Source: Euzebya pacifica
GTDB lineage: Bacteria; Actinomycetota; Nitriliruptoria; Euzebyales; Euzebyaceae
DNA length: 64,000 bases
Direction: 5' to 3'
Assembly: GCF_003344865.1 (NCBI RefSeq)
Contig: NZ_CP031165.1
Span: 1,989,910-2,053,909, forward strand
Position numbers and translations under genes: made by a program. The notes under the pieces are model-generated. The model did no database searches. It was not told the DNA's origin and saw only the letters and a program-made list of their open reading frames with translations. Shown in pieces: positions 1-64,000 of the stretch (its first letter is position 1; each line of letters begins with the position of its first letter).

Positions 1-1
1 C

Positions 2-622
2 GGCGAGGCGATGCACGAACGCGAGGCCATCGTGTCCTCCGTCGTGGGTCCTGGGGTGGCCATGCCGCACGGCACCGACGCCTCGCGGTCACTGGTGCAC
101 CGCGCCATGGTGGCCGTCGCGCAACTCGCCGAACCAATCGACTGGGGTGGCCAGCCCGTGCGGGTCGTCATCGGCCTGGCCTCGGCCTCGGCGGACCACC
201 TGCCGCTGATGGCTCGGCTGGCCGGGGTCCTGCGGGACCGGGCGCGGCTGTCGCGGCTGTCGACCACCGACGACGCGGAGGAAGTGCGGACCCTGCTGCT
301 CGGGTCCGACCCCGACCCGGCGCCCGACCCCGACCCGGCGCCCGAGGCCGTCGACGAGCCAGAGGAGGTGGTCGTACCGGTCGAGGTGGGGGCCGACGTC
401 GGGTTGCATGCCCGCCCCGCAGCGGCGGTCGTGCGGATCGCGGCCGCCCAGGACGTGGCGGTCACCGTGGGACGTCCCGGCGGCACGCCGGTCGACGCGA
501 CATCGATGCTGTCGTTGCTGGCGCTCGGTGTGGATCACGGCGAGGTGGTGGAGGTTCGCGCCAGCGGCCCGGGTGCCCGAGCTGCGGTGGAGGCGGTCGT
601 GGCGGTCATCGCGGCACCCTGA
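2..622 (+). CDS. PTS EIIA (mannitol/fructose type)-HPr fusion, 5' end cut off
   Basis: This is the C-terminal part of a phosphotransferase-system protein that joins two phosphocarrier domains. The EIIA half shows the phosphorylatable histidine in GPGVAMPHGTD and the second conserved histidine in ADHLPLMARL. An Asp-Pro/Ala-Pro-rich linker follows, then an HPr domain with its active histidine in GLHARPAAAVVRIAA. The frame is open through the left edge, and roughly 45 residues of a typical EIIA domain are missing before the first internal ATG at 11. I therefore treat that ATG as internal and the gene as truncated by the window. EIIA-HPr fusions feed phosphate from enzyme I to a sugar-specific EIIBC, and the sugar cannot be told from this fragment. 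The link to pdxT downstream looks incidental. Confidence 0.85.
   Translation, partial: GEAMHEREAIVSSVVGPGVAMPHGTDASRSLVHRAMVAVAQLAEPIDWGGQPVRVVIGLASASADHLPLMARLAGVLRDRARLSRLSTTDDAEEVRTLLLGSDPDPAPDPDPAPEAVDEPEEVVVPVEVGADVGLHARPAAAVVRIAAAQDVAVTVGRPGGTPVDATSMLSLLALGVDHGEVVEVRASGPGARAAVEAVVAVIAAP
308..343 (+). repeat. Two 18-bp tandem units in the EIIA-HPr linker
   Basis: Two identical copies of an 18-base unit encode the Asp-Pro-rich hinge between the EIIA and HPr domains. This is a simple linker repeat that probably varies in copy number between strains. Confidence 0.6.
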
Positions 623-659
623 GCCCCGAGTGGCTGCCGAGAGGCCTGCGGACGGCCGC

Positions 660-665
660 TACCCT
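660..665 (+). promoter_or_regulatory. Candidate -10 box of pdxT (leaderless)
   Basis: TACCCT lies 8 bases before the pdxT ATG. No Shine-Dalgarno sequence is present, so transcription would begin at or next to the start codon. No convincing -35 box is visible. The same spacing recurs before ruvC, apt and other genes in this window. Confidence 0.45.
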
Positions 666-673
666 GCGGCCCG

Positions 674-1261
674 ATGACGACCACAGTTGGAGTGCTGGCC
701 CTGCAGGGCGACGTCGCGGAGCACCTGCGGGTGCTCGACGAGCTCGGGGTGCGCACCATGCCGGTGAAGCACGCCCACCAGCTCGAGGCGATCGACGGAC
801 TGGTCATCCCCGGCGGAGAGTCCACGACCATCGGCAAGCTGCTGGGCCTGTTCGACCTGCTCGAGCCGCTTCGCGCCCGCATCGCCGACGGGCTGGGGGT
901 CTTCGGGACCTGTGCCGGGGCGATCCTGCTGGCCAGCGAGGCGGTGCACCACGACGGTCGTCCGGCCGACCAGCCGCTGCTGGAAGCCATGGACACCAGC
1001 GTCCGTCGCAACGCCTTCGGACGGCAGCTCGACAGCTTCGAGACCGACCTCGACGTCGCCGGGATCACCGGCGGACCGATGAAGGCGGTCTTCATCCGTG
1101 CCCCCGCGATCGAGCGGGCCGGAGTAGCGGTGGACGTACTTGCCACGGTGGGCGATACCATCGTCGTCTGCCGTCAGGGTCGACTGCTGGCCAGCTCGTT
1201 TCATCCCGAGCTGACCGACGACTCCCGGTTGCACGAACTCTTCGTCGATTTGATCAGGTGA
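674..1261 (+). CDS. pdxT: Pyridoxal 5'-phosphate synthase glutaminase subunit PdxT
   Basis: PdxT hydrolyses glutamine and passes ammonia to PdxS, which builds pyridoxal 5'-phosphate from ribose 5-phosphate and glyceraldehyde 3-phosphate. The 195-residue protein has the class I amidotransferase triad: nucleophile Cys80 in FGTCAGA and His177/Glu179 in SSFHPEL. The PGGESTTIGK oxyanion loop is also present. Length matches the family. The ATG at 674 follows a TACCCT box with no ribosome-binding site. The partner pdxS is not in the window, although pdxT-yebC-ruvCAB is a common actinobacterial order. The yebC gene begins 7 bases downstream, so the two are probably co-transcribed. Confidence 0.97.
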   Translation: MTTTVGVLALQGDVAEHLRVLDELGVRTMPVKHAHQLEAIDGLVIPGGESTTIGKLLGLFDLLEPLRARIADGLGVFGTCAGAILLASEAVHHDGRPADQPLLEAMDTSVRRNAFGRQLDSFETDLDVAGITGGPMKAVFIRAPAIERAGVAVDVLATVGDTIVVCRQGRLLASSFHPELTDDSRLHELFVDLIR

Positions 1262-1268
1262 GAGCGAG

Positions 1269-2021
1269 ATGTCGGGTCACAGCAAATGGGCAACGATCAA
1301 GCGCAAGAAGGGCGCGAACGACGCGGCCCGCGGGCGCCTGTTCGGAAAGCTGATCAAGGCCATCGAGGCTGCGGCCCGTGACGGGGGCGCAGACCCCGAC
1401 ATGAACCCGACCCTGGCCACGATGGTGCAGAAGGCCAAGGACGCCTCGGTCCCCAAGGACAACATCGAGCGTGCCCTGGCCCGTGCGGCCGGTCGTGACG
1501 GCGGTGGGGCGGACTGGAAGACCGTCTACTACGAGGGCTATGCGCCCGGTGGTGTGGCCGTCTACGTGCAGTGCCTGACCGACAACACCAACCGTGCTGC
1601 GGCTGACGTGCGCACCGCGTTCAACAAGAACGGCGGCTCGCTGGCCGAGCCCGGCGCGGTCAACTACCTGTTCACCCGCACCGGCGTCGTGACCGTCCCG
1701 ACCGACGGCACCGACGAGGACGAGGTCATGATGGCGGCGCTGGAAGCCGGCGGCGAGGACGTCAGCAACGACGGCGACGTCTACACCATCACCTGCCAGC
1801 CGACGGACGTGAACGACGTCCGCAAGGCCCTGACCGAGGCCGGCATCCCCGTGTCGTCCTCCGACACCACGATGCTGCCCAGCGTCAACGTCCCGATCAC
1901 CGACGAGGAGAGCGCGAAGAAGGTCATGCGCGTCATCGATGCCCTCGAGGACTCCGACGACGTGCAGGATGTGTTCGCGAACTACGACATCTCCGACGAG
2001 ATCATGGAGGCCGTGGCCTAG
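1269..2021 (+). CDS. yebC: YebC/TACO1-family protein
   Basis: This 250-residue protein begins with the family hallmark SGHSKWATIKRKKGA and continues with KDNIERALARAAG and the YEGYAPGGVAVYV segment. YebC proteins act on translation of proline-rich stretches, and many were earlier annotated as transcriptional regulators; some also influence ruv or quorum genes. The length is normal. A GAG-rich ribosome-binding region precedes the ATG. It sits between pdxT and, after a short insertion of unrelated genes, ruvCAB, which is its usual neighbourhood in actinobacteria. Confidence 0.95.
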   Translation: MSGHSKWATIKRKKGANDAARGRLFGKLIKAIEAAARDGGADPDMNPTLATMVQKAKDASVPKDNIERALARAAGRDGGGADWKTVYYEGYAPGGVAVYVQCLTDNTNRAAADVRTAFNKNGGSLAEPGAVNYLFTRTGVVTVPTDGTDEDEVMMAALEAGGEDVSNDGDVYTITCQPTDVNDVRKALTEAGIPVSSSDTTMLPSVNVPITDEESAKKVMRVIDALEDSDDVQDVFANYDISDEIMEAVA

Positions 2022-2042
2022 CGCCACCCCCGGCCTCCAGCC

Positions 2043-2498
2043 GTGCGCATCGCTGCGGCGGACCCGCGGGCGCCCGACGTGGTGGCGCTGCTCGAGGCGC
2101 ACCTGGCCCTGATGCGGGCCACGTCGCCGCCGGGGCACGTGCACGCGCTGGACCTCGACGGGCTGGCCCGGCCCGACATCACGTTCCTCGCAGCCCGTGA
2201 CGACGACGTGCTGCTGGGGGTGGGCGCCCTCCGCGAGCTCGATGCCGCCCACGGGGAGGTCAAGTCCATGCACGTCGCCGAGGCGGCCCGGGGGAGGGGC
2301 ATCGCCCGTGCGCTGCTCGACGAGCTCATCGGGTTGGCCCGCGCACGGGGGTACGAGGCGGTCAGCCTGGAGACCGGGACGATGGCGGTCTTCGCGCCCG
2401 CCCGGACCCTTTACGAGCGCAACGGGTTCCGGCCCTGCCCGCCGTTCGGTGACTACACCGTCAACCCCTACAGCACCTGCATGCGGCTGGAGCTGTAG
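2043..2498 (+). CDS. GNAT-family N-acetyltransferase
   Basis: A single GNAT domain of 151 residues. The acetyl-CoA-binding segment AARGRGIARALLDELI (motif A, R/Q-x-x-G-x-G/A) and the C-terminal YERNGFRPCPPFGDY motif are typical of small-molecule or protein N-acetyltransferases. The substrate cannot be inferred. The start is a GTG at 2043, 21 bases after yebC, with no clear Shine-Dalgarno sequence, so the gene may be translated by read-on from yebC. It ends 6 bases before the convergent GntR regulator gene. Confidence 0.85.
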   Translation: MRIAAADPRAPDVVALLEAHLALMRATSPPGHVHALDLDGLARPDITFLAARDDDVLLGVGALRELDAAHGEVKSMHVAEAARGRGIARALLDELIGLARARGYEAVSLETGTMAVFAPARTLYERNGFRPCPPFGDYTVNPYSTCMRLEL

Positions 2499-2504
2499 CC
2501 CGCC

Positions 2505-3203
2505 TCACTCGCGGCCGTAGAAGCCGCGGATGTGCATCTCGGTCAGGGCGGCGGCGTCGTCGCCGCGACCCTGGTCGACGGCGCGAAGGATCGCCTCGTG
2601 CTCCTCGGTCAGGCGGGACAGGGTGCCGTTGAGGTCCTCGACCTCCGCCAGCGCGTCGGCCAGGTAGCGGGTCTGGGTGTCGCGACACGCCTGCATGACG
2701 GCATGCATCGCCTGGTTGCCCGAGGCGCGCACCAGTGCCGCGTGGAACGCCACGTCCGCCAGGTCGTAGGCGATCGCGTCGTCGTGGGAGCGGCGCATCG
2801 TGGCCAGCGCCGCGTCGGCCTCCTCCAGCGCCGTCAGCACCGGCATGGCGGCGGCCAGGCGCAGCGCCTGTCCCTCCACCGCGCAGCGCAGCTCGACCAG
2901 GTCCGTCAACGGCACCTGCTGCAGCGCCATGGAGTCGGTGAGCGCCTGCGTCAACGCCTTCCGGTTGGTGCGGGCGACGGTCCGTCCCTGCGCGGTCCGG
3001 CCACCGGCGACAAGCCCCTGCGCCTCGAGCTGGCGCAGCGCCTCGCGCACCGATGCGCGGCTGACGCCGAACGTCTCGGCCAGCTCGCGTTCGCCGGGCA
3101 GTGCGTCACCCGGGCCGAACCGTCCGTCGACGATGGCTTCGCGGATCCGCCCGGCCACCTGTTGGTACAGGGGCGAGGGGGCCACTGATTCGAACACGCT
3201 CAC
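2505..3203 (-). CDS. FadR-type GntR-family transcriptional regulator
   Basis: A 232-residue regulator with an N-terminal winged helix (LPGERELAETFGVSRASVRE is the recognition region) and a C-terminal FCD domain that binds small organic acids through conserved histidines (VAFHAALVRASGN, EEHEAIL, EMHIRGF). I chose the GTG at 3203 because AGGAG lies 5 bases upstream and the family begins a few residues before the helix-turn-helix. The open frame itself extends 63 codons further. The gene is divergent from the PfpI/FAD-oxidase pair and shares with it the palindrome at 3250-3262, which fits the FadR-family operator pattern. It probably represses those genes until a hydroxy-acid-like effector binds. 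Confidence 0.9.
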   Translation of the reverse strand: MSVFESVAPSPLYQQVAGRIREAIVDGRFGPGDALPGERELAETFGVSRASVREALRQLEAQGLVAGGRTAQGRTVARTNRKALTQALTDSMALQQVPLTDLVELRCAVEGQALRLAAAMPVLTALEEADAALATMRRSHDDAIAYDLADVAFHAALVRASGNQAMHAVMQACRDTQTRYLADALAEVEDLNGTLSRLTEEHEAILRAVDQGRGDDAAALTEMHIRGFYGRE

Positions 3204-3242
3204 GCCGGCTCCTGTTGGTGAGATGAACAACTGATGATCGTA

Positions 3243-3271
3243 TTGACTGTTGGTCAGACCAAGAATAGGGT
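3243..3271 (+). promoter_or_regulatory. Promoter with a FadR/GntR-type operator inside the spacer
   Basis: TTGACT (3243-3248) and TAGGGT (3266-3271) are separated by exactly 17 bases. The spacer contains the perfect 13-base palindrome TTGGTCAGACCAA (3250-3262), which matches the TGGT-N3-ACCA pattern bound by FadR-type GntR regulators. On the other strand TTGGTC followed 17 bases later by GATCAT could drive the regulator. A bound repressor would block both promoters. Confidence 0.75.
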
Positions 3272-3339
3272 CTCGGCCACGTCGAGCCAAGCCCCGAGCG
3301 CGGACGGCGCACGCACAGCCACTACAGGAGGGCAATCCC

Positions 3340-3903
3340 ATGGCAAAGGTCCTGATCATCACCGGCGATGCCGCCGAGAGCCTCGAGGTCATGTACCCCT
3401 ACCAGCGCCTGCTGGAAGAGGGGTACGAGGTCGACATCGCGGCCCCGAGCAAGAAGAAGCTGCAGTTCGTGGTGCACGACTTCGTCGACGGCTTCGACAC
3501 CTACACCGAGAAGCTCGGGTACACGTGGGATGCGGACCTTGCGTTCGCCGACGTCGACCCGGCTGACTACGTCGCCCTCGTCGTCCCCGGCGGTCGCGCG
3601 CCGGAGTTCATCCGCAACGACGAGGACTGCAAGCGCATCGTGCAGCACTTCATGGCCAACGACCTGCCGGTCGCCCAGCTGTGCCACGCCGCCCAGGTCA
3701 TGGCCGCCGCCGGGACCCTGCAGGGTCGCCGCACCGCCGCCTACCCGGCGCTGCAGCCGGATGTCGAGGCCGCTGGCGCGGAGTTCGTCGACGGTGCCGG
3801 CGTGGTCGACGGGCTGATGGTCTCGGCCCGTGCATGGCCCGACCACCCCACGTGGATGCGCGAGTTCATGCAGGTCCTGCGCGCCAAGGCGCCGGCGGCC
3901 TGA
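3340..3903 (+). CDS. DJ-1/PfpI-family protein
   Basis: A 187-residue class I glutamine-amidotransferase-like fold. It shows the acidic residue near the N-terminus (AAESLEV), the VVPGGRAPEF loop and the nucleophile elbow with Cys115 followed by His116 (AQLCHAAQVM). Members include PfpI-type hydrolases, deglycases/glyoxalases and isonitrile hydratases; the exact reaction is not certain. The ATG at 3340 was chosen because GGAGGG lies just upstream and the protein starts with the usual AKVLIITGD strand. It is the first gene of a probable two-gene operon with the FAD oxidase and lies under the operator at 3250. Confidence 0.88.
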   Translation: MAKVLIITGDAAESLEVMYPYQRLLEEGYEVDIAAPSKKKLQFVVHDFVDGFDTYTEKLGYTWDADLAFADVDPADYVALVVPGGRAPEFIRNDEDCKRIVQHFMANDLPVAQLCHAAQVMAAAGTLQGRRTAAYPALQPDVEAAGAEFVDGAGVVDGLMVSARAWPDHPTWMREFMQVLRAKAPAA

Positions 3904-3907
3904 TCCT

Positions 3908-5281
3908 GTGCTGACCGATGCGCTCGCCGGCCTGGCCGGCGAGCTCGACGACGACCTGCTGGTCACCGACCCGCAGGTCGTCGCCGCTCACGCCGGGGAC
4001 CAGGTGCCCGGTCTGAGTTCTGGGACGCCCCTCGCGCTGGTCCGGCCCCGGACCACGCAGGACGTCGCCACGGTGCTGCGCTGGGCGTCGGCCCACGGCG
4101 TGGCGGTCGTGCCCCGCGGCGCCGGCAGCGGCCTGGCCGGGGCGGCCAACGCCGTGGACGGGGCAGTCGTGGTGTCGCTGGCGGCCATGGACCGGGTGCT
4201 CGAGGTCAACCCGGCCGACCGCTACGCCGTCGTCCAACCGGGCGCCGTCACCGCCACCGTCGACGCCGCCGCCCGCACCCACGGGCTGAGCTACCCGCCG
4301 GACCCCGCCAGCAAGGACTTCTCCACCATCGGCGGCAACATCGCCACCAACGCCGGTGGGCTGTGCTGCGTCAAGTACGGGGTCACGGCCGACTTCGTCC
4401 TCGCCCTGGAAGTCGTCCTCGCCGACGGCTCGATCGTGCGGACCGGCCACCGCACCCGCAAGGGCGTGGCCGGCTACGACCTGACCCACCTGATGGTCGG
4501 CTCCGAGGGCACCCTCGGCGTGGTGACCGAGGCCACCCTGCGCCTGGTCCCCGCCCCGCTCGCCGCGGCGACGCTGGTGGCCTTCTTCCCCACCCTGGAG
4601 TCCGCCGGTCGGGCCGTTGCCGCCATCGCTGCCGACGGCCTGTCCCCGTCGCTGCTGGAGATCATGGACGCCACCACGATCCGGGTGGTCGACGAGGCCC
4701 ACCGCATGGACCTCGACCGCGATGCCGCCGCGCTCGTCCTGGCCCAGTGCGACACCGGGCCGCGCGCAGCCGACGACATCGCCGAACTCGCGGTGCGCTG
4801 CGAGGCTGCCGGCGCAGGCTTCGTGGCGTCCACCGACGACCCGGCGGAAGGCGAGGCGCTGCTGGCTGCCAGGCGCGCCGCCTACCCGTCGCTGGAACGC
4901 CTGGGCACGACTCTGCTCGACGACGTCTGCGTGCCGGTCAGCGCCCTGCCGGCAGCCATCGCGGCCATCGAGGGCATCGCCGAGCGGTACGAGCTGCTGA
5001 TCGGCACGTTCGGCCACGCCGGCGACGGCAACCTGCACCCCACGATCGTGCACGACGCCAGCTCGGCCGACCGGGCCGCCAAGGCCTTCGACGACATCCT
5101 GACCGCGGCGCTCGGGCTCGGCGGCACGATCACCGGCGAGCACGGGGTCGGCCGTCTCAAGGCCCACCGCCTGGCCGACGAGCTCGGCCCCGCCGGCATC
5201 CGGCTGCAGCACGCCGTGAAAGCCGCCTTCGACCCCGCTGGCATCCTCAACCCCGGCGCCGTCCTCCCTCCTCTCCCGTAG
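3908..5281 (+). CDS. FAD-binding oxidase/dehydrogenase, GlcD/D-lactate dehydrogenase type
   Basis: A 457-residue flavoprotein of the vanillyl-alcohol-oxidase superfamily that oxidises 2-hydroxy acids such as glycolate or D-lactate. The FAD-binding region contains PRGAGSGLAGAAN and GGNIATNAGG. The C-terminal cap has the conserved HAGDGNLHP and ITGEHGVGRLK segments seen in GlcD and D-lactate dehydrogenases. The start is taken as the GTG at 3908, 4 bases after the PfpI stop, because upstream residues are Arg/Pro-rich out-of-family sequence. No GlcE/GlcF or ferredoxin partner is adjacent. Pairing with a FadR-type regulator supports a regulated hydroxy-acid pathway; a DJ-1-type glyoxalase making lactate or glycolate upstream of it is a plausible link. 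Confidence 0.88.
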   Translation: MLTDALAGLAGELDDDLLVTDPQVVAAHAGDQVPGLSSGTPLALVRPRTTQDVATVLRWASAHGVAVVPRGAGSGLAGAANAVDGAVVVSLAAMDRVLEVNPADRYAVVQPGAVTATVDAAARTHGLSYPPDPASKDFSTIGGNIATNAGGLCCVKYGVTADFVLALEVVLADGSIVRTGHRTRKGVAGYDLTHLMVGSEGTLGVVTEATLRLVPAPLAAATLVAFFPTLESAGRAVAAIAADGLSPSLLEIMDATTIRVVDEAHRMDLDRDAAALVLAQCDTGPRAADDIAELAVRCEAAGAGFVASTDDPAEGEALLAARRAAYPSLERLGTTLLDDVCVPVSALPAAIAAIEGIAERYELLIGTFGHAGDGNLHPTIVHDASSADRAAKAFDDILTAALGLGGTITGEHGVGRLKAHRLADELGPAGIRLQHAVKAAFDPAGILNPGAVLPPLP

Positions 5282-5338
5282 CACGGTCCCGCCGCCCGGC
5301 GGTTGGTCGGGTTGGCCGGGGGAGGGCACCTTGGCTGC

Positions 5339-5344
5339 TACAGT
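5339..5344 (+). promoter_or_regulatory. Candidate -10 box of ruvC (leaderless)
   Basis: TACAGT ends 9 bases before the ruvC ATG at 5354 and no Shine-Dalgarno sequence intervenes. This is the same arrangement as at pdxT and apt. Confidence 0.45.
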
Positions 5345-5353
5345 GCAGTACAG

Positions 5354-6004
5354 ATGTTCGACCCCTCGGCCGCTTCCATTCGTGTGCTCGGCGTGGACCC
5401 CGGTCTGTCGCGTTGCGGCGTGGCCGTCCTCGACGGGCCGGCGCAGCGCGCGAAGGTCGTCCGGGCAGAGGTCGTGCGCACACCCCCCGATCAGGCCCTC
5501 GGCGACCGTCTGGCGGCCATCCACGCCGCCATCGAGTCCGCCGTGGCCACCGACCGGCCGGCGGCGCTCGCCGTCGAACGGGTCTTCATCAACAACCAGG
5601 CCCGCACCGGCGTCGGGGCCATCCAGGTCGTGGGCCTCGTCCACCTCGTCGGAGCCCGCCACGGCCTGGGCGTGACCGAGCTGACCCCCTCACAGGTCAA
5701 GGCTGCGGTCACCGGCTTCGGTGACGCCGACAAGGACCAGGTGACCTTCATGGTCCAGCGGATGCTGGGCCTGGCCAAGCCGCCCAAACCCGCGGACAAG
5801 GCCGACGCGCTCGCCGTGGCGCTGTGCCACCTGCAGCAGGCCGCGATGCCGACGGCCGGGCCCGCCACGACGCCGGGGTCCGGCCCCGGTCAGCCGAACC
5901 CCGCTACCGCCGGGCTGCCGCCACGCCTCGCCGCGGCGCTGGCCGAGGCCGGCCCCGGCCTGCAGGCCGTCCGGCCGACCGCCCACCCGCGGGGACGTCG
6001 ATGA
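5354..6004 (+). CDS. ruvC: Crossover junction endodeoxyribonuclease RuvC
   Basis: RuvC cuts Holliday junctions symmetrically after RuvAB branch migration. The RNase H-like fold is recognised by the acidic catalytic residues in VLGVDPGLSRCG, AVERVFINNQ and DKADALAVALCH. The 216-residue length includes a Pro/Gly/Ala-rich C-terminal extension beyond the catalytic core that is common in actinobacteria. The ATG at 5354 lies a few residues before the first beta strand, directly after a TACAGT box. The gene leads ruvA and ruvB in the standard order. Confidence 0.96.
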   Translation: MFDPSAASIRVLGVDPGLSRCGVAVLDGPAQRAKVVRAEVVRTPPDQALGDRLAAIHAAIESAVATDRPAALAVERVFINNQARTGVGAIQVVGLVHLVGARHGLGVTELTPSQVKAAVTGFGDADKDQVTFMVQRMLGLAKPPKPADKADALAVALCHLQQAAMPTAGPATTPGSGPGQPNPATAGLPPRLAAALAEAGPGLQAVRPTAHPRGRR

Positions 6005-6050
6005 CCGATCCTGCAGCGGTCCGGAACCCGACCACGTCGCACCCACCGCC

Positions 6051-6096
6051 TACCCTCGACCGCACCATGACCGTCCTCCTCCTCACCGCGACATGA
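6051..6096 (+). promoter_or_regulatory. Candidate -10 box and nine-codon leader ORF coupled to ruvA
   Basis: TACCCT (6051-6056) is followed 10 bases later by ATG (6067), which opens a nine-codon frame encoding MTVLLLTAT. Its TGA at 6094 overlaps the ruvA ATG at 6093 as ATGA. The ruvA gene has no Shine-Dalgarno sequence of its own, so ribosomes finishing this mini-ORF could reinitiate on ruvA. Confidence 0.4.
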
Positions 6097-6680
6097 TCGC
6101 CCTGCTCCGTGGCGCCGTCGCCCACCTCGAACCCGGCCGCGTCGTCCTCGACGTCGGCGGTGTCGGCTACCTCGTCCGCGTGCCCTCCGGCGTCCGGCTC
6201 GGCGGCGTGGGGACCGAGATCGTCCTGCACACCCACCTCGCCGTCCGCGAGGACGCGATGGACCTCTACGGCTTCCCGGGCGTCGGCGACCGGGACCTGT
6301 TCCAGCTGCTGCTGTCGGTCTCCGGCGTCGGGCCGAAGCTGGCGCTCGCCGCCGTCGACACCCTCGGCGCCGACGGGATCCGCGCCGCGGTCATCGCCGA
6401 GGACGTCACCGGTCTGACCGCCATCCCCGGCGTGGGAAAGAAGGGCGCGCAGCGCCTCGTGCTGGAGCTGCGCAGCAAGGTCGGCATGCTGCCCTCGTCC
6501 AGCCCCGCCGGAAACGGCCTGCCGACCGCGGCCGCCGCCGACGACCCCCGCAGCGAGGCCCGGCAGGCCCTCTCTGCGCTCGGGTACGGCGCGGCCGAGG
6601 TCGAGCACGCCCTCCGCGGTGTCCCCGCCGACGAACCCGCCGAGGTCCAGATCCGCGGCGCCCTGCGAGGCCTCGGATGA
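6093..6680 (+). CDS. ruvA: Holliday junction branch migration protein RuvA
   Basis: RuvA forms a tetramer that holds the four-way junction and loads RuvB. The 195-residue protein has the N-terminal OB fold ([22 protein letters not shown]), two helix-hairpin-helix motifs ([15 protein letters not shown] and [14 protein letters not shown]) and the C-terminal RuvB-contacting helices after an Ala/Pro linker. The start is the ATG inside an ATGA overlap with a tiny upstream frame. Its own end overlaps the ruvB start by 4 bases. Confidence 0.96.
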
Positions 6681-7729
6681 CCGACGAGCACGGCCTGGAC
6701 AACGAGGTCATCGACCCCTACGCCCAGGACGAGGACCTCGACCTCGAGACCAGCCTGCGTCCTCGCCACCTCGGCGAGTTCGTGGGCCAGCAGCGCATCA
6801 AGGACCAGCTCGGCCTGATCCTCGCCGGCGCCCAGCGACGGGGCGCCTCGGCCGACCACCTGCTGTTCTCCGGGCCGCCGGGCCTGGGCAAGACCTCCCT
6901 CGCCCACATCGTGGCCACCGAGATGCAGGCGGCCCTGCGGGCCACGTCCGGGCCGGCGCTGGAACGGCCCGGCGACCTCGCCGCCATCCTGACCAACCTC
7001 GAGAAGGGCGACGTGCTCTTCCTCGACGAGATCCACCGCTTGCCCCGCGCCGTGGAGGAGATCCTCTACCCGGCCATGGAGGACTTCGTCCTGGACATCG
7101 TGGTCGGCAAGGGCCCGGCCGCCAAGGCCTTCCGGCTGCCGCTGCCACCCTTCACCCTCGTCGGCGCCACGACCCGCACCGGCCTGCTGACCGGCCCGCT
7201 GCGCGACCGCTTCGGCTTCGCGACCCGGCTGGAGTTCTACGACCCCGGCGACCTGCGACGGATCGTGTCCCGTTCCGCCACGCTGCTCGACGTACCGATG
7301 GACGCCGCCGGCGCGCTGGAGATCGCCCGCCGCAGCCGCGGCACCCCTCGCATCGCCAACCGCCTGCTCAAGCGCGTGCGTGACTACGCCGAGGTCAAGG
7401 GCGACGGCACCGTGAACCACGCCACCGCCTCCGCTGCCCTGGAGATGTTCGAGGTCGACCCGGCCGGGCTGGACAAGCTCGACCGCATGGTGCTGGACAA
7501 GCTGTGCCGCGACTTCGGTGGTGGCCCGGTCGGTCTGGGCACCCTCGCCGTTGCCGTGGGAGAGCAGCCCGACACCCTCGAGGACGTCGTCGAACCCTTC
7601 CTCATCCAGAAGGGCATGCTCGCCCGCACCCCCCGCGGTCGGGTGGCGACAGCGGCGGCCTTCGGGCACCTCGACCTGCCGTTCACGCTGGACCGGACCC
7701 CCGGCGCCGGCCCCTCGTTGTTCGACTGA
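6677..7729 (+). CDS. ruvB: Holliday junction DNA helicase RuvB
   Basis: RuvB is the AAA+ motor that pulls DNA through the RuvA-bound junction. The 350-residue protein has Walker A (GPPGLGKTS, about residues 66-74), Walker B (FLDEIHRL, Asp117/Glu118), the sensor 1 and arginine-finger region ([16 protein letters not shown]) and the C-terminal winged helix ending near [15 protein letters not shown]. It overlaps ruvA by ATGA, which indicates translational coupling. A GC-rich hairpin follows the gene. Confidence 0.97.
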
Positions 7730-7758
7730 ACCCTCGGCGTCGACCGTCGGGCGGCTGA

Positions 7759-7778
7759 CCGACCGGGGGCCCGGTCGG
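7759..7778 (+). terminator. Hairpin after ruvB
   Basis: CCGACCGGG and its exact complement CCCGGTCGG face each other across two bases. No T-run follows, so termination strength is uncertain. A possible -10 box for yajC (TATCGT, 7799-7804) lies just beyond it, suggesting that the Sec genes begin a separate transcript. Confidence 0.45.
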
Positions 7779-7902
7779 AGGTCGGGTACCGACGGTGCTA
7801 TCGTTTCCCGGCCGGGCCTCTCAGCAGGGCCGCTTCGGTGTGCGCAGTCAGCGACCACCCAGCAGGCCCCACCCACTCTCCACCCGGAGGTCCGTCCTCA
7901 CC

Positions 7903-8346
7903 ATGAACCTGCTTATCGACGTTCCCGTGCTCGCCGACAACGGCGCCGCCGCCACGGGCAGCCCCATCGGCGCCCTGCTGCCGTTCCTGCTCATCGGCGC
8001 GGCCTTCTACTTCCTCATCATCCGTCCCCAGCGCAAGCGCCAGGCCGAGCAGCAGTCCATGCTCCGTCGGGTCTCCGAAGGGGACGAGGTCGTCACGATC
8101 GGCGGCTTCCACGGCCGCATCGTCGCCCTCGAGGAGGACACCATGGAGCTGGAGCTGGCACCCGGCGTCATCGTGACGATGGCCCGCACCGCCATCTCCC
8201 GCGCGCTGACGGAACCGGCCCCCGTCACCTTCGACGACGATGACGACCTCGACGAGTTCGACGACGACGAGTTCGACTTCGACAACGACGACGACATCGT
8301 CATCGGGGACGTGGACGGCGACAACGACGCCAACCGCGATTCCTGA
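7903..8346 (+). CDS. yajC: Preprotein translocase subunit YajC
   Basis: YajC is the small membrane partner of SecDF at the Sec translocon. The protein has one transmembrane helix (about residues 22-40) followed at once by the diagnostic IIRPQRKRQAEQ segment and the DEVVTIGGFHGRI domain. At 147 residues it is longer than usual because of a strongly acidic C-terminal tail (about residues 108-147, almost all Asp/Glu). The ATG at 7903 was selected because CGGAGG precedes it and only the hydrophobic helix lies before the conserved domain. Later genes in the run include secD and secF. Confidence 0.93.
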   Translation: MNLLIDVPVLADNGAAATGSPIGALLPFLLIGAAFYFLIIRPQRKRQAEQQSMLRRVSEGDEVVTIGGFHGRIVALEEDTMELELAPGVIVTMARTAISRALTEPAPVTFDDDDDLDEFDDDEFDFDNDDDIVIGDVDGDNDANRDS

Positions 8347-8359
8347 TCCTCTCCACCGC

Positions 8360-9280
8360 ATGAGCCACGACGACGACCGGGGCGCCGAGATGGACCAGCG
8401 GTCCACCGCCGCTGCTGACACACCCGACGGCGACCTCGTCGACGACGGCGTCGGCGTCGGTGGTCGCACCCCAGAGGGGACCGAGCAGGCGTCCCCGGCG
8501 GAGTCGACCGGCCGCAGCCGCATCCCGCTGCTCGAGGCGGTCCAGCAGCACACGCTGGCGACCGGCCTGCTGGAGATGGCCGACGAGTTCCTGGCCTCCC
8601 AGGGGTTCACCGAGCACGGCTTCCGGCACGCCAACCTCGTCGGCCACATCGCCTACAACGTCCTGACGCACCTGGGCTTCGACGAGCGGCTGGCCGAGCT
8701 GGGCGCCGTCAGCGGCTACCTGCACGACATCGGCAACGTCGTCTCGCGCGCCAACCACGGACAGTCCTCGGGCCTGATCGCGATGACGATCCTCCGCGAG
8801 CTCGACGTGCCCGTACACGACATCGCCCAGGTCATGGGTGCGGCCGGCAACCACGAGGAGTCCTACGGCGTCGCCGTCTCGCCCGTGTCCGCGGCGGTCA
8901 TCGTGGCCGACAAGTCCGACGTGCACCGCAGCCGGGTGCGCGACACCGGTGACATCGACAACGACATCCACGACCGCGTCAACTACGCGGTCACCTCCAG
9001 CTTCCTGCGCGTCTCGCCGCGGAGCCGCGACCTGGCCGAGCAGGAGTCCGGCCTGGTCGAGTCGAACATCTTCACCGAGGACGGGGAGCGGATGCTGGTG
9101 CGCCCGGGTGACCCCGAGGTCCGCCGAACCCTCACCCTCGAGCTGACCGTCGACACCGACGTCACGCCCGTCTTCGAGTACTTCGAGATCTTCATGGAGC
9201 GGATGGTGATGTGCCGCCGTGCCGGGCGAACCCTCGGCGCGGAGTTCCGCATCACCGTCAACGACGTCCCGGTCCTCTAG
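8360..9280 (+). CDS. HD-domain phosphohydrolase located between yajC and secD
   Basis: A 306-residue soluble protein with an Asp-rich N-terminal stretch of about 60 residues and then an HD metal-hydrolase domain. Visible metal ligands are the histidine in GFRHANLVGH, the HD pair in SGYLHDIGNVVSRANHG, the histidine of GNHEES and the aspartate in VADKSDVHRSR. These domains usually hydrolyse phosphomonoesters or cyclic nucleotides, but the substrate here is unknown. The C-terminal 90 residues form a separate alpha/beta region that I do not recognise. Start at 8360 is the first in-frame ATG after yajC; 8390 is an alternative. Its position between yajC and secD suggests co-expression with the Sec accessory complex. 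Confidence 0.82.
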   Translation: MSHDDDRGAEMDQRSTAAADTPDGDLVDDGVGVGGRTPEGTEQASPAESTGRSRIPLLEAVQQHTLATGLLEMADEFLASQGFTEHGFRHANLVGHIAYNVLTHLGFDERLAELGAVSGYLHDIGNVVSRANHGQSSGLIAMTILRELDVPVHDIAQVMGAAGNHEESYGVAVSPVSAAVIVADKSDVHRSRVRDTGDIDNDIHDRVNYAVTSSFLRVSPRSRDLAEQESGLVESNIFTEDGERMLVRPGDPEVRRTLTLELTVDTDVTPVFEYFEIFMERMVMCRRAGRTLGAEFRITVNDVPVL

Positions 9281-9334
9281 ACCGCCGGACGCCACCGCTC
9301 AGCCCCCACCCACCAACCAACGAAAGCTGTCACC

Positions 9335-10864
9335 GTGTCACGAGGACGCCTGATCACGCTGATCGTCGCCTACGCCGTCGCCCTCGCGGCGGTGTGGGGA
9401 TGGATCGCCGTCGCCGGGCTCGAACCGCGTCTGGGCCTGGACCTGCAGGGTGGCGTCAGCGCCAACCTGATCCCGGCCGAAGGACAGGGCGAGATCGACG
9501 ACGAGATCCTGGACCAGACCGTTGCCACCATCCGCGAGCGCGTCGACGCGCTCGGTGTGGCCGAACCCGACATCGCCCGCCAGGGCGACACCATCCAGGT
9601 GCAGCTGCCGGGTGTGGCCGACCAGGAGCAGGCCCGGGAGATCATCGGTCGCACCGCCCAGCTGCAGTTCCGCCAGGTGCTGGAGGTGCTGCCACCCGAC
9701 ACGTCGGAGCTGAGCGAGACGGCCACGGCCACCGCCGGATCGACCTGCGACGAGCGGTCCGACACCGCGATCCCGCCGGCTGACGAGGAGGTCGTGTTGT
9801 GCCTGCGCACCTACGACCCCGTCGACCCCGACGTCGAGCTGCCCCGCGCGCAGTGGAACCGCCTGCGCATGGGCCCCGTCGCGGTGTCCGGTGCGAACCT
9901 GACCGACGCGTCGGCCCAGCTGATCCCGCAGCAGATCGTGGAGCAGTGGATCGTGGAGATGGACTTCGACAGCGAGGGCGCCGACGCCTTCGCCGAGGTC
10001 ACCGGCAACCTCGCCTGCCTGCAGGGTGTCCAGCGCCAGCTGGCCATCGTGCTGGACTCCATCGTCGAGCAGGCGCCGCCGGTCAGCCAGGAGGTCGCGT
10101 GTGGCCAGGGCATCCAGGGTGGCTCCGCGGTCGTCAACACGGTCGGGGAGAACGACGCCAAGGACCTCGCGCTCGTGCTCAAGGCCGGTGCGCTGCCCAT
10201 CCAGCTGGACTTCGGCACCTTCCAGACGATCTCGCCCACCCTCGGGCAGGACTCCCTCGACGCGGGCCTGCTGGCCGGCCTCATCGGGCTGGTCCTGGTC
10301 GCCCTGTACCTGATCGCGCTCTACCGCGGCATGGGTGCTGCGGCCGTGCTCGAGCTGATCGCCTTCGGGATCACCGTCTTCGGCCTGATCATCGTCCTCG
10401 GCGAGGTCATCGGCTTCACCCTGACCCTCGCGGGCATCGCCGGCATCATCGTGTCCATCGGCATCGCCGCGGACTCCTCGATCATCTACCGCGAACGCTA
10501 CCGCGACGAGGTCCGTGCCGGCCGCACGATCCGCACCGCCGCCGACCACGCCTTCAAGAAGGCGTTCCGCACCAACCTGACCGGCAACACCGTCAGCTTC
10601 CTCGCGGCGGTCGTCCTGTACCTGCTGGCCGTCGGCCCGGTCCGGGGCTTCGCGTTCACGCTGGGCCTGTCGACGCTGATCGACACCCTGCTGTTCGCGA
10701 CGTTCACCCGCGGGGTGTTCGGGCTCGTCGCCCGCAGCCCCAAGCTGGTCGACGCACCCTTCATGGGGCTGCGTGCCGGCGTCACCAGTGAGCAGCTGGC
10801 CCTCTCGGCCAACGTCGGATCCGGCCGCAAGGGTCGCAAGAACGGGAAGAAGGGTCGCAAGTGA
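9335..10864 (+). CDS. secD: Protein translocase subunit SecD
   Basis: SecD uses the proton motive force with SecF to pull preproteins out of SecYEG. The 509-residue protein has an N-terminal transmembrane helix followed by the GLDLQGG motif, a large extracytoplasmic P1 domain and five further helices with the conserved GIAADSSIIYRERYRDE segment. The P1 region carries four cysteines (GSTCDE, VVLCLRTY, NLACLQG, EVACGQG) that could form two disulfides. The tail is Lys/Gly-rich and basic. Start is the GTG at 9335; secF overlaps its end by 4 bases. Confidence 0.95.
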   Translation: MSRGRLITLIVAYAVALAAVWGWIAVAGLEPRLGLDLQGGVSANLIPAEGQGEIDDEILDQTVATIRERVDALGVAEPDIARQGDTIQVQLPGVADQEQAREIIGRTAQLQFRQVLEVLPPDTSELSETATATAGSTCDERSDTAIPPADEEVVLCLRTYDPVDPDVELPRAQWNRLRMGPVAVSGANLTDASAQLIPQQIVEQWIVEMDFDSEGADAFAEVTGNLACLQGVQRQLAIVLDSIVEQAPPVSQEVACGQGIQGGSAVVNTVGENDAKDLALVLKAGALPIQLDFGTFQTISPTLGQDSLDAGLLAGLIGLVLVALYLIALYRGMGAAAVLELIAFGITVFGLIIVLGEVIGFTLTLAGIAGIIVSIGIAADSSIIYRERYRDEVRAGRTIRTAADHAFKKAFRTNLTGNTVSFLAAVVLYLLAVGPVRGFAFTLGLSTLIDTLLFATFTRGVFGLVARSPKLVDAPFMGLRAGVTSEQLALSANVGSGRKGRKNGKKGRK

Positions 10865-11865
10865 CCGACATCACCACCACCGACCGCCAGGAGGACCGGG
10901 ACACCGGCCTCTCCCGGCTGCTGACCGGACGGGCACAGGTCGACTTCATCGGCCGCTCGCGCCAGTTCGGGCTGATCACCCTCGCCCTGATCCTGGTCAG
11001 CCTGGCCGCCCTCGGCATCCGCGGGCTGAACTTCTCCATCGAGTTCACCGGCGGCTCCTCCTTCGTGGAGGAGGGGGCCACCCAGGAGTTCACCGTCGAG
11101 GACATCGAGGCGGCGCTGACCGACCTCGGCGTCACCGGCGCGATCGTGCAGGTCGTCGACGACGGCGCAGGCGCGCAGGTGTCCACCCCGGCCATCTCGG
11201 AGATCTCCGGCGTCGACGACCTCGAGGTCGCGGCGGCCATCGAGGAGCTGACCGGCGGAGAGGTGAGCGTCTCCACCATCGGCCCCCGCTGGGGTGACGC
11301 CGTGACCGAACAGGCCATCCGCGGCCTCATCGTGTTCCTCGTCCTGGTCATCGCCTACATCACGTTTCGCTTCGAGTGGCGCATGGCGGTCTCCGCCGTG
11401 CTCACGCTGCTGCACGACGTGATCATCACCGTCGGCCTCTACGCGCTGATCGGCTTCACGGTGTCGCCGTCGACGGTCATCGCCATCCTGACGATCCTCG
11501 GTTATTCGCTGTACGACACGGTCGTGGTGTTCGACCGCATCACCGAGGACAGCGAGAAGCTGACGTCGGTGTCCACCACGTCGTACGGTCAGCTGGCCAA
11601 CGGTGCGCTGAACAACGTGCTGGTCCGGTCGCTGTCGACGTCGATCACGTCGGTGCTGCCGGTCGCCTCGCTGCTGTTCGTCGGCGCCAACCTGCTGGGC
11701 GCGGCGACGCTGTCGGACCTGGCCCTTGCGCTGTTCATCGGCATGACGGTCGGTACCTACTCCTCGATCTTCATCGCCACCCCGCTGCTGGTGTGGCTGA
11801 AGGAGAAGGACCCCAAGTTCGCCGAGCTCAAGGAGCGCGCGGAGCGAGGCGGCGCGGCTGCCTGA
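10861..11865 (+). CDS. secF: Protein translocase subunit SecF
   Basis: SecF is the second half of the SecDF chaperone-motor. The 334-residue protein shows the first periplasmic motif LNFSIEFTGGSSF, the P4 domain and the conserved membrane segment TILGYSLYDTVVVFDRI that forms the proton path. The GTG start at 10861 overlaps the secD stop as GTGA. A strong rho-independent terminator follows, which closes the yajC-HD-secDF transcript. Confidence 0.96.
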   Translation: MTDITTTDRQEDRDTGLSRLLTGRAQVDFIGRSRQFGLITLALILVSLAALGIRGLNFSIEFTGGSSFVEEGATQEFTVEDIEAALTDLGVTGAIVQVVDDGAGAQVSTPAISEISGVDDLEVAAAIEELTGGEVSVSTIGPRWGDAVTEQAIRGLIVFLVLVIAYITFRFEWRMAVSAVLTLLHDVIITVGLYALIGFTVSPSTVIAILTILGYSLYDTVVVFDRITEDSEKLTSVSTTSYGQLANGALNNVLVRSLSTSITSVLPVASLLFVGANLLGAATLSDLALALFIGMTVGTYSSIFIATPLLVWLKEKDPKFAELKERAERGGAAA

Positions 11866-11889
11866 CCGCAGAACCGGTATCCGGGCCTC

Positions 11890-11930
11890 GTCCCCTCGAC
11901 CTCCACCAGAGGTCGAGGGGACAGTCCTTT
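11890..11930 (+). terminator. Rho-independent terminator after secF
   Basis: A perfect 14-base-pair stem (GTCCCCTCGACCTC paired with its exact complement, 11890-11903 and 11909-11922) closes a five-base loop and is followed by a short run containing CCTTTT. It separates secF from apt. Confidence 0.88.
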
Positions 11931-12010
11931 TCCGGGGTTCGCGGGGAACGGACCTCGCCGGTGGCGGTCCGACGGGCGGGGCCGACGTCTCCGGGGGCGG
12001 ACGCGGCGTT

Positions 12011-12016
12011 TACAGT
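12011..12016 (+). promoter_or_regulatory. Candidate -10 box of apt (leaderless)
   Basis: TACAGT lies 8 bases before the apt ATG, immediately downstream of the secF terminator. No ribosome-binding site is present. Confidence 0.5.
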
Positions 12017-12024
12017 CCGGGGTC

Positions 12025-12534
12025 ATGGACTTCGACGCCCTGATCCGCGACATCCCCGATTTTCCCTCCGAGGGCATCGTCTTCAAGGACATCACGCCGT
12101 TGCTGGACGACCCGGAGGGGTTCGGCGCCGCCATCGACGCGTTGGCCGCGCCGTACGAGGGGCAGGTCGACCGGGTGGTCGGCATCGAGGCCCGCGGGTT
12201 CATCCTCGCCGCACCCATCGCCCTCCGGCTGGGCGCGGGGTTCGTCCCGATGCGCAAGGCCGGCAAGCTCCCGGCCGCCACGATCGGGCAGTCCTACGAC
12301 CTGGAGTACGGCACCGCGACGATCGAGATGCACGCTGACGCGCTGGCCGACGGCGACCGGGTGCTCGTCGTCGACGACGTCCTCGCCACCGGGGGGACCG
12401 CCGAGGCGGCTGTCGAGCTCGTCGGACGAGCCGGCGCCACCGTTGCCGGCCTGTCCTTCCTCATCGAGCTGGACTTCCTCGAGGGTCGCACGAAGCTCGC
12501 AGGCCACGACATCACGACGCTGCTCCACTACTGA
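12025..12534 (+). CDS. apt: Adenine phosphoribosyltransferase
   Basis: Apt converts adenine and PRPP to AMP in purine salvage. The 169-residue protein contains the N-terminal IPDFPSEGIVFKDITPLL signature and the PRPP-binding loop RVLVVDDVLATGGTAEAA. Length and motif spacing are standard. It begins at the ATG right after a TACAGT box. In actinobacteria apt typically sits between secDF and rel, as here, which links purine salvage to the nucleotide alarmone gene. Confidence 0.97.
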   Translation: MDFDALIRDIPDFPSEGIVFKDITPLLDDPEGFGAAIDALAAPYEGQVDRVVGIEARGFILAAPIALRLGAGFVPMRKAGKLPAATIGQSYDLEYGTATIEMHADALADGDRVLVVDDVLATGGTAEAAVELVGRAGATVAGLSFLIELDFLEGRTKLAGHDITTLLHY

Positions 12535-12544
12535 ACAGCAGTCA

Positions 12545-12563
12545 CTCCTGACGTCGTCAGGAG
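12545..12563 (+). terminator. Hairpin after apt
   Basis: CTCCTGAC and GTCAGGAG form a perfect eight-base-pair stem over a three-base loop 10 bases after the apt stop. There is no T-run, so it may be a weak terminator or an mRNA 3'-end stabiliser. Confidence 0.45.
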
Positions 12564-12685
12564 CCGGTCCACGAATTCGGCCGTCGATGTGTGTTGGCAA
12601 CTATCGACGCCGTAGCATCCTCCGTCCCACGGACGTCCTTGCGATGACGACTACAGTCGGTGGTGAGTTTCACCGGCAGGAGGCA

Positions 12686-15183
12686 ATGCCACGACCGCTG
12701 ACCAGCGACCGACTTCCGGGGCCACCGACACCCGGGCCCCCGAGACGCTGGAGAGCGCGCCGACAGCGCCGGTCGACCCAGCGGGTCCCACCGTCGACAC
12801 GGGGAAGACGGACGCAGGGGACAATCCCGACGTCTCCGCCGAAGGCGGCGGCTCGCTGCCGGTCCCGACCGGCGACATCCCCCAGGGCTCCCGAGCCGCC
12901 CGCCGTCAGTCCGGCGTCCGTGCCGTCCTGGCCCGCCTCCCCTTCGGCGACCTGGGCACCCAGATCCCCGAACCGGTCCAGCCGCTGGTCCAGGCGCTCA
13001 AGCGGTCTGCCTCGAGGGTCGACCTCAAGCTGATCCTGAGGGCCTACGAGGTCGCCGACGCCGCCCATTCGGGGCAGAAGCGCAAGTCCGGCGAGCCCTA
13101 CATCATCCACCCGATCGGGGTGGCAGAGATCCTGGCCGACCTGGGCGCGGACACCGCCACGATGTGCGCGGCCCTCCTGCACGACGTGGTCGAGGACACC
13201 GAGTGGACCCTCGACGACCTGCGCAAGGAGTTCGGCGACGCCACCGCCGCGCTGGTCGACGGGGTCACCAAGCTCGAACGCGTCGCCGTGCAGTCCAAGG
13301 AGGAACAGCAGGCCGAGTCGCTGCGCAAGATGCTGCTGGCGATGGCCGACGACTACCGCGTCCTCCTCATCAAGCTGGCCGATCGCCTGCACAACATGCG
13401 GACGATCCACCACATGCCGCGCCACAAGCAGGAGGAGAAGGCCGCCGAGACCCTCTCCATCTACGCCCCCCTGGCGCACCGGCTGGGCATGCAGCAGTTC
13501 AAGTGGGAGCTGGAGGACCGGTCCTTCCAGTGCATGCACCCCAAGCGGTACGACGAGATCAAGGCGATGGTGGCCGAGCGGCAGCCCGGTCGTGACGTCT
13601 ACATCCAGCAGGTCCTCGCCGACGTCACCGAGCGCCTGCGGGGCGTGAAGATCCGCGCGCAGGTCACCGGCCGACAGAAGCATTACTGGTCGATCTACGA
13701 GAAGATGGTCATCCGCGGCAAGGAGTTCGACGAGATCTACGACCTCGTCGGCATCCGGGTCATCGTGGACTCCGTCAAGGACTGCTACGCGGCCCTCGGC
13801 ACCCTCCATGCGGTCTGGCGTCCGGTCCCCGGGCGGTTCAAGGACTACATCGCGATGCCCAAGTTCAACCTCTACCAGTCGTTGCACACGACGGTGGTCG
13901 GGCCGGGCGGCAAGACGATGGAGGTGCAGATCCGCACCCATTCCATGCACCGGACCGCCGAGTTCGGTGTCGCGGCCCACTGGCGCTACAAGGAGACCAA
14001 CCGCGCCGCCGGCGAGGGGGGTGGCGACGCCCAGTGGCTGGAGCACATGCTCGACATGGAGTCCTCCACCAGGGACTCACCCGGCGAGTTCATGCGCGGG
14101 GTCACCCTCGACCTGTACGCCGACGAGGTGTTCGTCTTCACCCCCGACGGCGACATCCGCCAGCTGCCCCGCGGCTCGACCCCCGTGGACTTCGCCTACG
14201 CCATCCACACCGAGGTCGGCCACCGCACCATCGGCGCCCGGGTCAACGACCGGCTGGTCCCGCTGGAGTACGAGCTGCGCAACGGCGAGACCGTCGAGGT
14301 GCTGCTGTCGTCCTCCAAGGACTCCGGCCCCTCGCGTGACTGGCTGGAGTTCGTCGGCTCGTCGAGGGCCCGCTCCAAGATCCGTGCCTGGTTCAGCCGC
14401 GAACGGCGCGAGGACGCCATCGACCGTGGCCGCGAGGACCTTCGCAAGGCCCTGTCGAAGTCCGGTCGGGGCTGGAAGCGGCTGATCCGCTCGCCCGAGC
14501 TGATGGAGATCGCGCAGAACCACAACTACGCCGACTTCGACTCCCTCTACCGGGCCATCGGCGACGGGCACATCACCGCCAAGGCGATCGCCCAGCAACT
14601 CGGCCAGAAGCTTGCCGCGGCCGAGGCACCACCGCTGCCCGACGAGGACGAGGAGGCCTACTCGTCCCCCGCCGTCGTCGAGGAGGCACCCCGTCGGTCC
14701 AGCGAGGCCGTCATCGTCGAGGGGATCGACGACGTCCTGGTCACCCTCGCCCGGTGCTGCACGCCGGTACCGCGCGACGACATCATGGGCTTCGTGACCC
14801 GGGGGAGGGGCATCAGCGTGCACCGCACCGACTGTCCCAACGCCGCGTCGCTGCGTGCCCAGGACGACCGGCTGGTCGAGGTCCGCTGGAACACCCAGAC
14901 CCCGGCGACGTTCCGCGTGACCGTCGACGTCGAGGCGCTGGACCGCAAGCACCTCCTGCGCGACATCACCACCGTCCTCGGCGACGAACACGTCAACATC
15001 CTGTCGGCCAACGTCACCACCAAGCGCGACCGGATCGCCCTGCTGCGGTTCACCTTCGAGCTGGCCGACATCACCCACTTCGACCACGTCATCCGCCAGG
15101 TCAAGCGGGTCGAGAGCGTCTACGACGCCTACCGCGTCATCCCCCGCGCCGCCGGTGGCGGCCGCGTGCCCGACGGCGCCTGA
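12686..15183 (+). CDS. rel: Bifunctional (p)ppGpp synthase/hydrolase Rel (start unresolved, one-base frame problem)
   Basis: The protein makes and degrades the stringent-response alarmone. In order it has a disordered N-terminus, the HD hydrolase domain (HSGQKRKSGEPYIIHP, LLHDVVEDTEW), the synthetase domain (GRQKHYWSIYEKM, the RFKD charge motif of bifunctional enzymes, YQSLHTTVVGPGG), the TGS domain (DEVFVFTPDGDI), the zinc-finger-like region (ARCCTPVPRDD) and a C-terminal ACT domain. The coding frame is open from 12667 but contains no ATG, GTG or TTG until a GTG at 13120, which would delete the start of the hydrolase domain. An ATG at 12686 beside AGGAGG is one base out of frame; one extra G there would give Met-Ala-Thr-Thr-Ala-Asp. 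The start given is therefore provisional. Confidence 0.9.
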
Positions 15184-15228
15184 TCCCGGCTCGGAACCAC
15201 GGCCGCCGGCCGGTACGCTCGGCGACCT

Positions 15229-15972
15229 ATGTCGCAACCCTTCGTCGATGTGCTGACCCTCGGCGTGTGGCAGGCCAACTGCTACATCGTCGGTGACTCC
15301 GAACGCGGGACCGCGTTCGTGGTCGATCCCGGCCAGGACGGGGAGGGGCCTGTCACCAAGGCCCTCGCCGCCCGCGGGGTGACCTGCGAGGCGATCCTGC
15401 TGACCCACGCCCACCTCGACCACCTGTGGTCGGCGCCGGAGCTTGCGCGGAGCCTCGACGTCGGCGTGCGCATGCACGAGGAGGACCGCTGGCTGTGGGA
15501 CGAACCGGGTGCCGGCATCGGCGCGGCGCCGGGCAACCTCGAGGCCCAGTTCGGCCTGGTCTGGGACCCGCCGCACGAGCGGCTGGAGACCTTCCGCGAC
15601 GAGCACACCATGACCATCGCCGGCATGCAGGTCGACGTCCGCCACACCCCCGGCCACACGCCGGGATCCTCGGTCTTCATCACCGACGACCTCGGCGACG
15701 CGCCGGTGATGATCTCCGGTGACCTGATCTTCGCCGGCTCCGTCGGCCGCACCGACTTCCTGCGCGGGTCGTGGGAGGAGGAGGCCCGGTCCATCCACCG
15801 TGTCGTCCTGCCCCAGCCCGACGACATGCGCATCATCTCCGGCCACGGCCCCGAGACCACCGTCGGCGCCGAACGCCGCAGCAACCCGTTCGTGCACCAG
15901 ATCATGGCCGACCTCGGGTCGCCCGAGCCCGCCATCGGCAAGCCCGTGACCAAGCAGAGGCGTGGACTGTGA
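15229..15972 (+). CDS. Metallo-beta-lactamase-fold hydrolase, glyoxalase II-like
   Basis: A 247-residue MBL-fold enzyme with the zinc-binding signature THAHLDHLWS, the second metal histidine in RHTPGHTPGSSVFI, the bridging aspartate region MISGDLIFAGSVGRTD and the final histidine in ISGHGPETTVG. This arrangement is typical of hydroxyacylglutathione-hydrolase-like thioesterases that are common between rel and hisS in actinobacteria. The physiological substrate is not established. The ATG at 15229 follows TACGCT (15214-15219) by 9 bases, again a leaderless pattern. Its stop overlaps the hisS start. Confidence 0.9.
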   Translation: MSQPFVDVLTLGVWQANCYIVGDSERGTAFVVDPGQDGEGPVTKALAARGVTCEAILLTHAHLDHLWSAPELARSLDVGVRMHEEDRWLWDEPGAGIGAAPGNLEAQFGLVWDPPHERLETFRDEHTMTIAGMQVDVRHTPGHTPGSSVFITDDLGDAPVMISGDLIFAGSVGRTDFLRGSWEEEARSIHRVVLPQPDDMRIISGHGPETTVGAERRSNPFVHQIMADLGSPEPAIGKPVTKQRRGL

Positions 15973-17222
15973 GCATCCCCGACGGCGTCAAGGGCGCCCC
16001 CGACCGACTTCCCCCCGAAGCGGCCGCGTTCGACGCGGTCGAGCGGGCGTTCCTCGAGACCGCCCTCACCTACGGCTACCAGCGGATCCGCACCCCCGTC
16101 TTCGAGCACACCGAGGTGTTCTCTCGCGGCGTCGGTGCCTCCACCGACATCGTCAACAAGGAGATGTACACCTTCACCGACCGGGGCGACCGGTCGCTGA
16201 CGCTGCGTCCCGAGGCGACCGCCGGCATCATGCGCGCGGCGCTGGAGGGTGGCGTGCCCAAGGCCGGCGGGCTGCCCCTGAAGATCTCCTGGGCGGGGGA
16301 GTGCTTCCGGGCGGAGAACGTCCAGAAGGGCCGGCAGCGCATGTTCACGCAGGTCGACGTCGAGGCGCTGGGCACCGACGACCCGATGGTCGACGCCGAG
16401 CTGGTCCTGCTCGGCTGGGAGGCCCTGAAGGCCGCCGGCTGCGGCGAGGTCACCCTGCTGATGAACAACCTCGGTGACCCCGAGGACCGGCCCGGCTACC
16501 ACGAGGTGCTCAACGCCTACCTCGACTCCGTCGGCGACCTGCCCGCAGAGGTGGAGGAGCGCCGGGCCATCAACCCGCTGCGCGCCTTCGACTCCAAGGC
16601 CCCCGGCATGGCCGAGGTCATGGCGAAGGCGCCCCTGCTGGCCGACCACGTCAACGCCGACGCCAAGGCCCACTACGACGAGGTGTGCGGCCTGCTGGCC
16701 GACGCCGGGCTCGCCATCACCCAGGACCCGAAGCTGGTCCGCGGGCTGGACTACTACACCCGCACGACCTTCGAGTACCAGGTCGCCACGCTGGGGGCGC
16801 AGTCCGCCGTCGGTGGTGGCGGTCGCTACGACGGCCTGGCCGAGCAGCTCGGTTATCCCGACCGGTTCCCCGGCATCGGCCTCGCCCTGGGCGTGGACCG
16901 CACCCTGCTGGCCATCACCGACGGGGCCACCCCCGACGCCGCCCAGCGGGTCCGGTGCTTCGTCGTGCCGGCCACCGACGAGGTACGTCCGGCCGCGTTC
17001 GCGCTGGTCACCCGGCTTCGTCGCGAGGGCATCACCGCCGACATCGGTGCCGACCGCCGTCGTGCGCGGGCACAGTTCAAGGCCGCCGACCGCGCCGGCG
17101 CCGACTACGCCCTGGTGCTCGGCCCCGACGAGGTCGAGCAGCAGTCCGTCACCGTCAAGGACCTCCGCTCGGGCGAGCAGGTGCTGGTCGCCGAGGGCGA
17201 GCTGCTGGCCCACCTCCGCTGA
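15969..17222 (+). CDS. hisS: Histidyl-tRNA synthetase
   Basis: HisRS charges tRNA-His. The 417-residue class II synthetase shows motif 1 near YGYQRIRTPVFEHTEVF, motif 2 (SWAGECFRAENVQKGRQR), the histidine-binding loop LVRGLDYYTRTTFEYQ, motif 3 (GIGLALGVDRTLLA) and a C-terminal anticodon-binding domain. The GTG at 15969 overlaps the preceding stop as GTGA and places SIPDGVKGAPD at the N-terminus, which fits the family. The tRNA-His gene is not in the window. Confidence 0.95.
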   Translation: MSIPDGVKGAPDRLPPEAAAFDAVERAFLETALTYGYQRIRTPVFEHTEVFSRGVGASTDIVNKEMYTFTDRGDRSLTLRPEATAGIMRAALEGGVPKAGGLPLKISWAGECFRAENVQKGRQRMFTQVDVEALGTDDPMVDAELVLLGWEALKAAGCGEVTLLMNNLGDPEDRPGYHEVLNAYLDSVGDLPAEVEERRAINPLRAFDSKAPGMAEVMAKAPLLADHVNADAKAHYDEVCGLLADAGLAITQDPKLVRGLDYYTRTTFEYQVATLGAQSAVGGGGRYDGLAEQLGYPDRFPGIGLALGVDRTLLAITDGATPDAAQRVRCFVVPATDEVRPAAFALVTRLRREGITADIGADRRRARAQFKAADRAGADYALVLGPDEVEQQSVTVKDLRSGEQVLVAEGELLAHLR

Positions 17223-17240
17223 CCCCACTACGGTGCCCCC

Positions 17241-17906
17241 ATGACACCGGTACTCGCACAGAACACCGACTTCGGCGCCCTCGGGGCGGTGTTCGCGCTG
17301 TTCGGCCTGGCGATGCTCGCCGTCGCGATCCTGATGGTCGTGGCGGCCTGGAAGGTCTTCGTGAAGGCGGGTTACGAGGGCTGGGAGTCGGTGCTGCCCT
17401 ACCACAACCTCCTCGTGGGCATGGAGATCGCCGGTCGCCCCAGGGTCTGGTCGCTGTTCCCGGTCGTGGGCGCGTTCCTCTTCGTCGTGCCGTTCATCGG
17501 GCCGCTGATCTGGCTCGTCGCCGGCGTGACGCTGGCCATCATCGTCGGCATGGACTTCGCGAGGTCCTTCGGCAAGGACAGCGGCTTCGGGGTGGGGCTG
17601 GCGCTGCTGCCGTTCGTGTTCCTGCCCATCCTTGCGTTCGGTGACGCCCGCTACCTGGGGCCCGCCGGCCCCGAGGGCTACCAGCGCGGCGGCTCGGGAG
17701 GGGCTCCACCACCGCAGGCGTGGGGCCCGCCGGGACAGGACCCGTGGGGCCAGCCGTCACCCCCGGGCCCGGCGCCGGGCTGGGCCCAGCAGGGGTACGG
17801 CCCGCAGCCCGGGTACGGGGAGCAGCCCGGATACGGCCAGCCCGACCCCTACGGCCAGCAGCCGCCCTACGGCGATCCCAACCGGCCACCGGAGTGGGGC
17901 CAGTAA
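17241..17906 (+). CDS. DUF5684-like membrane protein with Pro/Gly/Gln-rich tail
   Basis: A 221-residue protein with four predicted transmembrane helices in the first 140 residues and the shared motif WKVFVKAGYEGWESVLPYHN. Family members carry similar amphipathic 'GWKAIIPIYN' signatures and resemble small membrane scaffold or transport-like proteins of unknown function. The last 75 residues are a low-complexity Gly/Pro/Gln/Tyr tail. ATG 17241 lies 6 bases after a TACGGT box. A paralogue follows 136 bases downstream. Confidence 0.78.
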   Translation: MTPVLAQNTDFGALGAVFALFGLAMLAVAILMVVAAWKVFVKAGYEGWESVLPYHNLLVGMEIAGRPRVWSLFPVVGAFLFVVPFIGPLIWLVAGVTLAIIVGMDFARSFGKDSGFGVGLALLPFVFLPILAFGDARYLGPAGPEGYQRGGSGGAPPPQAWGPPGQDPWGQPSPPGPAPGWAQQGYGPQPGYGEQPGYGQPDPYGQQPPYGDPNRPPEWGQ

Positions 17907-18041
17907 CCCGTCGCGGTTCCTACCGGTCCTTCCGACGTGATGACGTTTCGTCACGGATGGTCACGCCCCGGGACAGCAGGTTCTATCCTCTCCCCACGTC
18001 GTCGGGGTTGACCCCTGCGCCAACATCTCGAGGGACCTCTC

Positions 18042-18848
18042 ATGCACACTCCAGTCCTGGCCCAGGCCAGTGATGCCGCAGCAGCCGGCATCGTCATCGT
18101 CGCCGTCGTCATCGGTCTGGCCATCATCGGCTTCATGATCGCCACGTTCTGGAAGATCTTCGAGAAGGCGGGCGAGGAGGGATGGAAGGCGATCATCCCG
18201 ATCTACAACCAGGTCGTGATCCTGCAGATCATCGGCCGGCCCGTCTGGTGGGTCGCGTTCTTCGTCGCCCAGGTGGTGCCGTTCCTCAACCTGATCGCCT
18301 GGATCCCGGCGCTGGTCTTCACCGTCATCATGATGATCGACCTGGCCAAGTCCTTCGGCAAGGACACCGGGTTCGGCGTGGGACTGGCCTTCCTGCCCTT
18401 CATCTTCGGCCCGATCCTGGCCTTCGGTGACGCCCGCTACCTGGGCCCGGCCGGTCCCGAACCACGCCCCGGCTACGCCAACCTCGGCGGTGGCGGCTAC
18501 GGCCAGCAGGGCTTCGCGGCCGGCTACCAGGCGCCGCAGCAGTGGGGCCAGCCCGACCCCTACGGCCAGCAGCCCCAGCAGTGGGGCCAGCAGCCCGACG
18601 CCTACGGCCAGCCGCAGGCACCCCAGCAGTGGGGCCAGCCCGCCCAGCCCGAGCAGGGTGGCTGGGGCCAGCCCGCCCAGCCCGACCAGGGTGGCTGGGG
18701 TCAGCCGGCACAGCCCGACCAGGGTGGCTGGGGCCAGCAGCCGCAGCAGGGGTGGGGCCAGCCCGAGCAGCCCGGGCAGCCCGACCAGCAGGGTGGCTGG
18801 GGCCAGCCGGACGACGACAAGGGTTACCCGCCGCCGCCCGTCAGCTGA
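18042..18848 (+). CDS. Second DUF5684-like membrane protein with long QP/GW repeat tail
   Basis: A 268-residue paralogue of the preceding protein. The membrane part carries the same WKIFEKAGEEGWKAIIPIYNQ motif, a hydrophobic core and the LAKSFGKDTGFGVGLAFLP segment. The tail is longer and dominated by QPAQPxQGGWG repeats, encoded by 33-base tandem units. The tails look like disordered, possibly extracellular or phase-separating segments. Two copies with different tail lengths suggest duplication followed by repeat expansion. The gene ends three bases before the convergent GGDEF-EAL gene. Confidence 0.78.
   Translation: MHTPVLAQASDAAAAGIVIVAVVIGLAIIGFMIATFWKIFEKAGEEGWKAIIPIYNQVVILQIIGRPVWWVAFFVAQVVPFLNLIAWIPALVFTVIMMIDLAKSFGKDTGFGVGLAFLPFIFGPILAFGDARYLGPAGPEPRPGYANLGGGGYGQQGFAAGYQAPQQWGQPDPYGQQPQQWGQQPDAYGQPQAPQQWGQPAQPEQGGWGQPAQPDQGGWGQPAQPDQGGWGQQPQQGWGQPEQPGQPDQQGGWGQPDDDKGYPPPPVS
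18636..18734 (+). repeat. Three tandem 33-bp units in the second DUF5684-like gene
   Basis: Three near-identical 33-base units each encode QPAQPxQGGWG (x is Glu or Asp). Shorter, more degenerate QQxQQWGQP units flank them on both sides. Copy number is likely unstable. Confidence 0.75.
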
Positions 18849-18851
18849 TCC

Positions 18852-20546
18852 TCAGCCGCTGGCCTGCAGGCTGGCGGCCATCACGTCGGCCGGTTCGGCG
18901 TGGCCGATCAGGAACCCCTGGCCGAGGTCGCAGCCGAGCTCGGTGAGCAGCCGCATCTGCGTGGGGTGCTCGATGCCCTCGGCGACCACGGTCAGGTCGA
19001 GGGACTTCGCCAGCCCCACGACGGCGCGGACGATCGCGGTGTCCTCCCGGTCGGTGCCCAGCCCCATCACGAAGGACTTGTCGATCTTGACGAAGTCGAT
19101 CGGCAGGTGCTTGAGGTAGCTCATGGACGACCAGCCGGTCCCGAAGTCGTCGATGCCCAGGCTGATGCCGAGGTCCCGCAGGTCGCTGAGGTTGCGCCGC
19201 ACCCGGTCGTCGGCCTCGACCAGGATGGTCTCCACGATCTCCAGCCGGAGCGCCCGCGGCGGCAGGCCGTGGCCGCTCAGCGTCGTGGCGATCTCGGTGG
19301 CCAGGTTGCGCCGTGACAGGTCCTGCGCCGACAGGTTGACGGCGACGTGGACGTCGACACCCGAGGACGCGCGCCACGCGGCCGCGTCGGCGACCGCCCG
19401 GTCCAGCACGAAGCGGGTCAGCGGCTCGACCAGTCCGCTGTCGCGGGCGACCGGCATGAACCGTTCGGGGGTGACGGTGCCGAGCTCGGGATCGTCCCAT
19501 CGCGCCAGGGCCTCGGCCCCGGCGATCCGTCCTGCCCGCATGTCCCGGATCGGCTGGTAGGCGACCCGGAGCCGCTGCTCGGCCAGCGCCCGCCGCAGCG
19601 ACGTCTCGACATGGAGACGATCGGTGGCGGTGGTCCTGACGTCGTCGTCGTGGACGAGGAACCGTGCCCGCCCCTGCTGCTTGGCCGCGGCCAGGGCGTC
19701 GTTGGCCTGGGTGATCACCACGTCGGCGCTCGGCCGGTCGTGGTTCGTGACCAGCATCACGCCGGCCGAGGCGGTGATGTGCAGGTCCAGCCCCTCCACC
19801 TGCATCGGCTGGGCGATCGCGGCGAGCATCCGCTCGACCCGGCTGGAGGCGTGGGCCCGGGTCGACACGCCGTCGCACACCACCACGAAGTCGTCGCCGG
19901 CCACGCGCGCCACCGCATCCTCCGGCCGCAGGAGGGCCTGCAACCGGTCGGCGACCGTGACCAGCACCGCATCGCCGCTGGCGTGGCCCAGGCTGTCGTT
20001 GATGGCCCTCAGCCGGTCGACGTTGAGGGCGACGACGGCGAACGTGCGGTCGTCGGCGGCCAGCCGGTCCTCCAGGAGGCCGACCAACAACGGACGGTTC
20101 TGCAGCTGGGTGAGGGCGTCGACCCGCGTCTGCCGCTGCGCCTCCTCCACCTGCGCCAGTCCCGGGCCGCGGTCGGCGAGCAGCACCATGACCCCCCCGT
20201 CGGTTCCCCCGATCCGACAGACGGCCATCCCGAGGTGTGCCCACGCCCCGGCGCGGTGCACGTGCAGCACGAGGGTCCGGCTCGGCTCGACACCCACGGC
20301 GGCGATCGCCTGCTCGAGCGCCTCGGCGTCCCGGTCACGCACCAGCTCGGCCAGCAACCTGGCGACGAGCTTCGGGGCCGTGCTGTCGAGCAACGTCGCC
20401 GCGCGGTCGTTGAGGTGCTCGATGCGGCCCTCGCCATCCAGCCAGAGCACGCCGACCAGCCCCTGGTCGTGGAGGCTGGCCATGTCGGCCCTGGGCAACG
20501 CGGGCACGACGGAACCCCGGGTTGACGCGGACGACCCATCGGTCAC
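18852..20546 (-). CDS. PAS-GGDEF-EAL protein, probable c-di-GMP phosphodiesterase
   Basis: A 564-residue soluble protein. A PAS-like domain (about 24-130) precedes a GGDEF domain whose active-site motif is degenerate (AGDDF, 216-220), so diguanylate cyclase activity is doubtful. The EAL domain (about 315-560) keeps the signature EAL at 345-347, the NLSAQDLSR and DDFGTGWSS loops and VAEGIEH, so c-di-GMP hydrolysis is likely. GTG at 20546 is used because it is the first start before the PAS domain. No transmembrane helix is visible. It is divergent from aspS and convergent with the DUF5684 gene. Confidence 0.88.
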   Translation of the reverse strand: MTDGSSASTRGSVVPALPRADMASLHDQGLVGVLWLDGEGRIEHLNDRAATLLDSTAPKLVARLLAELVRDRDAEALEQAIAAVGVEPSRTLVLHVHRAGAWAHLGMAVCRIGGTDGGVMVLLADRGPGLAQVEEAQRQTRVDALTQLQNRPLLVGLLEDRLAADDRTFAVVALNVDRLRAINDSLGHASGDAVLVTVADRLQALLRPEDAVARVAGDDFVVVCDGVSTRAHASSRVERMLAAIAQPMQVEGLDLHITASAGVMLVTNHDRPSADVVITQANDALAAAKQQGRARFLVHDDDVRTTATDRLHVETSLRRALAEQRLRVAYQPIRDMRAGRIAGAEALARWDDPELGTVTPERFMPVARDSGLVEPLTRFVLDRAVADAAAWRASSGVDVHVAVNLSAQDLSRRNLATEIATTLSGHGLPPRALRLEIVETILVEADDRVRRNLSDLRDLGISLGIDDFGTGWSSMSYLKHLPIDFVKIDKSFVMGLGTDREDTAIVRAVVGLAKSLDLTVVAEGIEHPTQMRLLTELGCDLGQGFLIGHAEPADVMAASLQASG

Positions 20547-20664
20547 GACTGCACGCTCCGTTCAACTTCCTTGAAGTGTATTCATCATTGCCCCCGCCGG
20601 TACCGTTGCACAACTCGACGGCAGGCGGGTGTGCAGTACCGTTGCGGGTTCGTGACGTCGCACG

Positions 20665-20681
20665 AGTCGTTCGGAACGACT
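20665..20681. other. Inverted repeat in the aspS upstream region
   Basis: AGTCGTT and AACGACT are exact complements over CGG in the 212-base gap between the divergent GGDEF-EAL gene and aspS. It could be an operator or part of the aspS leader. No T-box or tRNA-like core is visible in the gap. Confidence 0.3.
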
Positions 20682-20758
20682 GGTGCCATGTCACGACCCG
20701 ACCGACGGCGCCGGTGTCACCGGCCCATCCAACCATCATTCCGGGAGACCCTCGACTC

Positions 20759-22546
20759 ATGAACGCCCACGGCAGCATGCGATCCCATGGCGCCGGCACG
20801 ATCCGCGCCAGCGACGACGGGCAGGAGGTGGTCCTGGCCGGTTGGGTTGCCCGCCGCCGCGATCACGGGGGCGTGGCGTTCCTCGACCTGCGTGACCGCA
20901 GCGGGGTGTGCCAGGTCGTGGCTGACCCCACCGCCGGTGAGGCGCTGCAGGCCGTGCACGACGTCCGCAACGAGTACGTCGTCCGCGTGACCGGCACCGT
21001 CCGGACCCGGCCCGAGGGGCAGGCCAACGAGAAGCTCGCCACCGGTGAGGTCGAGGTCTTCGCCTCGGCCGTGGAGGTGCTGAGCGCCGCCGACACCCCG
21101 CCGTTCCCCATCGAGGACGGCATCGAGACCGACGAGGGCGTGCGGCTGACGCATCGCTACGTCGACCTGCGCCGTGACGAGCTCGCCACCCGCATCCGCG
21201 CCCGCGCCCAGGTCACCTCGATCATGCGTCGGGTGATGGAGCGCCACGGCTTCCTCGACATCGAGACGCCGATCCTGACCCGCTCCACGCCCGAGGGGGC
21301 CCGCGACTTCCTCGTGCCCTCCCGCCTGCAGCCGCGGTCCTTCTACGCCCTGCCCCAGTCGCCGCAGCTGTTCAAGCAGCTGCTGATGGTGTCGGGGTTC
21401 GAGCGGTACTACCAGATCGCCCGTTGCTTCCGTGACGAGGACCTGCGCGCCGACCGGCAGCCCGAGTTCACCCAGCTCGACGTCGAGGCGTCCTTCGTCG
21501 ACGAGGAGGACATCTACGGCGTCTGCGAGGAGCTGATGGTCGAGCTGTGGAACGACGTGCTCGGCCAGGAGCTTGCCGTGCCGTTCCCGCGCATGGCCTA
21601 TGAAGAGGCCATGCGGCGCTTCGGCTCCGACAAGCCCGACCTGCGATACGCCATGGAGCTCGTCGACCTCGACGCGGTCCTCGCCGACACCGGCGTGGGC
21701 GTCTTCAAGGGCGTCCTCGACGGCGGCGGGTCCGTGGTCGCCGTGTGCCTGCCCGGCGGCGGCGAGCTGACCCGCAAGGAGTTCGACGGCTGGATCGACT
21801 TCGCCAAGAAGCGTGGGGCCAAGGGCCTGGCGTGGGGCGTCGTCGAGGCCGACGGTGCGCTGCGCTCGCCGCTGTCGAAGTTCATGTCGGAGGGCGAGAT
21901 CGCCGAGATCCTCGAGGCGTGCGACGCCAACGAGGGCGACGCCATCTTCTTCGGGGCCGGCGAGACCCAGTTCGCCCGCGAGCTGATGGGTGCGCTGCGT
22001 GTGGCCCTGGCCCACGACCGCGGCATGGTGCCGGAGGGGGAGTGGCGCTTCGTCTGGGTCACCGACTGGCCGATGTTCGAGTGGGACGAGGACGCCAAGC
22101 GCTGGGACGCGCTGCACCACCCCTTCACCGCCCCCGCGGCCGAGGCGGCCGACACGTTCGCCGACGACCCCGGTCCGGCGCTGGCCCGTGCCTACGACCT
22201 GGCGCTCAACGGCACCGAGCTCGGTGGCGGGTCGATGCGTATCCACGACCGCGGCATGCAGGAGAAGGTCTTCGAGCTGCTGGGCATCTCCAAGGAGGAC
22301 GCGGAGGAGCGCTTCGGCTTCCTGCTGCGCGGCCTGTCCTACGGCGCCCCGCCCCACGGCGGCATCGCCTTCGGCCTTGACCGGATCGTCATGCTGATGA
22401 CGGGGGCGACGTCGCTTCGTGACGTGATCCCGTTCCCCAAGACGCAGTCCGGCGGCGACCCCATGACCGAGGCCCCGGCCGGCATCGACACCGAGCAGCT
22501 GACCGAGCTGGGCCTGCGCATCCTGCCGCCGCCGGTCAAGGGCTAG
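20759..22546 (+). CDS. aspS: Aspartyl-tRNA synthetase
   Basis: AspRS charges tRNA-Asp (and possibly tRNA-Asn if asnS is absent). The 595-residue length shows the bacterial type with the GAD insertion. Visible features are the N-terminal OB fold (VLAGWVARRRDHGGVAFLD), class II motif 2 (YQIARCFRDEDLRADRQPEF), the flipping-loop region LPQSPQLFKQLLM and motif 3 (GIAFGLDRIVMLMTG). Start ATG 20759 has GGGAGA upstream; the open frame extends further but that part is not protein-like. Confidence 0.97.
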   Translation: MNAHGSMRSHGAGTIRASDDGQEVVLAGWVARRRDHGGVAFLDLRDRSGVCQVVADPTAGEALQAVHDVRNEYVVRVTGTVRTRPEGQANEKLATGEVEVFASAVEVLSAADTPPFPIEDGIETDEGVRLTHRYVDLRRDELATRIRARAQVTSIMRRVMERHGFLDIETPILTRSTPEGARDFLVPSRLQPRSFYALPQSPQLFKQLLMVSGFERYYQIARCFRDEDLRADRQPEFTQLDVEASFVDEEDIYGVCEELMVELWNDVLGQELAVPFPRMAYEEAMRRFGSDKPDLRYAMELVDLDAVLADTGVGVFKGVLDGGGSVVAVCLPGGGELTRKEFDGWIDFAKKRGAKGLAWGVVEADGALRSPLSKFMSEGEIAEILEACDANEGDAIFFGAGETQFARELMGALRVALAHDRGMVPEGEWRFVWVTDWPMFEWDEDAKRWDALHHPFTAPAAEAADTFADDPGPALARAYDLALNGTELGGGSMRIHDRGMQEKVFELLGISKEDAEERFGFLLRGLSYGAPPHGGIAFGLDRIVMLMTGATSLRDVIPFPKTQSGGDPMTEAPAGIDTEQLTELGLRILPPPVKG

Positions 22547-22566
22547 TTGCTCTCAGGCCTGCCGAT

Positions 22567-22594
22567 CCCTCGCGACGCCAGCCACATGCGAGGG
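22567..22594 (+). terminator. Hairpin after aspS
   Basis: CCCTCGC (22567-22573) pairs with GCGAGGG (22588-22594) across a 14-base loop, 20 bases after the aspS stop. No T-run follows; a weak terminator is possible. Confidence 0.4.
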
Positions 22595-23016
22595 GTTGCA
22601 TGGCAAAAACGCTGATTTACCTGTCCATACGGGAGTCGACGTTGCTTGCGTCTGCCCCCCTGCAGAACTAGCCTCCCACAGCGGTCGTGGATTGTGATCG
22701 AGTACGCATTCGATCTCATTTCACCCGTAACGGATCGCGCGTTGGGTGCGTCACTGCACCGGACACCGCCACGGGGAACCGCGGTGGGAGGTCCACAGCA
22801 AACAACTGCAGATGGAGAGAGCTCGCGCGCAGCCGAGGCGCGCCCCGGGTTTACCGGAGCAGAAGCTGGGGACGTGTCCTCAGGGGACGCTCCCGGTACG
22901 GGGGCCGCAGATGACCCAGCCGGAGTTCCGGTGCGCGGGTCGGGTGCGCAGTGAGACACCTCAATATCTGCTTGTTCCGCAATGAATGAAGTCGAGGCTC
23001 TAGGAGGCCTTTTCAT
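22595..23016 (+). promoter_or_regulatory. Promoter and long structured leader of the CWB2 surface-protein gene
   Basis: This gene-free stretch contains TTGCGT (22646-22651) and TAGCCT (22669-22674) at 17-base spacing, predicting transcription from about 22681 and a leader of about 335 bases. Within it are stems such as CACCGC (22764-22769) with GCGGTG (22781-22786) and GCGCGC (22825-22830) with GCGCGC (22838-22843). A perfect AGGAGG lies just before the ATG. I see no core of a known riboswitch class. Long structured leaders are known to stabilise abundant S-layer mRNAs. Confidence 0.5.
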
Positions 23017-25461
23017 ATGACAATCACCAAGACTGGTCGCCGCGTGGCGTTCCTCGGTCTGCTGGCGCTGGTAGTGGCAATCCTGCCGCTCACCGCTGCG
23101 TCTGCGCAGGACGAAGAAGCTGCCGCGTACATCGACTTTGACATCAACGAGGAGATCGAGACCAGCGACGCGCTGCAGACCTCGATCCTCGCCAGCCAGC
23201 GTGCGTTCCCGGACGGCACCGACACCGTCCTGCTGACGACCTCCGAGGACGGCGCTGACGCGCTGGCCGCCGGTGTGCTCGCCAACGACGGCGCCCTGCT
23301 GTACTACAACTCCGACGACGGCGTCCAGGACGCTCACGTCGACGAGATCACCCGCCTGGGTGCCACCGACGTCATCATCATCGGTGGCGAGGAGCGCATC
23401 GACGCTGACGTCGAGACCGCCCTCACCGACATGGGCCTGAACGTCACCCGCCTGGCTGGCGACGAGCGCATCTCCACCGCCAACGAGGTCCTGGAGTACG
23501 CCGAGGCCAACCGCGACGACTTCAACGAGACCGCCTCGCACCTGTCCCGCGCCTTCGGCACGGACGACAACTCCCAGACCGCCTTCGCTGACGCTGTCGG
23601 CCTTGGTGCTTGGGACGCGCAGGGCGGCGCCGGCACCGTGCTGGCCCCCTCCGACGCTGAGGTCCTCTCCCCCGAGTACCCCACCACCGAGTACTTCACC
23701 GAGGTCAACCCCGAGAACGAGACCATCGTTCCGATCGGTGGCGAGGCTGCTGTCCCCGCCGACGTCGTTGACTACCTGACCGGCGAGCCCGCCGAGCAGA
23801 CCGCTGGTGACCGCGTCGAGAACGAGGACGCCAACAACCGCGCCGGCACCGCTATCGCGATCAACGAGGCCCGTGGCCTCGACGCTTCCGACCTGGACGG
23901 CATCGTCGTCGTGGACGCGTTCGCTGACAACTTCTTCATCGACGCCTACGCCTCCTCGGCGCTGGCCGGTAACAACAACTACGCGGTTGTCGTTTCCAAC
24001 GGTGACTCCCTGTCCCCTGAGACCGCTGAGTGGCTCGGTTCCCCCGCGTTCGCCCAGAACGACGGCACCACCACCGTGATCTGCATGCCCAAGACCTCTG
24101 GCGAGGCTTGCGAAGAGGCTGTCTCCGCCACCGGTGGCGACCCCGAGGACATCGAGAACGTCTCCCTCGACTCCGAGGAGACCCCCGCTGAGAACGCTGG
24201 CGTCATCATCTCGACCGGCGTCGACACCTACGACTACCAGCCGGACGACGGCTCCGACGTCGTCACCGTGACCTACGCCAACGACGACCAGAACGTCTTC
24301 TTCGTCGACGGCACCCAGGCCACCTACGCCGTCTTCGCCGGCCAGATCGGTGCGGGCGACCGCATCGAGGTCGAGGTCGACGACGCCGGTACCCCGGACG
24401 ACGACTCCGACGACATCACCACCCACCGCCTGACCAACGTCGACGCTGCCGAGACCGGCACCATCGGCAACGTCAACACCGCTGCCGGGACCTTCGAGAT
24501 CATCGAGCCCGTCTCCGGTGCCACCATCTCTGCTGGCGCCATCGACTACACCGCTGAGTGCGACCTGTTCCAGGTCAACGGCGGCGTCGTGATCGCTGCC
24601 CAGTTCGAGGCCGCTCTCAACGAGGGCGACGTCTTCGAGACCTCCGAGGACGCTGCCGGCAACGTGACCTGCAACATCATGGACAACACCGTCTCCGGTG
24701 CCGTCTCTGTGGTCGACACCGTCACCCCGGACACCGACACCTTCATGGTCGGCAACCTGGGCGATGACTTCGCAGGCACCAACGACGACACCTTCGTCGC
24801 CTCCAAGGCGAAGTTCGACGCCGGTGACCTGGTCATCAACGTCGACGGTGAGCCCATCACCGACTACGACGACTTCGCTGACGTCCTCTCCGATGGGGAC
24901 CAGGCCGAGTACAGCCGCGCCAACGACACCGAGACCATCTCGCTGACCAACGGTCTGCCGACGACGGTTTCGGGTCAGGCAATCGACGACATCGACGCCT
25001 CTGACGGCTTCGACATCGCGACCAACCCCGGCACGGAGACCGCTCCGGACCCGCAGGCCACCGATCGCTTCATCGTGAACGGCATCCTGGGCACCGAGGC
25101 TGACTTCGCCGCCGCGTACTCCGCTGGCGACTCCGTCTCCTACACCCCGGCTGACGCCGCTGGTGGCACCCCCGCCACCTACACCCTCTCCGACCAGGAC
25201 CTGGCCGGCGAGGTTGGCGCCACCGACACCGTTGCCAAGACCTACGAGGTCCTGTCCTCCGAGGGTGACGTTGTCCTCGACACCGTCATCTACGACGCCT
25301 TCGCCCCGGCGGAGCGTTACTTCGTCGACGGCGAAGAGGTCGACGTGACCGAGTTCGAGACCGCGCTGGACGACATCGCGGCTGGCGACGCCGAGGGCGA
25401 CATCGTCGTCACCGACGGTGCCCTGGCTCGTGAGCACCGTCTGACCGTCACCGAGGTCTAG
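23017..25461 (+). CDS. Secreted CWB2-repeat protein, candidate S-layer protein
   Basis: An 814-residue exported protein with a clear signal peptide ending at ASA30. Residues about 45-400 contain three cell-wall-binding repeat 2 units (ADALAAGVLANDGALLYY, VIIIGGEERIDADVETALTD, RLAGDERISTANEVL, then two more diverged copies). The rest is about four roughly 100-residue beta-rich repeats with the theme FxVDG/NG...F...GD. The protein is extremely acidic and almost lacks lysine. Codon choice differs from neighbours, with many GCT and GGT codons, and the ribosome-binding site is ideal, so very high expression is likely. CWB2 repeats anchor S-layer proteins to anionic wall polymers in clostridia. No sortase motif is present. 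A perfect terminator follows. Confidence 0.85.
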   Translation: MTITKTGRRVAFLGLLALVVAILPLTAASAQDEEAAAYIDFDINEEIETSDALQTSILASQRAFPDGTDTVLLTTSEDGADALAAGVLANDGALLYYNSDDGVQDAHVDEITRLGATDVIIIGGEERIDADVETALTDMGLNVTRLAGDERISTANEVLEYAEANRDDFNETASHLSRAFGTDDNSQTAFADAVGLGAWDAQGGAGTVLAPSDAEVLSPEYPTTEYFTEVNPENETIVPIGGEAAVPADVVDYLTGEPAEQTAGDRVENEDANNRAGTAIAINEARGLDASDLDGIVVVDAFADNFFIDAYASSALAGNNNYAVVVSNGDSLSPETAEWLGSPAFAQNDGTTTVICMPKTSGEACEEAVSATGGDPEDIENVSLDSEETPAENAGVIISTGVDTYDYQPDDGSDVVTVTYANDDQNVFFVDGTQATYAVFAGQIGAGDRIEVEVDDAGTPDDDSDDITTHRLTNVDAAETGTIGNVNTAAGTFEIIEPVSGATISAGAIDYTAECDLFQVNGGVVIAAQFEAALNEGDVFETSEDAAGNVTCNIMDNTVSGAVSVVDTVTPDTDTFMVGNLGDDFAGTNDDTFVASKAKFDAGDLVINVDGEPITDYDDFADVLSDGDQAEYSRANDTETISLTNGLPTTVSGQAIDDIDASDGFDIATNPGTETAPDPQATDRFIVNGILGTEADFAAAYSAGDSVSYTPADAAGGTPATYTLSDQDLAGEVGATDTVAKTYEVLSSEGDVVLDTVIYDAFAPAERYFVDGEEVDVTEFETALDDIAAGDAEGDIVVTDGALAREHRLTVTEV

Positions 25462-25513
25462 TCGACTCGATGACATGATGGACCCTCGGGTTCATCGCTA
25501 GTCACACAGACTT

Positions 25514-25539
25514 GGGCCCCATCCATTCGGATGGGGCCC
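25514..25539 (+). terminator. Strong terminator of the CWB2 surface-protein gene
   Basis: GGGCCCCATCC (25514-25524) and its exact complement (25529-25539) form an 11-base-pair stem over ATTC, followed by TCGTCGTT. It isolates the preceding monocistronic gene from the glycan locus. Confidence 0.88.
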
Positions 25540-25602
25540 TCGTCGTTGCAGTACCTTCGCCGGTCCGACGCGTGACCGGGGGACGAGAGGAACCATCCAC
25601 CG

Positions 25603-27483
25603 ATGTCCATCAGCAGGCGACCGAGCCGCAGCGACGTGCTGCTGGCTGCCACCCCGGCGATCGTGGCGATCACCGGTTGGTTCGGAGGCAGGGATCCCTT
25701 CGAGGCACCGAAGCTCGCGGTCACCAGCGTCCTCGTTGCGGTTCTCATCGGCGCGGCAGTGCTCCGGTCCGGTCGGCGCGGGACGGTGGCCTGGGCCGGT
25801 TCGCCATGGTCAGCCGCTGTCGGCTTGTTCCTCTTCGTGGCCGGTGTCGCCGTCCTGACCGCCGACAACTCCCTCGCCGCCTTCTTCGGTGTCCCCTCGC
25901 GGCAGATCGGTTGGCTGCTCTACGCGAGCGCAGGCGGGGTGGGCCTCCTGGCCGCCGCATCGTCCGACGGGGTCTCGCTGGCTCGGCTGTTCCGCCGAGC
26001 GATGCTGATCGTCCTCGTGGTCGTTGGGGTATACGGGGTGCTGCAGCTGCTCGGCGCCGATCCGTTCCCTGTGTCGAGCTCGGTGAGCGGGGTCTTCGTG
26101 ACCCTGTCGAATCCCAACTTCGCCGGCGCATGGGGGGGTGCCCTGCTGGGACTGGCTGGGCTGACGTCGATCGATTCGTCCCTACCGAGGTGGGAACGTG
26201 GGATGGCCGTCGCGGGGGTCCTGGCGTCGGCTGTGCTGGTCGTCGGCGCCGCGTCCGTCGTCGGGGTCGTCGCGGCAGGGGTGTCGGCGGCCGTTGCCGT
26301 GGTGGTCTGGCTGCTCGGACGCACGGGCAGCCTTCGCCGCGTGGGGCTGCCGGTCGTCGGCGGTCTCGTGGGCGTCGCGGCGGTGCTCGGCGGTCTCGGG
26401 ACCTTCCAGATGGGTCCGCTCGCGAGGCTCGGAGAGGCGACCGGTGTCGTCCTGCGCCGCTTCTACTGGGACGCGGCGCTGTCCATGGCGGGCGACCAAC
26501 CCCTGACCGGCGTGGGATTCGACCGCTTCGTCCGCTTCTACCGGAGCTACCGTTCCCCGGCCGCGGCTGATCAGGTCGAGGTGACCATCGAGACCGACGC
26601 GGCCCACAGCGTGCCGCTGCACCTGCTGAGCGGGGGCGGGGTGCCGCTGCTGCTGGTCTGGCTCGTCCTTGTCGCGGTTGGCGCCTGGGCGGCTGTGCGC
26701 GCGGTCCGGGCGGCGGAGCGCGGTGGGCGGATGCTCGTCGGTGGCGTGGCCAGCGTGTGGGCGGCTGTCACGGTGCAGTCCTTGGCCAGCTTCGATGTCG
26801 CGGCACTGCTGGTGCTGTCGTTCGTCTGCGCGGGGATCCTCGCCGGGCTGGCGTGGCCGGACGCCACGAAATCCATGGCGCTGCCCGGCTCGACCGTCGA
26901 CACCGTCGTTCGCAAGAAGCGCACCACGACCACGACACGGCCCCCGGCATGGGCCGTCCCGCTCGCATGGACCCTCGCGGGGCTCCTCGTCGCGGGAGCC
27001 CTCCTCGTCGGGACGAAGCCGTTCCGCGCAGAGCTCGCGGCCAACACCGGCCAGGAGGCCCTGGCGGCGGGGCGTACCGACGTGGTCCAGCAGGCGTGGT
27101 CGCAGGCAGGCTCGATCGCACCGTGGGAGGTCGACTATCCCTATCGGGAGGGACTGGGACTGCTGCAGTTGGGAGCGCTCGAGGAGGGCGTGGAGGCCTT
27201 CGGACGGGCGCTGGGCATCCAGTCCGACCACGTCGCCTCCCTGGTGTCCCGTGCCCGCGCACTCGATGCCCTGCAACGCCGTGACGAGGCACGCGAGGAC
27301 TACCTGACCGCGCTGGAGCACGAACCGCAGCACCTGGACCTCAAGGTCGAGGTCGCGCTCTACGTCGCCGACAGCGATCGCTCGTTGGCCGAGGAGCTGT
27401 TGGCCGAGGTCGAGGCCCGCAACCCCGATCACGAGCAGATCGAGATCCTCCGTGAACGCCTCGCGCTGACCCCCGGGGACTGA
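25603..27483 (+). CDS. O-antigen ligase/polymerase (Wzy/WaaL-like) with C-terminal TPR region
   Basis: A 626-residue polytopic membrane protein with about eleven hydrophobic segments, an extracytoplasmic loop and the Wzy_C-type motif ETDAAHSVPLHLLSGGG. After the last helix (about residue 465) a soluble segment of about 150 residues carries TPR-like helices (GQEALAAGRTD, GLGLLQLGALEEGVEAF, ARALDALQRRDEAREDY). Such proteins polymerise or ligate lipid-linked oligosaccharides outside the membrane. The start ATG has GAGGAA upstream. It is the first gene of a run of glycan genes; the next begins 3 bases after its stop. Confidence 0.82.
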   Translation: MSISRRPSRSDVLLAATPAIVAITGWFGGRDPFEAPKLAVTSVLVAVLIGAAVLRSGRRGTVAWAGSPWSAAVGLFLFVAGVAVLTADNSLAAFFGVPSRQIGWLLYASAGGVGLLAAASSDGVSLARLFRRAMLIVLVVVGVYGVLQLLGADPFPVSSSVSGVFVTLSNPNFAGAWGGALLGLAGLTSIDSSLPRWERGMAVAGVLASAVLVVGAASVVGVVAAGVSAAVAVVVWLLGRTGSLRRVGLPVVGGLVGVAAVLGGLGTFQMGPLARLGEATGVVLRRFYWDAALSMAGDQPLTGVGFDRFVRFYRSYRSPAAADQVEVTIETDAAHSVPLHLLSGGGVPLLLVWLVLVAVGAWAAVRAVRAAERGGRMLVGGVASVWAAVTVQSLASFDVAALLVLSFVCAGILAGLAWPDATKSMALPGSTVDTVVRKKRTTTTTRPPAWAVPLAWTLAGLLVAGALLVGTKPFRAELAANTGQEALAAGRTDVVQQAWSQAGSIAPWEVDYPYREGLGLLQLGALEEGVEAFGRALGIQSDHVASLVSRARALDALQRRDEAREDYLTALEHEPQHLDLKVEVALYVADSDRSLAEELLAEVEARNPDHEQIEILRERLALTPGD

Positions 27484-27486
27484 CGC

Positions 27487-28632
27487 GTGACCCGCCGCAT
27501 CCGCGTCGTCCAGGTCATCGCGCGCCTCAACGTGGGTGGCCCGGCGGCGCTCGTGCTTGCCGTGGCCGGCGGCCTGGACCCCGACCGGTACGAATCGGTC
27601 GTCCTGCACGGCGAGGTCGACGAGGGCGAAGCGGACTGGCGCGACATCCGCGACGGGTCCAGCCTCGGGCGTCCCGTCGCGGGACTCGGGCGTGCGGTGC
27701 GTGCAGGTGACGACGCCCGGGCGATGGCCGTGCTGGTCCGTGAGCTGCGTCGGCTGCGCCCCGACGTCGTGCACACCCACACGGCCAAGGCCGGCGCCCT
27801 GGGACGGACGGCTGCCCGCCTCGCCACACGCAACGGCCGACGGCCGCGCATCGTCCACACCTTCCATGGCCACGTCCTGCACGGCTACTTCCGTCCCACG
27901 GTGCGCCGGGGGATCGTCACCGTGGAACGACAGCTGGCCCGCGGAACCGACCGGATCATCACCGTCGGTTCGCCGGTGCGCGACGACCTGCTGGCTGCCG
28001 GGATCGGTCGCCCCGAGCAGTACGCTGTCGTTCCTCCGGGCGTCGACCCGCTGCCCACCGTTCCAGCCGCCGAGGCACGGCGGTCCCTCGGGGTGCCCGA
28101 CGGCCGGCCGGTCGTGGCCTTCGTGGGCCGCCTGACACGCATCAAGCGGCCCGACCGGGCGGTGGACGCCATGCGGGCTGTCCGCGAGGCAGGCATCGAT
28201 GCCCATCTGGTGGTCGCGGGTGATGGCGATCTTCGTCATACCACTGAACGACGGGCCGCCGTCCTCGGCGATGCGGTGACGTTCCTGGGGTGGACCAGCG
28301 ACATCGGCAGGGTGCTGTCGGCCGCCGATGTGATCGTCCTCACGAGCGACAACGAAGGCATGCCCGTCACGCTCGTCGAAGCGGCCCACGCCGGCGTCCC
28401 TGCGGTGGCCACCGACGTCGGTGGTGTCGCTGAGGTCGTGGCCGATGGCGCGACAGGACTGGTCGTGGCCCCGACGGCCGCAGCGGTGGGGGAGGGCCTG
28501 GTGGGGCTGATCGGCGATCCCGAACGACGGGGCCGCATGGGAGCGGCAGCGACCGCCGACGCCGCGAGACGCTTCACCACCGCGTCGATGGTGGGTGCAC
28601 ACACGGCGATCTACGAGGAGGTCCTGTCGTGA
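27487..28632 (+). CDS. GT4-family glycosyltransferase
   Basis: A 381-residue GT-B glycosyltransferase. The N-terminal acceptor domain begins VVQVIARLNVGGPAALVLA and contains HTHTAKAGALGR and HTFHGHVLHGYF. The donor domain has VAFVGRLTRIKRPDRAV and the EX7E-type segment SDNEGMPVTLVEAAHAGVP typical of retaining GT4 enzymes. The HGHVLHGYF region resembles enzymes acting on polyprenyl-linked sugars. GTG start, 3 bases after the polymerase gene. The donor sugar is not predictable. Confidence 0.88.
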   Translation: MTRRIRVVQVIARLNVGGPAALVLAVAGGLDPDRYESVVLHGEVDEGEADWRDIRDGSSLGRPVAGLGRAVRAGDDARAMAVLVRELRRLRPDVVHTHTAKAGALGRTAARLATRNGRRPRIVHTFHGHVLHGYFRPTVRRGIVTVERQLARGTDRIITVGSPVRDDLLAAGIGRPEQYAVVPPGVDPLPTVPAAEARRSLGVPDGRPVVAFVGRLTRIKRPDRAVDAMRAVREAGIDAHLVVAGDGDLRHTTERRAAVLGDAVTFLGWTSDIGRVLSAADVIVLTSDNEGMPVTLVEAAHAGVPAVATDVGGVAEVVADGATGLVVAPTAAAVGEGLVGLIGDPERRGRMGAAATADAARRFTTASMVGAHTAIYEEVLS

Positions 28633-29711
28633 GCGTGCCGTCCGGCAGGATCCAGTACCTGTGCCTGCAGCCGACCCGTGAGGGCCAGGGGAGTCATGCG
28701 CACGTGTGGGGGCTGGTCGGGGGGCTCCAACGACGGGGCTGGACGGTCACGGTGCACCAGCCGCCGTTGGAGACGGGCCGTCGCGGCCTGTGGGGGAGGG
28801 TCGGTCCGATGCTGGCCGCCCAGACCTCGCTCTGGCGGGCCATGCGTCGTGACGACGTGCTCTACGTACGGATGCACCCGCTCGCCGCCCCGTTGTTGTG
28901 GACGAACGTCGTGGCAGGGCTGTGGCGGTCAAGGGCTCGAGCTGTGGTCGAGGTCAACGGTCCGGAGGACGACTGGATCGCCGCGTGGCCCTCCCTCGGC
29001 CGAGTGCGGGGCCTCCTGCGCATCCTGATCCGCTCGCAGCTGCGCGTGGCCGACGGTGTGGTGGTGGTCACCGAGGGCCTCGGCCACTGGGTTGCAGGCA
29101 TGGCTGGAGCTCAGGTCGAGGTCGAGGTCGTCCCCAACGGCGTCGATGTGACCCGCTTCGCCGCGGACCGTGGGGCCGAACCTCCGGGGGGTCGGCCCTA
29201 TGCGGTGTTCGTGGGTGAGCTCGCGCCGTGGCAGGGGGTCGAGGACCTCGTCGGGGCCTTCGCCCACGACGACTGGCCCGACGGCGTCGATCTCCTGGTC
29301 GCTGGCACGGGCGCGGGGGAGGGGCTGCTCGCGGACTGCCCCGCCGTTGACGGCCGAGCCCTCCGGCATCTCGGTGCCGTTCCGCACGACGACGTCCCCT
29401 CACTGCTCGCGGGTGCGTCCGTGGCGCTCGTGACCTCGCGCGACAGGGGCGGCACGGGCATCGCCCCGTTGAAGCTGTTCGAGGCGCTGTCCACAGGTGT
29501 CCCGGTCGTGGCCAGCGACGTCCCGGACATCCCTCGCTATCACTCCGGCCCGTTGGTGCGTCCGGGCGACGTGGCCGGATGGGCCGCAGCCGTCGCCGCG
29601 GTCGTCTCCGGTTCGGTCGAGACCGGGATCGCCCCAGCTGTGGACCACTCCTGGGACGACCGCGCCCGCCGGACCGAACGTCTCCTTGGGGACCGAAAGT
29701 CTCCCGACTGA
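28629..29711 (+). CDS. GT4-family glycosyltransferase
   Basis: A 360-residue GT-B enzyme that overlaps the previous gene as GTGA. Donor-domain motifs include YAVFVGELAPWQGVEDLV and the C-terminal RDRGGTGIAPLKLFEALST segment with its conserved glutamate. The N-terminal half has the Rossmann strands QGSHAHVWGLVGGLQRRG and VVPNGVDVTRFA at the domain junction. It probably adds a later sugar to the same oligosaccharide. Downstream is an 83-base gap before the epimerase gene. Confidence 0.86.
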   Translation: MSVPSGRIQYLCLQPTREGQGSHAHVWGLVGGLQRRGWTVTVHQPPLETGRRGLWGRVGPMLAAQTSLWRAMRRDDVLYVRMHPLAAPLLWTNVVAGLWRSRARAVVEVNGPEDDWIAAWPSLGRVRGLLRILIRSQLRVADGVVVVTEGLGHWVAGMAGAQVEVEVVPNGVDVTRFAADRGAEPPGGRPYAVFVGELAPWQGVEDLVGAFAHDDWPDGVDLLVAGTGAGEGLLADCPAVDGRALRHLGAVPHDDVPSLLAGASVALVTSRDRGGTGIAPLKLFEALSTGVPVVASDVPDIPRYHSGPLVRPGDVAGWAAAVAAVVSGSVETGIAPAVDHSWDDRARRTERLLGDRKSPD

Positions 29712-29794
29712 CCTGCACGCACGGTCGACCGAACGTGGCTCGTGGGGACGTAGGCTGAGGGCGAGTCGCAACCGAACAGAAGGCGAGGACAGGC

Positions 29795-30754
29795 GTGCGC
29801 GCCCTCATCACTGGCGGGGCGGGGTTCATCGGGTCCCACCTTGCCGACCACCTGATCGCCAACGGCGACGAGGTGATCGCCCTGGACAACCTGTCCACGG
29901 GCCGCCACGGCAACATCGAGCACTTGATCGGTCGGCCGGACTTCGAGTTCGTGCTCGGCTCGATCCTGAACGCCGACCTCGTCGACGACTGCGTCAGCCG
30001 GGCCGACGTCGTGTTCCACCTCGCGGCCGCCGTGGGTGTCGAGCTGATCGTGCGCAAGCCCGTGGAGTCGCTGCGGACCAACATCGTCGGTAGCGAGACG
30101 GTCATCGAGAAGGCCCACAAGTACGGCAAGGCGGTGCTGGTCACCTCCACCAGCGAGATCTACGGCAAGAACACCTCCGATTCGCTGTCGGAGGACGACG
30201 ACCGGATTCTCGGCTCGCCGCTGAAGTCCCGCTGGGCCTACAGCGAGGCGAAGGCGATCGAGGAGATCCTCGCGTACACGTACTTCCGGGAGAAGGGGCT
30301 GCCGACCGTCATCGTTCGCCTCTTCAACACCGTCGGACCCCGACAGGTCGGGCACTACGGCATGGTCGTGCCCCGATTCGTCAACCAGGCCCTGCGCGGT
30401 CACGCGCTGACCGTCTTCGGTGACGGTGCCCAGACCCGCTGCTTCGTCGATGTGGGCGATGTCGTCCCGGCGCTGGACACCTTGATCCGCACCGAGGGGG
30501 CGCACGGAAACGTCTTCAACCTCGGGAGCAGCGACGAGGTCAGCATCGCCGAGCTGGCGGCTCGGATCATCGACCTGACCGGCTCGACCAGCCAGATCCG
30601 CAAGGTGCCCTACAGCGAGGCGTACGAGGAGGGATTCGAGGACATGGAACGACGCGTCCCCAACACCTCCCGTGTGCACGACCTCATCGGCTGGGCCCCC
30701 CAGCGGGGCCTGGACGACATCATCCAGCGTGTGATCGAGGAGCAGCGGTCCTGA
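29795..30754 (+). CDS. NAD-dependent nucleotide-sugar epimerase/dehydratase (extended SDR)
   Basis: A 319-residue extended short-chain dehydrogenase with the NAD-binding ITGGAGFIGSHLADHL motif, the catalytic Ser/Thr in STSEIYG and the Tyr-x-x-x-Lys pair in RWAYSEAKAIEE. RLFNTVGPRQVGHYGMV and DGAQTRCFVDVGD are close to the UDP-glucuronate decarboxylase/UDP-glucose 4-epimerase group. Exact reaction is uncertain. GTG start with GAGGA upstream. The following transferase gene probably overlaps its stop. Confidence 0.88.
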   Translation: MRALITGGAGFIGSHLADHLIANGDEVIALDNLSTGRHGNIEHLIGRPDFEFVLGSILNADLVDDCVSRADVVFHLAAAVGVELIVRKPVESLRTNIVGSETVIEKAHKYGKAVLVTSTSEIYGKNTSDSLSEDDDRILGSPLKSRWAYSEAKAIEEILAYTYFREKGLPTVIVRLFNTVGPRQVGHYGMVVPRFVNQALRGHALTVFGDGAQTRCFVDVGDVVPALDTLIRTEGAHGNVFNLGSSDEVSIAELAARIIDLTGSTSQIRKVPYSEAYEEGFEDMERRVPNTSRVHDLIGWAPQRGLDDIIQRVIEEQRS

Positions 30755-30780
30755 GCGAACTGACGTGGTGGGTCTATCCC

Positions 30781-31878
30781 GTGGTGTTCGTCGCCTCGGG
30801 CCTGCTGTCGTGGCTGCTGGTGCCGCTGGCCATCAGGGTGGCCACCCGCCGGGAGGTCGTCGACCGACCCGGCGGCTACAAGGTCCAGGACGACCCGGTG
30901 CCCTATCTGGGCGGCGTCGCCATCGTGCTGGCCTTCGCAGCGGTGGTGCTTGCCGCCGCGCTCGTCCGCCCACCGGTCAGCGGGTTCGAGGAGCTCGCGG
31001 TCATCCTGGGGCTGGGCGTCGGGCTGGCCGCGGTCGGCCTCGTCGATGACCTCAGGGGACTCGGCCCGTTCCTGCGGCTCGGGCTGCAGGTCGGGGCGGC
31101 GGGCGGGCTGCTGGCCACCGACGTCGTCGTGCGGTTGGTCGACGGTGGCGGGCCCATCGACATGGCCATCACGGTCCTGTGGATCGCGGGGATCACCAAC
31201 GCCTTCAACCTGCTGGACAACATGGACGGCCTGAGCGCTGGCACCGCCATGATCGCCGCCCTGTCGTTCTTCCTGATCGCCGCGCTCAACGGTCAGTTCC
31301 TCGTCGGCGCGCTGTCCGCGGCGCTGGCCGGCTGTGCGCTCGGCTTCCTGCGCCACAACTTCCACCCGGCCCGGATCTACATGGGGGACGCCGGGTCGCT
31401 GTTCCTCGGCTTCGTGCTCGCGGTGCTGGGCCTCAAGCTGCGCTTCGACGCGCCACGACAGATCACGGCCTTCGTGCCGATCGTGGTGCTGGGCCTGCCG
31501 ATCCTCGACACGGCGCTGGTGACTGTCCAGCGGTTGCGTCACGGCCGCAACCCCCTGAGCGGCGGGCGGGACCACCTGTCGCACCGTCTGGTCTTCATCG
31601 GCCTCCCCGTCCCGCGCGCTGTGCGCATCCTGTACCTGCTGGCCGGCATGCTTGGTTGGCTGGGGTTGGTCATCAGTCGCCTGGACATCACGACCGCCTA
31701 CCTGCTCCTCGGATTCGTTGTGGCTGGCCTGGTGGCTGTCGGGGTGCTCCTCGGGCGTGTCCCGGTCTACTCCAACTCGCAGGGTGCCAAGGTGATGCTG
31801 CAGAAGGTCGAGCGGTCCGAAGCCGACTACGCCCACGAGCGCCCCTCTGTGGTCGCAGGCTCGGGTCTCGATGACTGA
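30781..31878 (+). CDS. WecA/MraY-family polyprenyl-phosphate sugar-1-phosphate transferase
   Basis: A polytopic enzyme that starts lipid-linked glycan synthesis by moving a (N-acetyl)hexosamine 1-phosphate to polyprenyl phosphate. Family motifs are VPYLGGVAI, VGLVDDLRGLG, the catalytic NLLDNMDGLSAG, HNFHPARIYMGDAGS and RDHLSHRLVFIG. About eleven transmembrane helices are visible. GTG 30781 is the first standard start, but a CTG at 30751 that overlaps the epimerase stop as CTGA has GAGGAG eight bases upstream and adds residues that fit the first helix. The downstream glycosyltransferase overlaps by 8 bases. Confidence 0.9.
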   Translation: MVFVASGLLSWLLVPLAIRVATRREVVDRPGGYKVQDDPVPYLGGVAIVLAFAAVVLAAALVRPPVSGFEELAVILGLGVGLAAVGLVDDLRGLGPFLRLGLQVGAAGGLLATDVVVRLVDGGGPIDMAITVLWIAGITNAFNLLDNMDGLSAGTAMIAALSFFLIAALNGQFLVGALSAALAGCALGFLRHNFHPARIYMGDAGSLFLGFVLAVLGLKLRFDAPRQITAFVPIVVLGLPILDTALVTVQRLRHGRNPLSGGRDHLSHRLVFIGLPVPRAVRILYLLAGMLGWLGLVISRLDITTAYLLLGFVVAGLVAVGVLLGRVPVYSNSQGAKVMLQKVERSEADYAHERPSVVAGSGLDD

Positions 31879-33061
31879 GCAAGCCGCCCCAGCGAGGGAC
31901 CAACGTGGGCAGCGGTTGCGAGTGCTCATGCTGGTGCTGTCGGATGTCGACCGCGATTCGAGAGTCCAGCGTGAGGCATCAGCACTGGCAGAGGACGGAC
32001 ACCGGGTCACCGTCGTGGGACAGGCCGGGACATCGCGGCCCGAATATCGAGTCATCGGCGTCGGCGGCGTCCGATCAGCCCATCCGCAGGTGACGGTGCC
32101 GCTGGCCTTCAGGAGTGCTCGGCGTGCCGCCCGGTGGGCGCTGCTTCCCGAGTTCCTGTCTTATCTCGCCCATCGGTTCAGCACCGATGCTCGTCGAGTC
32201 GCAATCGATGTCGGCCCGTTCGACGTCGTCCATGCACATGACTTCTCGACACTCCCCCTGGGAGCGAAACTTGCAGATTGGTTCGGCGCGCACCTCGTCT
32301 ACGATGCCCACGAATGCTGGGCTGGCCGGCACAAGGACGGCCGCGACGACGTCGTGCGTGATCTCTTGCATCTCCGGCAGGAACGGGTCCTCGGAAGGCG
32401 CGCCGACGCGGTCATCACCGTCAGCCCGACCCTTGCACGATGGCTGGGCGAGCGTCTGGGGCGAACGGTCGCGGTCGTCCGCAACAGCTTCCCCGAACTC
32501 GAAGGTCCGTCCCCCACTCCTGTCACCCCTCCCGTCGGCCTCGTGTACGCAGGAAACATCGCGCCCGGACGTGATCTGGAAACCTTGGCTGCCGCAGCTG
32601 ATGGCCTAGCGGTCGAGCCGGTGTTGCTCGGCCCCCGGTCCAGGGGAGTGGACCTCGGCGCCCTGACATCTGGGCCTCCCGTCCCCGTGGACGACGTCGA
32701 TCAGATCTACGCACAGAACGGACTGGCGTTCATCCCACTGACCGACGACTGCATGAACCACCGGTTCGCCCTTCCCAACAAGCTCTTCCAGGCCGTACGG
32801 GCTGGGGTACCGGTGGTCGCCGCGGACCTGCCTCAGCTACGCGAGGTCGTTCGCGCCCAGGGCGTGGGCACGCTGTACACCCCTGGGGACCGCGACTCGC
32901 TCGTCCGCGCAGTCCAGTCGGCGATCGACGGTCACGAACGCCATTTGCGCGCGGTTGCAGTGGCGGCGGAGCAGTTCTCCTGGACGCGTGATGCCGCCGT
33001 GCTTCGTCAGACCTACCGCGGCCTGCTGCGGCCGGGTCGCTCGATGGGTTCGGCCACGTGA
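31871..33061 (+). CDS. GT4-family glycosyltransferase
   Basis: A 396-residue GT-B glycosyltransferase. It has VLMLVLSDVDRDSRVQREA, VVHAHDFSTLPLG and LVYDAHECWAG in the acceptor domain, and the donor-domain motifs GLVYAGNIAPGRDLET and the conserved NHRFALPNKLFQAVRAGVP. The NHRFxLPNKLFE-type segment also occurs in the glycosyltransferase at 46003, so the two may be related. From this gene onward the base composition falls below that of the preceding genes. The gene is intact and ends 81 bases before the insertion sequence. Confidence 0.87.
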   Translation: MTEQAAPARDQRGQRLRVLMLVLSDVDRDSRVQREASALAEDGHRVTVVGQAGTSRPEYRVIGVGGVRSAHPQVTVPLAFRSARRAARWALLPEFLSYLAHRFSTDARRVAIDVGPFDVVHAHDFSTLPLGAKLADWFGAHLVYDAHECWAGRHKDGRDDVVRDLLHLRQERVLGRRADAVITVSPTLARWLGERLGRTVAVVRNSFPELEGPSPTPVTPPVGLVYAGNIAPGRDLETLAAAADGLAVEPVLLGPRSRGVDLGALTSGPPVPVDDVDQIYAQNGLAFIPLTDDCMNHRFALPNKLFQAVRAGVPVVAADLPQLREVVRAQGVGTLYTPGDRDSLVRAVQSAIDGHERHLRAVAVAAEQFSWTRDAAVLRQTYRGLLRPGRSMGSAT

Positions 33062-33142
33062 ACCTCGCCATGCAGTTCGCACGTCCGTCACCCGCCCCTA
33101 CAGTTGGGCTGAACGGCGATCAGCACGATCACGTCCCGGCCG

Positions 33143-34480
33143 GTGGTGTAGAAGCCCGTGCGCTTGATTCAGTTGGTCACTGCGGGGATTGACGGTATCT
33201 GATCGTCGGAGCGATCGAGGAGGGGTTCGAGGGTGACGGCGGCCATGTAGCGCCGCGGAGCGGCGATCAGTTCTTCGTTGACCTCCACCAGCAACGCGCC
33301 GACGAGCCGGATGACTGATTCGGGGTCGGGGAAGATCTGCACGACATCGGTGCGGCGCTTGAGCTCACGGTTGAGCCGCTCGATCGGATTGTTGGACCAG
33401 ATCTTTGACCAGTGCACGGGTGGGAACGCCGCGTAGGCGAGCAGGTCATCCTCCATCGCCTCAAGCCGCTTGGCCACCTTGGGCGCCACGGTCTCGAGTT
33501 GTTGACAGACGGTGCGGAGCTGGGCGCGTGCGGCATCGCCGTCGGGCTGGGCGAAGATGGTGGAGATCAACGCGCTGATGAGCTGCCGCTGGCTGTGGTT
33601 GGCGACGGCGAGCAGGTTGCGCTTGGCATGCACGCGACATCGTTGCCATCCGGAGCCCTGGAGGACCCGTCGGATCGCGGCGCGCAGGCCGGCGTGGGCG
33701 TCGGAGATCACCAGTTGGACCCCGTTCAGGCCGCGGTCGACGAGGTCGCGGAGGAACTCGGTCCAAAACGTCTCGTTCTCGCTGTTGCCGATGTCGACAC
33801 CGAGGACCTCGCGGTGCCCGTCGGCGCGGACGCCGGTGGCGATCACGACGGCTTTGGAGACGACCTGGCCGTGCTCGCGGACGTGGACGTAGGTGGCGTC
33901 CAGCCAGATGTAGGGGAACGGCTGATGATCAAGCCGGCGGCCTCGAAGGATGGCGACGTCGTCATCGATGAGCTTGCAGATTCGCGACACCGTTGACTTG
34001 GACACGCCCGAGTCGACGCCGAGCGCTTTGACCAGGTCATCGACTTTCCGGGTGGAGGTGCCGGTGATGTAGGCCCGCATGATCACCGCCCACAGCGCCT
34101 TGTCGATCCGGCGGCGTGGCTCGAGCAGCTCAGGGAAGAACGACCCTTTGCGGAGCTTGGGGATGCCGACCTCGACATCACCGGCGGGGGTGGACAGCAG
34201 TTTGGGCCGATGCCCGTTCCGCAGGTTGCTGCGGGCTGGGGTTCGTTCACCGTGGTCGGCGCCGATCTTGGCCGACACCTCGGCCTCGATCAGTTCCTGC
34301 AAGGCGGTGCCGAGGATCTCGGCGATGGACGTGGTGAGCGTCGCGTCGGTCCCGATCAGGGCGTCAGCGAGCTCGGACAGGGCAGACTGGCTATGGGTCA
34401 TCGTGCGTGCCTTCTTTGCGTAGGAGCTTTGGAAGTTCGCACGGTGGCCCGCCTACACGGCGGACCTGCTCCTACACCAC
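33143..34480. mobile_element. IS256-family insertion sequence
   Basis: About 1338 bases containing a single complete transposase gene. The ends are imperfect inverted repeats: GTGGTGTAGAAGCCCGTG at 33143-33160 and, on the reverse strand, GTGGTGTAGGAGCAGGTC at 34480-34463 (14 of 18 match). The eight bases outside each end (CCCGGCCG and GTGGTGAG) do not match, so no target duplication is visible. The transposase is intact, suggesting a recent or still active element. It separates a glycosyltransferase gene from wecB near the left edge of a lower-GC segment. Confidence 0.85.
33169..34401 (-). CDS. IS256-family transposase (mutator type)
   Basis: A 410-residue DDE transposase of the mutator/IS256 group. 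The three acidic catalytic residues lie in PYIWLDATYVHVRE, QLVISDAHAGLRAA and NNPIERLNRELKRRTDV. The conserved GWQRCRVHAKRNLL segment and the N-terminal zinc/helix region (TPARSNLRNGHRPK) are also typical. Full length for the family and no internal stop. It lies inside inverted repeats and fills almost the whole element. Confidence 0.95.
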   Translation of the reverse strand: MTHSQSALSELADALIGTDATLTTSIAEILGTALQELIEAEVSAKIGADHGERTPARSNLRNGHRPKLLSTPAGDVEVGIPKLRKGSFFPELLEPRRRIDKALWAVIMRAYITGTSTRKVDDLVKALGVDSGVSKSTVSRICKLIDDDVAILRGRRLDHQPFPYIWLDATYVHVREHGQVVSKAVVIATGVRADGHREVLGVDIGNSENETFWTEFLRDLVDRGLNGVQLVISDAHAGLRAAIRRVLQGSGWQRCRVHAKRNLLAVANHSQRQLISALISTIFAQPDGDAARAQLRTVCQQLETVAPKVAKRLEAMEDDLLAYAAFPPVHWSKIWSNNPIERLNRELKRRTDVVQIFPDPESVIRLVGALLVEVNEELIAAPRRYMAAVTLEPLLDRSDDQIPSIPAVTN

Positions 34481-34587
34481 GTGGTGAGACTCACCCATCA
34501 GCACGAGAGCGTCAACCCACGGGGTGTGCACTCAAGCCAGCGAGGGATCTTCGGCGCTCACGCAAACCAGGATGACCGGGAGACGAA

Positions 34588-35706
34588 ATGAAGCTTCTTT
34601 CAGTAGTCGGCGCCCGCCCGCAGTTCATCAAGGCCGCGGTGATTTCTCGTGCCATAGCTGACCTGAACGCCGCCGCTGGCGACAAGGGCCACGTCGCGGA
34701 CGTCATCGTCCACACAGGGCAGCACTACGACACAACGATGTCGCAGGTCTTCTTCGACGAACTCTCGATCCCCGACCCCGTGCACAATCTGGAGGTCTCC
34801 GGAGGAACTCATGGTGAGATGACAGGGCGCATGCTCGAGCGTCTCGAGGCCGTGATCATCGAGGAATCCCCGGACTGGGTGCTCGTGCACGGCGACACGA
34901 ATTCGACCCTGGCCGGAGCCCTGGCGGCCACGAAGTTGCACGTCCCCCTCGCGCACGTGGAGTCCGGGTTGCGGTCCTACAACCGACGCATGCCGGAGGA
35001 AATCAACCGGATCGTCACCGACTCCATCGCCGACCTCCTGTTCGTCCCCACCGAACAGGCGCGCAGCAACCTGCTCTCGGAGGGCGTTCCTGGGGAACGG
35101 ATCATCCCCGTGGGGGACGTCATGTTCGATGCGACCAAGTTCTACGCACCCTTGGCAGAACAGCGGTCCGCAGTGCGCGCCACTCACGGACTGGAGTCCG
35201 GGAACTATGTGCTTGCCACGGTGCATCGGGCCGAGAACACAGACGATCCGGCGCGCCTGAAACAGATCGTGATGGGTCTGTCGCGGTTGTCCGAGGAGAA
35301 TACGGTCGTGCTTCCGCTCCACCCTCGAACCCGACTTGCTCTCGAGGCTGCTGGGCTGCTCGATGACGTGGGCAGTTCCTTGCTGCTCATCGAGCCCGTC
35401 GGGTACCTGGAAATGTTGGACCTCGAGCGAAACGCCCGTGTGATCGCGACGGACTCGGGTGGCGTCCAGAAGGAGGCCTACTTCGCCGGAGTTGGGTGCG
35501 TAACCCTTCGCGACGAGACAGAGTGGGTCGAGCTCGTGGAGGCCGGAGTCAACGTTCTTGCTGGAGCGGACGCTGACAGGATCGTCGCGGCCGCCGAGCA
35601 ACTCCGACAAGTCGACCCCGAACCGGGTCTATATGGCGATGGTCAAGCCGGGGAGAAGGTCGTTTCGGCCCTTGTTGAGGTCACTAGGCAACGGAAACGT
35701 TGCTAG
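34588..35706 (+). CDS. wecB: UDP-N-acetylglucosamine 2-epimerase (non-hydrolysing, WecB/WbpI family)
   Basis: A 372-residue GT-B-fold epimerase that interconverts UDP-GlcNAc and UDP-ManNAc or the corresponding uronic-acid derivatives. Conserved segments are VVGARPQFIKAAVIS, HTGQHYDTTMSQVFF, VHGDTNSTLAGA, HVESGLRSYNRRMPEEINR and the C-terminal ATDSGGVQKEAYFAG. The ATG has GGGAGA upstream. With the aminotransferase, oxidoreductase and dehydrogenase at 60.4-63.8 kb it could complete a diacetamido-mannuronic acid route, but UDP-ManNAc formation alone is equally compatible. It is convergent with the FkbM operon. Confidence 0.94.
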   Translation: MKLLSVVGARPQFIKAAVISRAIADLNAAAGDKGHVADVIVHTGQHYDTTMSQVFFDELSIPDPVHNLEVSGGTHGEMTGRMLERLEAVIIEESPDWVLVHGDTNSTLAGALAATKLHVPLAHVESGLRSYNRRMPEEINRIVTDSIADLLFVPTEQARSNLLSEGVPGERIIPVGDVMFDATKFYAPLAEQRSAVRATHGLESGNYVLATVHRAENTDDPARLKQIVMGLSRLSEENTVVLPLHPRTRLALEAAGLLDDVGSSLLLIEPVGYLEMLDLERNARVIATDSGGVQKEAYFAGVGCVTLRDETEWVELVEAGVNVLAGADADRIVAAAEQLRQVDPEPGLYGDGQAGEKVVSALVEVTRQRKRC

Positions 35707-35823
35707 GTCACCGCGCCGGTTGTTGGCACGCCTAGGGCGGTGGGCCTACAGATCGTCGTGTGCCGCGCAATATCCCAGTCGTGGGTAGATGAGCATGAGT
35801 GCCGCGGCGTGAGAACCGAGCGA

Positions 35824-36756
35824 TCAGGGTGCACGAACGAACAACGCGTATCCGTAGTTCGCGAGACTGCCGTCGTTGGCGGTCACCTCGTAGGTCTCCT
35901 TCGTTCGAAGGCCTGCCGATCTCAGGAGCGCGTGTGCCTCCTCGCGGAGGCTGTTGTCGATCTCGATTAGGACACTACGCAGATCACTGTGGGCCAACGT
36001 CCTTTCGGCCCCCTTCAAAACCTCGAGTTCCATGGCATCGACGTCGATTTTCAAGTGATTCGGATTCGGTAGGGTCAGCGATCTGATGAGGTCGTCAAGT
36101 CGGAAGACCGGCATCGGCTGTTCGTACTGTGTGGCCGCGGCCTCCCCGGGCAGGGGTGCGGGAAGACGGTCAGCCATGCCGTGGCCGGCGGCGCCCGCTT
36201 CCAGCACACGGTAGTTGAACGACGAGAGGGAGGTCTTGTCCCCAAGGGCGATGGCCATCGGAACGACAGATGCTTGACAGTCGTTCAGCACAATGTTGCG
36301 ACACAGGGCGGCGAACGTGGCGAACCCTGGTTCGAAGGCGAAGGTAGTGACCTCTCCAGCAGAGGACTTGGCAGCGACGAGTGCATAGGCACCGACGTTC
36401 GCGCCGACGTCGAACAGCACGTCGCCGGGCCGGAGGTACTGCTCGATCCACCGGATCGTCCATGGCTCCCGTGCGGCGGACGCCGCCCGCCAGCGCTCCC
36501 ATTTCGTATCCATTACCAGTTCGATTTCGTGGGCCGAGTAGTCCATTTGCACAGAACGCTGGAGCCGGTCGCGGAGATCGATGGCAAGCGGATCAGGGAG
36601 TTCTGCTGCACGTCGTTCCATCAGATTCACGGATGACTTGTTGGGCACTCGTTGGAGAAGTTGAGCGGCAAGCCGGGCACAGTCTCGGGGCGACATCGAA
36701 GCGATGTCCTCAGGGGTGAGTCGAGGTGATTCGGTCTGGGGCTCCTGAGACGGCAT
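35824..36756 (-). CDS. FkbM-family methyltransferase
   Basis: A 310-residue SAM-dependent O-methyltransferase of the FkbM type, often found in surface-glycan clusters. SAM-binding motifs are LFDVGANVGAYALVAAKS and FAFEPGFATFAALCRN; the family's NHLKIDVDAMELEVLKGAE follows. An N-terminal helical extension of about 90 residues precedes the domain. The ATG at 36756 has GAGGAG seven bases upstream and lies 19 bases after the end of the upstream NodB-like gene. It is the last gene of a minus-strand operon. Codons are richer in A/T endings than in flanking housekeeping genes. Confidence 0.88.
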   Translation of the reverse strand: MPSQEPQTESPRLTPEDIASMSPRDCARLAAQLLQRVPNKSSVNLMERRAAELPDPLAIDLRDRLQRSVQMDYSAHEIELVMDTKWERWRAASAAREPWTIRWIEQYLRPGDVLFDVGANVGAYALVAAKSSAGEVTTFAFEPGFATFAALCRNIVLNDCQASVVPMAIALGDKTSLSSFNYRVLEAGAAGHGMADRLPAPLPGEAAATQYEQPMPVFRLDDLIRSLTLPNPNHLKIDVDAMELEVLKGAERTLAHSDLRSVLIEIDNSLREEAHALLRSAGLRTKETYEVTANDGSLANYGYALFVRAP

Positions 36757-36775
36757 TCGATTTCTCCTCAATAGG

Positions 36776-38641
36776 TCAGAACATGCCGAGCGCAGTGTCC
36801 GCGTTGGGCGAGAGGTCACATGAGAAATCCACGCGGCCACTTGGTAGATGTGTCCGAATAACAACGTCCTTGATGGGCACAGAGGACCGGAGGCCCCGCC
36901 CCGTGAACACGACGGTCCCAGGTGTCCGCAACTCCCGAATTCGCCGCACTACGTCGCCAACCGTCGCGATCCACATTCCCTCCGCGCGTTCGCGCTTCAG
37001 TACCTCCGCCAACAGGCTGGGCTCGATATCGTTGTGGGTGCTAATAATGGCGTGTCCGCCGCGCCCTAGAAGTGACCTGAAGTGATCGATTCGCGCATTG
37101 AAGAACGAGAGGTCGCTATCGGCCGTCGACCCCTCCAACGGAAAGAGAAGGGGAGTCGCGAGCGTCTTTGTCGCCCGTTTCTCCGTGGCGAGCCATACGG
37201 GTCCGGGCACGTCGAGGAGGGCAGTCAGGAGTTCGGCGTGGTCAGCACCGCGACGCTCGGCTTCAGCTAAGTGGCGAGCGCCGAGCCAATAGCGCGATGT
37301 CGGCGCAGAATGGCAGGTGATTCCCATTCCTGCCCGTGCCTCCTCCGGTTCTCGGCAGTGGACTCCGAGTTCCTGGTTGGCCTGCTGAAGGACGGGCAGA
37401 GCACGTGCTTCGTGGTCGAGCCCCGGGATGCAGTACCAAGTAGCAGGGATTGCTCCCAACTCCTCTGACATTGTGTGAAGGAGTCGTGCTACTTGCGTAG
37501 GGCTGGCCGGTCGATCCACGTCAAATCGGATACTCAGGGCCGAGTCGAATCCGGCCGGCCACGGCATCAATTGGACTAGGGGCGCGCCCACCTCAGCGGC
37601 GATTCCAACCAGCGCTTCCAACCACCTATTGAGCACGTCGGACACGCGGAGTTCGTACATGTCGTCTGTCAGTTCGAGCGGCCATCCATCAAGGTCAGGA
37701 GGAGTTAGGAGATCGAGTAGGGCAGGAACCAGGCCAATGTCTGGGCCTGCGAGTGCGGGTGTCGGTCGTGTAATGGAGCGATCAATACGGCGGTCGGGTA
37801 ACAGGGTGGCGCTGTCTGCACCGGACATGATGGCGAGTGCAGCAGCGACGGATGGGTCGTACGCGAACCCCGTGGACTCGACTGTCGCTCGTAGGAGGTT
37901 GGTAGCCGGATCGAAGCGAGGCAAGGCCGTCATCCTTGCGCGGCCTTCTGCCAACGACTCTTCGTGATCAATGAGATCCGCCAAAAGTGTGAGCTGAGCT
38001 AGCCGACCGGACGCGGATACAGCCCGAATCGCCTCGAGCAAATGTTCCTCGACCAAAGGCCGCGCACGTTCAGAATCCACTAGCACGCATCCCCAGAGAA
38101 GTCCTGGGGCCTGGGCGAACGTAGTAGCTTTCAAACGTGCCCGGTCGAACGCCTCGGCGGCCTCGACCATGGCTTGGCTAGCTCCGGCCAAGCGAAAGCA
38201 GGACTGGCCGAAGCTCGTGGCTTCGGGCTCGCCGGCAGCCGTCTGGAGAAGCACGGCAACCTCACGTAAGCCGCGCTGCCGAAGGCAGTGCGCGGCAATT
38301 TGCAGGTCCAGGCGTTCCCGGTCGGTGCGGACTCCACGCTTGGCCAGCCGCTTCTGGGCATAATAGAGGCTCCGCCGGGCTGCAACGGTCAGGTCGCGGC
38401 CGGGTTGCATGGGCGGGGCCACGTGCAGCGTCCCTGATGTGCTATTCGCTGGTCCGGTTGGCAGCCTGAGGTATGGCAGCCCGGGGTCATCGATGCAATC
38501 GGTCAGCACTCCTCGGACGCTGCTAGGTATGGGGGCTCCGGGACGAAGGGCGACGACCTGTGGCAGTCCAAGGTGCGCAAGAAGCAGGTCGCCCCAAGCG
38601 GTGCTGCTGATAATGGCCAACGTCGGCCCGATGTCGGTCAC
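36776..38641 (-). CDS. Large NodB-like protein with unknown N-terminal region
   Basis: A 621-residue protein. The first 350 residues are mostly helical and unrecognised, with a basic AQKRLAKRGVRTDRERL stretch. From about residue 360 a NodB/polysaccharide-deacetylase-like fold begins: MPWPAGFDSALSIRFDVDRP carries the metal-site aspartates (372-377), then LGVHCREPEEARAG and HAIISTHNDIEPSLL. The PWPAG-x-D-x-A-L-x-I-R motif is shared with the 587-residue protein at 42688, so the two are paralogous at least in this half. Likely a metal-dependent deacetylase or a deacetylase-derived sugar-binding protein. The first codon lies within the stop codon of the upstream sulfotransferase. Confidence 0.65.
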   Translation of the reverse strand: MTDIGPTLAIISSTAWGDLLLAHLGLPQVVALRPGAPIPSSVRGVLTDCIDDPGLPYLRLPTGPANSTSGTLHVAPPMQPGRDLTVAARRSLYYAQKRLAKRGVRTDRERLDLQIAAHCLRQRGLREVAVLLQTAAGEPEATSFGQSCFRLAGASQAMVEAAEAFDRARLKATTFAQAPGLLWGCVLVDSERARPLVEEHLLEAIRAVSASGRLAQLTLLADLIDHEESLAEGRARMTALPRFDPATNLLRATVESTGFAYDPSVAAALAIMSGADSATLLPDRRIDRSITRPTPALAGPDIGLVPALLDLLTPPDLDGWPLELTDDMYELRVSDVLNRWLEALVGIAAEVGAPLVQLMPWPAGFDSALSIRFDVDRPASPTQVARLLHTMSEELGAIPATWYCIPGLDHEARALPVLQQANQELGVHCREPEEARAGMGITCHSAPTSRYWLGARHLAEAERRGADHAELLTALLDVPGPVWLATEKRATKTLATPLLFPLEGSTADSDLSFFNARIDHFRSLLGRGGHAIISTHNDIEPSLLAEVLKRERAEGMWIATVGDVVRRIRELRTPGTVVFTGRGLRSSVPIKDVVIRTHLPSGRVDFSCDLSPNADTALGMF

Positions 38642-39570
38642 GAGTAACCCATGCGATGCATCAACTCGCCTGCGATCCGAGCAATGGCCGACGCCTCGTC
38701 TTCCGTCAGTCTTGACTGCCAGCGTCCCACTGAGGAGGTGGTGATGGGTTGATCCAACTGCTGGTGATGGCTGAAGCGGGCCTTGTGCGACATGACGAAG
38801 GCAGAGTCCTGGAAGTCCAATCCTTCGGTCACTGGCAGCTCAAGCCAACCTCCGATTCGGAGCGCCGTGCCAGTCGGATCACTGACGAAGTCTTCGTACC
38901 GGACGACCATGTGGTCCGTAGCGGTGCGTTTGAGCGCATCCATACCCACCCGATAGGTGTTCGCCCACCCCGCAGCGGCCGACTCGACATCCGGGTAGAA
39001 GGGGAGTTGACCTCTGGCCTGCCGCGCTTCGTTCATGGCCAACAAGGAGCTGATTTGATCCCTAGGGTCACGAACCACGAGCAGCACGCGGGCGTTCGGC
39101 CAGACGGCGGAGTAGGTTTCCATATGGACAACGTCTCCGAGGATCTTGAACCCCCAAGTCGTTGCACCAGTCCGATGAGCTGCCGAGCGCATCAGGACGC
39201 TGAGCAACTGACCGCGAGCACGAAGTTCGGGCTCGAAGCGATGCGTCTCTCGGCCAGTGAGCGGTTCAGCAGACACATCTTCAGCGGGGCCAGACCATGC
39301 GCCAAGGTTCATGTCTGTGACGTCCGTCGCTGCGAGCACCTCGTCGTAATCCTGTGCTGGTAGCCCGACCTGCCTCATGATGTTACGGGTGTACCGGCCG
39401 TCCAAGCCTGTGACGAAACTAGGCTTGCGGAGGTGGATCTCGAACGCTTGAAGATGGCCGGGGGTGGACCTCAGCACGCTGGAGATGAGCGTGGTCCCCG
39501 AGCGGGGTTGTCCGGCAACGAGGATGCAAGCGTCAGGTATGCCGGTGTGAATCCGGCTTTTCGCTTCCAT
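38638..39570 (-). CDS. Sulfotransferase-family protein
   Basis: A 310-residue sulfotransferase that would move sulfate from PAPS to a sugar or other acceptor. The 5'-phosphosulfate-binding loop is GQPRSGTTL (residues 20-28) and the 3'-phosphate-binding region is RVLLVVRDPRDQISSLL. A downstream VVRYEDFVSDP segment is also typical. The ATG at 39570 is needed to include the loop, yet it overlaps the preceding gene by 100 bases, an unusually long overlap. The protein ends 4 bases inside the next gene. Sulfated surface glycans are a plausible product. Confidence 0.82.
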   Translation of the reverse strand: MEAKSRIHTGIPDACILVAGQPRSGTTLISSVLRSTPGHLQAFEIHLRKPSFVTGLDGRYTRNIMRQVGLPAQDYDEVLAATDVTDMNLGAWSGPAEDVSAEPLTGRETHRFEPELRARGQLLSVLMRSAAHRTGATTWGFKILGDVVHMETYSAVWPNARVLLVVRDPRDQISSLLAMNEARQARGQLPFYPDVESAAAGWANTYRVGMDALKRTATDHMVVRYEDFVSDPTGTALRIGGWLELPVTEGLDFQDSAFVMSHKARFSHHQQLDQPITTSSVGRWQSRLTEDEASAIARIAGELMHRMGYS

Positions 39571-40316
39571 AGGTTCAAGCCCTTGTTCGGTGAGAAGGGA
39601 TCATTCCCCGAGTACCAGCTGCCGTAGTGGAGCCAGCGAGGGGGCGAGGAGACTGTGGCGGCCGTCTCGATGAGCGTTCGGTGGAGTAACCACATGGTGC
39701 CATCACGCAGCGTCGAGGCATGCCCCATAATCTCTTCGTACTGCACATGTGCAGCCACACGCTTACCGAGCAGGTACGCCGCAAGTCGCCCGTCACGAGC
39801 GAACACGCCGACGCATATGTCGTCGTAATTGGGATCGCCGGTGGGTGCGAACTCGGGAAACTCGTGTGAGGGAGGGCGGGAAGCGAATCGTTCAGCAATG
39901 GCTCGCCCCTGTCGTGTTTCCGACGAGTGAACGATATCATGGATCTCCTGGGCATGGTCTGCGGGGTCTATCCTTCGCGAAGAGTATCCGGCCTTGATGG
40001 CCCGGTTTGCCCGCACCTTGGGCCGATTTCGGGTGGGTTGTTGTTCCACGTATTCTTGAAACGAGTCGGGGACCGGTAGGACCGCGCTCAACAGGATCTT
40101 TGGTGCAGAGGTGGAGCTATCCCGTGGGAGTGCTAGGTATTCCGAATGTCGTTGCGCTGGGTAGGGGGCCGCTCGCCAGTTGATCCAATCTTGTAGCTTC
40201 ATCGCGGCGGTTTCCGTTCTAGGCGGATCCGGGTGCAGAACGACAACGGGGGGTACGCCGAAGGCTTCGAAGTCCTTCGCGATCAACTGTTGTGGATGGA
40301 AGATGCTGTCAGACAT
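39471..40316 (-). CDS. GNAT-like acyl/aminoacyltransferase
   Basis: A 281-residue protein with no strong motif match. It ends with SPNKGLNLWKRKAGFTPAYL, the form seen at the end of GNAT or FemAB-like domains, and has a central GHASTLRDGTMWLLHRTLIETAATV helix-strand. The basic linker NRPKVRANRAIKAGYSSRR suggests an RNA or phosphate contact. A role in adding an acyl or amino-acyl group to a glycan is an inference from context. It overlaps the upstream NodB-like gene by 8 bases and the downstream sulfotransferase by 100 bases. Confidence 0.6.
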   Translation of the reverse strand: MSDSIFHPQQLIAKDFEAFGVPPVVVLHPDPPRTETAAMKLQDWINWRAAPYPAQRHSEYLALPRDSSTSAPKILLSAVLPVPDSFQEYVEQQPTRNRPKVRANRAIKAGYSSRRIDPADHAQEIHDIVHSSETRQGRAIAERFASRPPSHEFPEFAPTGDPNYDDICVGVFARDGRLAAYLLGKRVAAHVQYEEIMGHASTLRDGTMWLLHRTLIETAATVSSPPRWLHYGSWYSGNDPFSPNKGLNLWKRKAGFTPAYLTLASSLPDNPARGPRSSPAC

Positions 40317-41250
40317 AAAACTGAGGGTGCAGCAGGGCCAGAGTGGGTGTGTTCCACAGGCCTATTAGCCGCTCATGGAGGGTTTCCCCGAGTAGTGGAA
40401 GTGCATGGTTGCCTGCGGCAGGCGGTGCTTCGGGATCGGTGGAGATGAACGACCTCGGCGTCGGCACCGACCGAGAACCCGGGGGTTGGTGGTCGGCCAG
40501 AACGTAGCCGTGCGCGGTGCGGGGGTGCACGAGTACCTCGACGGTACCTTCCAGCCCGACCCGGTTGTCCGACACGTAGTTGGTCACCACGAACCCGTGG
40601 TGCTGTGACCACGCAGGCATGTCTACCCAATGTGTGAAGCCGTGCCTCCTCAGTGATACCCGGTTCTCCCGGATGAGGGCTGCCGATGACGGCTGCAGTC
40701 GGCCGAGAACAGGAAAGTCTGGTTGCCGGCCGAGTTCTTTGAATAGATCGAAGGCCGACCCGTAACCGTCCATGTCGGAGTGTCGGTGTGCCGCGTTGCC
40801 GTGAGTGGTCCCAACAGTTAGGTCCAGACCGGCAGCACGCAAACCTTCGAGCTCGTCGCACAGCAGGTCTTCGAGCCGTCGGCCTGACCAGCTAACCCAA
40901 TGGTATGGGTCGACGTGCAGACCGACTTGATGGCCAAGTTCTTGAACCGCGAGCATAGCCTCCACCTGCGCGTCGGCGGAGTAGGACTTACGAGTCAATG
41001 GGTCATCCCGGACCATGAATAGCCATGTAGTAGGGACTTCCATGTCTGCTTCACGACGGGCCAGGTCCACGGCAGACTGAAGTGGGAGGGCATGAACGTC
41101 GTGCTTGAGTAGCCAGCAGGCGCGTCCCTGAATGACATAGTCGTCGAGCATCGAGGCGACCACAAAGTCCGTGCCAGTTCTCTTCAGATCGTCCAGCAGG
41201 CCAAGCAGCCAAGCTTGCCGGTCAGCGGGGGTGTGCTGTTCGGTGATCAT
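40309..41250 (-). CDS. NodB-like protein of the HDVD/HDVH type
   Basis: A 313-residue protein built almost entirely of a NodB-like barrel. Key features are LLKHDVHALP (residues 48-57, metal site), LGHQVGLHVDPYHW with His112, and a GTTHGNAAHRH segment. These correspond in order to RHDVDRLP, GWHVAQLYP and VTVHGNQGNYG in the protein at 42688. Such proteins are found in glycan clusters as putative deacetylases. It lacks a signal peptide, so it probably works on a cytosolic or lipid-linked intermediate. There is a 214-base gap to the upstream methyltransferase gene. Confidence 0.68.
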   Translation of the reverse strand: MITEQHTPADRQAWLLGLLDDLKRTGTDFVVASMLDDYVIQGRACWLLKHDVHALPLQSAVDLARREADMEVPTTWLFMVRDDPLTRKSYSADAQVEAMLAVQELGHQVGLHVDPYHWVSWSGRRLEDLLCDELEGLRAAGLDLTVGTTHGNAAHRHSDMDGYGSAFDLFKELGRQPDFPVLGRLQPSSAALIRENRVSLRRHGFTHWVDMPAWSQHHGFVVTNYVSDNRVGLEGTVEVLVHPRTAHGYVLADHQPPGSRSVPTPRSFISTDPEAPPAAGNHALPLLGETLHERLIGLWNTPTLALLHPQFYV

Positions 41251-41464
41251 TCCAGGATGGCGCGACGATGGGAGGGTTTCGGGGCTGCAGGCTTGCAGGT
41301 CTGCTCACGCTGGGGGAATCGGGCAATGGCACGTGGCCGAGACGCTTGACAGCTACTACGGGAGTTTGGCAACGATGGATTGACAGTATTGTTCACCCAT
41401 GGGGCACCGGCTCTAGGTGTCCCGAGATCAGCATTGAGGGCATGTCCCTGCAGTTGCGTCCCCA

Positions 41465-42658
41465 CTATTGCTTCTGAACCACGCGAAAGAGCGCCTTGTT
41501 GCCCGCGTCTCCCGCGCCCACAACCGATGGAGTGTTCGACGCGTAGCGCTCGATGGATCCGAATCGCTCAAGGAGAGAGTCGAGTTCCTCCACGGTGAAC
41601 ATGATGTCATAGTCGTTGGAACGGCCGCGGAAGGACTCCTGCTGGATGTTCTCGTGAACGATGAGGAGCCCCCCCGGACGGAGTGACTCCCAAGCCCGAC
41701 CCAAGACTTCTCGAGTGTCCGCACGCGGAAGGTACAGGAGTGAGCCCAGCGCAGTTACTACGTCGGTTCCGGTCCAGTCGTAGGCCGACGCGCCGATGTC
41801 GGAGAAGGTGAAGCGGCCAGGTTGGATGCCGACTTGGCCTGCCACCGAGACGCCGAGGGCGCCGTAGTCCAGACGGCGGTCCAGTGCTACCGCGGAAGTC
41901 ACGTCCGCGTCAGGGGCGAGCAGCATCTCCATCGGGACCCACCCAGGGCCCGAGCCGATGTCGACCATGGAGAGGGACTGTCCTCCGTGTCGCTGTCTGA
42001 TGATGTGGGACAACATCCCGGCCTTGTAACCGATGCCCGTGAACCAGTACCGGTGGCTGTGGGAGATAGTGGAGATGTTCGCAGCAGACCAGTTGGGCGA
42101 GCTGATGGGGCGTCGTGATGTCCCGCTGACGATCGACGACAAGTAGTCGTCGGACCCAGAGGCCCTGGCCCTCATACGGGCCTCTTGCAGGATGAGGTGG
42201 CCGTCGTTCTCCAGGTACCACCACAGCAGCGACGCGGGGCTCTGGGGCTCGAGTCCTCCATCGATCCGGACCCATCCGCTCGACAGGCGCTCGACGGGTT
42301 GGCCCAACCACGCCTCGATCGCCTCGATCGTCATCAAGGCGGTGGAGTCGCCGGCTGGAGGACGAAGCCAGACAGAGCCGGAATCCTCGGTCGCCAGAAG
42401 AGCCGAGCACAGCACGCTCTTGGCCCACTCCAGACCTACGAGCCGGAAGGATCGAGTGATCGCCGCGCTCGCCCAACTCGCTCGCAGCGGGCGGTCCAGG
42501 ACCGAACCCGTTTCACCGTTGACCTGCGGCGGTCCTGAAGGAATGGTGTCGAATGCGTGGCCGACGGCAGCCTGCGGCCTGTCGATTCCGATGGCGTCGA
42601 CCACTTGGTCGAGCTCGTAGTCGAGCTTGGAGGCAGTGTTGAGGTACAGACCGAACAA
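41465..42658 (-). CDS. Class I SAM-dependent methyltransferase with N-terminal extension
   Basis: A 397-residue protein. The C-terminal half is a class I methyltransferase with SAM loop SMVDIGSGPGWVPMEML, then ALGSLLYLPRADTREVLG and SLRPGGLLIVHENI. The first 190 residues are unrecognised. The start shown is a TTG at 42658; the assigned ends leave only 29 bases to the divergent gene at 42688, so one of the two starts is probably further inside. First gene of a minus-strand run of six. Substrate unknown; O- or N-methylation of a glycan fits the context. Confidence 0.72.
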   Translation of the reverse strand: MFGLYLNTASKLDYELDQVVDAIGIDRPQAAVGHAFDTIPSGPPQVNGETGSVLDRPLRASWASAAITRSFRLVGLEWAKSVLCSALLATEDSGSVWLRPPAGDSTALMTIEAIEAWLGQPVERLSSGWVRIDGGLEPQSPASLLWWYLENDGHLILQEARMRARASGSDDYLSSIVSGTSRRPISSPNWSAANISTISHSHRYWFTGIGYKAGMLSHIIRQRHGGQSLSMVDIGSGPGWVPMEMLLAPDADVTSAVALDRRLDYGALGVSVAGQVGIQPGRFTFSDIGASAYDWTGTDVVTALGSLLYLPRADTREVLGRAWESLRPGGLLIVHENIQQESFRGRSNDYDIMFTVEELDSLLERFGSIERYASNTPSVVGAGDAGNKALFRVVQKQ

Positions 42659-42687
42659 GGGACTTCCGTGTCACGCAGGTTGACGAA

Positions 42688-44451
42688 ATGGGGGCGCGCA
42701 CTGTACCGCGCTGGCAGGGTCAGGCCATTAGCATCCTCCGGGATGCAGTCTCCACCAACAACCCAGCCGACCGACCTGACGAGCTGCCCGTGAGGGTGCA
42801 CGTGTACACAGGGGAGGACGAGGCGGAAACCCAGCGCTACTCCTGCGGAATCTGGGTCGTCCTGGAGAAGCACGGCTTCCTGGACGTGACGGAGGGCCCA
42901 GTCAGCGGCGCTCCCCAGCGAGAGGGCGCCTGTGCCGTTGTGACTGCCGCCGCCGCATCCAGCATGTCGCTCGCGGCTCTCGCCGTCTTGCGAGCGGCGC
43001 ACCCGGTAGTGGTGGTGGAGGGTCCGTGGTCTTCCGCACTGGCCGACGTCATCGGCACCTGCGGGGAAGTCGTGGCCGCCCGCGGGTCCGTCCGGGTGGA
43101 GGACGAAGCGCTCCGCTCGGAGCTGGAGGGGTGGCTTGTCGGAAGTTGGACGCCTTCGTACAGCGGGGCATCCTCCCGAGAGCTGACCCTCGCAATGACT
43201 CCTCGGGTACAGCGGCCCCACCGCCAGAGCGACGTCGCCGACCCGATGCACGAGGAACTCGTGGGTGCGGTCCCCGCGGACCCGTGGAGCATCCGGGCCA
43301 CGACGCTGCCTGATCATTTCGAAGTCGTGGCGTCTGTCGCTGCCCAACCGCTGGTCGCCGAGGCCCCCGGCCTGGTCTTGCTGCCGCAGCCGCTCCTCTC
43401 CTACATCGTCGAGGACCATTCCGCGCGGGTCCTCCACGACGTGTACGAGTTCTCCAATGACAGGTTCGCCTTCGAGTTGCTGCTCCTGCAAGTCCTCACC
43501 CGTGCGATGACAGGACAGGGAGCGATCGTGGCGCGAATCGCCCCGTGGCCCGCAGGAAAGGACTATGCGCTGACCATCCGCCACGATGTGGATCGGCTGC
43601 CCGACGAGGAGGTCCTCGAATCCGTCCTGCGCCTTGAGGCGCAGTCGGGAGCGGGGGTGTCTGCCTACTTCCAGTCGCGAACCGCGGACGCCATTGTGGT
43701 CGACCGCTTCGCCGAGAACGGGGCCGAGATCGGCTGGCACGTGGCCCAGCTCTACCCAGACGGGGAAGATGAGCTCCGCCAGATAACGGGACTGGGGCAC
43801 GATGTCAGAGGCGTCACAGTCCACGGCAACCAAGGCAACTATGGCTGGAGAGGCCTTCCGAACTGGCGCCGAAGCGAGTTGCTGGGCATGGCGTACTGTG
43901 AAAACTTGGCATCCACCCGATACCTGCCGAGTCGCGCTTTTGACCTCGCTGACGGCCTCGCTGGCGGCCGGGAGATCCTGGTGCTGCCTCACCACCACTC
44001 CCTCGATCGCGGCCTGAACGGCACATACAGAGACGAGATCCTCGCAGCGCTACCGACGTTGTCGGCTCTGGGCGCATACGTCGTGGTCCTCAACCACCCG
44101 GATATCAACGTTACAGAGCTTGGTGAGGTACTCGATGGCATGCCAGAACGGGCTTGGCAGGCAACCTCACGTGCTGTGACCGACTGGTGGACAGCAACGC
44201 ACTACCGGGACAACTTGGTGATGCGGGTCCTCGTCGAGGATGACACGTCCTCGATCCATCTCCAAGGACGAACGGATCTGGAAGGCCTCGTGCTGGAGAT
44301 CGCTGGACGGGTCACCGACGGACCCACGTCGACCTACATGGGGCAACGGCGCTCCCCCATACTGAACGGCGTTGTATCCCGCGTCCGCGTTGATCTCTCG
44401 CCCAACGGCATGGGTGTCGTGCCTTGCGACCCGTGGATGTCAGAACTCTAG
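42688..44451 (+). CDS. Large NodB-like protein, divergent partner of the tailoring operon
   Basis: A 587-residue protein. Residues 1-285 are unrecognised. From IAPWPAGKDYALTIRHDVDR (RHDVDR at 298-303) a NodB-like barrel follows with GAEIGWHVAQLYPDG and VRGVTVHGNQGNYGWRG, then EILVLPHHHSLDRGLNGTY. The last 130 residues form a separate beta-rich domain. A GTG at 42790 is an alternative start with a protein-like N-terminus (VRVHVYTGED). It resembles the 621-residue protein in its second half. Its end overlaps that of the convergent ABC ATPase gene by 4 bases. Confidence 0.65.
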   Translation: MGARTVPRWQGQAISILRDAVSTNNPADRPDELPVRVHVYTGEDEAETQRYSCGIWVVLEKHGFLDVTEGPVSGAPQREGACAVVTAAAASSMSLAALAVLRAAHPVVVVEGPWSSALADVIGTCGEVVAARGSVRVEDEALRSELEGWLVGSWTPSYSGASSRELTLAMTPRVQRPHRQSDVADPMHEELVGAVPADPWSIRATTLPDHFEVVASVAAQPLVAEAPGLVLLPQPLLSYIVEDHSARVLHDVYEFSNDRFAFELLLLQVLTRAMTGQGAIVARIAPWPAGKDYALTIRHDVDRLPDEEVLESVLRLEAQSGAGVSAYFQSRTADAIVVDRFAENGAEIGWHVAQLYPDGEDELRQITGLGHDVRGVTVHGNQGNYGWRGLPNWRRSELLGMAYCENLASTRYLPSRAFDLADGLAGGREILVLPHHHSLDRGLNGTYRDEILAALPTLSALGAYVVVLNHPDINVTELGEVLDGMPERAWQATSRAVTDWWTATHYRDNLVMRVLVEDDTSSIHLQGRTDLEGLVLEIAGRVTDGPTSTYMGQRRSPILNGVVSRVRVDLSPNGMGVVPCDPWMSEL

Positions 44452-45212
44452 CCTCTGTCGGCGGACCACTTCTCGTAGGAACTCACGACGTCGGCCGGGT
44501 CGCCCTCCTCGACGACCCGGCCACCTCTGAACATGACTGCACGGTTGCAGTGATCGCGAACAAGAGACAGATCGTGAGTGACAATCAGTTGTATGGATGC
44601 CCTGCTCAGCATGTCGTGCATGGCTGCTTCGGACTTCTTCTTGAAGGCCAAGTCCCCAACTGAGAAGACCTCGTCGATCAAGACGACGTCCGGCTCCATG
44701 GACAGGACGATGGCAAAGCTGAGCCGCGAGATCATCCCCGACGAGTAGTACTTCATCGGCACATCGATGAACTCCTCGACACCCGCGAACGCCACGATCT
44801 CGGGGACGCGGGACTCGATCTCGGCCGGTTGCATACCGATGAGAAGTCCCGACAGGAGGATGTTGTCGTGACCCGAAAGGTTGTTGTCGAACCCCGTCCC
44901 CAACGACAGGAGGGTCGACAACCGACCGCTCACAGCGACCGTTCCCGCATCAGGTCGATAAATGCCACTGACGGCCCGGAGAAATGTGGTCTTGCCGCTC
45001 CCGTTCGGGCCGATCAGACCGATGATGTCGCCCGACTCCGCTGCCAGGGACACATCCTCCAGTGCGGTGAACAGTTCCGGCGGGTTGCTCCGAATCACTC
45101 GTTTGGCCATCTGGCGCATCCGTCCGGCCGTGGTGAAGGCCTTGTCGTAGCTCAGCCGGAATCGAATTGACAGTCCCTCCACCACGACCTTGGGTTCTTG
45201 GTTGTCGACCAT
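44448..45212 (-). CDS. ABC polysaccharide-export ATPase (Wzt/TagH-like)
   Basis: A 254-residue ATPase that powers export of a lipid-linked polysaccharide. It has Walker A GLIGPNGSGKTTFLRAV, the signature YYSSGMISRLSFAI, Walker B DVVLIDEVFSVGD and the switch histidine in IVTHDLS. FKKKSEAAM after Walker B is typical of polysaccharide and teichoic-acid ATPases. No C-terminal carbohydrate-binding domain is present. ATG 45212 overlaps the permease stop by one base, so the pair is translationally coupled. Confidence 0.92.
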   Translation of the reverse strand: MVDNQEPKVVVEGLSIRFRLSYDKAFTTAGRMRQMAKRVIRSNPPELFTALEDVSLAAESGDIIGLIGPNGSGKTTFLRAVSGIYRPDAGTVAVSGRLSTLLSLGTGFDNNLSGHDNILLSGLLIGMQPAEIESRVPEIVAFAGVEEFIDVPMKYYSSGMISRLSFAIVLSMEPDVVLIDEVFSVGDLAFKKKSEAAMHDMLSRASIQLIVTHDLSLVRDHCNRAVMFRGGRVVEEGDPADVVSSYEKWSADRG

Positions 45213-46006
45213 CAGAACGCCTTGGTGAACTTCGGTTCGGATCTGCCGTACAGGAGGTGGGCGGCCACCAGTGCGACCGCGATCGCTCCGGCGCTGACGA
45301 TCAGGGACAGCCTCGGCGGTGCAGGGGTGCCGAACAGCGCGTGCTGGAGGATCCCGAAGACCGAGGCAACCGGATTCAGAAAGTACACAGTCTGCAGTTT
45401 CTCCGGGACGAAGTCCGTGGGGTAGATAACAGGGCAGGCGTAGAGGAGGAGTCGCAGACCGATGGGGAGTGCGAGTCGCACATCGCGAAGGAAGACGGTC
45501 AACGATGCCGCCGCAAGGGCGCAGGCCCACGCAAGCGTGGCAAGTGCGAGCAACGCGATGACGTACAGTCCCCAATCCGCCTCGCTGGGGTCCCCGCTGA
45601 GCAGGTAGAAGACGAAGAAGGCTCCCACACCCAACAGTCCGTTGGTCATGGTCTCGCGATACGACGCGCCGACGAAGATGATGGGTTCGATTCTGACCTG
45701 AAGGAGCAGTCGTTCCTGGGCGAGGATGGCTCCCGCGCCACCGGTGATGGCTTGGGAGAACATGGTGTAGTGCATGATGCCCGCCACGATGGTGAGAAAG
45801 GCACCACCTCGGTACGACTCTCCCTGTCCGAAGATCACGACGACCAGCAGATAGTAGATAGCAATCTGACTCGTCGGGGTGAGCAGGTGCCACAGGCGTC
45901 CCAGCACTGTCCCCGCGACGCCGGAGCGCCGTCGGCGCGCTGCAAGGAACGCGATCAGCGCACGTCGCTCGCGGATCTCCCTCAGGTCGACGACGAGACT
46001 CTTCAC
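45212..46006 (-). CDS. ABC-2 polysaccharide-export permease (Wzm/TagG-like)
   Basis: A 264-residue ABC-2 permease with six membrane segments and the N-terminal coupling region ending LGRLWHLLTPTSQIAIYYLL. LLLYACPVIYPTDFVPEKLQ and LNPVASVFGILQHALFG are conserved in Wzm/TagG proteins. It partners the ATPase directly downstream to flip a completed, lipid-linked chain. The gene overlaps the upstream glycosyltransferase end by 4 bases. Confidence 0.92.
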   Translation of the reverse strand: MKSLVVDLREIRERRALIAFLAARRRRSGVAGTVLGRLWHLLTPTSQIAIYYLLVVVIFGQGESYRGGAFLTIVAGIMHYTMFSQAITGGAGAILAQERLLLQVRIEPIIFVGASYRETMTNGLLGVGAFFVFYLLSGDPSEADWGLYVIALLALATLAWACALAAASLTVFLRDVRLALPIGLRLLLYACPVIYPTDFVPEKLQTVYFLNPVASVFGILQHALFGTPAPPRLSLIVSAGAIAVALVAAHLLYGRSEPKFTKAF

Positions 46007-47544
46007 GAGGAACCGGCAGTGGTGTATGCCCCCACGTATGAGGGGCTCTCGAGGGAATCATAAAGCGACAGGAGGCGGGCTTCGTACTTGGCCCAGTTGT
46101 CCTGCTCGATGAACTCGGCGGCGTTGCAGCGCATGGTTTCGAGCGCCTCGGGCTTCAGGGCGGCGACCGCGTTGGCGATGCCTTGGGGTGTCGCTGGGTC
46201 ATCGAGAAGTACGCCGATCTCGTTGCCGATGACGATGTCACGGAGGACGGGGTAAGGGCTCGCCAGGATCGGGACACCGGCCGTGGGGTATTCCCAGAGC
46301 TTGTTGGGGGAACAGAACCAATGGTTGAGGCAGACGTTCTCGTAGGGGATGACGCCCAGTGACGCGCCGGCTGTCCACTCGCGAAGTTCGGCGTGTGGGG
46401 CCCCCGGGATGAAACGTACGTGGCGTCGGTCAGGATCGACCTCGTCGGCGATGCGGAGCAGTTCGGGCTCGTAGGACCCCCACCCCATCATCACCAGGGT
46501 CCAATCGGACGGAAGCAATGGCGCCGACCGCACGAGGATGTCGAGGCCTCGAAACCGCGCGAATCCGCCTTGGTAGAGAAGGATCTGTTGCCCGTCCGGC
46601 ACGTTGGCGGCGGCCCGGAGTCGACCGTCGTCGCGTGGGGGCCCCTCTGGACGCAGCACCGCATTGCAGATCACAGACCCCGAGGGCAGCTTCGGATAGC
46701 GAGCACGCAAGTAGTCGTGGATGGAATCGTTCACCGTGACGAAGGCATCCACCTGTCCGCTGACTCGTCGCTGCATTGCACGGAACCGTCGCCGCCGCCA
46801 GTCCGTCATCTGGCTTACTTCCTCGTAGATCTCGTGGGCGTCGTAGACCAGCATGGCGTTTGTCGCCCGCTTGACCCTGATGCCGACAGGCACTGTGATC
46901 AGGTCATGGCAGTGCACGACATCCGGTCCCCACGAGGACACGGCTGACTGAAGTTCTCGTTCGAGCGCTACCCGACCGAAGCGCCTCGCGAGCCAGACCC
47001 TAGCGGTCTTCCATACCCGCCCGAGCCAGCCACGCCTGCGGGTGAGTCGGCGTCGTACACCGGCGACCACTCGTCGGTGGTGCCAGCGAGGAAGCGTGGA
47101 GTTGGACGCGGGCAACGGGTGCCCACCAGCGCTCTCGACGATAGCCGCACTTCGAGAGAACCCCTCGGCCGCGGCGAATCCCAAGCGAGCCACGGCAAGG
47201 CCCGCCAAGGCCAGGACGAGGGCTGCGCTGAGAGGGGTGACGAGCCACTCGATGGCCCTGGCCGTGGCCCCGCCCAATGCGAGGGCCGCAGCGAGGAGAG
47301 GTACGCACAATGCCAGCGTCGTAGTCCGCAGGAATCGAGCAAGCGCTCGGAAGGACTTCGCTTTCCAGTCCACACGTACGATCCGGACGCCCGAGTCCCG
47401 GATGGTCTCCGGCGTGTTGTCGCGGTTGTCGCGGATCCCGAAAATCGTGACTTCGTACCCAGCGTACGCAAGGCTGTCGGCCTCCTTGAGCACCCGGGCA
47501 TCTCTGGATACCGAGTTCAGGACGACTGCGGCAACCTTGGGCAT
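46003..47544 (-). CDS. GT4-like glycosyltransferase with inserted membrane hairpin
   Basis: A 513-residue GT-B enzyme. The N-terminus KVAAVVLNSVSRDARVLKEA and VHCHDLITVPVGIRV with LVYDAHEIYEEVSQ are acceptor-domain motifs. The donor domain has LLYQGGFARFRGLDILV and NHWFCSPNKLWEYPTAGVP. Unusually, residues about 75-125 contain two hydrophobic segments and residues 135-190 a very basic loop, inserted into the first Rossmann domain. This should tether the enzyme to the membrane, suiting a lipid-linked substrate. It is followed at once by the export genes. Confidence 0.85.
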   Translation of the reverse strand: MPKVAAVVLNSVSRDARVLKEADSLAYAGYEVTIFGIRDNRDNTPETIRDSGVRIVRVDWKAKSFRALARFLRTTTLALCVPLLAAALALGGATARAIEWLVTPLSAALVLALAGLAVARLGFAAAEGFSRSAAIVESAGGHPLPASNSTLPRWHHRRVVAGVRRRLTRRRGWLGRVWKTARVWLARRFGRVALERELQSAVSSWGPDVVHCHDLITVPVGIRVKRATNAMLVYDAHEIYEEVSQMTDWRRRRFRAMQRRVSGQVDAFVTVNDSIHDYLRARYPKLPSGSVICNAVLRPEGPPRDDGRLRAAANVPDGQQILLYQGGFARFRGLDILVRSAPLLPSDWTLVMMGWGSYEPELLRIADEVDPDRRHVRFIPGAPHAELREWTAGASLGVIPYENVCLNHWFCSPNKLWEYPTAGVPILASPYPVLRDIVIGNEIGVLLDDPATPQGIANAVAALKPEALETMRCNAAEFIEQDNWAKYEARLLSLYDSLESPSYVGAYTTAGSS

Positions 47545-47601
47545 GGTGAGACTCTTTCGTCATCGATGGAGATCGGTGTCGCATGGGCCCGCTGCCCAGC
47601 G

Positions 47602-48291
47602 TCACCGCCCTTCGTGCGCAAGCTGAACCTTGACCGATCGACGCAAGATCTGTCCGTCCAGCTTGAGGAGTGACCAAGGTGACCATGTCGCGAAGGCCTC
47701 CCAGTACTCCAGGTCGAGATCGTACTCCGACGGGCTCTGCACACCCTTGTAACTCTGTACCGGCCCGACCAGACCGCCGGGCATTTCGTACTTTCGCGTC
47801 CGTCCCATGTCGAGCTCGGCCTCGTAGGCGTCCAGCGGGTACGGCCGTGTTCCGATCACGAACATGTCGCCGGCCACGATGTTGAGGATCTGCGGAAGCT
47901 CGTCGAGGTACCAGTTCTTCAGCCACTCCCCGACGCGAGTGACCTGCCCAGCGCGCTCGAAGCGTTTGATGTGGGATGGGCCCTCGCCGAGCTGACCCAG
48001 GGCATCAGCGTCGATCGTGCGGAACTTCACCAAGTCGATCGCGCGCCCGCGGCTGATGCGCTGCTCGATGAAGAAGACGGGGCCGCGGGCGGAGCGGTCG
48101 AATAGCCCCTCTACCTTGATTGCGACCGCAATTCCGAGCATGAGGGGCGCCGCGGGCAACAGCGCAACTGCGGCGAGTCCTCGTTCGCGCAACTCCTTGC
48201 CCCGCCGCCTGACCATGGTCGGGTCGTGACGCTCCCGACGCCCGAGGCGAGGAAGACGCGGCTGGTAGCCCGGGGGTGACTGGGTGCTCAT
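47602..48291 (-). CDS. Initiating sugar-phosphate transferase (PglC/WbaP family)
   Basis: A 229-residue monotopic phosphoglycosyl transferase that loads the first sugar phosphate onto polyprenyl phosphate. It has one hydrophobic reentrant helix (AAVALLPAAPLMLGIAVAI), the catalytic VKFRTIDADA region and YLDELPQILNIVAGDMFVIG followed by TRP. It is a second initiating enzyme beside the WecA-type protein at 30781. It is encoded just upstream of a glycosyltransferase and an ABC export pair, which suggests that this sub-operon makes its own chain. Confidence 0.9.
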   Translation of the reverse strand: MSTQSPPGYQPRLPRLGRRERHDPTMVRRRGKELRERGLAAVALLPAAPLMLGIAVAIKVEGLFDRSARGPVFFIEQRISRGRAIDLVKFRTIDADALGQLGEGPSHIKRFERAGQVTRVGEWLKNWYLDELPQILNIVAGDMFVIGTRPYPLDAYEAELDMGRTRKYEMPGGLVGPVQSYKGVQSPSEYDLDLEYWEAFATWSPWSLLKLDGQILRRSVKVQLAHEGR

Positions 48292-48336
48292 GGAGTCGAC
48301 AAGTGTGGCAGATGGAAGGTGTGAGGCTGCGAGACC

Positions 48337-50262
48337 TCAAGCCACGGATGCATCGAAGTAGTCCTGTGCCAGCGACCATGCACCCTGACCGCAGGTCGAG
48401 CCGACAACTCGCCCCGCGAGGTCGTCTGCCCGGACGTGGATGCCCCCGTAGAGCCGTGAAATACCGGCTTGGTCCGCCGCGTCGTAATAGGACGCCCACT
48501 GGAGCACGACCGGCTCGGCGGGACCGGCCTCGAACTCGAGGCCTTCCGCATCGACGGTCCACGAACCGAGGCCGTCGGGGAACCACGGGCTGCCGGTGAT
48601 GCCGGTCATGACTTCGGCGGCCGCACGGCTGAACGCGCTGTGCCCGGACACGTAGCCGGCGAACGCGGGTGTGACGAACGTGGCCCGCTGGTAGGGCACC
48701 CACTCGGTCGCCAGGATCCAGTCGACGCCGCCGACGTCGGCCTCGGGGTTGCGGGGATAGGCATCCCACGACCGCACCGTGACCTCGCCCACGTGGTCGG
48801 CCAGGCGCTCGTGGCGTTCGCCCTGTGCGCTCGAGGCGTCCGTCACGACTTCCACCAGCCCCTCCACCAGGGGAAGACCATCGGGGTGGTAGGAGGGACC
48901 GTCAGGATCGCTGGACTGCCCCAGCCCGCCCATCCACCGGATCATGGAGATCGGCCGGACGTAGTCGTAGTGGCCTTTGGCTCCCCAAGCGGCGATGGCG
49001 GCGTCGTGGGTGGCGCCGTTCAGCGCAAGGTACAGCTTGACGTCCCACTCCAGCCGGTCGACCACCGGTCCGTCTCCGCCGACTCGCAGCTCCGGGAGCG
49101 TGTCCGAGACGTTGTTGGCCAGCGTGTTCCAGTGTCCGGGAGGCGTCTCGGACTTGGGGCCGTCGGCCCAGTACTCAGCGACCACTCGACCGAAGTCGGC
49201 CAGCGGAACGTCCTGGGGTTCGTAGGGCTCGCCGGTCACAGGATTCAGGTCGTATCCATCACCGTCGTTGGCGCCGAGGGTGTTGTCGCCGATGGAGGCG
49301 GGTGAGATGTCTATTGCCTCGGTGTCAGCAGGGTCCAGCAGGCTGGAGTAGCGGATCACCTCCACTGCGGCCTCGCGGAACTCCGCGTCGGTGTCGGGGT
49401 CACCGAAGTAGGGCGGCGGACCGGGGTCCAGCGGTAGTGCCGCGCCGCCGTCGGGCAGCGCGAAACCTTCCACATCACCCCAGTGGGAGCCGACGAACGT
49501 CTGCGCGTTGGTCTCCAGGGGAATCTGGTTCTGTGTCGCTGCGACGTCGAAGGCCAGCGGTTGCCAGCGGTTCGGGTCGGCCATCTCGATCGGTCCGGTC
49601 CCGCGCAGGTCGAGGGGGTCGTTGGCCGGGGTGTAGCTGTCGTCGAGGTATCCGTCGGCCTCGCGAGCACCGTCATCGACGGTCGCATCGATCACGGCCT
49701 GACCGATCCGCCTGCCCAGCTCGGCCGCCGGCTCGAGGGTCGCTTCGAGGTCGCTCGGGGTGTGGCACAGGGCTGCCATCGCGGCGTCGACGTCGGCGAG
49801 CGTTTCCTCCGCGCCGAAGGAGTCAGCGTAGCGATGTCGAAGGATCCGGCTCGCCGCGTGGCTGATGGCGGCTTCCCGGGCAGCGGCGACATCGTCGGCG
49901 GTCCCGTCGAGGTCGACGTAGTAGCCAGCACCGGTCTCGTCGTAGGCAACCCACGCATCCCACATCGCGGCGGAGAGGTGGAAGAGGTTCCGGGCGTGCA
50001 CGGTGGGTGCGGGAAAGTCCCGTCGGATGGCTTCCAAGGCCACCTCGTTCCAGACACGGGCCACCGACCAGCTCGGGTCCGTGGTCCGGTCACATCCCTC
50101 GGACGTCGACGGCTGCGGTGTCGCCGTGACGGTGGCCGTGACCGAATCCGGGCTCGGCGCGGGAGTCGAGCCGTCTGCGATCTCCTGCTCGGCGGTGCAT
50201 CCGCCAAGCGCGAGGACAGTGGCCAGGATGACGGCGAACGCGGAACTCGTCTGTCGGGACAC
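48337..50262 (-). CDS. Vanadium-dependent haloperoxidase/PAP2-type lipoprotein
   Basis: A 641-residue exported lipoprotein: signal peptide with lipobox LALGGC (Cys22). The three vanadate/phosphate-binding motifs of the haloperoxidase-PAP2 superfamily are all present: K-x6-RP in AKGHYDYVRPISMIRW, SGH in GYVSGHSAFSRAAAE, and SR-x5-H in SRLYGGIHVRADD. With vanadate, such enzymes oxidise halides with peroxide; without it they can be phosphatases. Metal and activity are not decided by sequence alone. GTG start at 50262, divergent from a second lipoprotein gene with 66 bases between. Confidence 0.87.
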   Translation of the reverse strand: MSRQTSSAFAVILATVLALGGCTAEQEIADGSTPAPSPDSVTATVTATPQPSTSEGCDRTTDPSWSVARVWNEVALEAIRRDFPAPTVHARNLFHLSAAMWDAWVAYDETGAGYYVDLDGTADDVAAAREAAISHAASRILRHRYADSFGAEETLADVDAAMAALCHTPSDLEATLEPAAELGRRIGQAVIDATVDDGAREADGYLDDSYTPANDPLDLRGTGPIEMADPNRWQPLAFDVAATQNQIPLETNAQTFVGSHWGDVEGFALPDGGAALPLDPGPPPYFGDPDTDAEFREAAVEVIRYSSLLDPADTEAIDISPASIGDNTLGANDGDGYDLNPVTGEPYEPQDVPLADFGRVVAEYWADGPKSETPPGHWNTLANNVSDTLPELRVGGDGPVVDRLEWDVKLYLALNGATHDAAIAAWGAKGHYDYVRPISMIRWMGGLGQSSDPDGPSYHPDGLPLVEGLVEVVTDASSAQGERHERLADHVGEVTVRSWDAYPRNPEADVGGVDWILATEWVPYQRATFVTPAFAGYVSGHSAFSRAAAEVMTGITGSPWFPDGLGSWTVDAEGLEFEAGPAEPVVLQWASYYDAADQAGISRLYGGIHVRADDLAGRVVGSTCGQGAWSLAQDYFDASVA

Positions 50263-50328
50263 GCCGGGGAGTCTAGTCCTGTCCGTGGGGCCACCCGGCT
50301 ACGCTGCCGGCTCGACGAAAGGACGAGT

Positions 50329-51759
50329 GTGCGTACCCGATTGCTGTCTGCAGTGCTGCTGGTCGTGCTGGGGCTGGCCGGTTGCACCTCCAGTGACCCC
50401 CTGGCGGGAGATGCGGTCCCCGAGGGTGAGGTGGCTGATGGCACCGAGGGCCCGTTCGGCGCGGCATCGGACCTGCCGGCGGTCGACGCGCCCGATGGAG
50501 TGATCGTCTATTCCGGCGTCGACTCGGAGGACGGAACCGCAACGGGGGAGCTGGTCGTTGCGCTACCCGACGGTGCGGAGGTCTATCGGGCCGAGGGTCG
50601 TGACACCCCGGCGTACGCGGTGGCCACCGGCTTCCCCGATCGCGCGTGGCTGGTTGCCGAGACCGAAGACGGCCTCGTGGACATCGGGTTGCTGGACGCC
50701 ACAGCGTTCGGCGTCCGCTCCCTCGACCTGCCCCCGGCCCCGTGGCAGGTGCCCCTGCCCGGCACCGCACGCAGCAACGGCCGCTACGCCGCGCTGCTCG
50801 CCCCTGGTGAAGCCGTCGCCCTCGTGGACGTCGGCGGTGGAGCGGCCCTCCTCCTCGACATCGTCCCGGAGCCGGAGGTGGCGTCGTTGTCTCCCGACGG
50901 AACTGCCCTGCTGGTCGCGGGCGCACAGGGGGGCGCGCTGGTGGACACCGCCGATCCCACGCGGGTGCTGCCGCTCGACGATGCTCGACCTGTCGAGTGG
51001 CTGGGAGGCGGCAGCCAGCTGCTGGTCGAGGGGCCGCCGGGGGTCGGCGTGCTGACCCTTGCCGACGGCAGCATCAGCGGAACCGATCTCACCGCCCCCG
51101 TAGGTGCCGTGGCCACTGCCGACGACGTGATCCTCGTCGATGTCGATGGGCAGTTGGGTGTCACCGACCTCTCGGCTGCACCACCGACGATCATCGCCGA
51201 CAGCGTGGGTACGCCGCTCGTCGTGGACCCCGCTGGCGCTGCCGTCGTCATGCCCACGGAGTCCGAGCTGCGGTGGATTCCGCTCGACGGCAGCCCCTCC
51301 TCGGTGATCGGCCCGGCGGAGCTGCAGCCGATCGCCTGGCCCGGGCCGAGTGGCCCCAGCGTGGCCTGGTTCGCCGTGCCCGACGGTCGTGGGACGCCGC
51401 TCGTCGGGGTGGACCTGAGCACAGGCATGGCCGTCAACGTCACCGCCGGGGAAGAGGACGCCTGGGCGACGTTCGATTCCACGAGCCTGCAGCTGTCGAG
51501 CGACTGGCGGACCGGTCTCGTGGCGTTCCGCAACGGCCAGCAGGCGGACCTCGTCTACATGGGCCTGGACCGGCCGCCATCGGTTGTGGCCAGCGGCCCC
51601 GACGTCACCGGGTCGCTGTCTCCCGACGCCACGCTGGTGGTGTCCTCGCGCCCGAACGAGGACGGGGTTCCGATCGTGGGCCTCGGCGGTCCCGCGGGAT
51701 CGTTGGTGGTAGAGGTGGGGCCCGGACTCGTGCCGACCTGGCTACCGGTCGATCAGTAG
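50329..51759 (+). CDS. Lipoprotein with beta-propeller-like repeats
   Basis: A 476-residue lipoprotein with lipobox LGLAGC (Cys19). The rest is a series of short beta-strand units with LSPDGTALLVAGAQGG, DSVGTPLVVDPAGAAVV and LSPDATLVVSSRPNED, like TolB/WD40-type propeller blades. No catalytic motif seen; function unknown. GTG start at 50329 has AAAGGA upstream. It is followed 26 bases later by another lipoprotein gene, so they are likely co-transcribed. Confidence 0.78.
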   Translation: MRTRLLSAVLLVVLGLAGCTSSDPLAGDAVPEGEVADGTEGPFGAASDLPAVDAPDGVIVYSGVDSEDGTATGELVVALPDGAEVYRAEGRDTPAYAVATGFPDRAWLVAETEDGLVDIGLLDATAFGVRSLDLPPAPWQVPLPGTARSNGRYAALLAPGEAVALVDVGGGAALLLDIVPEPEVASLSPDGTALLVAGAQGGALVDTADPTRVLPLDDARPVEWLGGGSQLLVEGPPGVGVLTLADGSISGTDLTAPVGAVATADDVILVDVDGQLGVTDLSAAPPTIIADSVGTPLVVDPAGAAVVMPTESELRWIPLDGSPSSVIGPAELQPIAWPGPSGPSVAWFAVPDGRGTPLVGVDLSTGMAVNVTAGEEDAWATFDSTSLQLSSDWRTGLVAFRNGQQADLVYMGLDRPPSVVASGPDVTGSLSPDATLVVSSRPNEDGVPIVGLGGPAGSLVVEVGPGLVPTWLPVDQ

Positions 51760-51785
51760 CCCAGATCTCCAGAGAGAACGCAACG

Positions 51786-53534
51786 ATGCATCTTTCACAC
51801 CGCTGGCTCGTCGGGCTGCTTGCCCTTGCCGTCGCCGCCGCGGCCTGCACCGGTACCGACCCGTCGTCCGACGGAGACGAGGTCGTCGCGGATGGCATGT
51901 CCGGTCTGGACACGGCCCTCGACACGCCCACGGCCGAGCAGCCCCTGCAGGTCGGCGCATCGGCGACACCGGAGGCTTCCGAGAGCACGGGCCCAACCTC
52001 TGTCGTGGTCGACGCACCGGATCGGACCTACGAAGGTGACGTCACCCTCGGCTTCACCGACGTGACGGACCAAGCCGGGGTCGGCCTGCTGCACGAGAGT
52101 CCGCTGGACGACAAGGAGGACGGTCGCCGGTTCATGGGCGGGGCTGCTGCCGGGGACCTCGACAACGACGGATGGACCGACCTCTTCGTGCTGGGGGGCG
52201 GCAATATCTCCGACGCGCTGTACCACAACAACGGCGACGGCACGTTCACCGATGTGGCCAGCGCGGCTGGAGTTGACGAACCACACGTCGGGGCGGGGGT
52301 GACCATGGCCGACTACGACGGAGACGGCTGGCTCGACATGTACGTCACGAGTCACGGTCCGCCCGAGGCGCGCGAACCCGGCCGACACCGGCTGTGGCAC
52401 AACAACGGGGACGGCACCTTCACCGACCGGGCAGCCGAGGCAGACGTCGCGTGGACGACCAGCGTGTCAGCCGATGGCTTCGGTGCCGCGTTCAGCGACT
52501 ACGACCTGGACGGCGACCTCGACCTGTTCGTCGCCGGCTGGCGGAGAGGCACCGACAGCAACCGCCTGTTCCGCAACGAAGGTGACGGGACCTTCGTCGA
52601 CGTCACCGAGGACGTCGGGATCATCAATGAGAACGTCCGCGGGTTCGGACCCTGCTGGACCGACCTCGACGACGACCGCGATCCGGACCTGCTGCTCGTC
52701 GCCGACTTCGGGACGACGCAGGTCTACATCAACGACGACGGGACCTTCCGCGAGGTTCGCGACGAGATGAACATCGGGCTCAACGACAGCCAGTCGATGG
52801 GGACGACTGTGGCAGACATGAACAATGACGGGCTGCTCGACTGGTATGTCACCGCCATCCACGATGACGACGACGTCGGCCGCGGCCTCGGCAACATGCT
52901 GTTCATGCGGCAGGCGGATGGCACCTTCCTGGAGCGGAGCGCCGAGCTGGGCGTCGACGACGGCGGGTGGGGGTGGGGCGCCGTCGATGTCGACCTCAAC
53001 CACGACGGCTGGCTCGACCTCGTCGAGACGAACGGCTGGTCCCTCCCGTCATACGAGAGCGAACCCTCCAAGGTCTTCCTGAGCCGAGAGGGCCAGTCAT
53101 TCGACGAGGTGGCCGCTGACGTGGGACTCGTACACGACGTGGACGGCCTGTCGGTTGTTCGGTTCGACATGGACAACGACGGCGACCAAGACATCGCGAT
53201 CACCGCTGCCAACGAGCGGTTCTCGCTGTTCCGCAACGACATCGACGGCGCGGCCACCAACTGGCTCCGTGTCGTGCTCGACACCTCGGGGTCGGACGAC
53301 CTAGCCCCGATGGGATTCGGGAGCAGGGTCACGGTGTCCACGGGCGCTGAGGAACAGCTGCGGGCCCTCGACGGCTGCGCCAACTACCTGAGCAGCAATG
53401 AGCCGTCCCTGCACTTCGGCCTCCACGACGCCGACATCGTCGACGAGCTGACCGTCGCGTGGGCAGACGGCTCCACGACAACTTTGTCCAACGTGCCGGG
53501 CAACCAGACGCTCGTACTGACGCCCGAGGAGTAG
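51786..53534 (+). CDS. CRTAC1-like lipoprotein with FG-GAP/VCBS repeats and UnbV domain
   Basis: A 582-residue lipoprotein (lipobox ending at Cys21). About seven Ca-binding FG-GAP/VCBS blades are seen, e.g. DLDNDGWTDLFV, DYDGDGWLDMYV, DYDLDGDLDLFV, DMNNDGLLDWYV and DMDNDGDQDIAI. The C-terminus (SRVTVSTGAEEQLRALDG, SLHFGLHDADIVDELTVAW) is an ASPIC/UnbV domain. Proteins of this architecture are extracellular and may bind glycans or partner proteins. ATG start is preceded by AGAGAG. Function in this cell is not known. Confidence 0.88.
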   Translation: MHLSHRWLVGLLALAVAAAACTGTDPSSDGDEVVADGMSGLDTALDTPTAEQPLQVGASATPEASESTGPTSVVVDAPDRTYEGDVTLGFTDVTDQAGVGLLHESPLDDKEDGRRFMGGAAAGDLDNDGWTDLFVLGGGNISDALYHNNGDGTFTDVASAAGVDEPHVGAGVTMADYDGDGWLDMYVTSHGPPEAREPGRHRLWHNNGDGTFTDRAAEADVAWTTSVSADGFGAAFSDYDLDGDLDLFVAGWRRGTDSNRLFRNEGDGTFVDVTEDVGIINENVRGFGPCWTDLDDDRDPDLLLVADFGTTQVYINDDGTFREVRDEMNIGLNDSQSMGTTVADMNNDGLLDWYVTAIHDDDDVGRGLGNMLFMRQADGTFLERSAELGVDDGGWGWGAVDVDLNHDGWLDLVETNGWSLPSYESEPSKVFLSREGQSFDEVAADVGLVHDVDGLSVVRFDMDNDGDQDIAITAANERFSLFRNDIDGAATNWLRVVLDTSGSDDLAPMGFGSRVTVSTGAEEQLRALDGCANYLSSNEPSLHFGLHDADIVDELTVAWADGSTTTLSNVPGNQTLVLTPEE

Positions 53535-53634
53535 CTGAACCCGTCGGGCAGTTGTTACAGCTGTGCGACAGCAGCGCGACGAAGGGTTAGGTTCACGGGG
53601 TCCTGGTGGATCCGAAAGGCGTGGTGAGGGAAAC

Positions 53635-54693
53635 ATGACTCTTCGACGGGTGTTCGTGCCTGTGTTCGTGCTGGCCCTGGTGTTGCTGGCGATGCCGCCG
53701 GCGGTGAGCGGGGATCCCATTGCCCGACAAGGACCTTCCGACGACGAGAGTCGCGGTCTCGGGAACGCCGACGCCGAGCAGTCGGACTCCCAACCGCAGA
53801 CGTCGCGCTTCGATGATCCTGCGTTTGCGGACCAGCAGATCCTCGACGACCTCATCGTCGATGGCAGCGCGTGCGTGGGTCTGGACTGTGTGAACGGTGA
53901 GTCCTTTGGCTTCGACACCATCCGACTGAAGGAGAACAACCTCCGGATCCGTGCCTTCGACACCTCCAGTACGGCGTCGTTCCCCACTGTGGACTGGGAG
54001 ATCATGTTCAACGAGTCCTCCAACGGTGGGGCCAACGTCTTCGCAATCAATGACTTGGATGCCGGTCGCCGTCCGTTCTCCATCGAAGCTTCGGCTCCGT
54101 CCAACTCGCTCTACGTCGACGACGGCGGTCGCATCGGCTTGGGCACCAACACGCCAGTCACCGAGATCCACGTCAAGGACGGCGACAGCCCAACCCTTCG
54201 TCTGGAGCAGGACGGGACCAGTGGGTTCACGCCACAGACCTGGGACGTGGCAGGCAACGAGACCAACTTCTTCATCCGAGATGCAACGAACGGCTCCAAG
54301 CTTCCGTTCCGCATCCGTCCCAACGCCCCGAGCAACTCCATCTTCGTGGACACCGACGGCGATATCGGACTGGGCACGAGTTCGCCGGCCAGTCAGCTGG
54401 ACATTGTCCGTGCCGGGAACGTGGAATTCAGGCTTGCTAACACCACCTCAGGGGAGACTTGGAAGGTGTTCACGCGGCCTGTAGGTGACTCTTCCGAGGG
54501 AATCGTAATCTCGCGGGATTTGTCAGGTGAGCAGGAGTTGCGAATCACTCCGACCGGTGCCCTGGTGATCCCGGATGCTCCGATCCCGACTGTCGCTGCT
54601 GGCACGATCTACTTCGACGGCAACACCTTCTGCGGCTACGACGGCACCGCTTGGCGTCCCCTTCAGGCCGCCGGCGACCAGACCTGCAACTAG
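53635..54693 (+). CDS. Secreted tail-fibre-like beta-repeat protein
   Basis: A 352-residue protein with a signal peptide (VFVLALVLLAMPPAVSG). It contains repeated strands DDGGRIGLGTNTPVTEIHV and DTDGDIGLGTSSPASQLDI, a pattern common in phage tail fibres and S74-type surface proteins, with FFIRDATNGSKLPFRI and SNSIFVD between. The C-terminus (TIYFDGNTFCGYDGTAW) carries two cysteines. No chaperone domain is recognised. ATG 53635 has GAGGG upstream. It may be a trimeric surface fibre. The giant CWB2 protein gene follows 85 bases later. Confidence 0.7.
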   Translation: MTLRRVFVPVFVLALVLLAMPPAVSGDPIARQGPSDDESRGLGNADAEQSDSQPQTSRFDDPAFADQQILDDLIVDGSACVGLDCVNGESFGFDTIRLKENNLRIRAFDTSSTASFPTVDWEIMFNESSNGGANVFAINDLDAGRRPFSIEASAPSNSLYVDDGGRIGLGTNTPVTEIHVKDGDSPTLRLEQDGTSGFTPQTWDVAGNETNFFIRDATNGSKLPFRIRPNAPSNSIFVDTDGDIGLGTSSPASQLDIVRAGNVEFRLANTTSGETWKVFTRPVGDSSEGIVISRDLSGEQELRITPTGALVIPDAPIPTVAAGTIYFDGNTFCGYDGTAWRPLQAAGDQTCN

Positions 54694-54778
54694 GGCAGGG
54701 CGGCTGACCATGCCGCGGGATCGCCGCCACCTGGCACGCGGGGCGCGTGCCACCACCCTTGTCGGAGGGGAACCGAAC

Positions 54779-57700
54779 ATGTCTGTACGACACCTGTTGC
54801 TCATCTCGGTCCTGGCGGTGGCGATGCTCGCCCTCCCGGCCGCGCCCGCATCCGCGGGCGTCACCGTTGACCTCGACCTTGCTTACGCGCCGTCGACCAT
54901 CGGCCCGGGCAGCACCACTCGCGCGACGTTCACGCTGACCAACAACGGCGATTTCCCCGTCGAGAACGTTGGCTTCGACCAGACGTTCGGTACCGAGGGT
55001 GAGATCGTGGTGCAGACCCCCGGCTCGGAAACGACCTCGTGCACGGGCGGCAACGTCACTGCCGTTCCCGGCAGCTCGTCCGTGTCCCTCAGCGACGCCG
55101 CGATCGGGGCGAACGGGTCCTGCACCGTGGCCGTCGACGTGACCAGCAGCGTGGTCGGCACGCACACCACGTTCGAGACGACGCCCTCCTGGGGCAACGA
55201 CCTCGGGTTCGCGCAGCAAGCCGGCGGCGTCGACCTGACCGTCGACGCCGGTCGGCCCGGCATCACCAAGTCGTTCTCGCCGGCGACCGCGACGCCCGTA
55301 CGTGGGCTGGCACCCAGCTACGTGCAGGGTGACGACATCTTCGTGGAGATCGTCTTCGACAACGGGCTCAACAGTGGGTTTGCCTTCGGACTGTCGGTCG
55401 TGGACAACCTCCCCGCCGGACTCGTCGTTGCGGACCAGCCCAACCCCGCCACGAGTGGGTGTGGGGATGCGCGGGTGGAGGCATCCCCAGGTGACACTGC
55501 GGTATCCGTCTCGGGTGGTCTGGTCGACGCGGAGTCGATGTGCGTCGTCCGGGTCACGCTCACGGCCGAGGGCCCGGTCCAGGGACCGAATCGCAGCGAG
55601 ATCGCCACGTCCTTCGACCAACAGTCCAACGCCGATCTCCTGGGCTTCGCGGTCGCACCGATCGAGGTCGAGGCACGATCGTTCCGCAAGGCGTTCCTCA
55701 CCAATCCGGTGGCACCGGGCGGGGTGGCGGAGGTCCAGTTCACCGTCCAGAACGTCGGGGGCGCCTTCTCCGGTGGCGCCTTCACCGACGACGTCGACGC
55801 CATGCTCGCGGGCACCGAGGTCCTCGGTCCCCTTCCCGCCACACCGTGCGGTCAGGGCTCCGAGCTCAGCGGCAGCGGCACGGGACTGCTGACCCTCTCC
55901 GATGCGAACCTGCCCACCGGCGAGACCTGCACGTTCGAGGTCCTGCTGCAGCTCCCGGGCACGGGTGAGGCTCCCGGCGACGTCCTGCAGAACGTCACCT
56001 CCGAGTTCACGGCCACGCTGACGGGCGATCCCGGAGACGGGGGTCGGCCCGGCGGCGACGGCCCCGTCGTCCTTCCTCCCGCGGCGGACGATGTCGAGAT
56101 CGGCTACGTCCCGACGCTCGTCAAGAGCTTCTCCGAGGACCCCGCTGCGGCAGGCAGCACGGTCACCATGACGGTTGAGATCGAGAACCTCGACCCCACC
56201 AACGCGATCACCGACATCGCGTTCGCCGACAACCTGTCGGCGTTCGTCGACGGCTCGACCCCGTCCAACATCCAGCCCGCCACCAACCCGTGCGGCGCGG
56301 GCTCGGGCGCGACCCTGTTCACCGACATCGACGACTGGTTCCTCCAGCTCACCGATGGGTCTCTTGCCGCCGGCGAGACGTGCAGCTTCACCGTCGACCT
56401 CGACATCCCGCAGGGCGTCGGTGCTGGTATCTACACCAACGTGGTCGAGGACTTCACGGCCAACACGGGCTTCATGACCGTCGTCGGACATGCCCTTCCG
56501 GAGACGCTCGAGATCGTGGCGGCGCCCTCCCTGGTCCTGGACGTGCTGGAGGACTCCGTCCTGCCGGGCGAGGATGCCACCATCCAGCTGGAATTGACCC
56601 ACGCGGACACCGCGCCCGGTGACGCCACGGACGTCGGCTTCACGCTTGACCTTCAGGCTGCGCTTCCCGGCCTCGTCGGCACCAACGGCACCGTCAACGA
56701 CCTGTGCGGGCCCGGAAACGGAACGCTGAGCGGCGACGTCGTCCTCTTCGTGTCGGGTATCACCCTCCAGCCGGGACAGACGTGCGCGATCACCGTGACG
56801 GCCGCGGTGCCGAACAACGCAGATCCGAGCCCCACGACGCTTGACTACGTCGTCCAGACCAGCCCGGTGTCGGCCAGGATCCTCGGCATCCAGGCCATGA
56901 GCACGCCGGCATCCGACGTCCTCAACGTGCCTGGCCTCGTCGTCACCAAGGACTTCCTCGACGACGGTGTCATCGCCGGTGGCACGACGGTGCTGCGGTT
57001 CACACTCGCCAACGTGACGCCCGGCGCCGACTTCACCTCCATCCAGTTCAGCGACGACCTCGACAGGGCGCTCGACGGCATGGCCGCCCAAGCACCGCTG
57101 CCCGACACCTCGGCCTGCGGGGCCGGGTCGTCCCTGACCGGAACCGCTGTGCTCCAGTTCGGCAACGGTGAGCTCGCGGCCGGCCAGGGCTGCACGTTCG
57201 ACGTCACCGTGCAGGTTCCGGCAGGGGCTGCGGACGGGACGTACACCAACACGACCAGCGATCCCTTCTACATCGCCGGCGGGGCGCGGTTCGCCCGTCC
57301 GGCCCGCGACGCCCTCGAGGTCACCAGCACCCTCATCTCGTTGACCAAGACCTTCACCGGCTACCCGGTGCGGGCTGGAGAAACCATCGGACTGGAGTTC
57401 ACGCTCACCAACCTGGACAGCACCAACCCGCTGACCGCCATCGAGTTCACCGACGACCTCGACGCGGTCACCCCGGGACTCCAGGCACAGGGACTCCCCC
57501 AAGCCGACGTGTGCGGTGCGGGTTCCGAAGTCAGCGGTACCAGCACGATCTCGCTGACCGGGGGCAACCTACCGGCGGATGGGTCGTGCACGTTCACCGT
57601 TGACGTGGTGGTCCCCGCGAGCCTTGCCTCCGGCGGGACCTTCGTCAACACCACGAGTGTCGTCACCGGAACCGACAGCGGCTTGGCGGTGACGGGCGAC

Positions 57701-60322
57701 CCCGCGACCGACACGCTCGTCGTGGCCGGTCAGGTCGGGTTCGTGAAGGCCTTCGACGGACCCACGGTTGCCGGCGGCACCGTGGAGCTGACGTTCGACC
57801 TGTCAAACGACAGCCCGACGGACACGGTCGCGCAGCTGCAGTTCGCCGACGACCTCGACGCGATGCTGTCTGGACTGTCGGTGACCGGCAGCCTGCCGAC
57901 GACCCCCTGTGGCCCGGGCTCGAGCCTGTCCACCACTCCAGTGCTGACGCTGAGCAACGGGACGCTCGGACCGGACACAGCCTGCTCCTTCTCCGTGACC
58001 CTCCAGGTCCCCACGGATGCGGCACCCGGGACCTACCCGAACCAGACGTCGGACCTGCAGTCCGGCGGCATCCCCGTTGCCCAGCCGGCCGAGGACGACC
58101 TGCAGGTCGAACCGCCCCCGACCTTCGACAAGGTCTACGTCCCCGACGTCATCGGGCAGGGCGACACGACGACGGTCACCTACACCATCGACAACTCCGC
58201 CAGCGCGCTCGACGCGACCAGCCTGGACTTCACCGACACGCTGCAGCCGGGAACCACCGTCGGTGACCCCGCCAACGCGGCGACCGACTGCACCGGCGGC
58301 ACCCTGACCGCCGTCGCCAACGACTCGAGCATCAGCTACACCGGTGGCGCCGTCGCTGCCGGCGCGAGCTGCACGGTGACCGCCGACGTCCTCGGTGTCA
58401 CCGGCGGTGTCTACGTCGACGACACCGGTGACCTGACCAGCTCCTCCGGGAACTCCGGCCCTGCCACCGACACCCTCGAGGTGGGCACTCCGCCCACGCT
58501 GTCCAAGGCGTTCGCCGACACGGCCATCCAGGTCAACCGCACCACGACCCTGTCGCTGCGGATCGACAACACCATCAACGGTGCAGCCGTCACCATCGAC
58601 GACCTGACCGACAACCTGCCCGCGGGCATGGCCGTCGCCCCGACCCCCAACACGCTCAGCTCCTGCATCGGTGGCGTCGTGGATGCCGCCGCAGGGTCCA
58701 CCACCATCGGCTTCAGCGCCGGGCAGGTGCCCGGCGCGGGAACCTGCCAGGTCGATGTCGACGTGATCGCCACCGCCACCGGCACCCTCGTCAACACGAC
58801 CGAGCCGCTCCGCACGGGCGAGGGCAGCTCACCTGCGGCCCAGGCGACGCTGGAGGTCCGTGCGACCCCACCGGCACCCGCCAGCCGTGAGGGCGACCTG
58901 TCCATCAGCGGCGAGGCCCGCCCGACGGTGATCGCCCCCGGGTCCGACACCGAGGTCGTGCTCACGATCACCAACCTCGGGCCGTCGGCGACGACCGGCT
59001 CGATCACCTGGACCATCCCCGACGGTGTCGTCCTCGACGACGTCGTGGGGTGCACCCTCGCCGACGACGGCAGCTGCAGCATCCCGACGATCCAGCGAGA
59101 CGACTCGATCGAGGTCCGGCTGTACACCACGCACCCGGCCGCCGGAACCGACACCATCGCGGCGGCGGTCACCGGGATCGACGATCCGGTGAGCGACAAC
59201 AACAGCACCGAGGTCGACGTCGTCGTCCGTTCCCTCGGCTCGGTCGCCCAGTCGCTGATCGAGGCTGCCATCGCAGCGTCGCAGGAGCGCTTCAGCGGCG
59301 CCGGCGGGTTCGCCGGTGACGGCGACGTGGCCCGCCAGGCCGATCATGTGGTCCTTGCCCGTGTCGACGTCTTCGCCGACGCCCTGGCCGGCAGCGTCCT
59401 GACCAAGGACGCCCCGCTGCTGTTCACCAACGGGATGTCGCTGGACCCTGGGACCGGCAACGAGATCCGCCGCGTCCTCGCGAGTGGCGGCACGGTCTAC
59501 CTGCTCGGTGGGGTCGCGGCGCTCTCCTCGGAGGTCGAGGCTGCCGTCGGTGCGCTTGGCTACACGCCGGTCCGACTGTCGGGCCCGACCCGTATCGAAA
59601 CCGCCCTGGCGGTGGCTGACGAGGCACGGACGCTGTTCGGTGGCACCGACGTCGGCATCGCCCGAGCGTTCGGCACCGAGGGCAACGAGACGGCCGCATG
59701 GGCCGACTCCGTCACCGGTGGTGGCTGGGCAGCCGACACCGGCACACCCATCGTGCTGACCCCGACCGCCAGCCTGCACCCCGCGGTGGCGGCATGGGTC
59801 GAGGCAAACGCGCCGATGGAGCGCGTCGTCCTCGGCGGCACGGCAGCCATCTCCGAGGCGGTCGCCACAGCGGTGAACGCCACCGATCGAGTGGCCGGCG
59901 ACGAACGCGCGGGGACCGCGGTCGCCATCTCCCGCGAGCTCCGTGGTGTCGAACCGGACGGCAGCCGGTCCTACCTGCTGATCAACGGCTTCGACGACGA
60001 CGGGTGGGGCTACGGCATGATCGCCGCCGGCATCAGCGCCGACACCGGCGCCCCCGTCCTCGTGACGCAGACCGACACCGCACCGCCGGCCACCGAGGCC
60101 GAGGTCGACTCCTGCGCACAGGAACCGGTCAGCCTTCGCCGGGTCGCCCCGACGTCACAGCTGACCGACGCCCTGCTGACCATGCTCGACAGCCTCGACG
60201 CCGAGGACTGCCCGGGCCAGACCGGCAGCGGCGACAGCGACGGCGACGGCGGGGGCGGTGCCGCAGCCAGCGATGGTGGCGGTGCCGCGGCACCGTCGGA
60301 CCAGGACCGGCCAACGCCCTAG
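54779..60322 (+). CDS. Giant surface protein: DUF11-like repeats and C-terminal CWB2 anchor
   Basis: An 1847-residue exported protein. A signal peptide ends near ASA26. About eleven Ig-like repeats of about 130 residues follow, each opening with a KxF-type strand and an AGGTxxLxFTLxN strand (e.g. KDFLDDGVIAGGTTVLRF, KTFTGYPVRAGETIGLEF) and containing a pair of cysteines (CGAGSSLTGT...GQGCTFDVTV) likely to form a disulfide. Residues about 1545-1815 hold three CWB2 repeats (DVFADALAGSVLTKDAPLLF, TVYLLGGVAALSSEVE, RLSGPTRIETALAVADE). A Gly/Asp/Ser tail ends the protein. It should be a wall-bound rod or adhesin. GGAGGGG lies eight bases before the ATG. Confidence 0.87.
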   Translation: MSVRHLLLISVLAVAMLALPAAPASAGVTVDLDLAYAPSTIGPGSTTRATFTLTNNGDFPVENVGFDQTFGTEGEIVVQTPGSETTSCTGGNVTAVPGSSSVSLSDAAIGANGSCTVAVDVTSSVVGTHTTFETTPSWGNDLGFAQQAGGVDLTVDAGRPGITKSFSPATATPVRGLAPSYVQGDDIFVEIVFDNGLNSGFAFGLSVVDNLPAGLVVADQPNPATSGCGDARVEASPGDTAVSVSGGLVDAESMCVVRVTLTAEGPVQGPNRSEIATSFDQQSNADLLGFAVAPIEVEARSFRKAFLTNPVAPGGVAEVQFTVQNVGGAFSGGAFTDDVDAMLAGTEVLGPLPATPCGQGSELSGSGTGLLTLSDANLPTGETCTFEVLLQLPGTGEAPGDVLQNVTSEFTATLTGDPGDGGRPGGDGPVVLPPAADDVEIGYVPTLVKSFSEDPAAAGSTVTMTVEIENLDPTNAITDIAFADNLSAFVDGSTPSNIQPATNPCGAGSGATLFTDIDDWFLQLTDGSLAAGETCSFTVDLDIPQGVGAGIYTNVVEDFTANTGFMTVVGHALPETLEIVAAPSLVLDVLEDSVLPGEDATIQLELTHADTAPGDATDVGFTLDLQAALPGLVGTNGTVNDLCGPGNGTLSGDVVLFVSGITLQPGQTCAITVTAAVPNNADPSPTTLDYVVQTSPVSARILGIQAMSTPASDVLNVPGLVVTKDFLDDGVIAGGTTVLRFTLANVTPGADFTSIQFSDDLDRALDGMAAQAPLPDTSACGAGSSLTGTAVLQFGNGELAAGQGCTFDVTVQVPAGAADGTYTNTTSDPFYIAGGARFARPARDALEVTSTLISLTKTFTGYPVRAGETIGLEFTLTNLDSTNPLTAIEFTDDLDAVTPGLQAQGLPQADVCGAGSEVSGTSTISLTGGNLPADGSCTFTVDVVVPASLASGGTFVNTTSVVTGTDSGLAVTGDPATDTLVVAGQVGFVKAFDGPTVAGGTVELTFDLSNDSPTDTVAQLQFADDLDAMLSGLSVTGSLPTTPCGPGSSLSTTPVLTLSNGTLGPDTACSFSVTLQVPTDAAPGTYPNQTSDLQSGGIPVAQPAEDDLQVEPPPTFDKVYVPDVIGQGDTTTVTYTIDNSASALDATSLDFTDTLQPGTTVGDPANAATDCTGGTLTAVANDSSISYTGGAVAAGASCTVTADVLGVTGGVYVDDTGDLTSSSGNSGPATDTLEVGTPPTLSKAFADTAIQVNRTTTLSLRIDNTINGAAVTIDDLTDNLPAGMAVAPTPNTLSSCIGGVVDAAAGSTTIGFSAGQVPGAGTCQVDVDVIATATGTLVNTTEPLRTGEGSSPAAQATLEVRATPPAPASREGDLSISGEARPTVIAPGSDTEVVLTITNLGPSATTGSITWTIPDGVVLDDVVGCTLADDGSCSIPTIQRDDSIEVRLYTTHPAAGTDTIAAAVTGIDDPVSDNNSTEVDVVVRSLGSVAQSLIEAAIAASQERFSGAGGFAGDGDVARQADHVVLARVDVFADALAGSVLTKDAPLLFTNGMSLDPGTGNEIRRVLASGGTVYLLGGVAALSSEVEAAVGALGYTPVRLSGPTRIETALAVADEARTLFGGTDVGIARAFGTEGNETAAWADSVTGGGWAADTGTPIVLTPTASLHPAVAAWVEANAPMERVVLGGTAAISEAVATAVNATDRVAGDERAGTAVAISRELRGVEPDGSRSYLLINGFDDDGWGYGMIAAGISADTGAPVLVTQTDTAPPATEAEVDSCAQEPVSLRRVAPTSQLTDALLTMLDSLDAEDCPGQTGSGDSDGDGGGGAAASDGGGAAAPSDQDRPTP

Positions 60323-60334
60323 GCACATCAACAT

Positions 60335-60362
60335 CGACCGGCCGCCCACGGGCGGCCGGTCG
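60335..60362 (+). terminator. Terminator after the giant CWB2 gene
   Basis: A perfect 12-base-pair stem, CGACCGGCCGCC (60335-60346) with its complement (60351-60362), over CACG and followed by CATTT. It ends the surface-protein transcript 12 bases after the stop codon. Confidence 0.85.
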
Positions 60363-60429
60363 CATTTCCGACATTCTGAACCGCTGTCACCGGCCGTTCG
60401 GCCCACCGCCTGCACGGGGCGACGGCCCG

Positions 60430-60435
60430 TATGGT
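60430..60435 (+). promoter_or_regulatory. Candidate -10 box of the aminotransferase operon
   Basis: TATGGT lies 10 bases before the ATG at 60446 and no ribosome-binding site is present, another leaderless-type arrangement. It would start the three-gene nucleotide-sugar operon. Confidence 0.4.
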
Positions 60436-60445
60436 GGGCGATCGC

Positions 60446-61504
60446 ATGATTCACCTCTCCAGCCCCATCATCGGTCCCGAGGAACGGGACGCCGTCTTGC
60501 GTGTCATGGTTTCGGGGATGTTGGCCCAGGGCCCGGAGGTGGCGGCGTTCGAGGAGGAGTTCTCCGCCCATGTCGATGGCCGGCCGTGTGTGGCGGTCAG
60601 CGCGGGCACAACGGGTCTGCACCTGGGGATGTTGGCCTTGGGGATCGGGCCGGGGGACGAGGTGATCGTGCCGTCGTTCACGTTCGCGGGGACCGCGAAC
60701 GCGGTGCGCTTGTGTGGCGCGGAACCGGTGTTCGTCGACATCGAGCCTGACCATTTCAACATCGACCCGGCGGCGGTGGCGGCGGCGATCACACCACGGA
60801 CGGTTGCGGTTGTGCCGGTGCATCTGTACGGGCATCCGGCAGACATGACCGCCATCAACGCGTTGGCGGCTCGTCACGGGTTGTTGGTGGTGGAGGATGC
60901 GGCGCAGGCGCATCTGGCGTCGTGGCAGGGCACGCCGGTGGGGGCGTTGGGTGACGCGGCGATGTTCAGCTTCTATCCGACCAAGAACATGACCACGGGC
61001 GAGGGTGGGATGGTCGTGGTCAAGGACGAGGCGGTGGCTCGCCGGTTGCGGTTGTTGCGCAACCAGGGGATGGAGGCGCGGTACGCCAACGAGATCGTGG
61101 GGTTCAACGCCCGTCTGACGGATCTGGGTGGGGCGATCGGTCGGGCGCAGCTGCGCAAGGTGGAGGGGTGGACGGCGACCCGGAAGGCGAACGCCAAGAC
61201 GCTTGACTCCAGGCTTTCTGGTGTGGTGACGCCGCCGGTGGCGGAGGGGGCGTCGCATGTCTATCACCAGTACACGGTGCGGTCGGCTGATCGTGACGGG
61301 CTGCTGGAGCACCTGCGCGGAGCGGGGATCGGTGCGGGGGTGTACTACCCCACACCGGTGCATCGGTTGCCGTCCTTCGGGTTGTCCCTGGACCTGCCGG
61401 AGACCGAACGGGCGGCCCGCGAGGTGTTGTCGTTGCCGGTGCGGCCGGACCTCACCGATGAGGAGCTCGAGCAGGTCGTGGCGGCGGTGAACAGCCATGG
61501 CTGA
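60446..61504 (+). CDS. DegT/DnrJ/EryC1-family sugar aminotransferase
   Basis: A 352-residue PLP-dependent enzyme that aminates keto-sugar nucleotides. It has GTTGLHLGMLALGIGPGDEV, VEDAAQAHLA and the lysine loop FSFYPTKNMTTGEGGMVV where the PLP lysine sits. The close pairing with a Gfo/Idh/MocA oxidoreductase and a UDP-sugar dehydrogenase points to WbpE-like 3-amination of UDP-GlcNAcA. The ATG at 60446 gives the normal N-terminus IHLSSPIIGPEE; an in-frame ATG at 60431 is less likely. Its stop overlaps the next gene by 8 bases. Confidence 0.9.
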   Translation: MIHLSSPIIGPEERDAVLRVMVSGMLAQGPEVAAFEEEFSAHVDGRPCVAVSAGTTGLHLGMLALGIGPGDEVIVPSFTFAGTANAVRLCGAEPVFVDIEPDHFNIDPAAVAAAITPRTVAVVPVHLYGHPADMTAINALAARHGLLVVEDAAQAHLASWQGTPVGALGDAAMFSFYPTKNMTTGEGGMVVVKDEAVARRLRLLRNQGMEARYANEIVGFNARLTDLGGAIGRAQLRKVEGWTATRKANAKTLDSRLSGVVTPPVAEGASHVYHQYTVRSADRDGLLEHLRGAGIGAGVYYPTPVHRLPSFGLSLDLPETERAAREVLSLPVRPDLTDEELEQVVAAVNSHG

Positions 61505-62492
61505 GGTGTTGCGGGCTGGTGTGGTCGGCATGGGGATGATGGGCCGCAACCACGTCCGGGTCCTGTCGGGGCTGGATGGGGTGGAGCTGGTCGGGATCGC
61601 CGATCCGCAGGGCGACCGGTTCGGCACGGCCGGCCGGGCGACGGTCCACACGTCACCGGAGGCGCTGGTTGAGGCGGGGGTGGACCTGTGTGTGGTGGCG
61701 GTGCCGACGGAGGATCACGAGCGGGTGGCGATGTTGCTGGCCGATGCGGGGGTGCACGTGCTGGTGGAGAAGCCGCTGGCCCACACCCTGGAGGCGGCCG
61801 AACGGGTCGCGGAGGCGTTCGAGGGGGCCGGGCTGGTGGGGGCGGTCGGTCACATCGAGCGGTTCAACCCGGCGTTGCGGGCGTTGCGTGAGCGGCTGGA
61901 GGCCGGCGAGTTGGGTGAGGTGTTCCAGATCGCCACGTCGCGGCAGGGGCCGTTCCCGGCGCGGATCAAGGACGTCGGGGTGGTCAAGGACCTGGCGACC
62001 CACGATGTGGACCTGACCGCCTTTGTGGGTGGGTCGCCGTTCGAGTCGATCTCGGCCCGGACCGCCCACAAGACGGGTCGGCCGCACGAGGACCTGGTGG
62101 CGGCGACGGGCATGCTCGTGGACGGCACGGTGACCAACCACATGGTCAACTGGTTGTCGCCGTACAAGGAACGGCGCACGGTGGTGCTGGGGGAGAAGGG
62201 CGCCTTCGTGGCCGACACCCTGACCGCGGACCTGACGTTTCATGCCAACGGCACCCAGGCCACCCAGTGGGACGCCATCGGGGCGTTCCGCGGTGTGGTG
62301 GAGGGTGACGTGACCCGCTACGCCATCGCCAAGCCCGAACCGCTGCGCACCGAGCTCGAGGCGTTCCGTGACGCCGTCCTCGGCGAAGCGTCGGGTGTGG
62401 TGACCATGGCCGAGGGCCTGGAGGCCGTCCGGGTTGCCGAGGCCGTCCTGGCGGCGGCCGCCAGCAAGCAGACCATCACCATCGAGAGGTAG
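61497..62492 (+). CDS. Gfo/Idh/MocA-family NAD-dependent oxidoreductase
   Basis: A 331-residue sugar dehydrogenase with the N-terminal Rossmann motif GVVGMGMMGRNHVRVLSG, the EKPLAHTLEAAERV signature and the GAVGHIERFNPALRALRER segment. In the WbpB-WbpE system this type of enzyme oxidises UDP-GlcNAcA at C3 before transamination. The ATG at 61497 overlaps the upstream stop by 8 bases, so the two products are made together. The product could equally be a different keto-sugar. Confidence 0.88.
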   Translation: MAEVLRAGVVGMGMMGRNHVRVLSGLDGVELVGIADPQGDRFGTAGRATVHTSPEALVEAGVDLCVVAVPTEDHERVAMLLADAGVHVLVEKPLAHTLEAAERVAEAFEGAGLVGAVGHIERFNPALRALRERLEAGELGEVFQIATSRQGPFPARIKDVGVVKDLATHDVDLTAFVGGSPFESISARTAHKTGRPHEDLVAATGMLVDGTVTNHMVNWLSPYKERRTVVLGEKGAFVADTLTADLTFHANGTQATQWDAIGAFRGVVEGDVTRYAIAKPEPLRTELEAFRDAVLGEASGVVTMAEGLEAVRVAEAVLAAAASKQTITIER

Positions 62493-62499
62493 CGAAGTC

Positions 62500-63801
62500 G
62501 TGGACGTCACCGTAGTCGGGCTGGGAAAGATCGGCCTTCCGCTGGCCGTGCAGATCGCCGGCAAGGGCCATCGTGTGCACGGGGCCGACATCAGCCAGGC
62601 GGTGGTGGACCTGGTCAACGCCGGCCGCGAGCCGTTCCCGGGCGAGACCGACCTGGACGTGCGGCTCAAGCAGGTCGTGGCCGACGGATCACTGACCGCG
62701 TCCACCGACACCATCGACTGCGTGTCGCGCAGCGAGGCGGTGATCGTGGTGGTGCCGCTGGTGGTCGATGCCGACATGGTCCCCGACTTCGCCGCCATGG
62801 ACGCCGCCACCGCAGCCGTGGCCGCCGGGCTGCAGCCGGGCACGCTGGTGTGTTACGAGACGACCATCCCGCTGCACACCACCCGCCAGCGGCTGGTCCC
62901 GGCGCTGGCGTCGGGCAGCGGCCTGACGCCGGGGGAGGACCTGTTCGTCTGCCACAGCCCCGAGCGGGTCTACTCGGGCCGGATCTTCGCGGACCTGGCC
63001 CGCTACCCCAAGCTGGTCGGCGGCATCGACGAGGCCTCCACCCAGCGGGCGGTGGCGTTCTACGAGTCGATCCTGGACTTCGACGAGCGGCCCGAGCTGC
63101 CCCAGCCCAACGGGGTGTGGGACCTCGGCTCGGCCGAGGCCGCGGAGATGGCCAAGCTGGCGGAGACCACCTACCGCGACGTCAACATCGCCCTGGCCAA
63201 CACCTTCGCGATCCAGGCCGACCGGATGGGCGTGGACGTCCACAAGGTCATCGCCGCCGCCAACAGCCAGCCCTACAGCCACATCCACACTCCCGGTGTG
63301 GCCGTCGGCGGGCACTGCATCCCCGTCTATCCGCGTCTGTACCTGGCCGGCCACCGCGACGCCGACCTGGTCACCACGGCACGGACCGCCAACGAGGCCA
63401 TGCCCGCCCACACCGTCGGGCTGCTCAAGGAGGCGCTGGGTGACCTGCTCGGTCGTCGCATCGTGGTGCTCGGCGCCGCCTTCCGTGGCGGGGTGAAGGA
63501 GATCGCCTTCTCCGGTGTCTTCCCCGTCGTGGAGGAGCTCCGCAACCGCGGTGCCGTCCCCGTCGTGCACGACCCGCTGTACACCGACGACGAGCTCGCC
63601 GCGATGGGCTTCGACGCCTACCACCTGGGCGAACCCGCCGACGGCGCCCTGCTGCAAGCCGACCACCCCGAGTACCGCGACCTGACCCCCACCGACATCC
63701 CCGGCATCAAGGCCCTCGCCGACGGCCGCAACATCACCGACCCCACCCGCTGGACCGGCGTCGCCCGCGTCGTCGTCGGCGGCGGACGCGTCCAGCGCTG
63801 A
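62500..63801 (+). CDS. UDP-N-acetyl-hexosamine 6-dehydrogenase (WbpA/WecC type)
   Basis: A 433-residue UDP-glucose/GDP-mannose dehydrogenase-family enzyme that oxidises C6 to give a uronic acid. The N-terminus VTVVGLGKIGLPLAVQ binds NAD; the catalytic cysteine lies in VAVGGHCIPVYPRLYLAG; ETTYRDVNIALANTFAIQ and SPERVYSGRIF are characteristic of the UDP-HexNAc branch. The GTG at 62500 starts 7 bases after the previous stop. It completes the trio of acid-forming genes. Confidence 0.9.
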   Translation: MDVTVVGLGKIGLPLAVQIAGKGHRVHGADISQAVVDLVNAGREPFPGETDLDVRLKQVVADGSLTASTDTIDCVSRSEAVIVVVPLVVDADMVPDFAAMDAATAAVAAGLQPGTLVCYETTIPLHTTRQRLVPALASGSGLTPGEDLFVCHSPERVYSGRIFADLARYPKLVGGIDEASTQRAVAFYESILDFDERPELPQPNGVWDLGSAEAAEMAKLAETTYRDVNIALANTFAIQADRMGVDVHKVIAAANSQPYSHIHTPGVAVGGHCIPVYPRLYLAGHRDADLVTTARTANEAMPAHTVGLLKEALGDLLGRRIVVLGAAFRGGVKEIAFSGVFPVVEELRNRGAVPVVHDPLYTDDELAAMGFDAYHLGEPADGALLQADHPEYRDLTPTDIPGIKALADGRNITDPTRWTGVARVVVGGGRVQR

Positions 63802-63806
63802 CCGCC

Positions 63807-63840
63807 CGGCCGCCCCACGACAGGTGATCAGGGGCGGCCG
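63807..63840. terminator. Hairpin between convergent dehydrogenase and ABC ATPase genes
   Basis: CGGCCGCCCC (63807-63816) and GGGGCGGCCG (63831-63840) form a 10-base-pair stem with a 14-base loop. No T-run is visible. The right arm lies within the end of the convergent gene, so it may act for both strands. Confidence 0.45.
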
Positions 63841-64000
63841 TCGCCTGCCTCGTAGGCGGCGGTGACCTCGTCGACGGGACCGTCCATGACCACCCGTCCG
63901 TCGTCGAGCCACACGACCCGGTCGCAGTTGTCGCGGACGTCACGCATCGTGTGGCTGACCAGCACCACCGCGCCCGCACGGTCGGCGATGGACTTCACCC
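63828..64000 (-). CDS. ABC polysaccharide-export ATPase, C-terminal end only
   Basis: The last 57 codons of a minus-strand gene that runs off the right edge. They read VVLVSHTMRDVRDNCDRVV, then WLDDGRVVMDGPVDEVTAAY, which is the switch-histidine region and end of a Wzt/TagH-type ATPase. The Walker and signature motifs lie outside the window. This is a second export ATPase besides the one at 44448, implying two ABC exporters in the locus. Confidence 0.82.
   Translation of the reverse strand, partial: VKSIADRAGAVVLVSHTMRDVRDNCDRVVWLDDGRVVMDGPVDEVTAAYEAGDGRP

Follow-up and report, generated by a model that had tools for sequence, protein, structure and literature searches.

A probable horizontally acquired glycan-tailoring and export cassette with predicted NodB-fold proteins in Euzebya pacifica

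Within the window, the 64,000-nucleotide stretch of Euzebya pacifica contig NZ_CP031165.1 analysed here, seven ORFs between positions 35824 and 44451 have the coordinates and strands given in the original prediction, and the conserved unit extends beyond 44451 as far as position 47544, taking in the genes of a Wzm/Wzt ABC exporter and of a glycosyltransferase (Table 1). All 7 proteins are free of an N-terminal hydrophobic segment, in agreement with the expected absence of signal peptides. Searches of Pfam and NCBIfam gave no match of meaningful score for the 621-, 281-, 313- and 587-residue proteins (N621, G281, N313 and N587).

Table 1. Genes and features of the cassette and its flank (positions in the window).
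Feature	Position	Strand	Basis
IS256 transposase	33169-34401		
wecB-type UDP-GlcNAc 2-epimerase	34588..35706	+	PF02350 E 3e-109
FkbM-family methyltransferase	35824..36756	-	PF05050 2e-11, TIGR01444 2e-24
N621, NodB/CE4-fold protein (predicted)	36776..38641	-	A4 alignment, model/fold search, hhalign
ST, PAPS-type sulfotransferase	38638..39570	-	PF13469 1.4e-22
G281, conserved protein	39471..40316	-	47% identical homologue, Rhodobiaceae MAG
N313, compact NodB-like protein	40309..41250	-	39% identical Rhodobiaceae homologue; hhalign
MT397, N-terminally extended class I SAM methyltransferase	41465..42658	-	7-member alignment
N587, ThuA/GATase-like + NodB/CE4 domains (predicted)	42688..44451	+	A5 alignment, AF2 model, VIA
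Wzt-like ABC transporter ATPase	44448..45215 (start approximate)	-	PF00005 4e-18
Wzm-like ABC-2 permease	45212..46006	-	PF01061 9e-10
GT513, GT4-type glycosyltransferase	46003..47544	-	PF13692/PF13579

The FkbM methyltransferase and the sulfotransferase named in the original prediction both score above the curated cut-offs of their families. The FkbM ORF is open to 36864, but its start likely lies at 36756, which removes the overlap with the N621 gene; contrary to its earlier placement among the cassette genes it has no homologue in the related loci, and is a local addition outside the conserved core. MT397 alone matches PF08242 below the cut-off (8e-4), yet the class I assignment is borne out by the SAM motifs D-x-G-x-G-x-G and PGG..EN, invariant in seven relatives, and a homologue is present in each of five planctomycete loci. 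ST belongs to the PAPS sulfotransferases by family match and by the PAPS-binding motifs QPRSGT and RDPRD, both of which are also present in its homologue (46% identity) from a Rhodobiaceae MAG, where that gene neighbours N621. The GNAT-like assignment of G281, made by eye, found no profile support: Pfam and NCBIfam gave no match, and the PDB profile matches were chance-like; we regard G281 as a candidate N-acyltransferase. The adjacent permease and ATPase exceed the PF01061 and PF00005 cut-offs and form an export pair of the Wzm/Wzt type, with counterparts in four planctomycete loci (47-56% identical for the ATPase, 34-38% for the permease). For the ATPase, which lacks a C-terminal extension, polysaccharide-export models (galactan, teichoic acid) hold the top NCBIfam ranks, below their equivalog cut-offs. 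GT513 is likewise a member of the conserved core, 43-63% identical over aligned segments in three planctomycete loci.

Three proteins of the cassette had been described as NodB-like with shared HDVD-type motifs. The motif claim applies to N587 only (RHDVDR); N621 has RFDVDR, with RYDVDR in most of its relatives, and N313 has KHDVH, with KHDIH in its homologue. The shared PWPAG-x-D-x-A-L-x-I-R stretch of N621 and N587 was confirmed, its degenerate DNA pattern occurring twice in the window and 0 times in 100 shuffles. The family assignment itself gained support: CE4 deacetylases are the best structural matches of the N587 and N621 models, and N313 is connected by profile alone. For both models, whose mean pLDDT is just 58-59, the best match is 3rxz (VIA Z 19.1, 2.8 Å over 212 aligned residues for N587; VIA Z 13.3, 3.6 Å over 195 for N621). 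Profile-profile comparison by hhalign links N621 to N587 (99.7%, E 2e-26) and N313 to the N587 family (93.6%, E 2e-7). The PDB profile search of N313 gave chance-like matches. No PF01522 match was found at E up to 1 for N621, N313 or N587 of the window, but two of the seven N587-family members match PF01522 directly (best E 1.4e-5), the N587 profile reaches 95% against a set of PF01522-positive proteins (9% for N621), and its weak PDB matches are nearly all named deacetylases. On the basis of these models and profiles we place N587 (residues ~285-507) and N621 (~355-575) in the NodB/CE4 deacetylase fold.

With CE4/NodB enzymes (PF01522; e.g. 3rxz, 1z7a, PuuE 3cl6 and HP0310 3qbu) these proteins share the fold, the Asp-x-Asp of motif 1, a GHEIxLH-type motif 2 and a C-terminal xHP motif. 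They differ in scoring below PF01522, in their N-terminal partner regions and in having no signal peptide, and none of the three carries the canonical TFDDG and H(S/T)xxH motifs, the latter with two metal histidines; motif 2 retains a single conserved His and the canonical second metal His is absent, with a conserved His in G-x-T-x-H following. In N313 (HDxH; further motifs GLH, THGN and LLHP) a His also replaces the metal-binding Asp. These losses mean that some of the proteins may be inactive or carry out other chemistry. It is therefore conceivable, although unlikely in our estimation, that N621, N587 and N313 keep the NodB fold without a catalytic function, for instance as glycan-binding or length-control subunits, and that the cassette just sulfates and methylates; CE4 pseudoenzymes such as BA3943 exist (PDB entry titles), and two N313-like copies in a related locus (L040) have clearly degenerate motifs. 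Against this reading, relatives of N587 and N621 from different phyla show no variation in the Asp-x-Asp, the motif-2 His, a third His or the H-x-D near the C-terminus, which would be unexpected without catalysis, and the candidate catalytic residues are unchanged in all seven N587 sequences (D300, D302, H351, H379, H436, H470 and D472; A5 alignment) and in all six N621 sequences (D374, D376, H428, H444, H536 and D538; A4 alignment).

The N-terminal regions of the two large proteins, which the original prediction had left unidentified, turned out to be different things. That of N587 (residues ~33-280) is assigned with moderate confidence to a ThuA/GATase-like Rossmann domain, whereas that of N621 is mostly helical in the model and, by fold search, resembles only TPR/OGT-like helical chains with poor TM-scores.

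Co-occurrence of the genes in other genomes was the first point on which the original prediction could have failed, and we found them together in six other genomes of Planctomycetota and Alphaproteobacteria. A Planctomycetaceae MAG (L008/L029) has N621(-), MT397(-), N587(+), Wzt(-), Wzm(-) and GT(-) in exactly the order and orientation of the window; the core order is inverted in another planctomycete (G656), which has two extra ORFs, and the core genes are rearranged in a Phycisphaerales genome (G424) and in G527. A second arrangement is seen in the alphaproteobacterial Rhodobiaceae MAG (G425), where N621, ST, G281 and N313 lie together, the last three being 39-47% identical to those of the window, with the gene order around G281 kept. 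Homologues of the window's Wzm and Wzt were not found in 32 kb around this alphaproteobacterial locus, and only in the window do ST, G281 and N313 stand with the ABC core. Since the gene set recurs in other phyla a chance neighbourhood is excluded; assembly of unrelated glycan genes by the IS256 element, for which the transposase gene and the low GC3 of the cassette could be cited, is contradicted by the recurrence of these genes, with their order kept, in genomes that are not related, and is highly improbable.

Among 246 genomes of the window's phylum no other one has N621, which together with the low GC3 argues for horizontal transfer. Single-sequence searches with N587 and N313 (phylum and relatives) and tblastn searches of plasmids with N313, N587 and N621 returned nothing beyond the window, a scan of viral contigs gave no match, and the family was opened only by a motif pattern scan, among whose 17 matches L008, L015 and L018 alone are N621 relatives. 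On a Pfam check L009, L013 and L020 proved to be ordinary PF01522 proteins, and the remaining matches were judged by eye to be more distant deacetylase-like ORFs. The cassette is rare and apparently mobile.

We consider the locus, with a probability of about two in three, to be a horizontally acquired cassette of two modules for glycan tailoring and export, and the best reading of its function is that an amino-sugar glycan destined for ABC export is deacetylated, sulfated and methylated in the cytosol. In the order of steps that we infer, a lipid-linked chain with acetamido sugars would be assembled in the cytosol, and the core module (N621, MT397, N587, Wzt, Wzm and GT513) would act on it, N587 and N621 taking off N-acetyl (or O-acetyl) groups through their putative Asp/His metal site and MT397 methylating the chain before Wzm/Wzt exports the product. 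The inserted module of ST, G281 and N313 would serve the same glycan: N313 may prepare a position that ST then sulfates, on nitrogen or oxygen, and G281 might add an acyl group to a free amine. Deacetylation of a surface glycan and addition of sulfate and methyl groups would probably precede export; the cytosolic tailoring already proposed agrees with the absent signal peptides and the conserved adjacent exporter.

Pre-export modification around an ABC-2 permease, an ATPase and a GT4 core is also seen in Wzm/Wzt O-antigen and capsule clusters such as the WbdD-terminated O9a. The cassette differs from these in that its Wzt has no C-terminal binding extension, and in that CE4-type proteins, a methyltransferase and a sulfotransferase take the place of the WbdD kinase-methyltransferase. 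With the rhizobial nodA-B-C-S-H-I-J group the cassette has in common a putative deacetylase of the cytosol, a methyltransferase and a sulfotransferase, together with an ABC-2 exporter and perhaps an acyltransferase. A sharper form of our reading, tentative but possible, follows the nodB-A-S-H-IJ logic on another glycan: the NodB-like proteins would deacetylate it, G281 would N-acylate the amine so freed, ST would place sulfate on oxygen, MT397/FkbM would methylate, and the ABC-2 transporter would carry out the export. ST and the ATPase match NoeE and NodI models, respectively, both far below cut-off, and LbH acyltransferase domains are fused to N621 in two related loci (L018 and L039), indicating that acyl transfer accompanies the N621 family. 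However, NodA and NodC matches were not found among the cassette proteins (Pfam, NCBIfam), the protein families differ, and Pfam, NCBIfam and PDB profiles gave no fold assignment for G281.

Another sharper form, which we hold to be rather doubtful, draws on N-sulfation. In animals a single bifunctional protein performs both N-deacetylation and N-sulfation; here N313 and/or N587 would de-N-acetylate a hexosamine and ST would sulfate the freed amine, giving an N-sulfated heparan-like glycan. Human NDST1 has a Rossmann-like N-terminal domain ahead of its deacetylase (PMC10864358). The N587 model, with a Rossmann-like domain before CE4, aligns with NDST1 over ~350 residues (VIA Z 13.3), but with an rmsd of ~8 Å over the full span, which points either to a different arrangement of the domains or to a match that is in part unspecific. 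It also aligns with the multi-domain deacetylase PelA (VIA Z 14.4, 354 residues), a Pel modification enzyme that acts outside the cytosol, carries further domains and has no sulfotransferase. N587 does not unite deacetylase, sulfotransferase and Rossmann-like N-terminus in one polypeptide; no sulfotransferase domain was found in it by Pfam, model or fold search, and the cassette has separate proteins and an ABC exporter. In favour of coupling are the position of ST and N313 within one block in two phyla and a polypeptide, seen only in L040 (genome G548), in which a sulfotransferase and an N313-like domain are joined; sulfotransferases are present in L039 as well as L040. Against N-sulfation, bacteria commonly place sulfate on oxygen (NodH/NoeE in Nod factors).

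The marine bacterium Pontiella makes a sulfated, GAG-like EPS that was measured to be 75-80% N-sulfated, and its authors state that no glycosaminoglycan sulfotransferases were known from prokaryotes (PMC7356697). Its EPS cluster shares with ours a sulfotransferase and a methyltransferase, whereas the cluster legend names no deacetylase gene, the two being compared by description (PMC7356697). The cassette may correspond, in bacteria, to the enzymes with which animals modify heparan sulfate. In its fullest version, as a split N-deacetylase/N-sulfotransferase with cytosolic NodB-fold enzymes (one in an NDST/PelA-like layout), an N-sulfating ST, ABC export of a heparan-like polymer and horizontal spread among Actinomycetota, Planctomycetota and Alphaproteobacteria, this proposal appears to us quite doubtful. 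Should the sulfate be on nitrogen, the cassette would be a source of bacterial enzymes that make N-sulfated glycans, like the one measured in Pontiella, and of candidate tools for making heparin-type compounds, for which obtaining active NDST by bacterial expression is described as a bottleneck (PMC13353177). N587 and N621, as multi-domain NodB-fold proteins, and N313 and G281 as accessory proteins represent families without a Pfam or NCBIfam entry that occur across phyla in the company of sulfotransferase, methyltransferase and exporter genes, and this gene set defines a testable glycan-tailoring system.

A defence role was set aside, PADLOC giving just a weak mad2 match for MT397, and a PHROGs search gave just a weak tRNA-methyltransferase match, again for MT397. 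Finally, the wecB-type epimerase next to the cassette, a maker of an acetamido sugar nucleotide, may supply a substrate sugar; a 54% identical wecB fragment also adjoins N621 in the planctomycete locus L039.

All seven ORFs proposed for the cassette were found in the window: six minus-strand genes and a divergent seventh. The identities of the FkbM methyltransferase and the sulfotransferase (ST) are secure by Pfam and NCBIfam, and that of the class I methyltransferase MT397, weak by Pfam alone, is convincing in a seven-member alignment in which D-x-G-x-G-x-G and PGG are invariant. The remaining products of 621, 281, 313 and 587 aa (N621, G281, N313 and N587) have no Pfam or NCBIfam family; phmmer searches of the PDB returned zero matches for N587 and N621 and only chance-like ones for N313. 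Of the HDVD motif ascribed to all three NodB-like proteins, only the N587 instance stood, as N621 reads FDVD (mostly YDVD in its relatives) and N313 reads HDVH. Both large proteins, N621 and N587, have W-P-x-G-x3-A-L-x-I-R-x-D-V-D in common.

Profile comparisons joined N587 to N621 (99.7%, E 2e-26), to N313 (93.6%, E 2e-7) and to proteins positive for the polysaccharide deacetylase (CE4/NodB) family PF01522 (95%, E 3.5e-8), while the N621 profile was not significant directly against the PF01522-positive set. Almost without exception, the weak PDB matches of the N587 profile (E 0.02-0.95) carry names of deacetylases acting on polysaccharide, peptidoglycan or chitin. Confidence in the AF2 models of N587 and N621 is modest (mean pLDDT 58-59), but pLDDT exceeds 90 at the start of the N587 CE4 core. 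With the N587 model Foldseek retrieved 31 PDB chains at E <= 0.001, led by polysaccharide deacetylases, and in VIA comparisons 3rxz aligned with this model at Z 19.1 (2.8 Å, 212 residues) and with the N621 CE4 domain at Z 13.3. Structure prediction of the N-terminal regions that the original prediction could not place was informative for one protein: residues ~33-280 of N587 alone align with ThuA-like and GH42-type chains (Z ~12.7), whereas the first ~350 residues of N621 are of low pLDDT and mostly helical. The N-terminal plus CE4 span of N587 aligned with PelA over 354 residues (Z 14.4, 5.5 Å), and over 348-368 residues (Z 13.3) with human NDST1, whose deacetylase domain is preceded by a Rossmann-like N-terminal domain (PMC10864358), at an rmsd of ~8 Å.

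Alignments show D374, D376, H428, H444, H536 and D538 kept in N621 relatives, and D300, D302, H351, H379, H436, H470 and D472 in those of N587. The CE4 analogy would make D300 the base and H470 the motif-5 acid, with D302, H351 and perhaps H379 binding the metal. In contrast to CE4 enzymes, the three NodB-like proteins lack the canonical second motif-2 His, and N313 has H53 where the second Asp would stand.

Single-sequence searches of plasmids and 120-300 related genomes found no close relatives. The shared motif, searched as a DNA pattern, occurred twice in the window, never in shuffles or the rest of 396 genomes of the window's phylum, and in 17 stretches among ~85,000 species genomes, three of which encode N621 relatives: MAGs of a Planctomycetaceae (L008), a Phycisphaerales (L015) and a Rhodobiaceae alphaproteobacterium (L018). 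Profile searches added three genomes of the same class as the first planctomycete (G527, G548 and G656). They brought nothing beyond the known match in 289 alphaproteobacteria, and no match outside the window across 246 genomes from its phylum.

Recurrence of the gene set elsewhere, named beforehand as a test that could refute the proposal, came out in its favour, synteny being conserved in related loci. The Planctomycetaceae locus (L008/L029) reads N621(-) MT397(-) N587(+) Wzt(-) Wzm(-) GT(-) (ABC ATPase, permease and glycosyltransferase last), in the order and orientation of the window, which differs by an inserted ST-G281-N313 block and FkbM; the latter has no counterpart in related loci. 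G656 (L038) carries the window-type arrangement inverted, with two additional ORFs between Wzt and N587. The Phycisphaerales locus (L030) has Wzt-Wzm-N587, plus N621 and MT397, and its N587 homologue is fused to a methyltransferase. In G527 (L039) a hexapeptide (LbH) acyltransferase domain is joined to N621, and the locus further encodes N587, MT397, a third NodB-like protein, Wzm, Wzt, an uncharacterized 810-aa protein and a PF03567 sulfotransferase. G548 (L040) combines a pair of MT397 homologues with a NodB-like protein, sulfotransferases and the GT. The Rhodobiaceae locus (L032) has an LbH-fused N621 followed by ST (46%), G281 (47%) and N313 (39%) homologues in the window's order, so that the N-terminal LbH fusion spans two phyla. 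Identities to the window are 47-56% for Wzt, 34-38% for Wzm and, over aligned segments, 43-63% for GT. Small secreted proteins (mutual identity 53-75%), two of the three with PEP-CTERM- or MYXO-CTERM-like ends, adjoin N621 or MT397 in three planctomycetes, and are a possible surface partner of the glycan. A more distant cluster (L055) lies in the same class as G548.

Coordinates of the cassette, related loci and window surroundings
Locus	Position	Strand	Feature
Window	35824-36756 (likely start)	-	FkbM
Window	36776-38641	-	N621
Window	38638-39570	-	ST
Window	39471-40316	-	G281
Window	40309-41250	-	N313
Window	41465-42658	-	MT397
Window	42688-44451	+	N587
Window	44448-45215 (start approximate)	-	Wzt
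Window	45212-46006	-	Wzm
Window	46003-47544	-	GT513 (GT)
Window	33169-34401		IS256-family transposase
Window	48337-50262		Vanadium haloperoxidase-like ORF (DUF6851, VCPO second-domain and PAP2 matches)
Window	54575-60322		Very long ORF, 1915 aa
Window	60431-63801		ORFs resembling sugar-nucleotide genes by eye
L018	5660-7999	+	LbH-N621 fusion
L039	168-2798	-	LbH-N621 fusion
L030	2169-4523	-	N587 homologue with fused class I methyltransferase domain, 785 aa
L040	11710-13740	-	N313-like/radical SAM fusion, 677 aa
L029	349-1002	-	Small secreted protein
L030	9126-9653	+	Small secreted protein
L038	9885-10493	+	Small secreted protein
L055	630-12795		Sulfotransferase-like ORF, 674-aa HDVD protein, GT513-like and PglC-like genes

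G548 also encodes a 505-aa fusion of a sulfotransferase (PF13469, 3.9e-24) with an N313-homologous domain (BLAST 1.2e-6; HMM 4e-7) that retains HDID, GLH, AHG and LIHPGNY, and beside it a paralogue with degraded motifs; the radical SAM fusion adjoins these two sulfotransferase/NodB-like proteins. Seen alongside the recurrence of ST-G281-N313 in two phyla, this gene fusion suggests a common substrate for the sulfotransferase and deacetylase-like steps.

On the observed gene content, conservation and fusions and the predicted fold, the glycan is most likely tailored by the cassette proteins in the cytosol and then ABC-exported; activity, step order, substrate and N- versus O-sulfation we infer. 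A glycan assembled on lipid in the cytosol would be of acetamido-sugar type (wecB is adjacent in both the window and L039). Deacetylation is predicted for N587/N621 and/or N313, sulfation for ST, methylation for MT397 (locally also FkbM) and perhaps acylation for G281, with Wzm/Wzt exporting the tailored glycan as the putative last step. NDST-like and Nod-like alternatives are sharper forms of this same tailoring-then-export reading and overlap with it. Since an N-sulfated polysaccharide (75-80% N-sulfate) has been measured in Pontiella (PMC7356697), the NDST-like form, a possibility here, has chemical precedent. Glycan tailoring ahead of ABC export is already known as a kind; for the protein families of the cassette and their combination, and for deacetylase and sulfotransferase cassettes of this sort, our search of literature outside subscription journals found no description.

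GC3 is 0.65-0.79 in cassette genes versus ~0.92-0.95 in window housekeeping genes. Several cassette genes were rejected or barely accepted by a gene caller that had learned its codon usage from the window. GC3 is lowest in the ST-G281-N313-N621 part, which may therefore have been acquired separately from the rest. The transposase, ~57% identical to IS1245-like elements, lies between glycan genes and may mark an insertion boundary. Also beside the glycan genes is a vanadium haloperoxidase-like ORF with a hydrophobic N-terminus, and the 1915-aa ORF is followed by the sugar-nucleotide-like ones.
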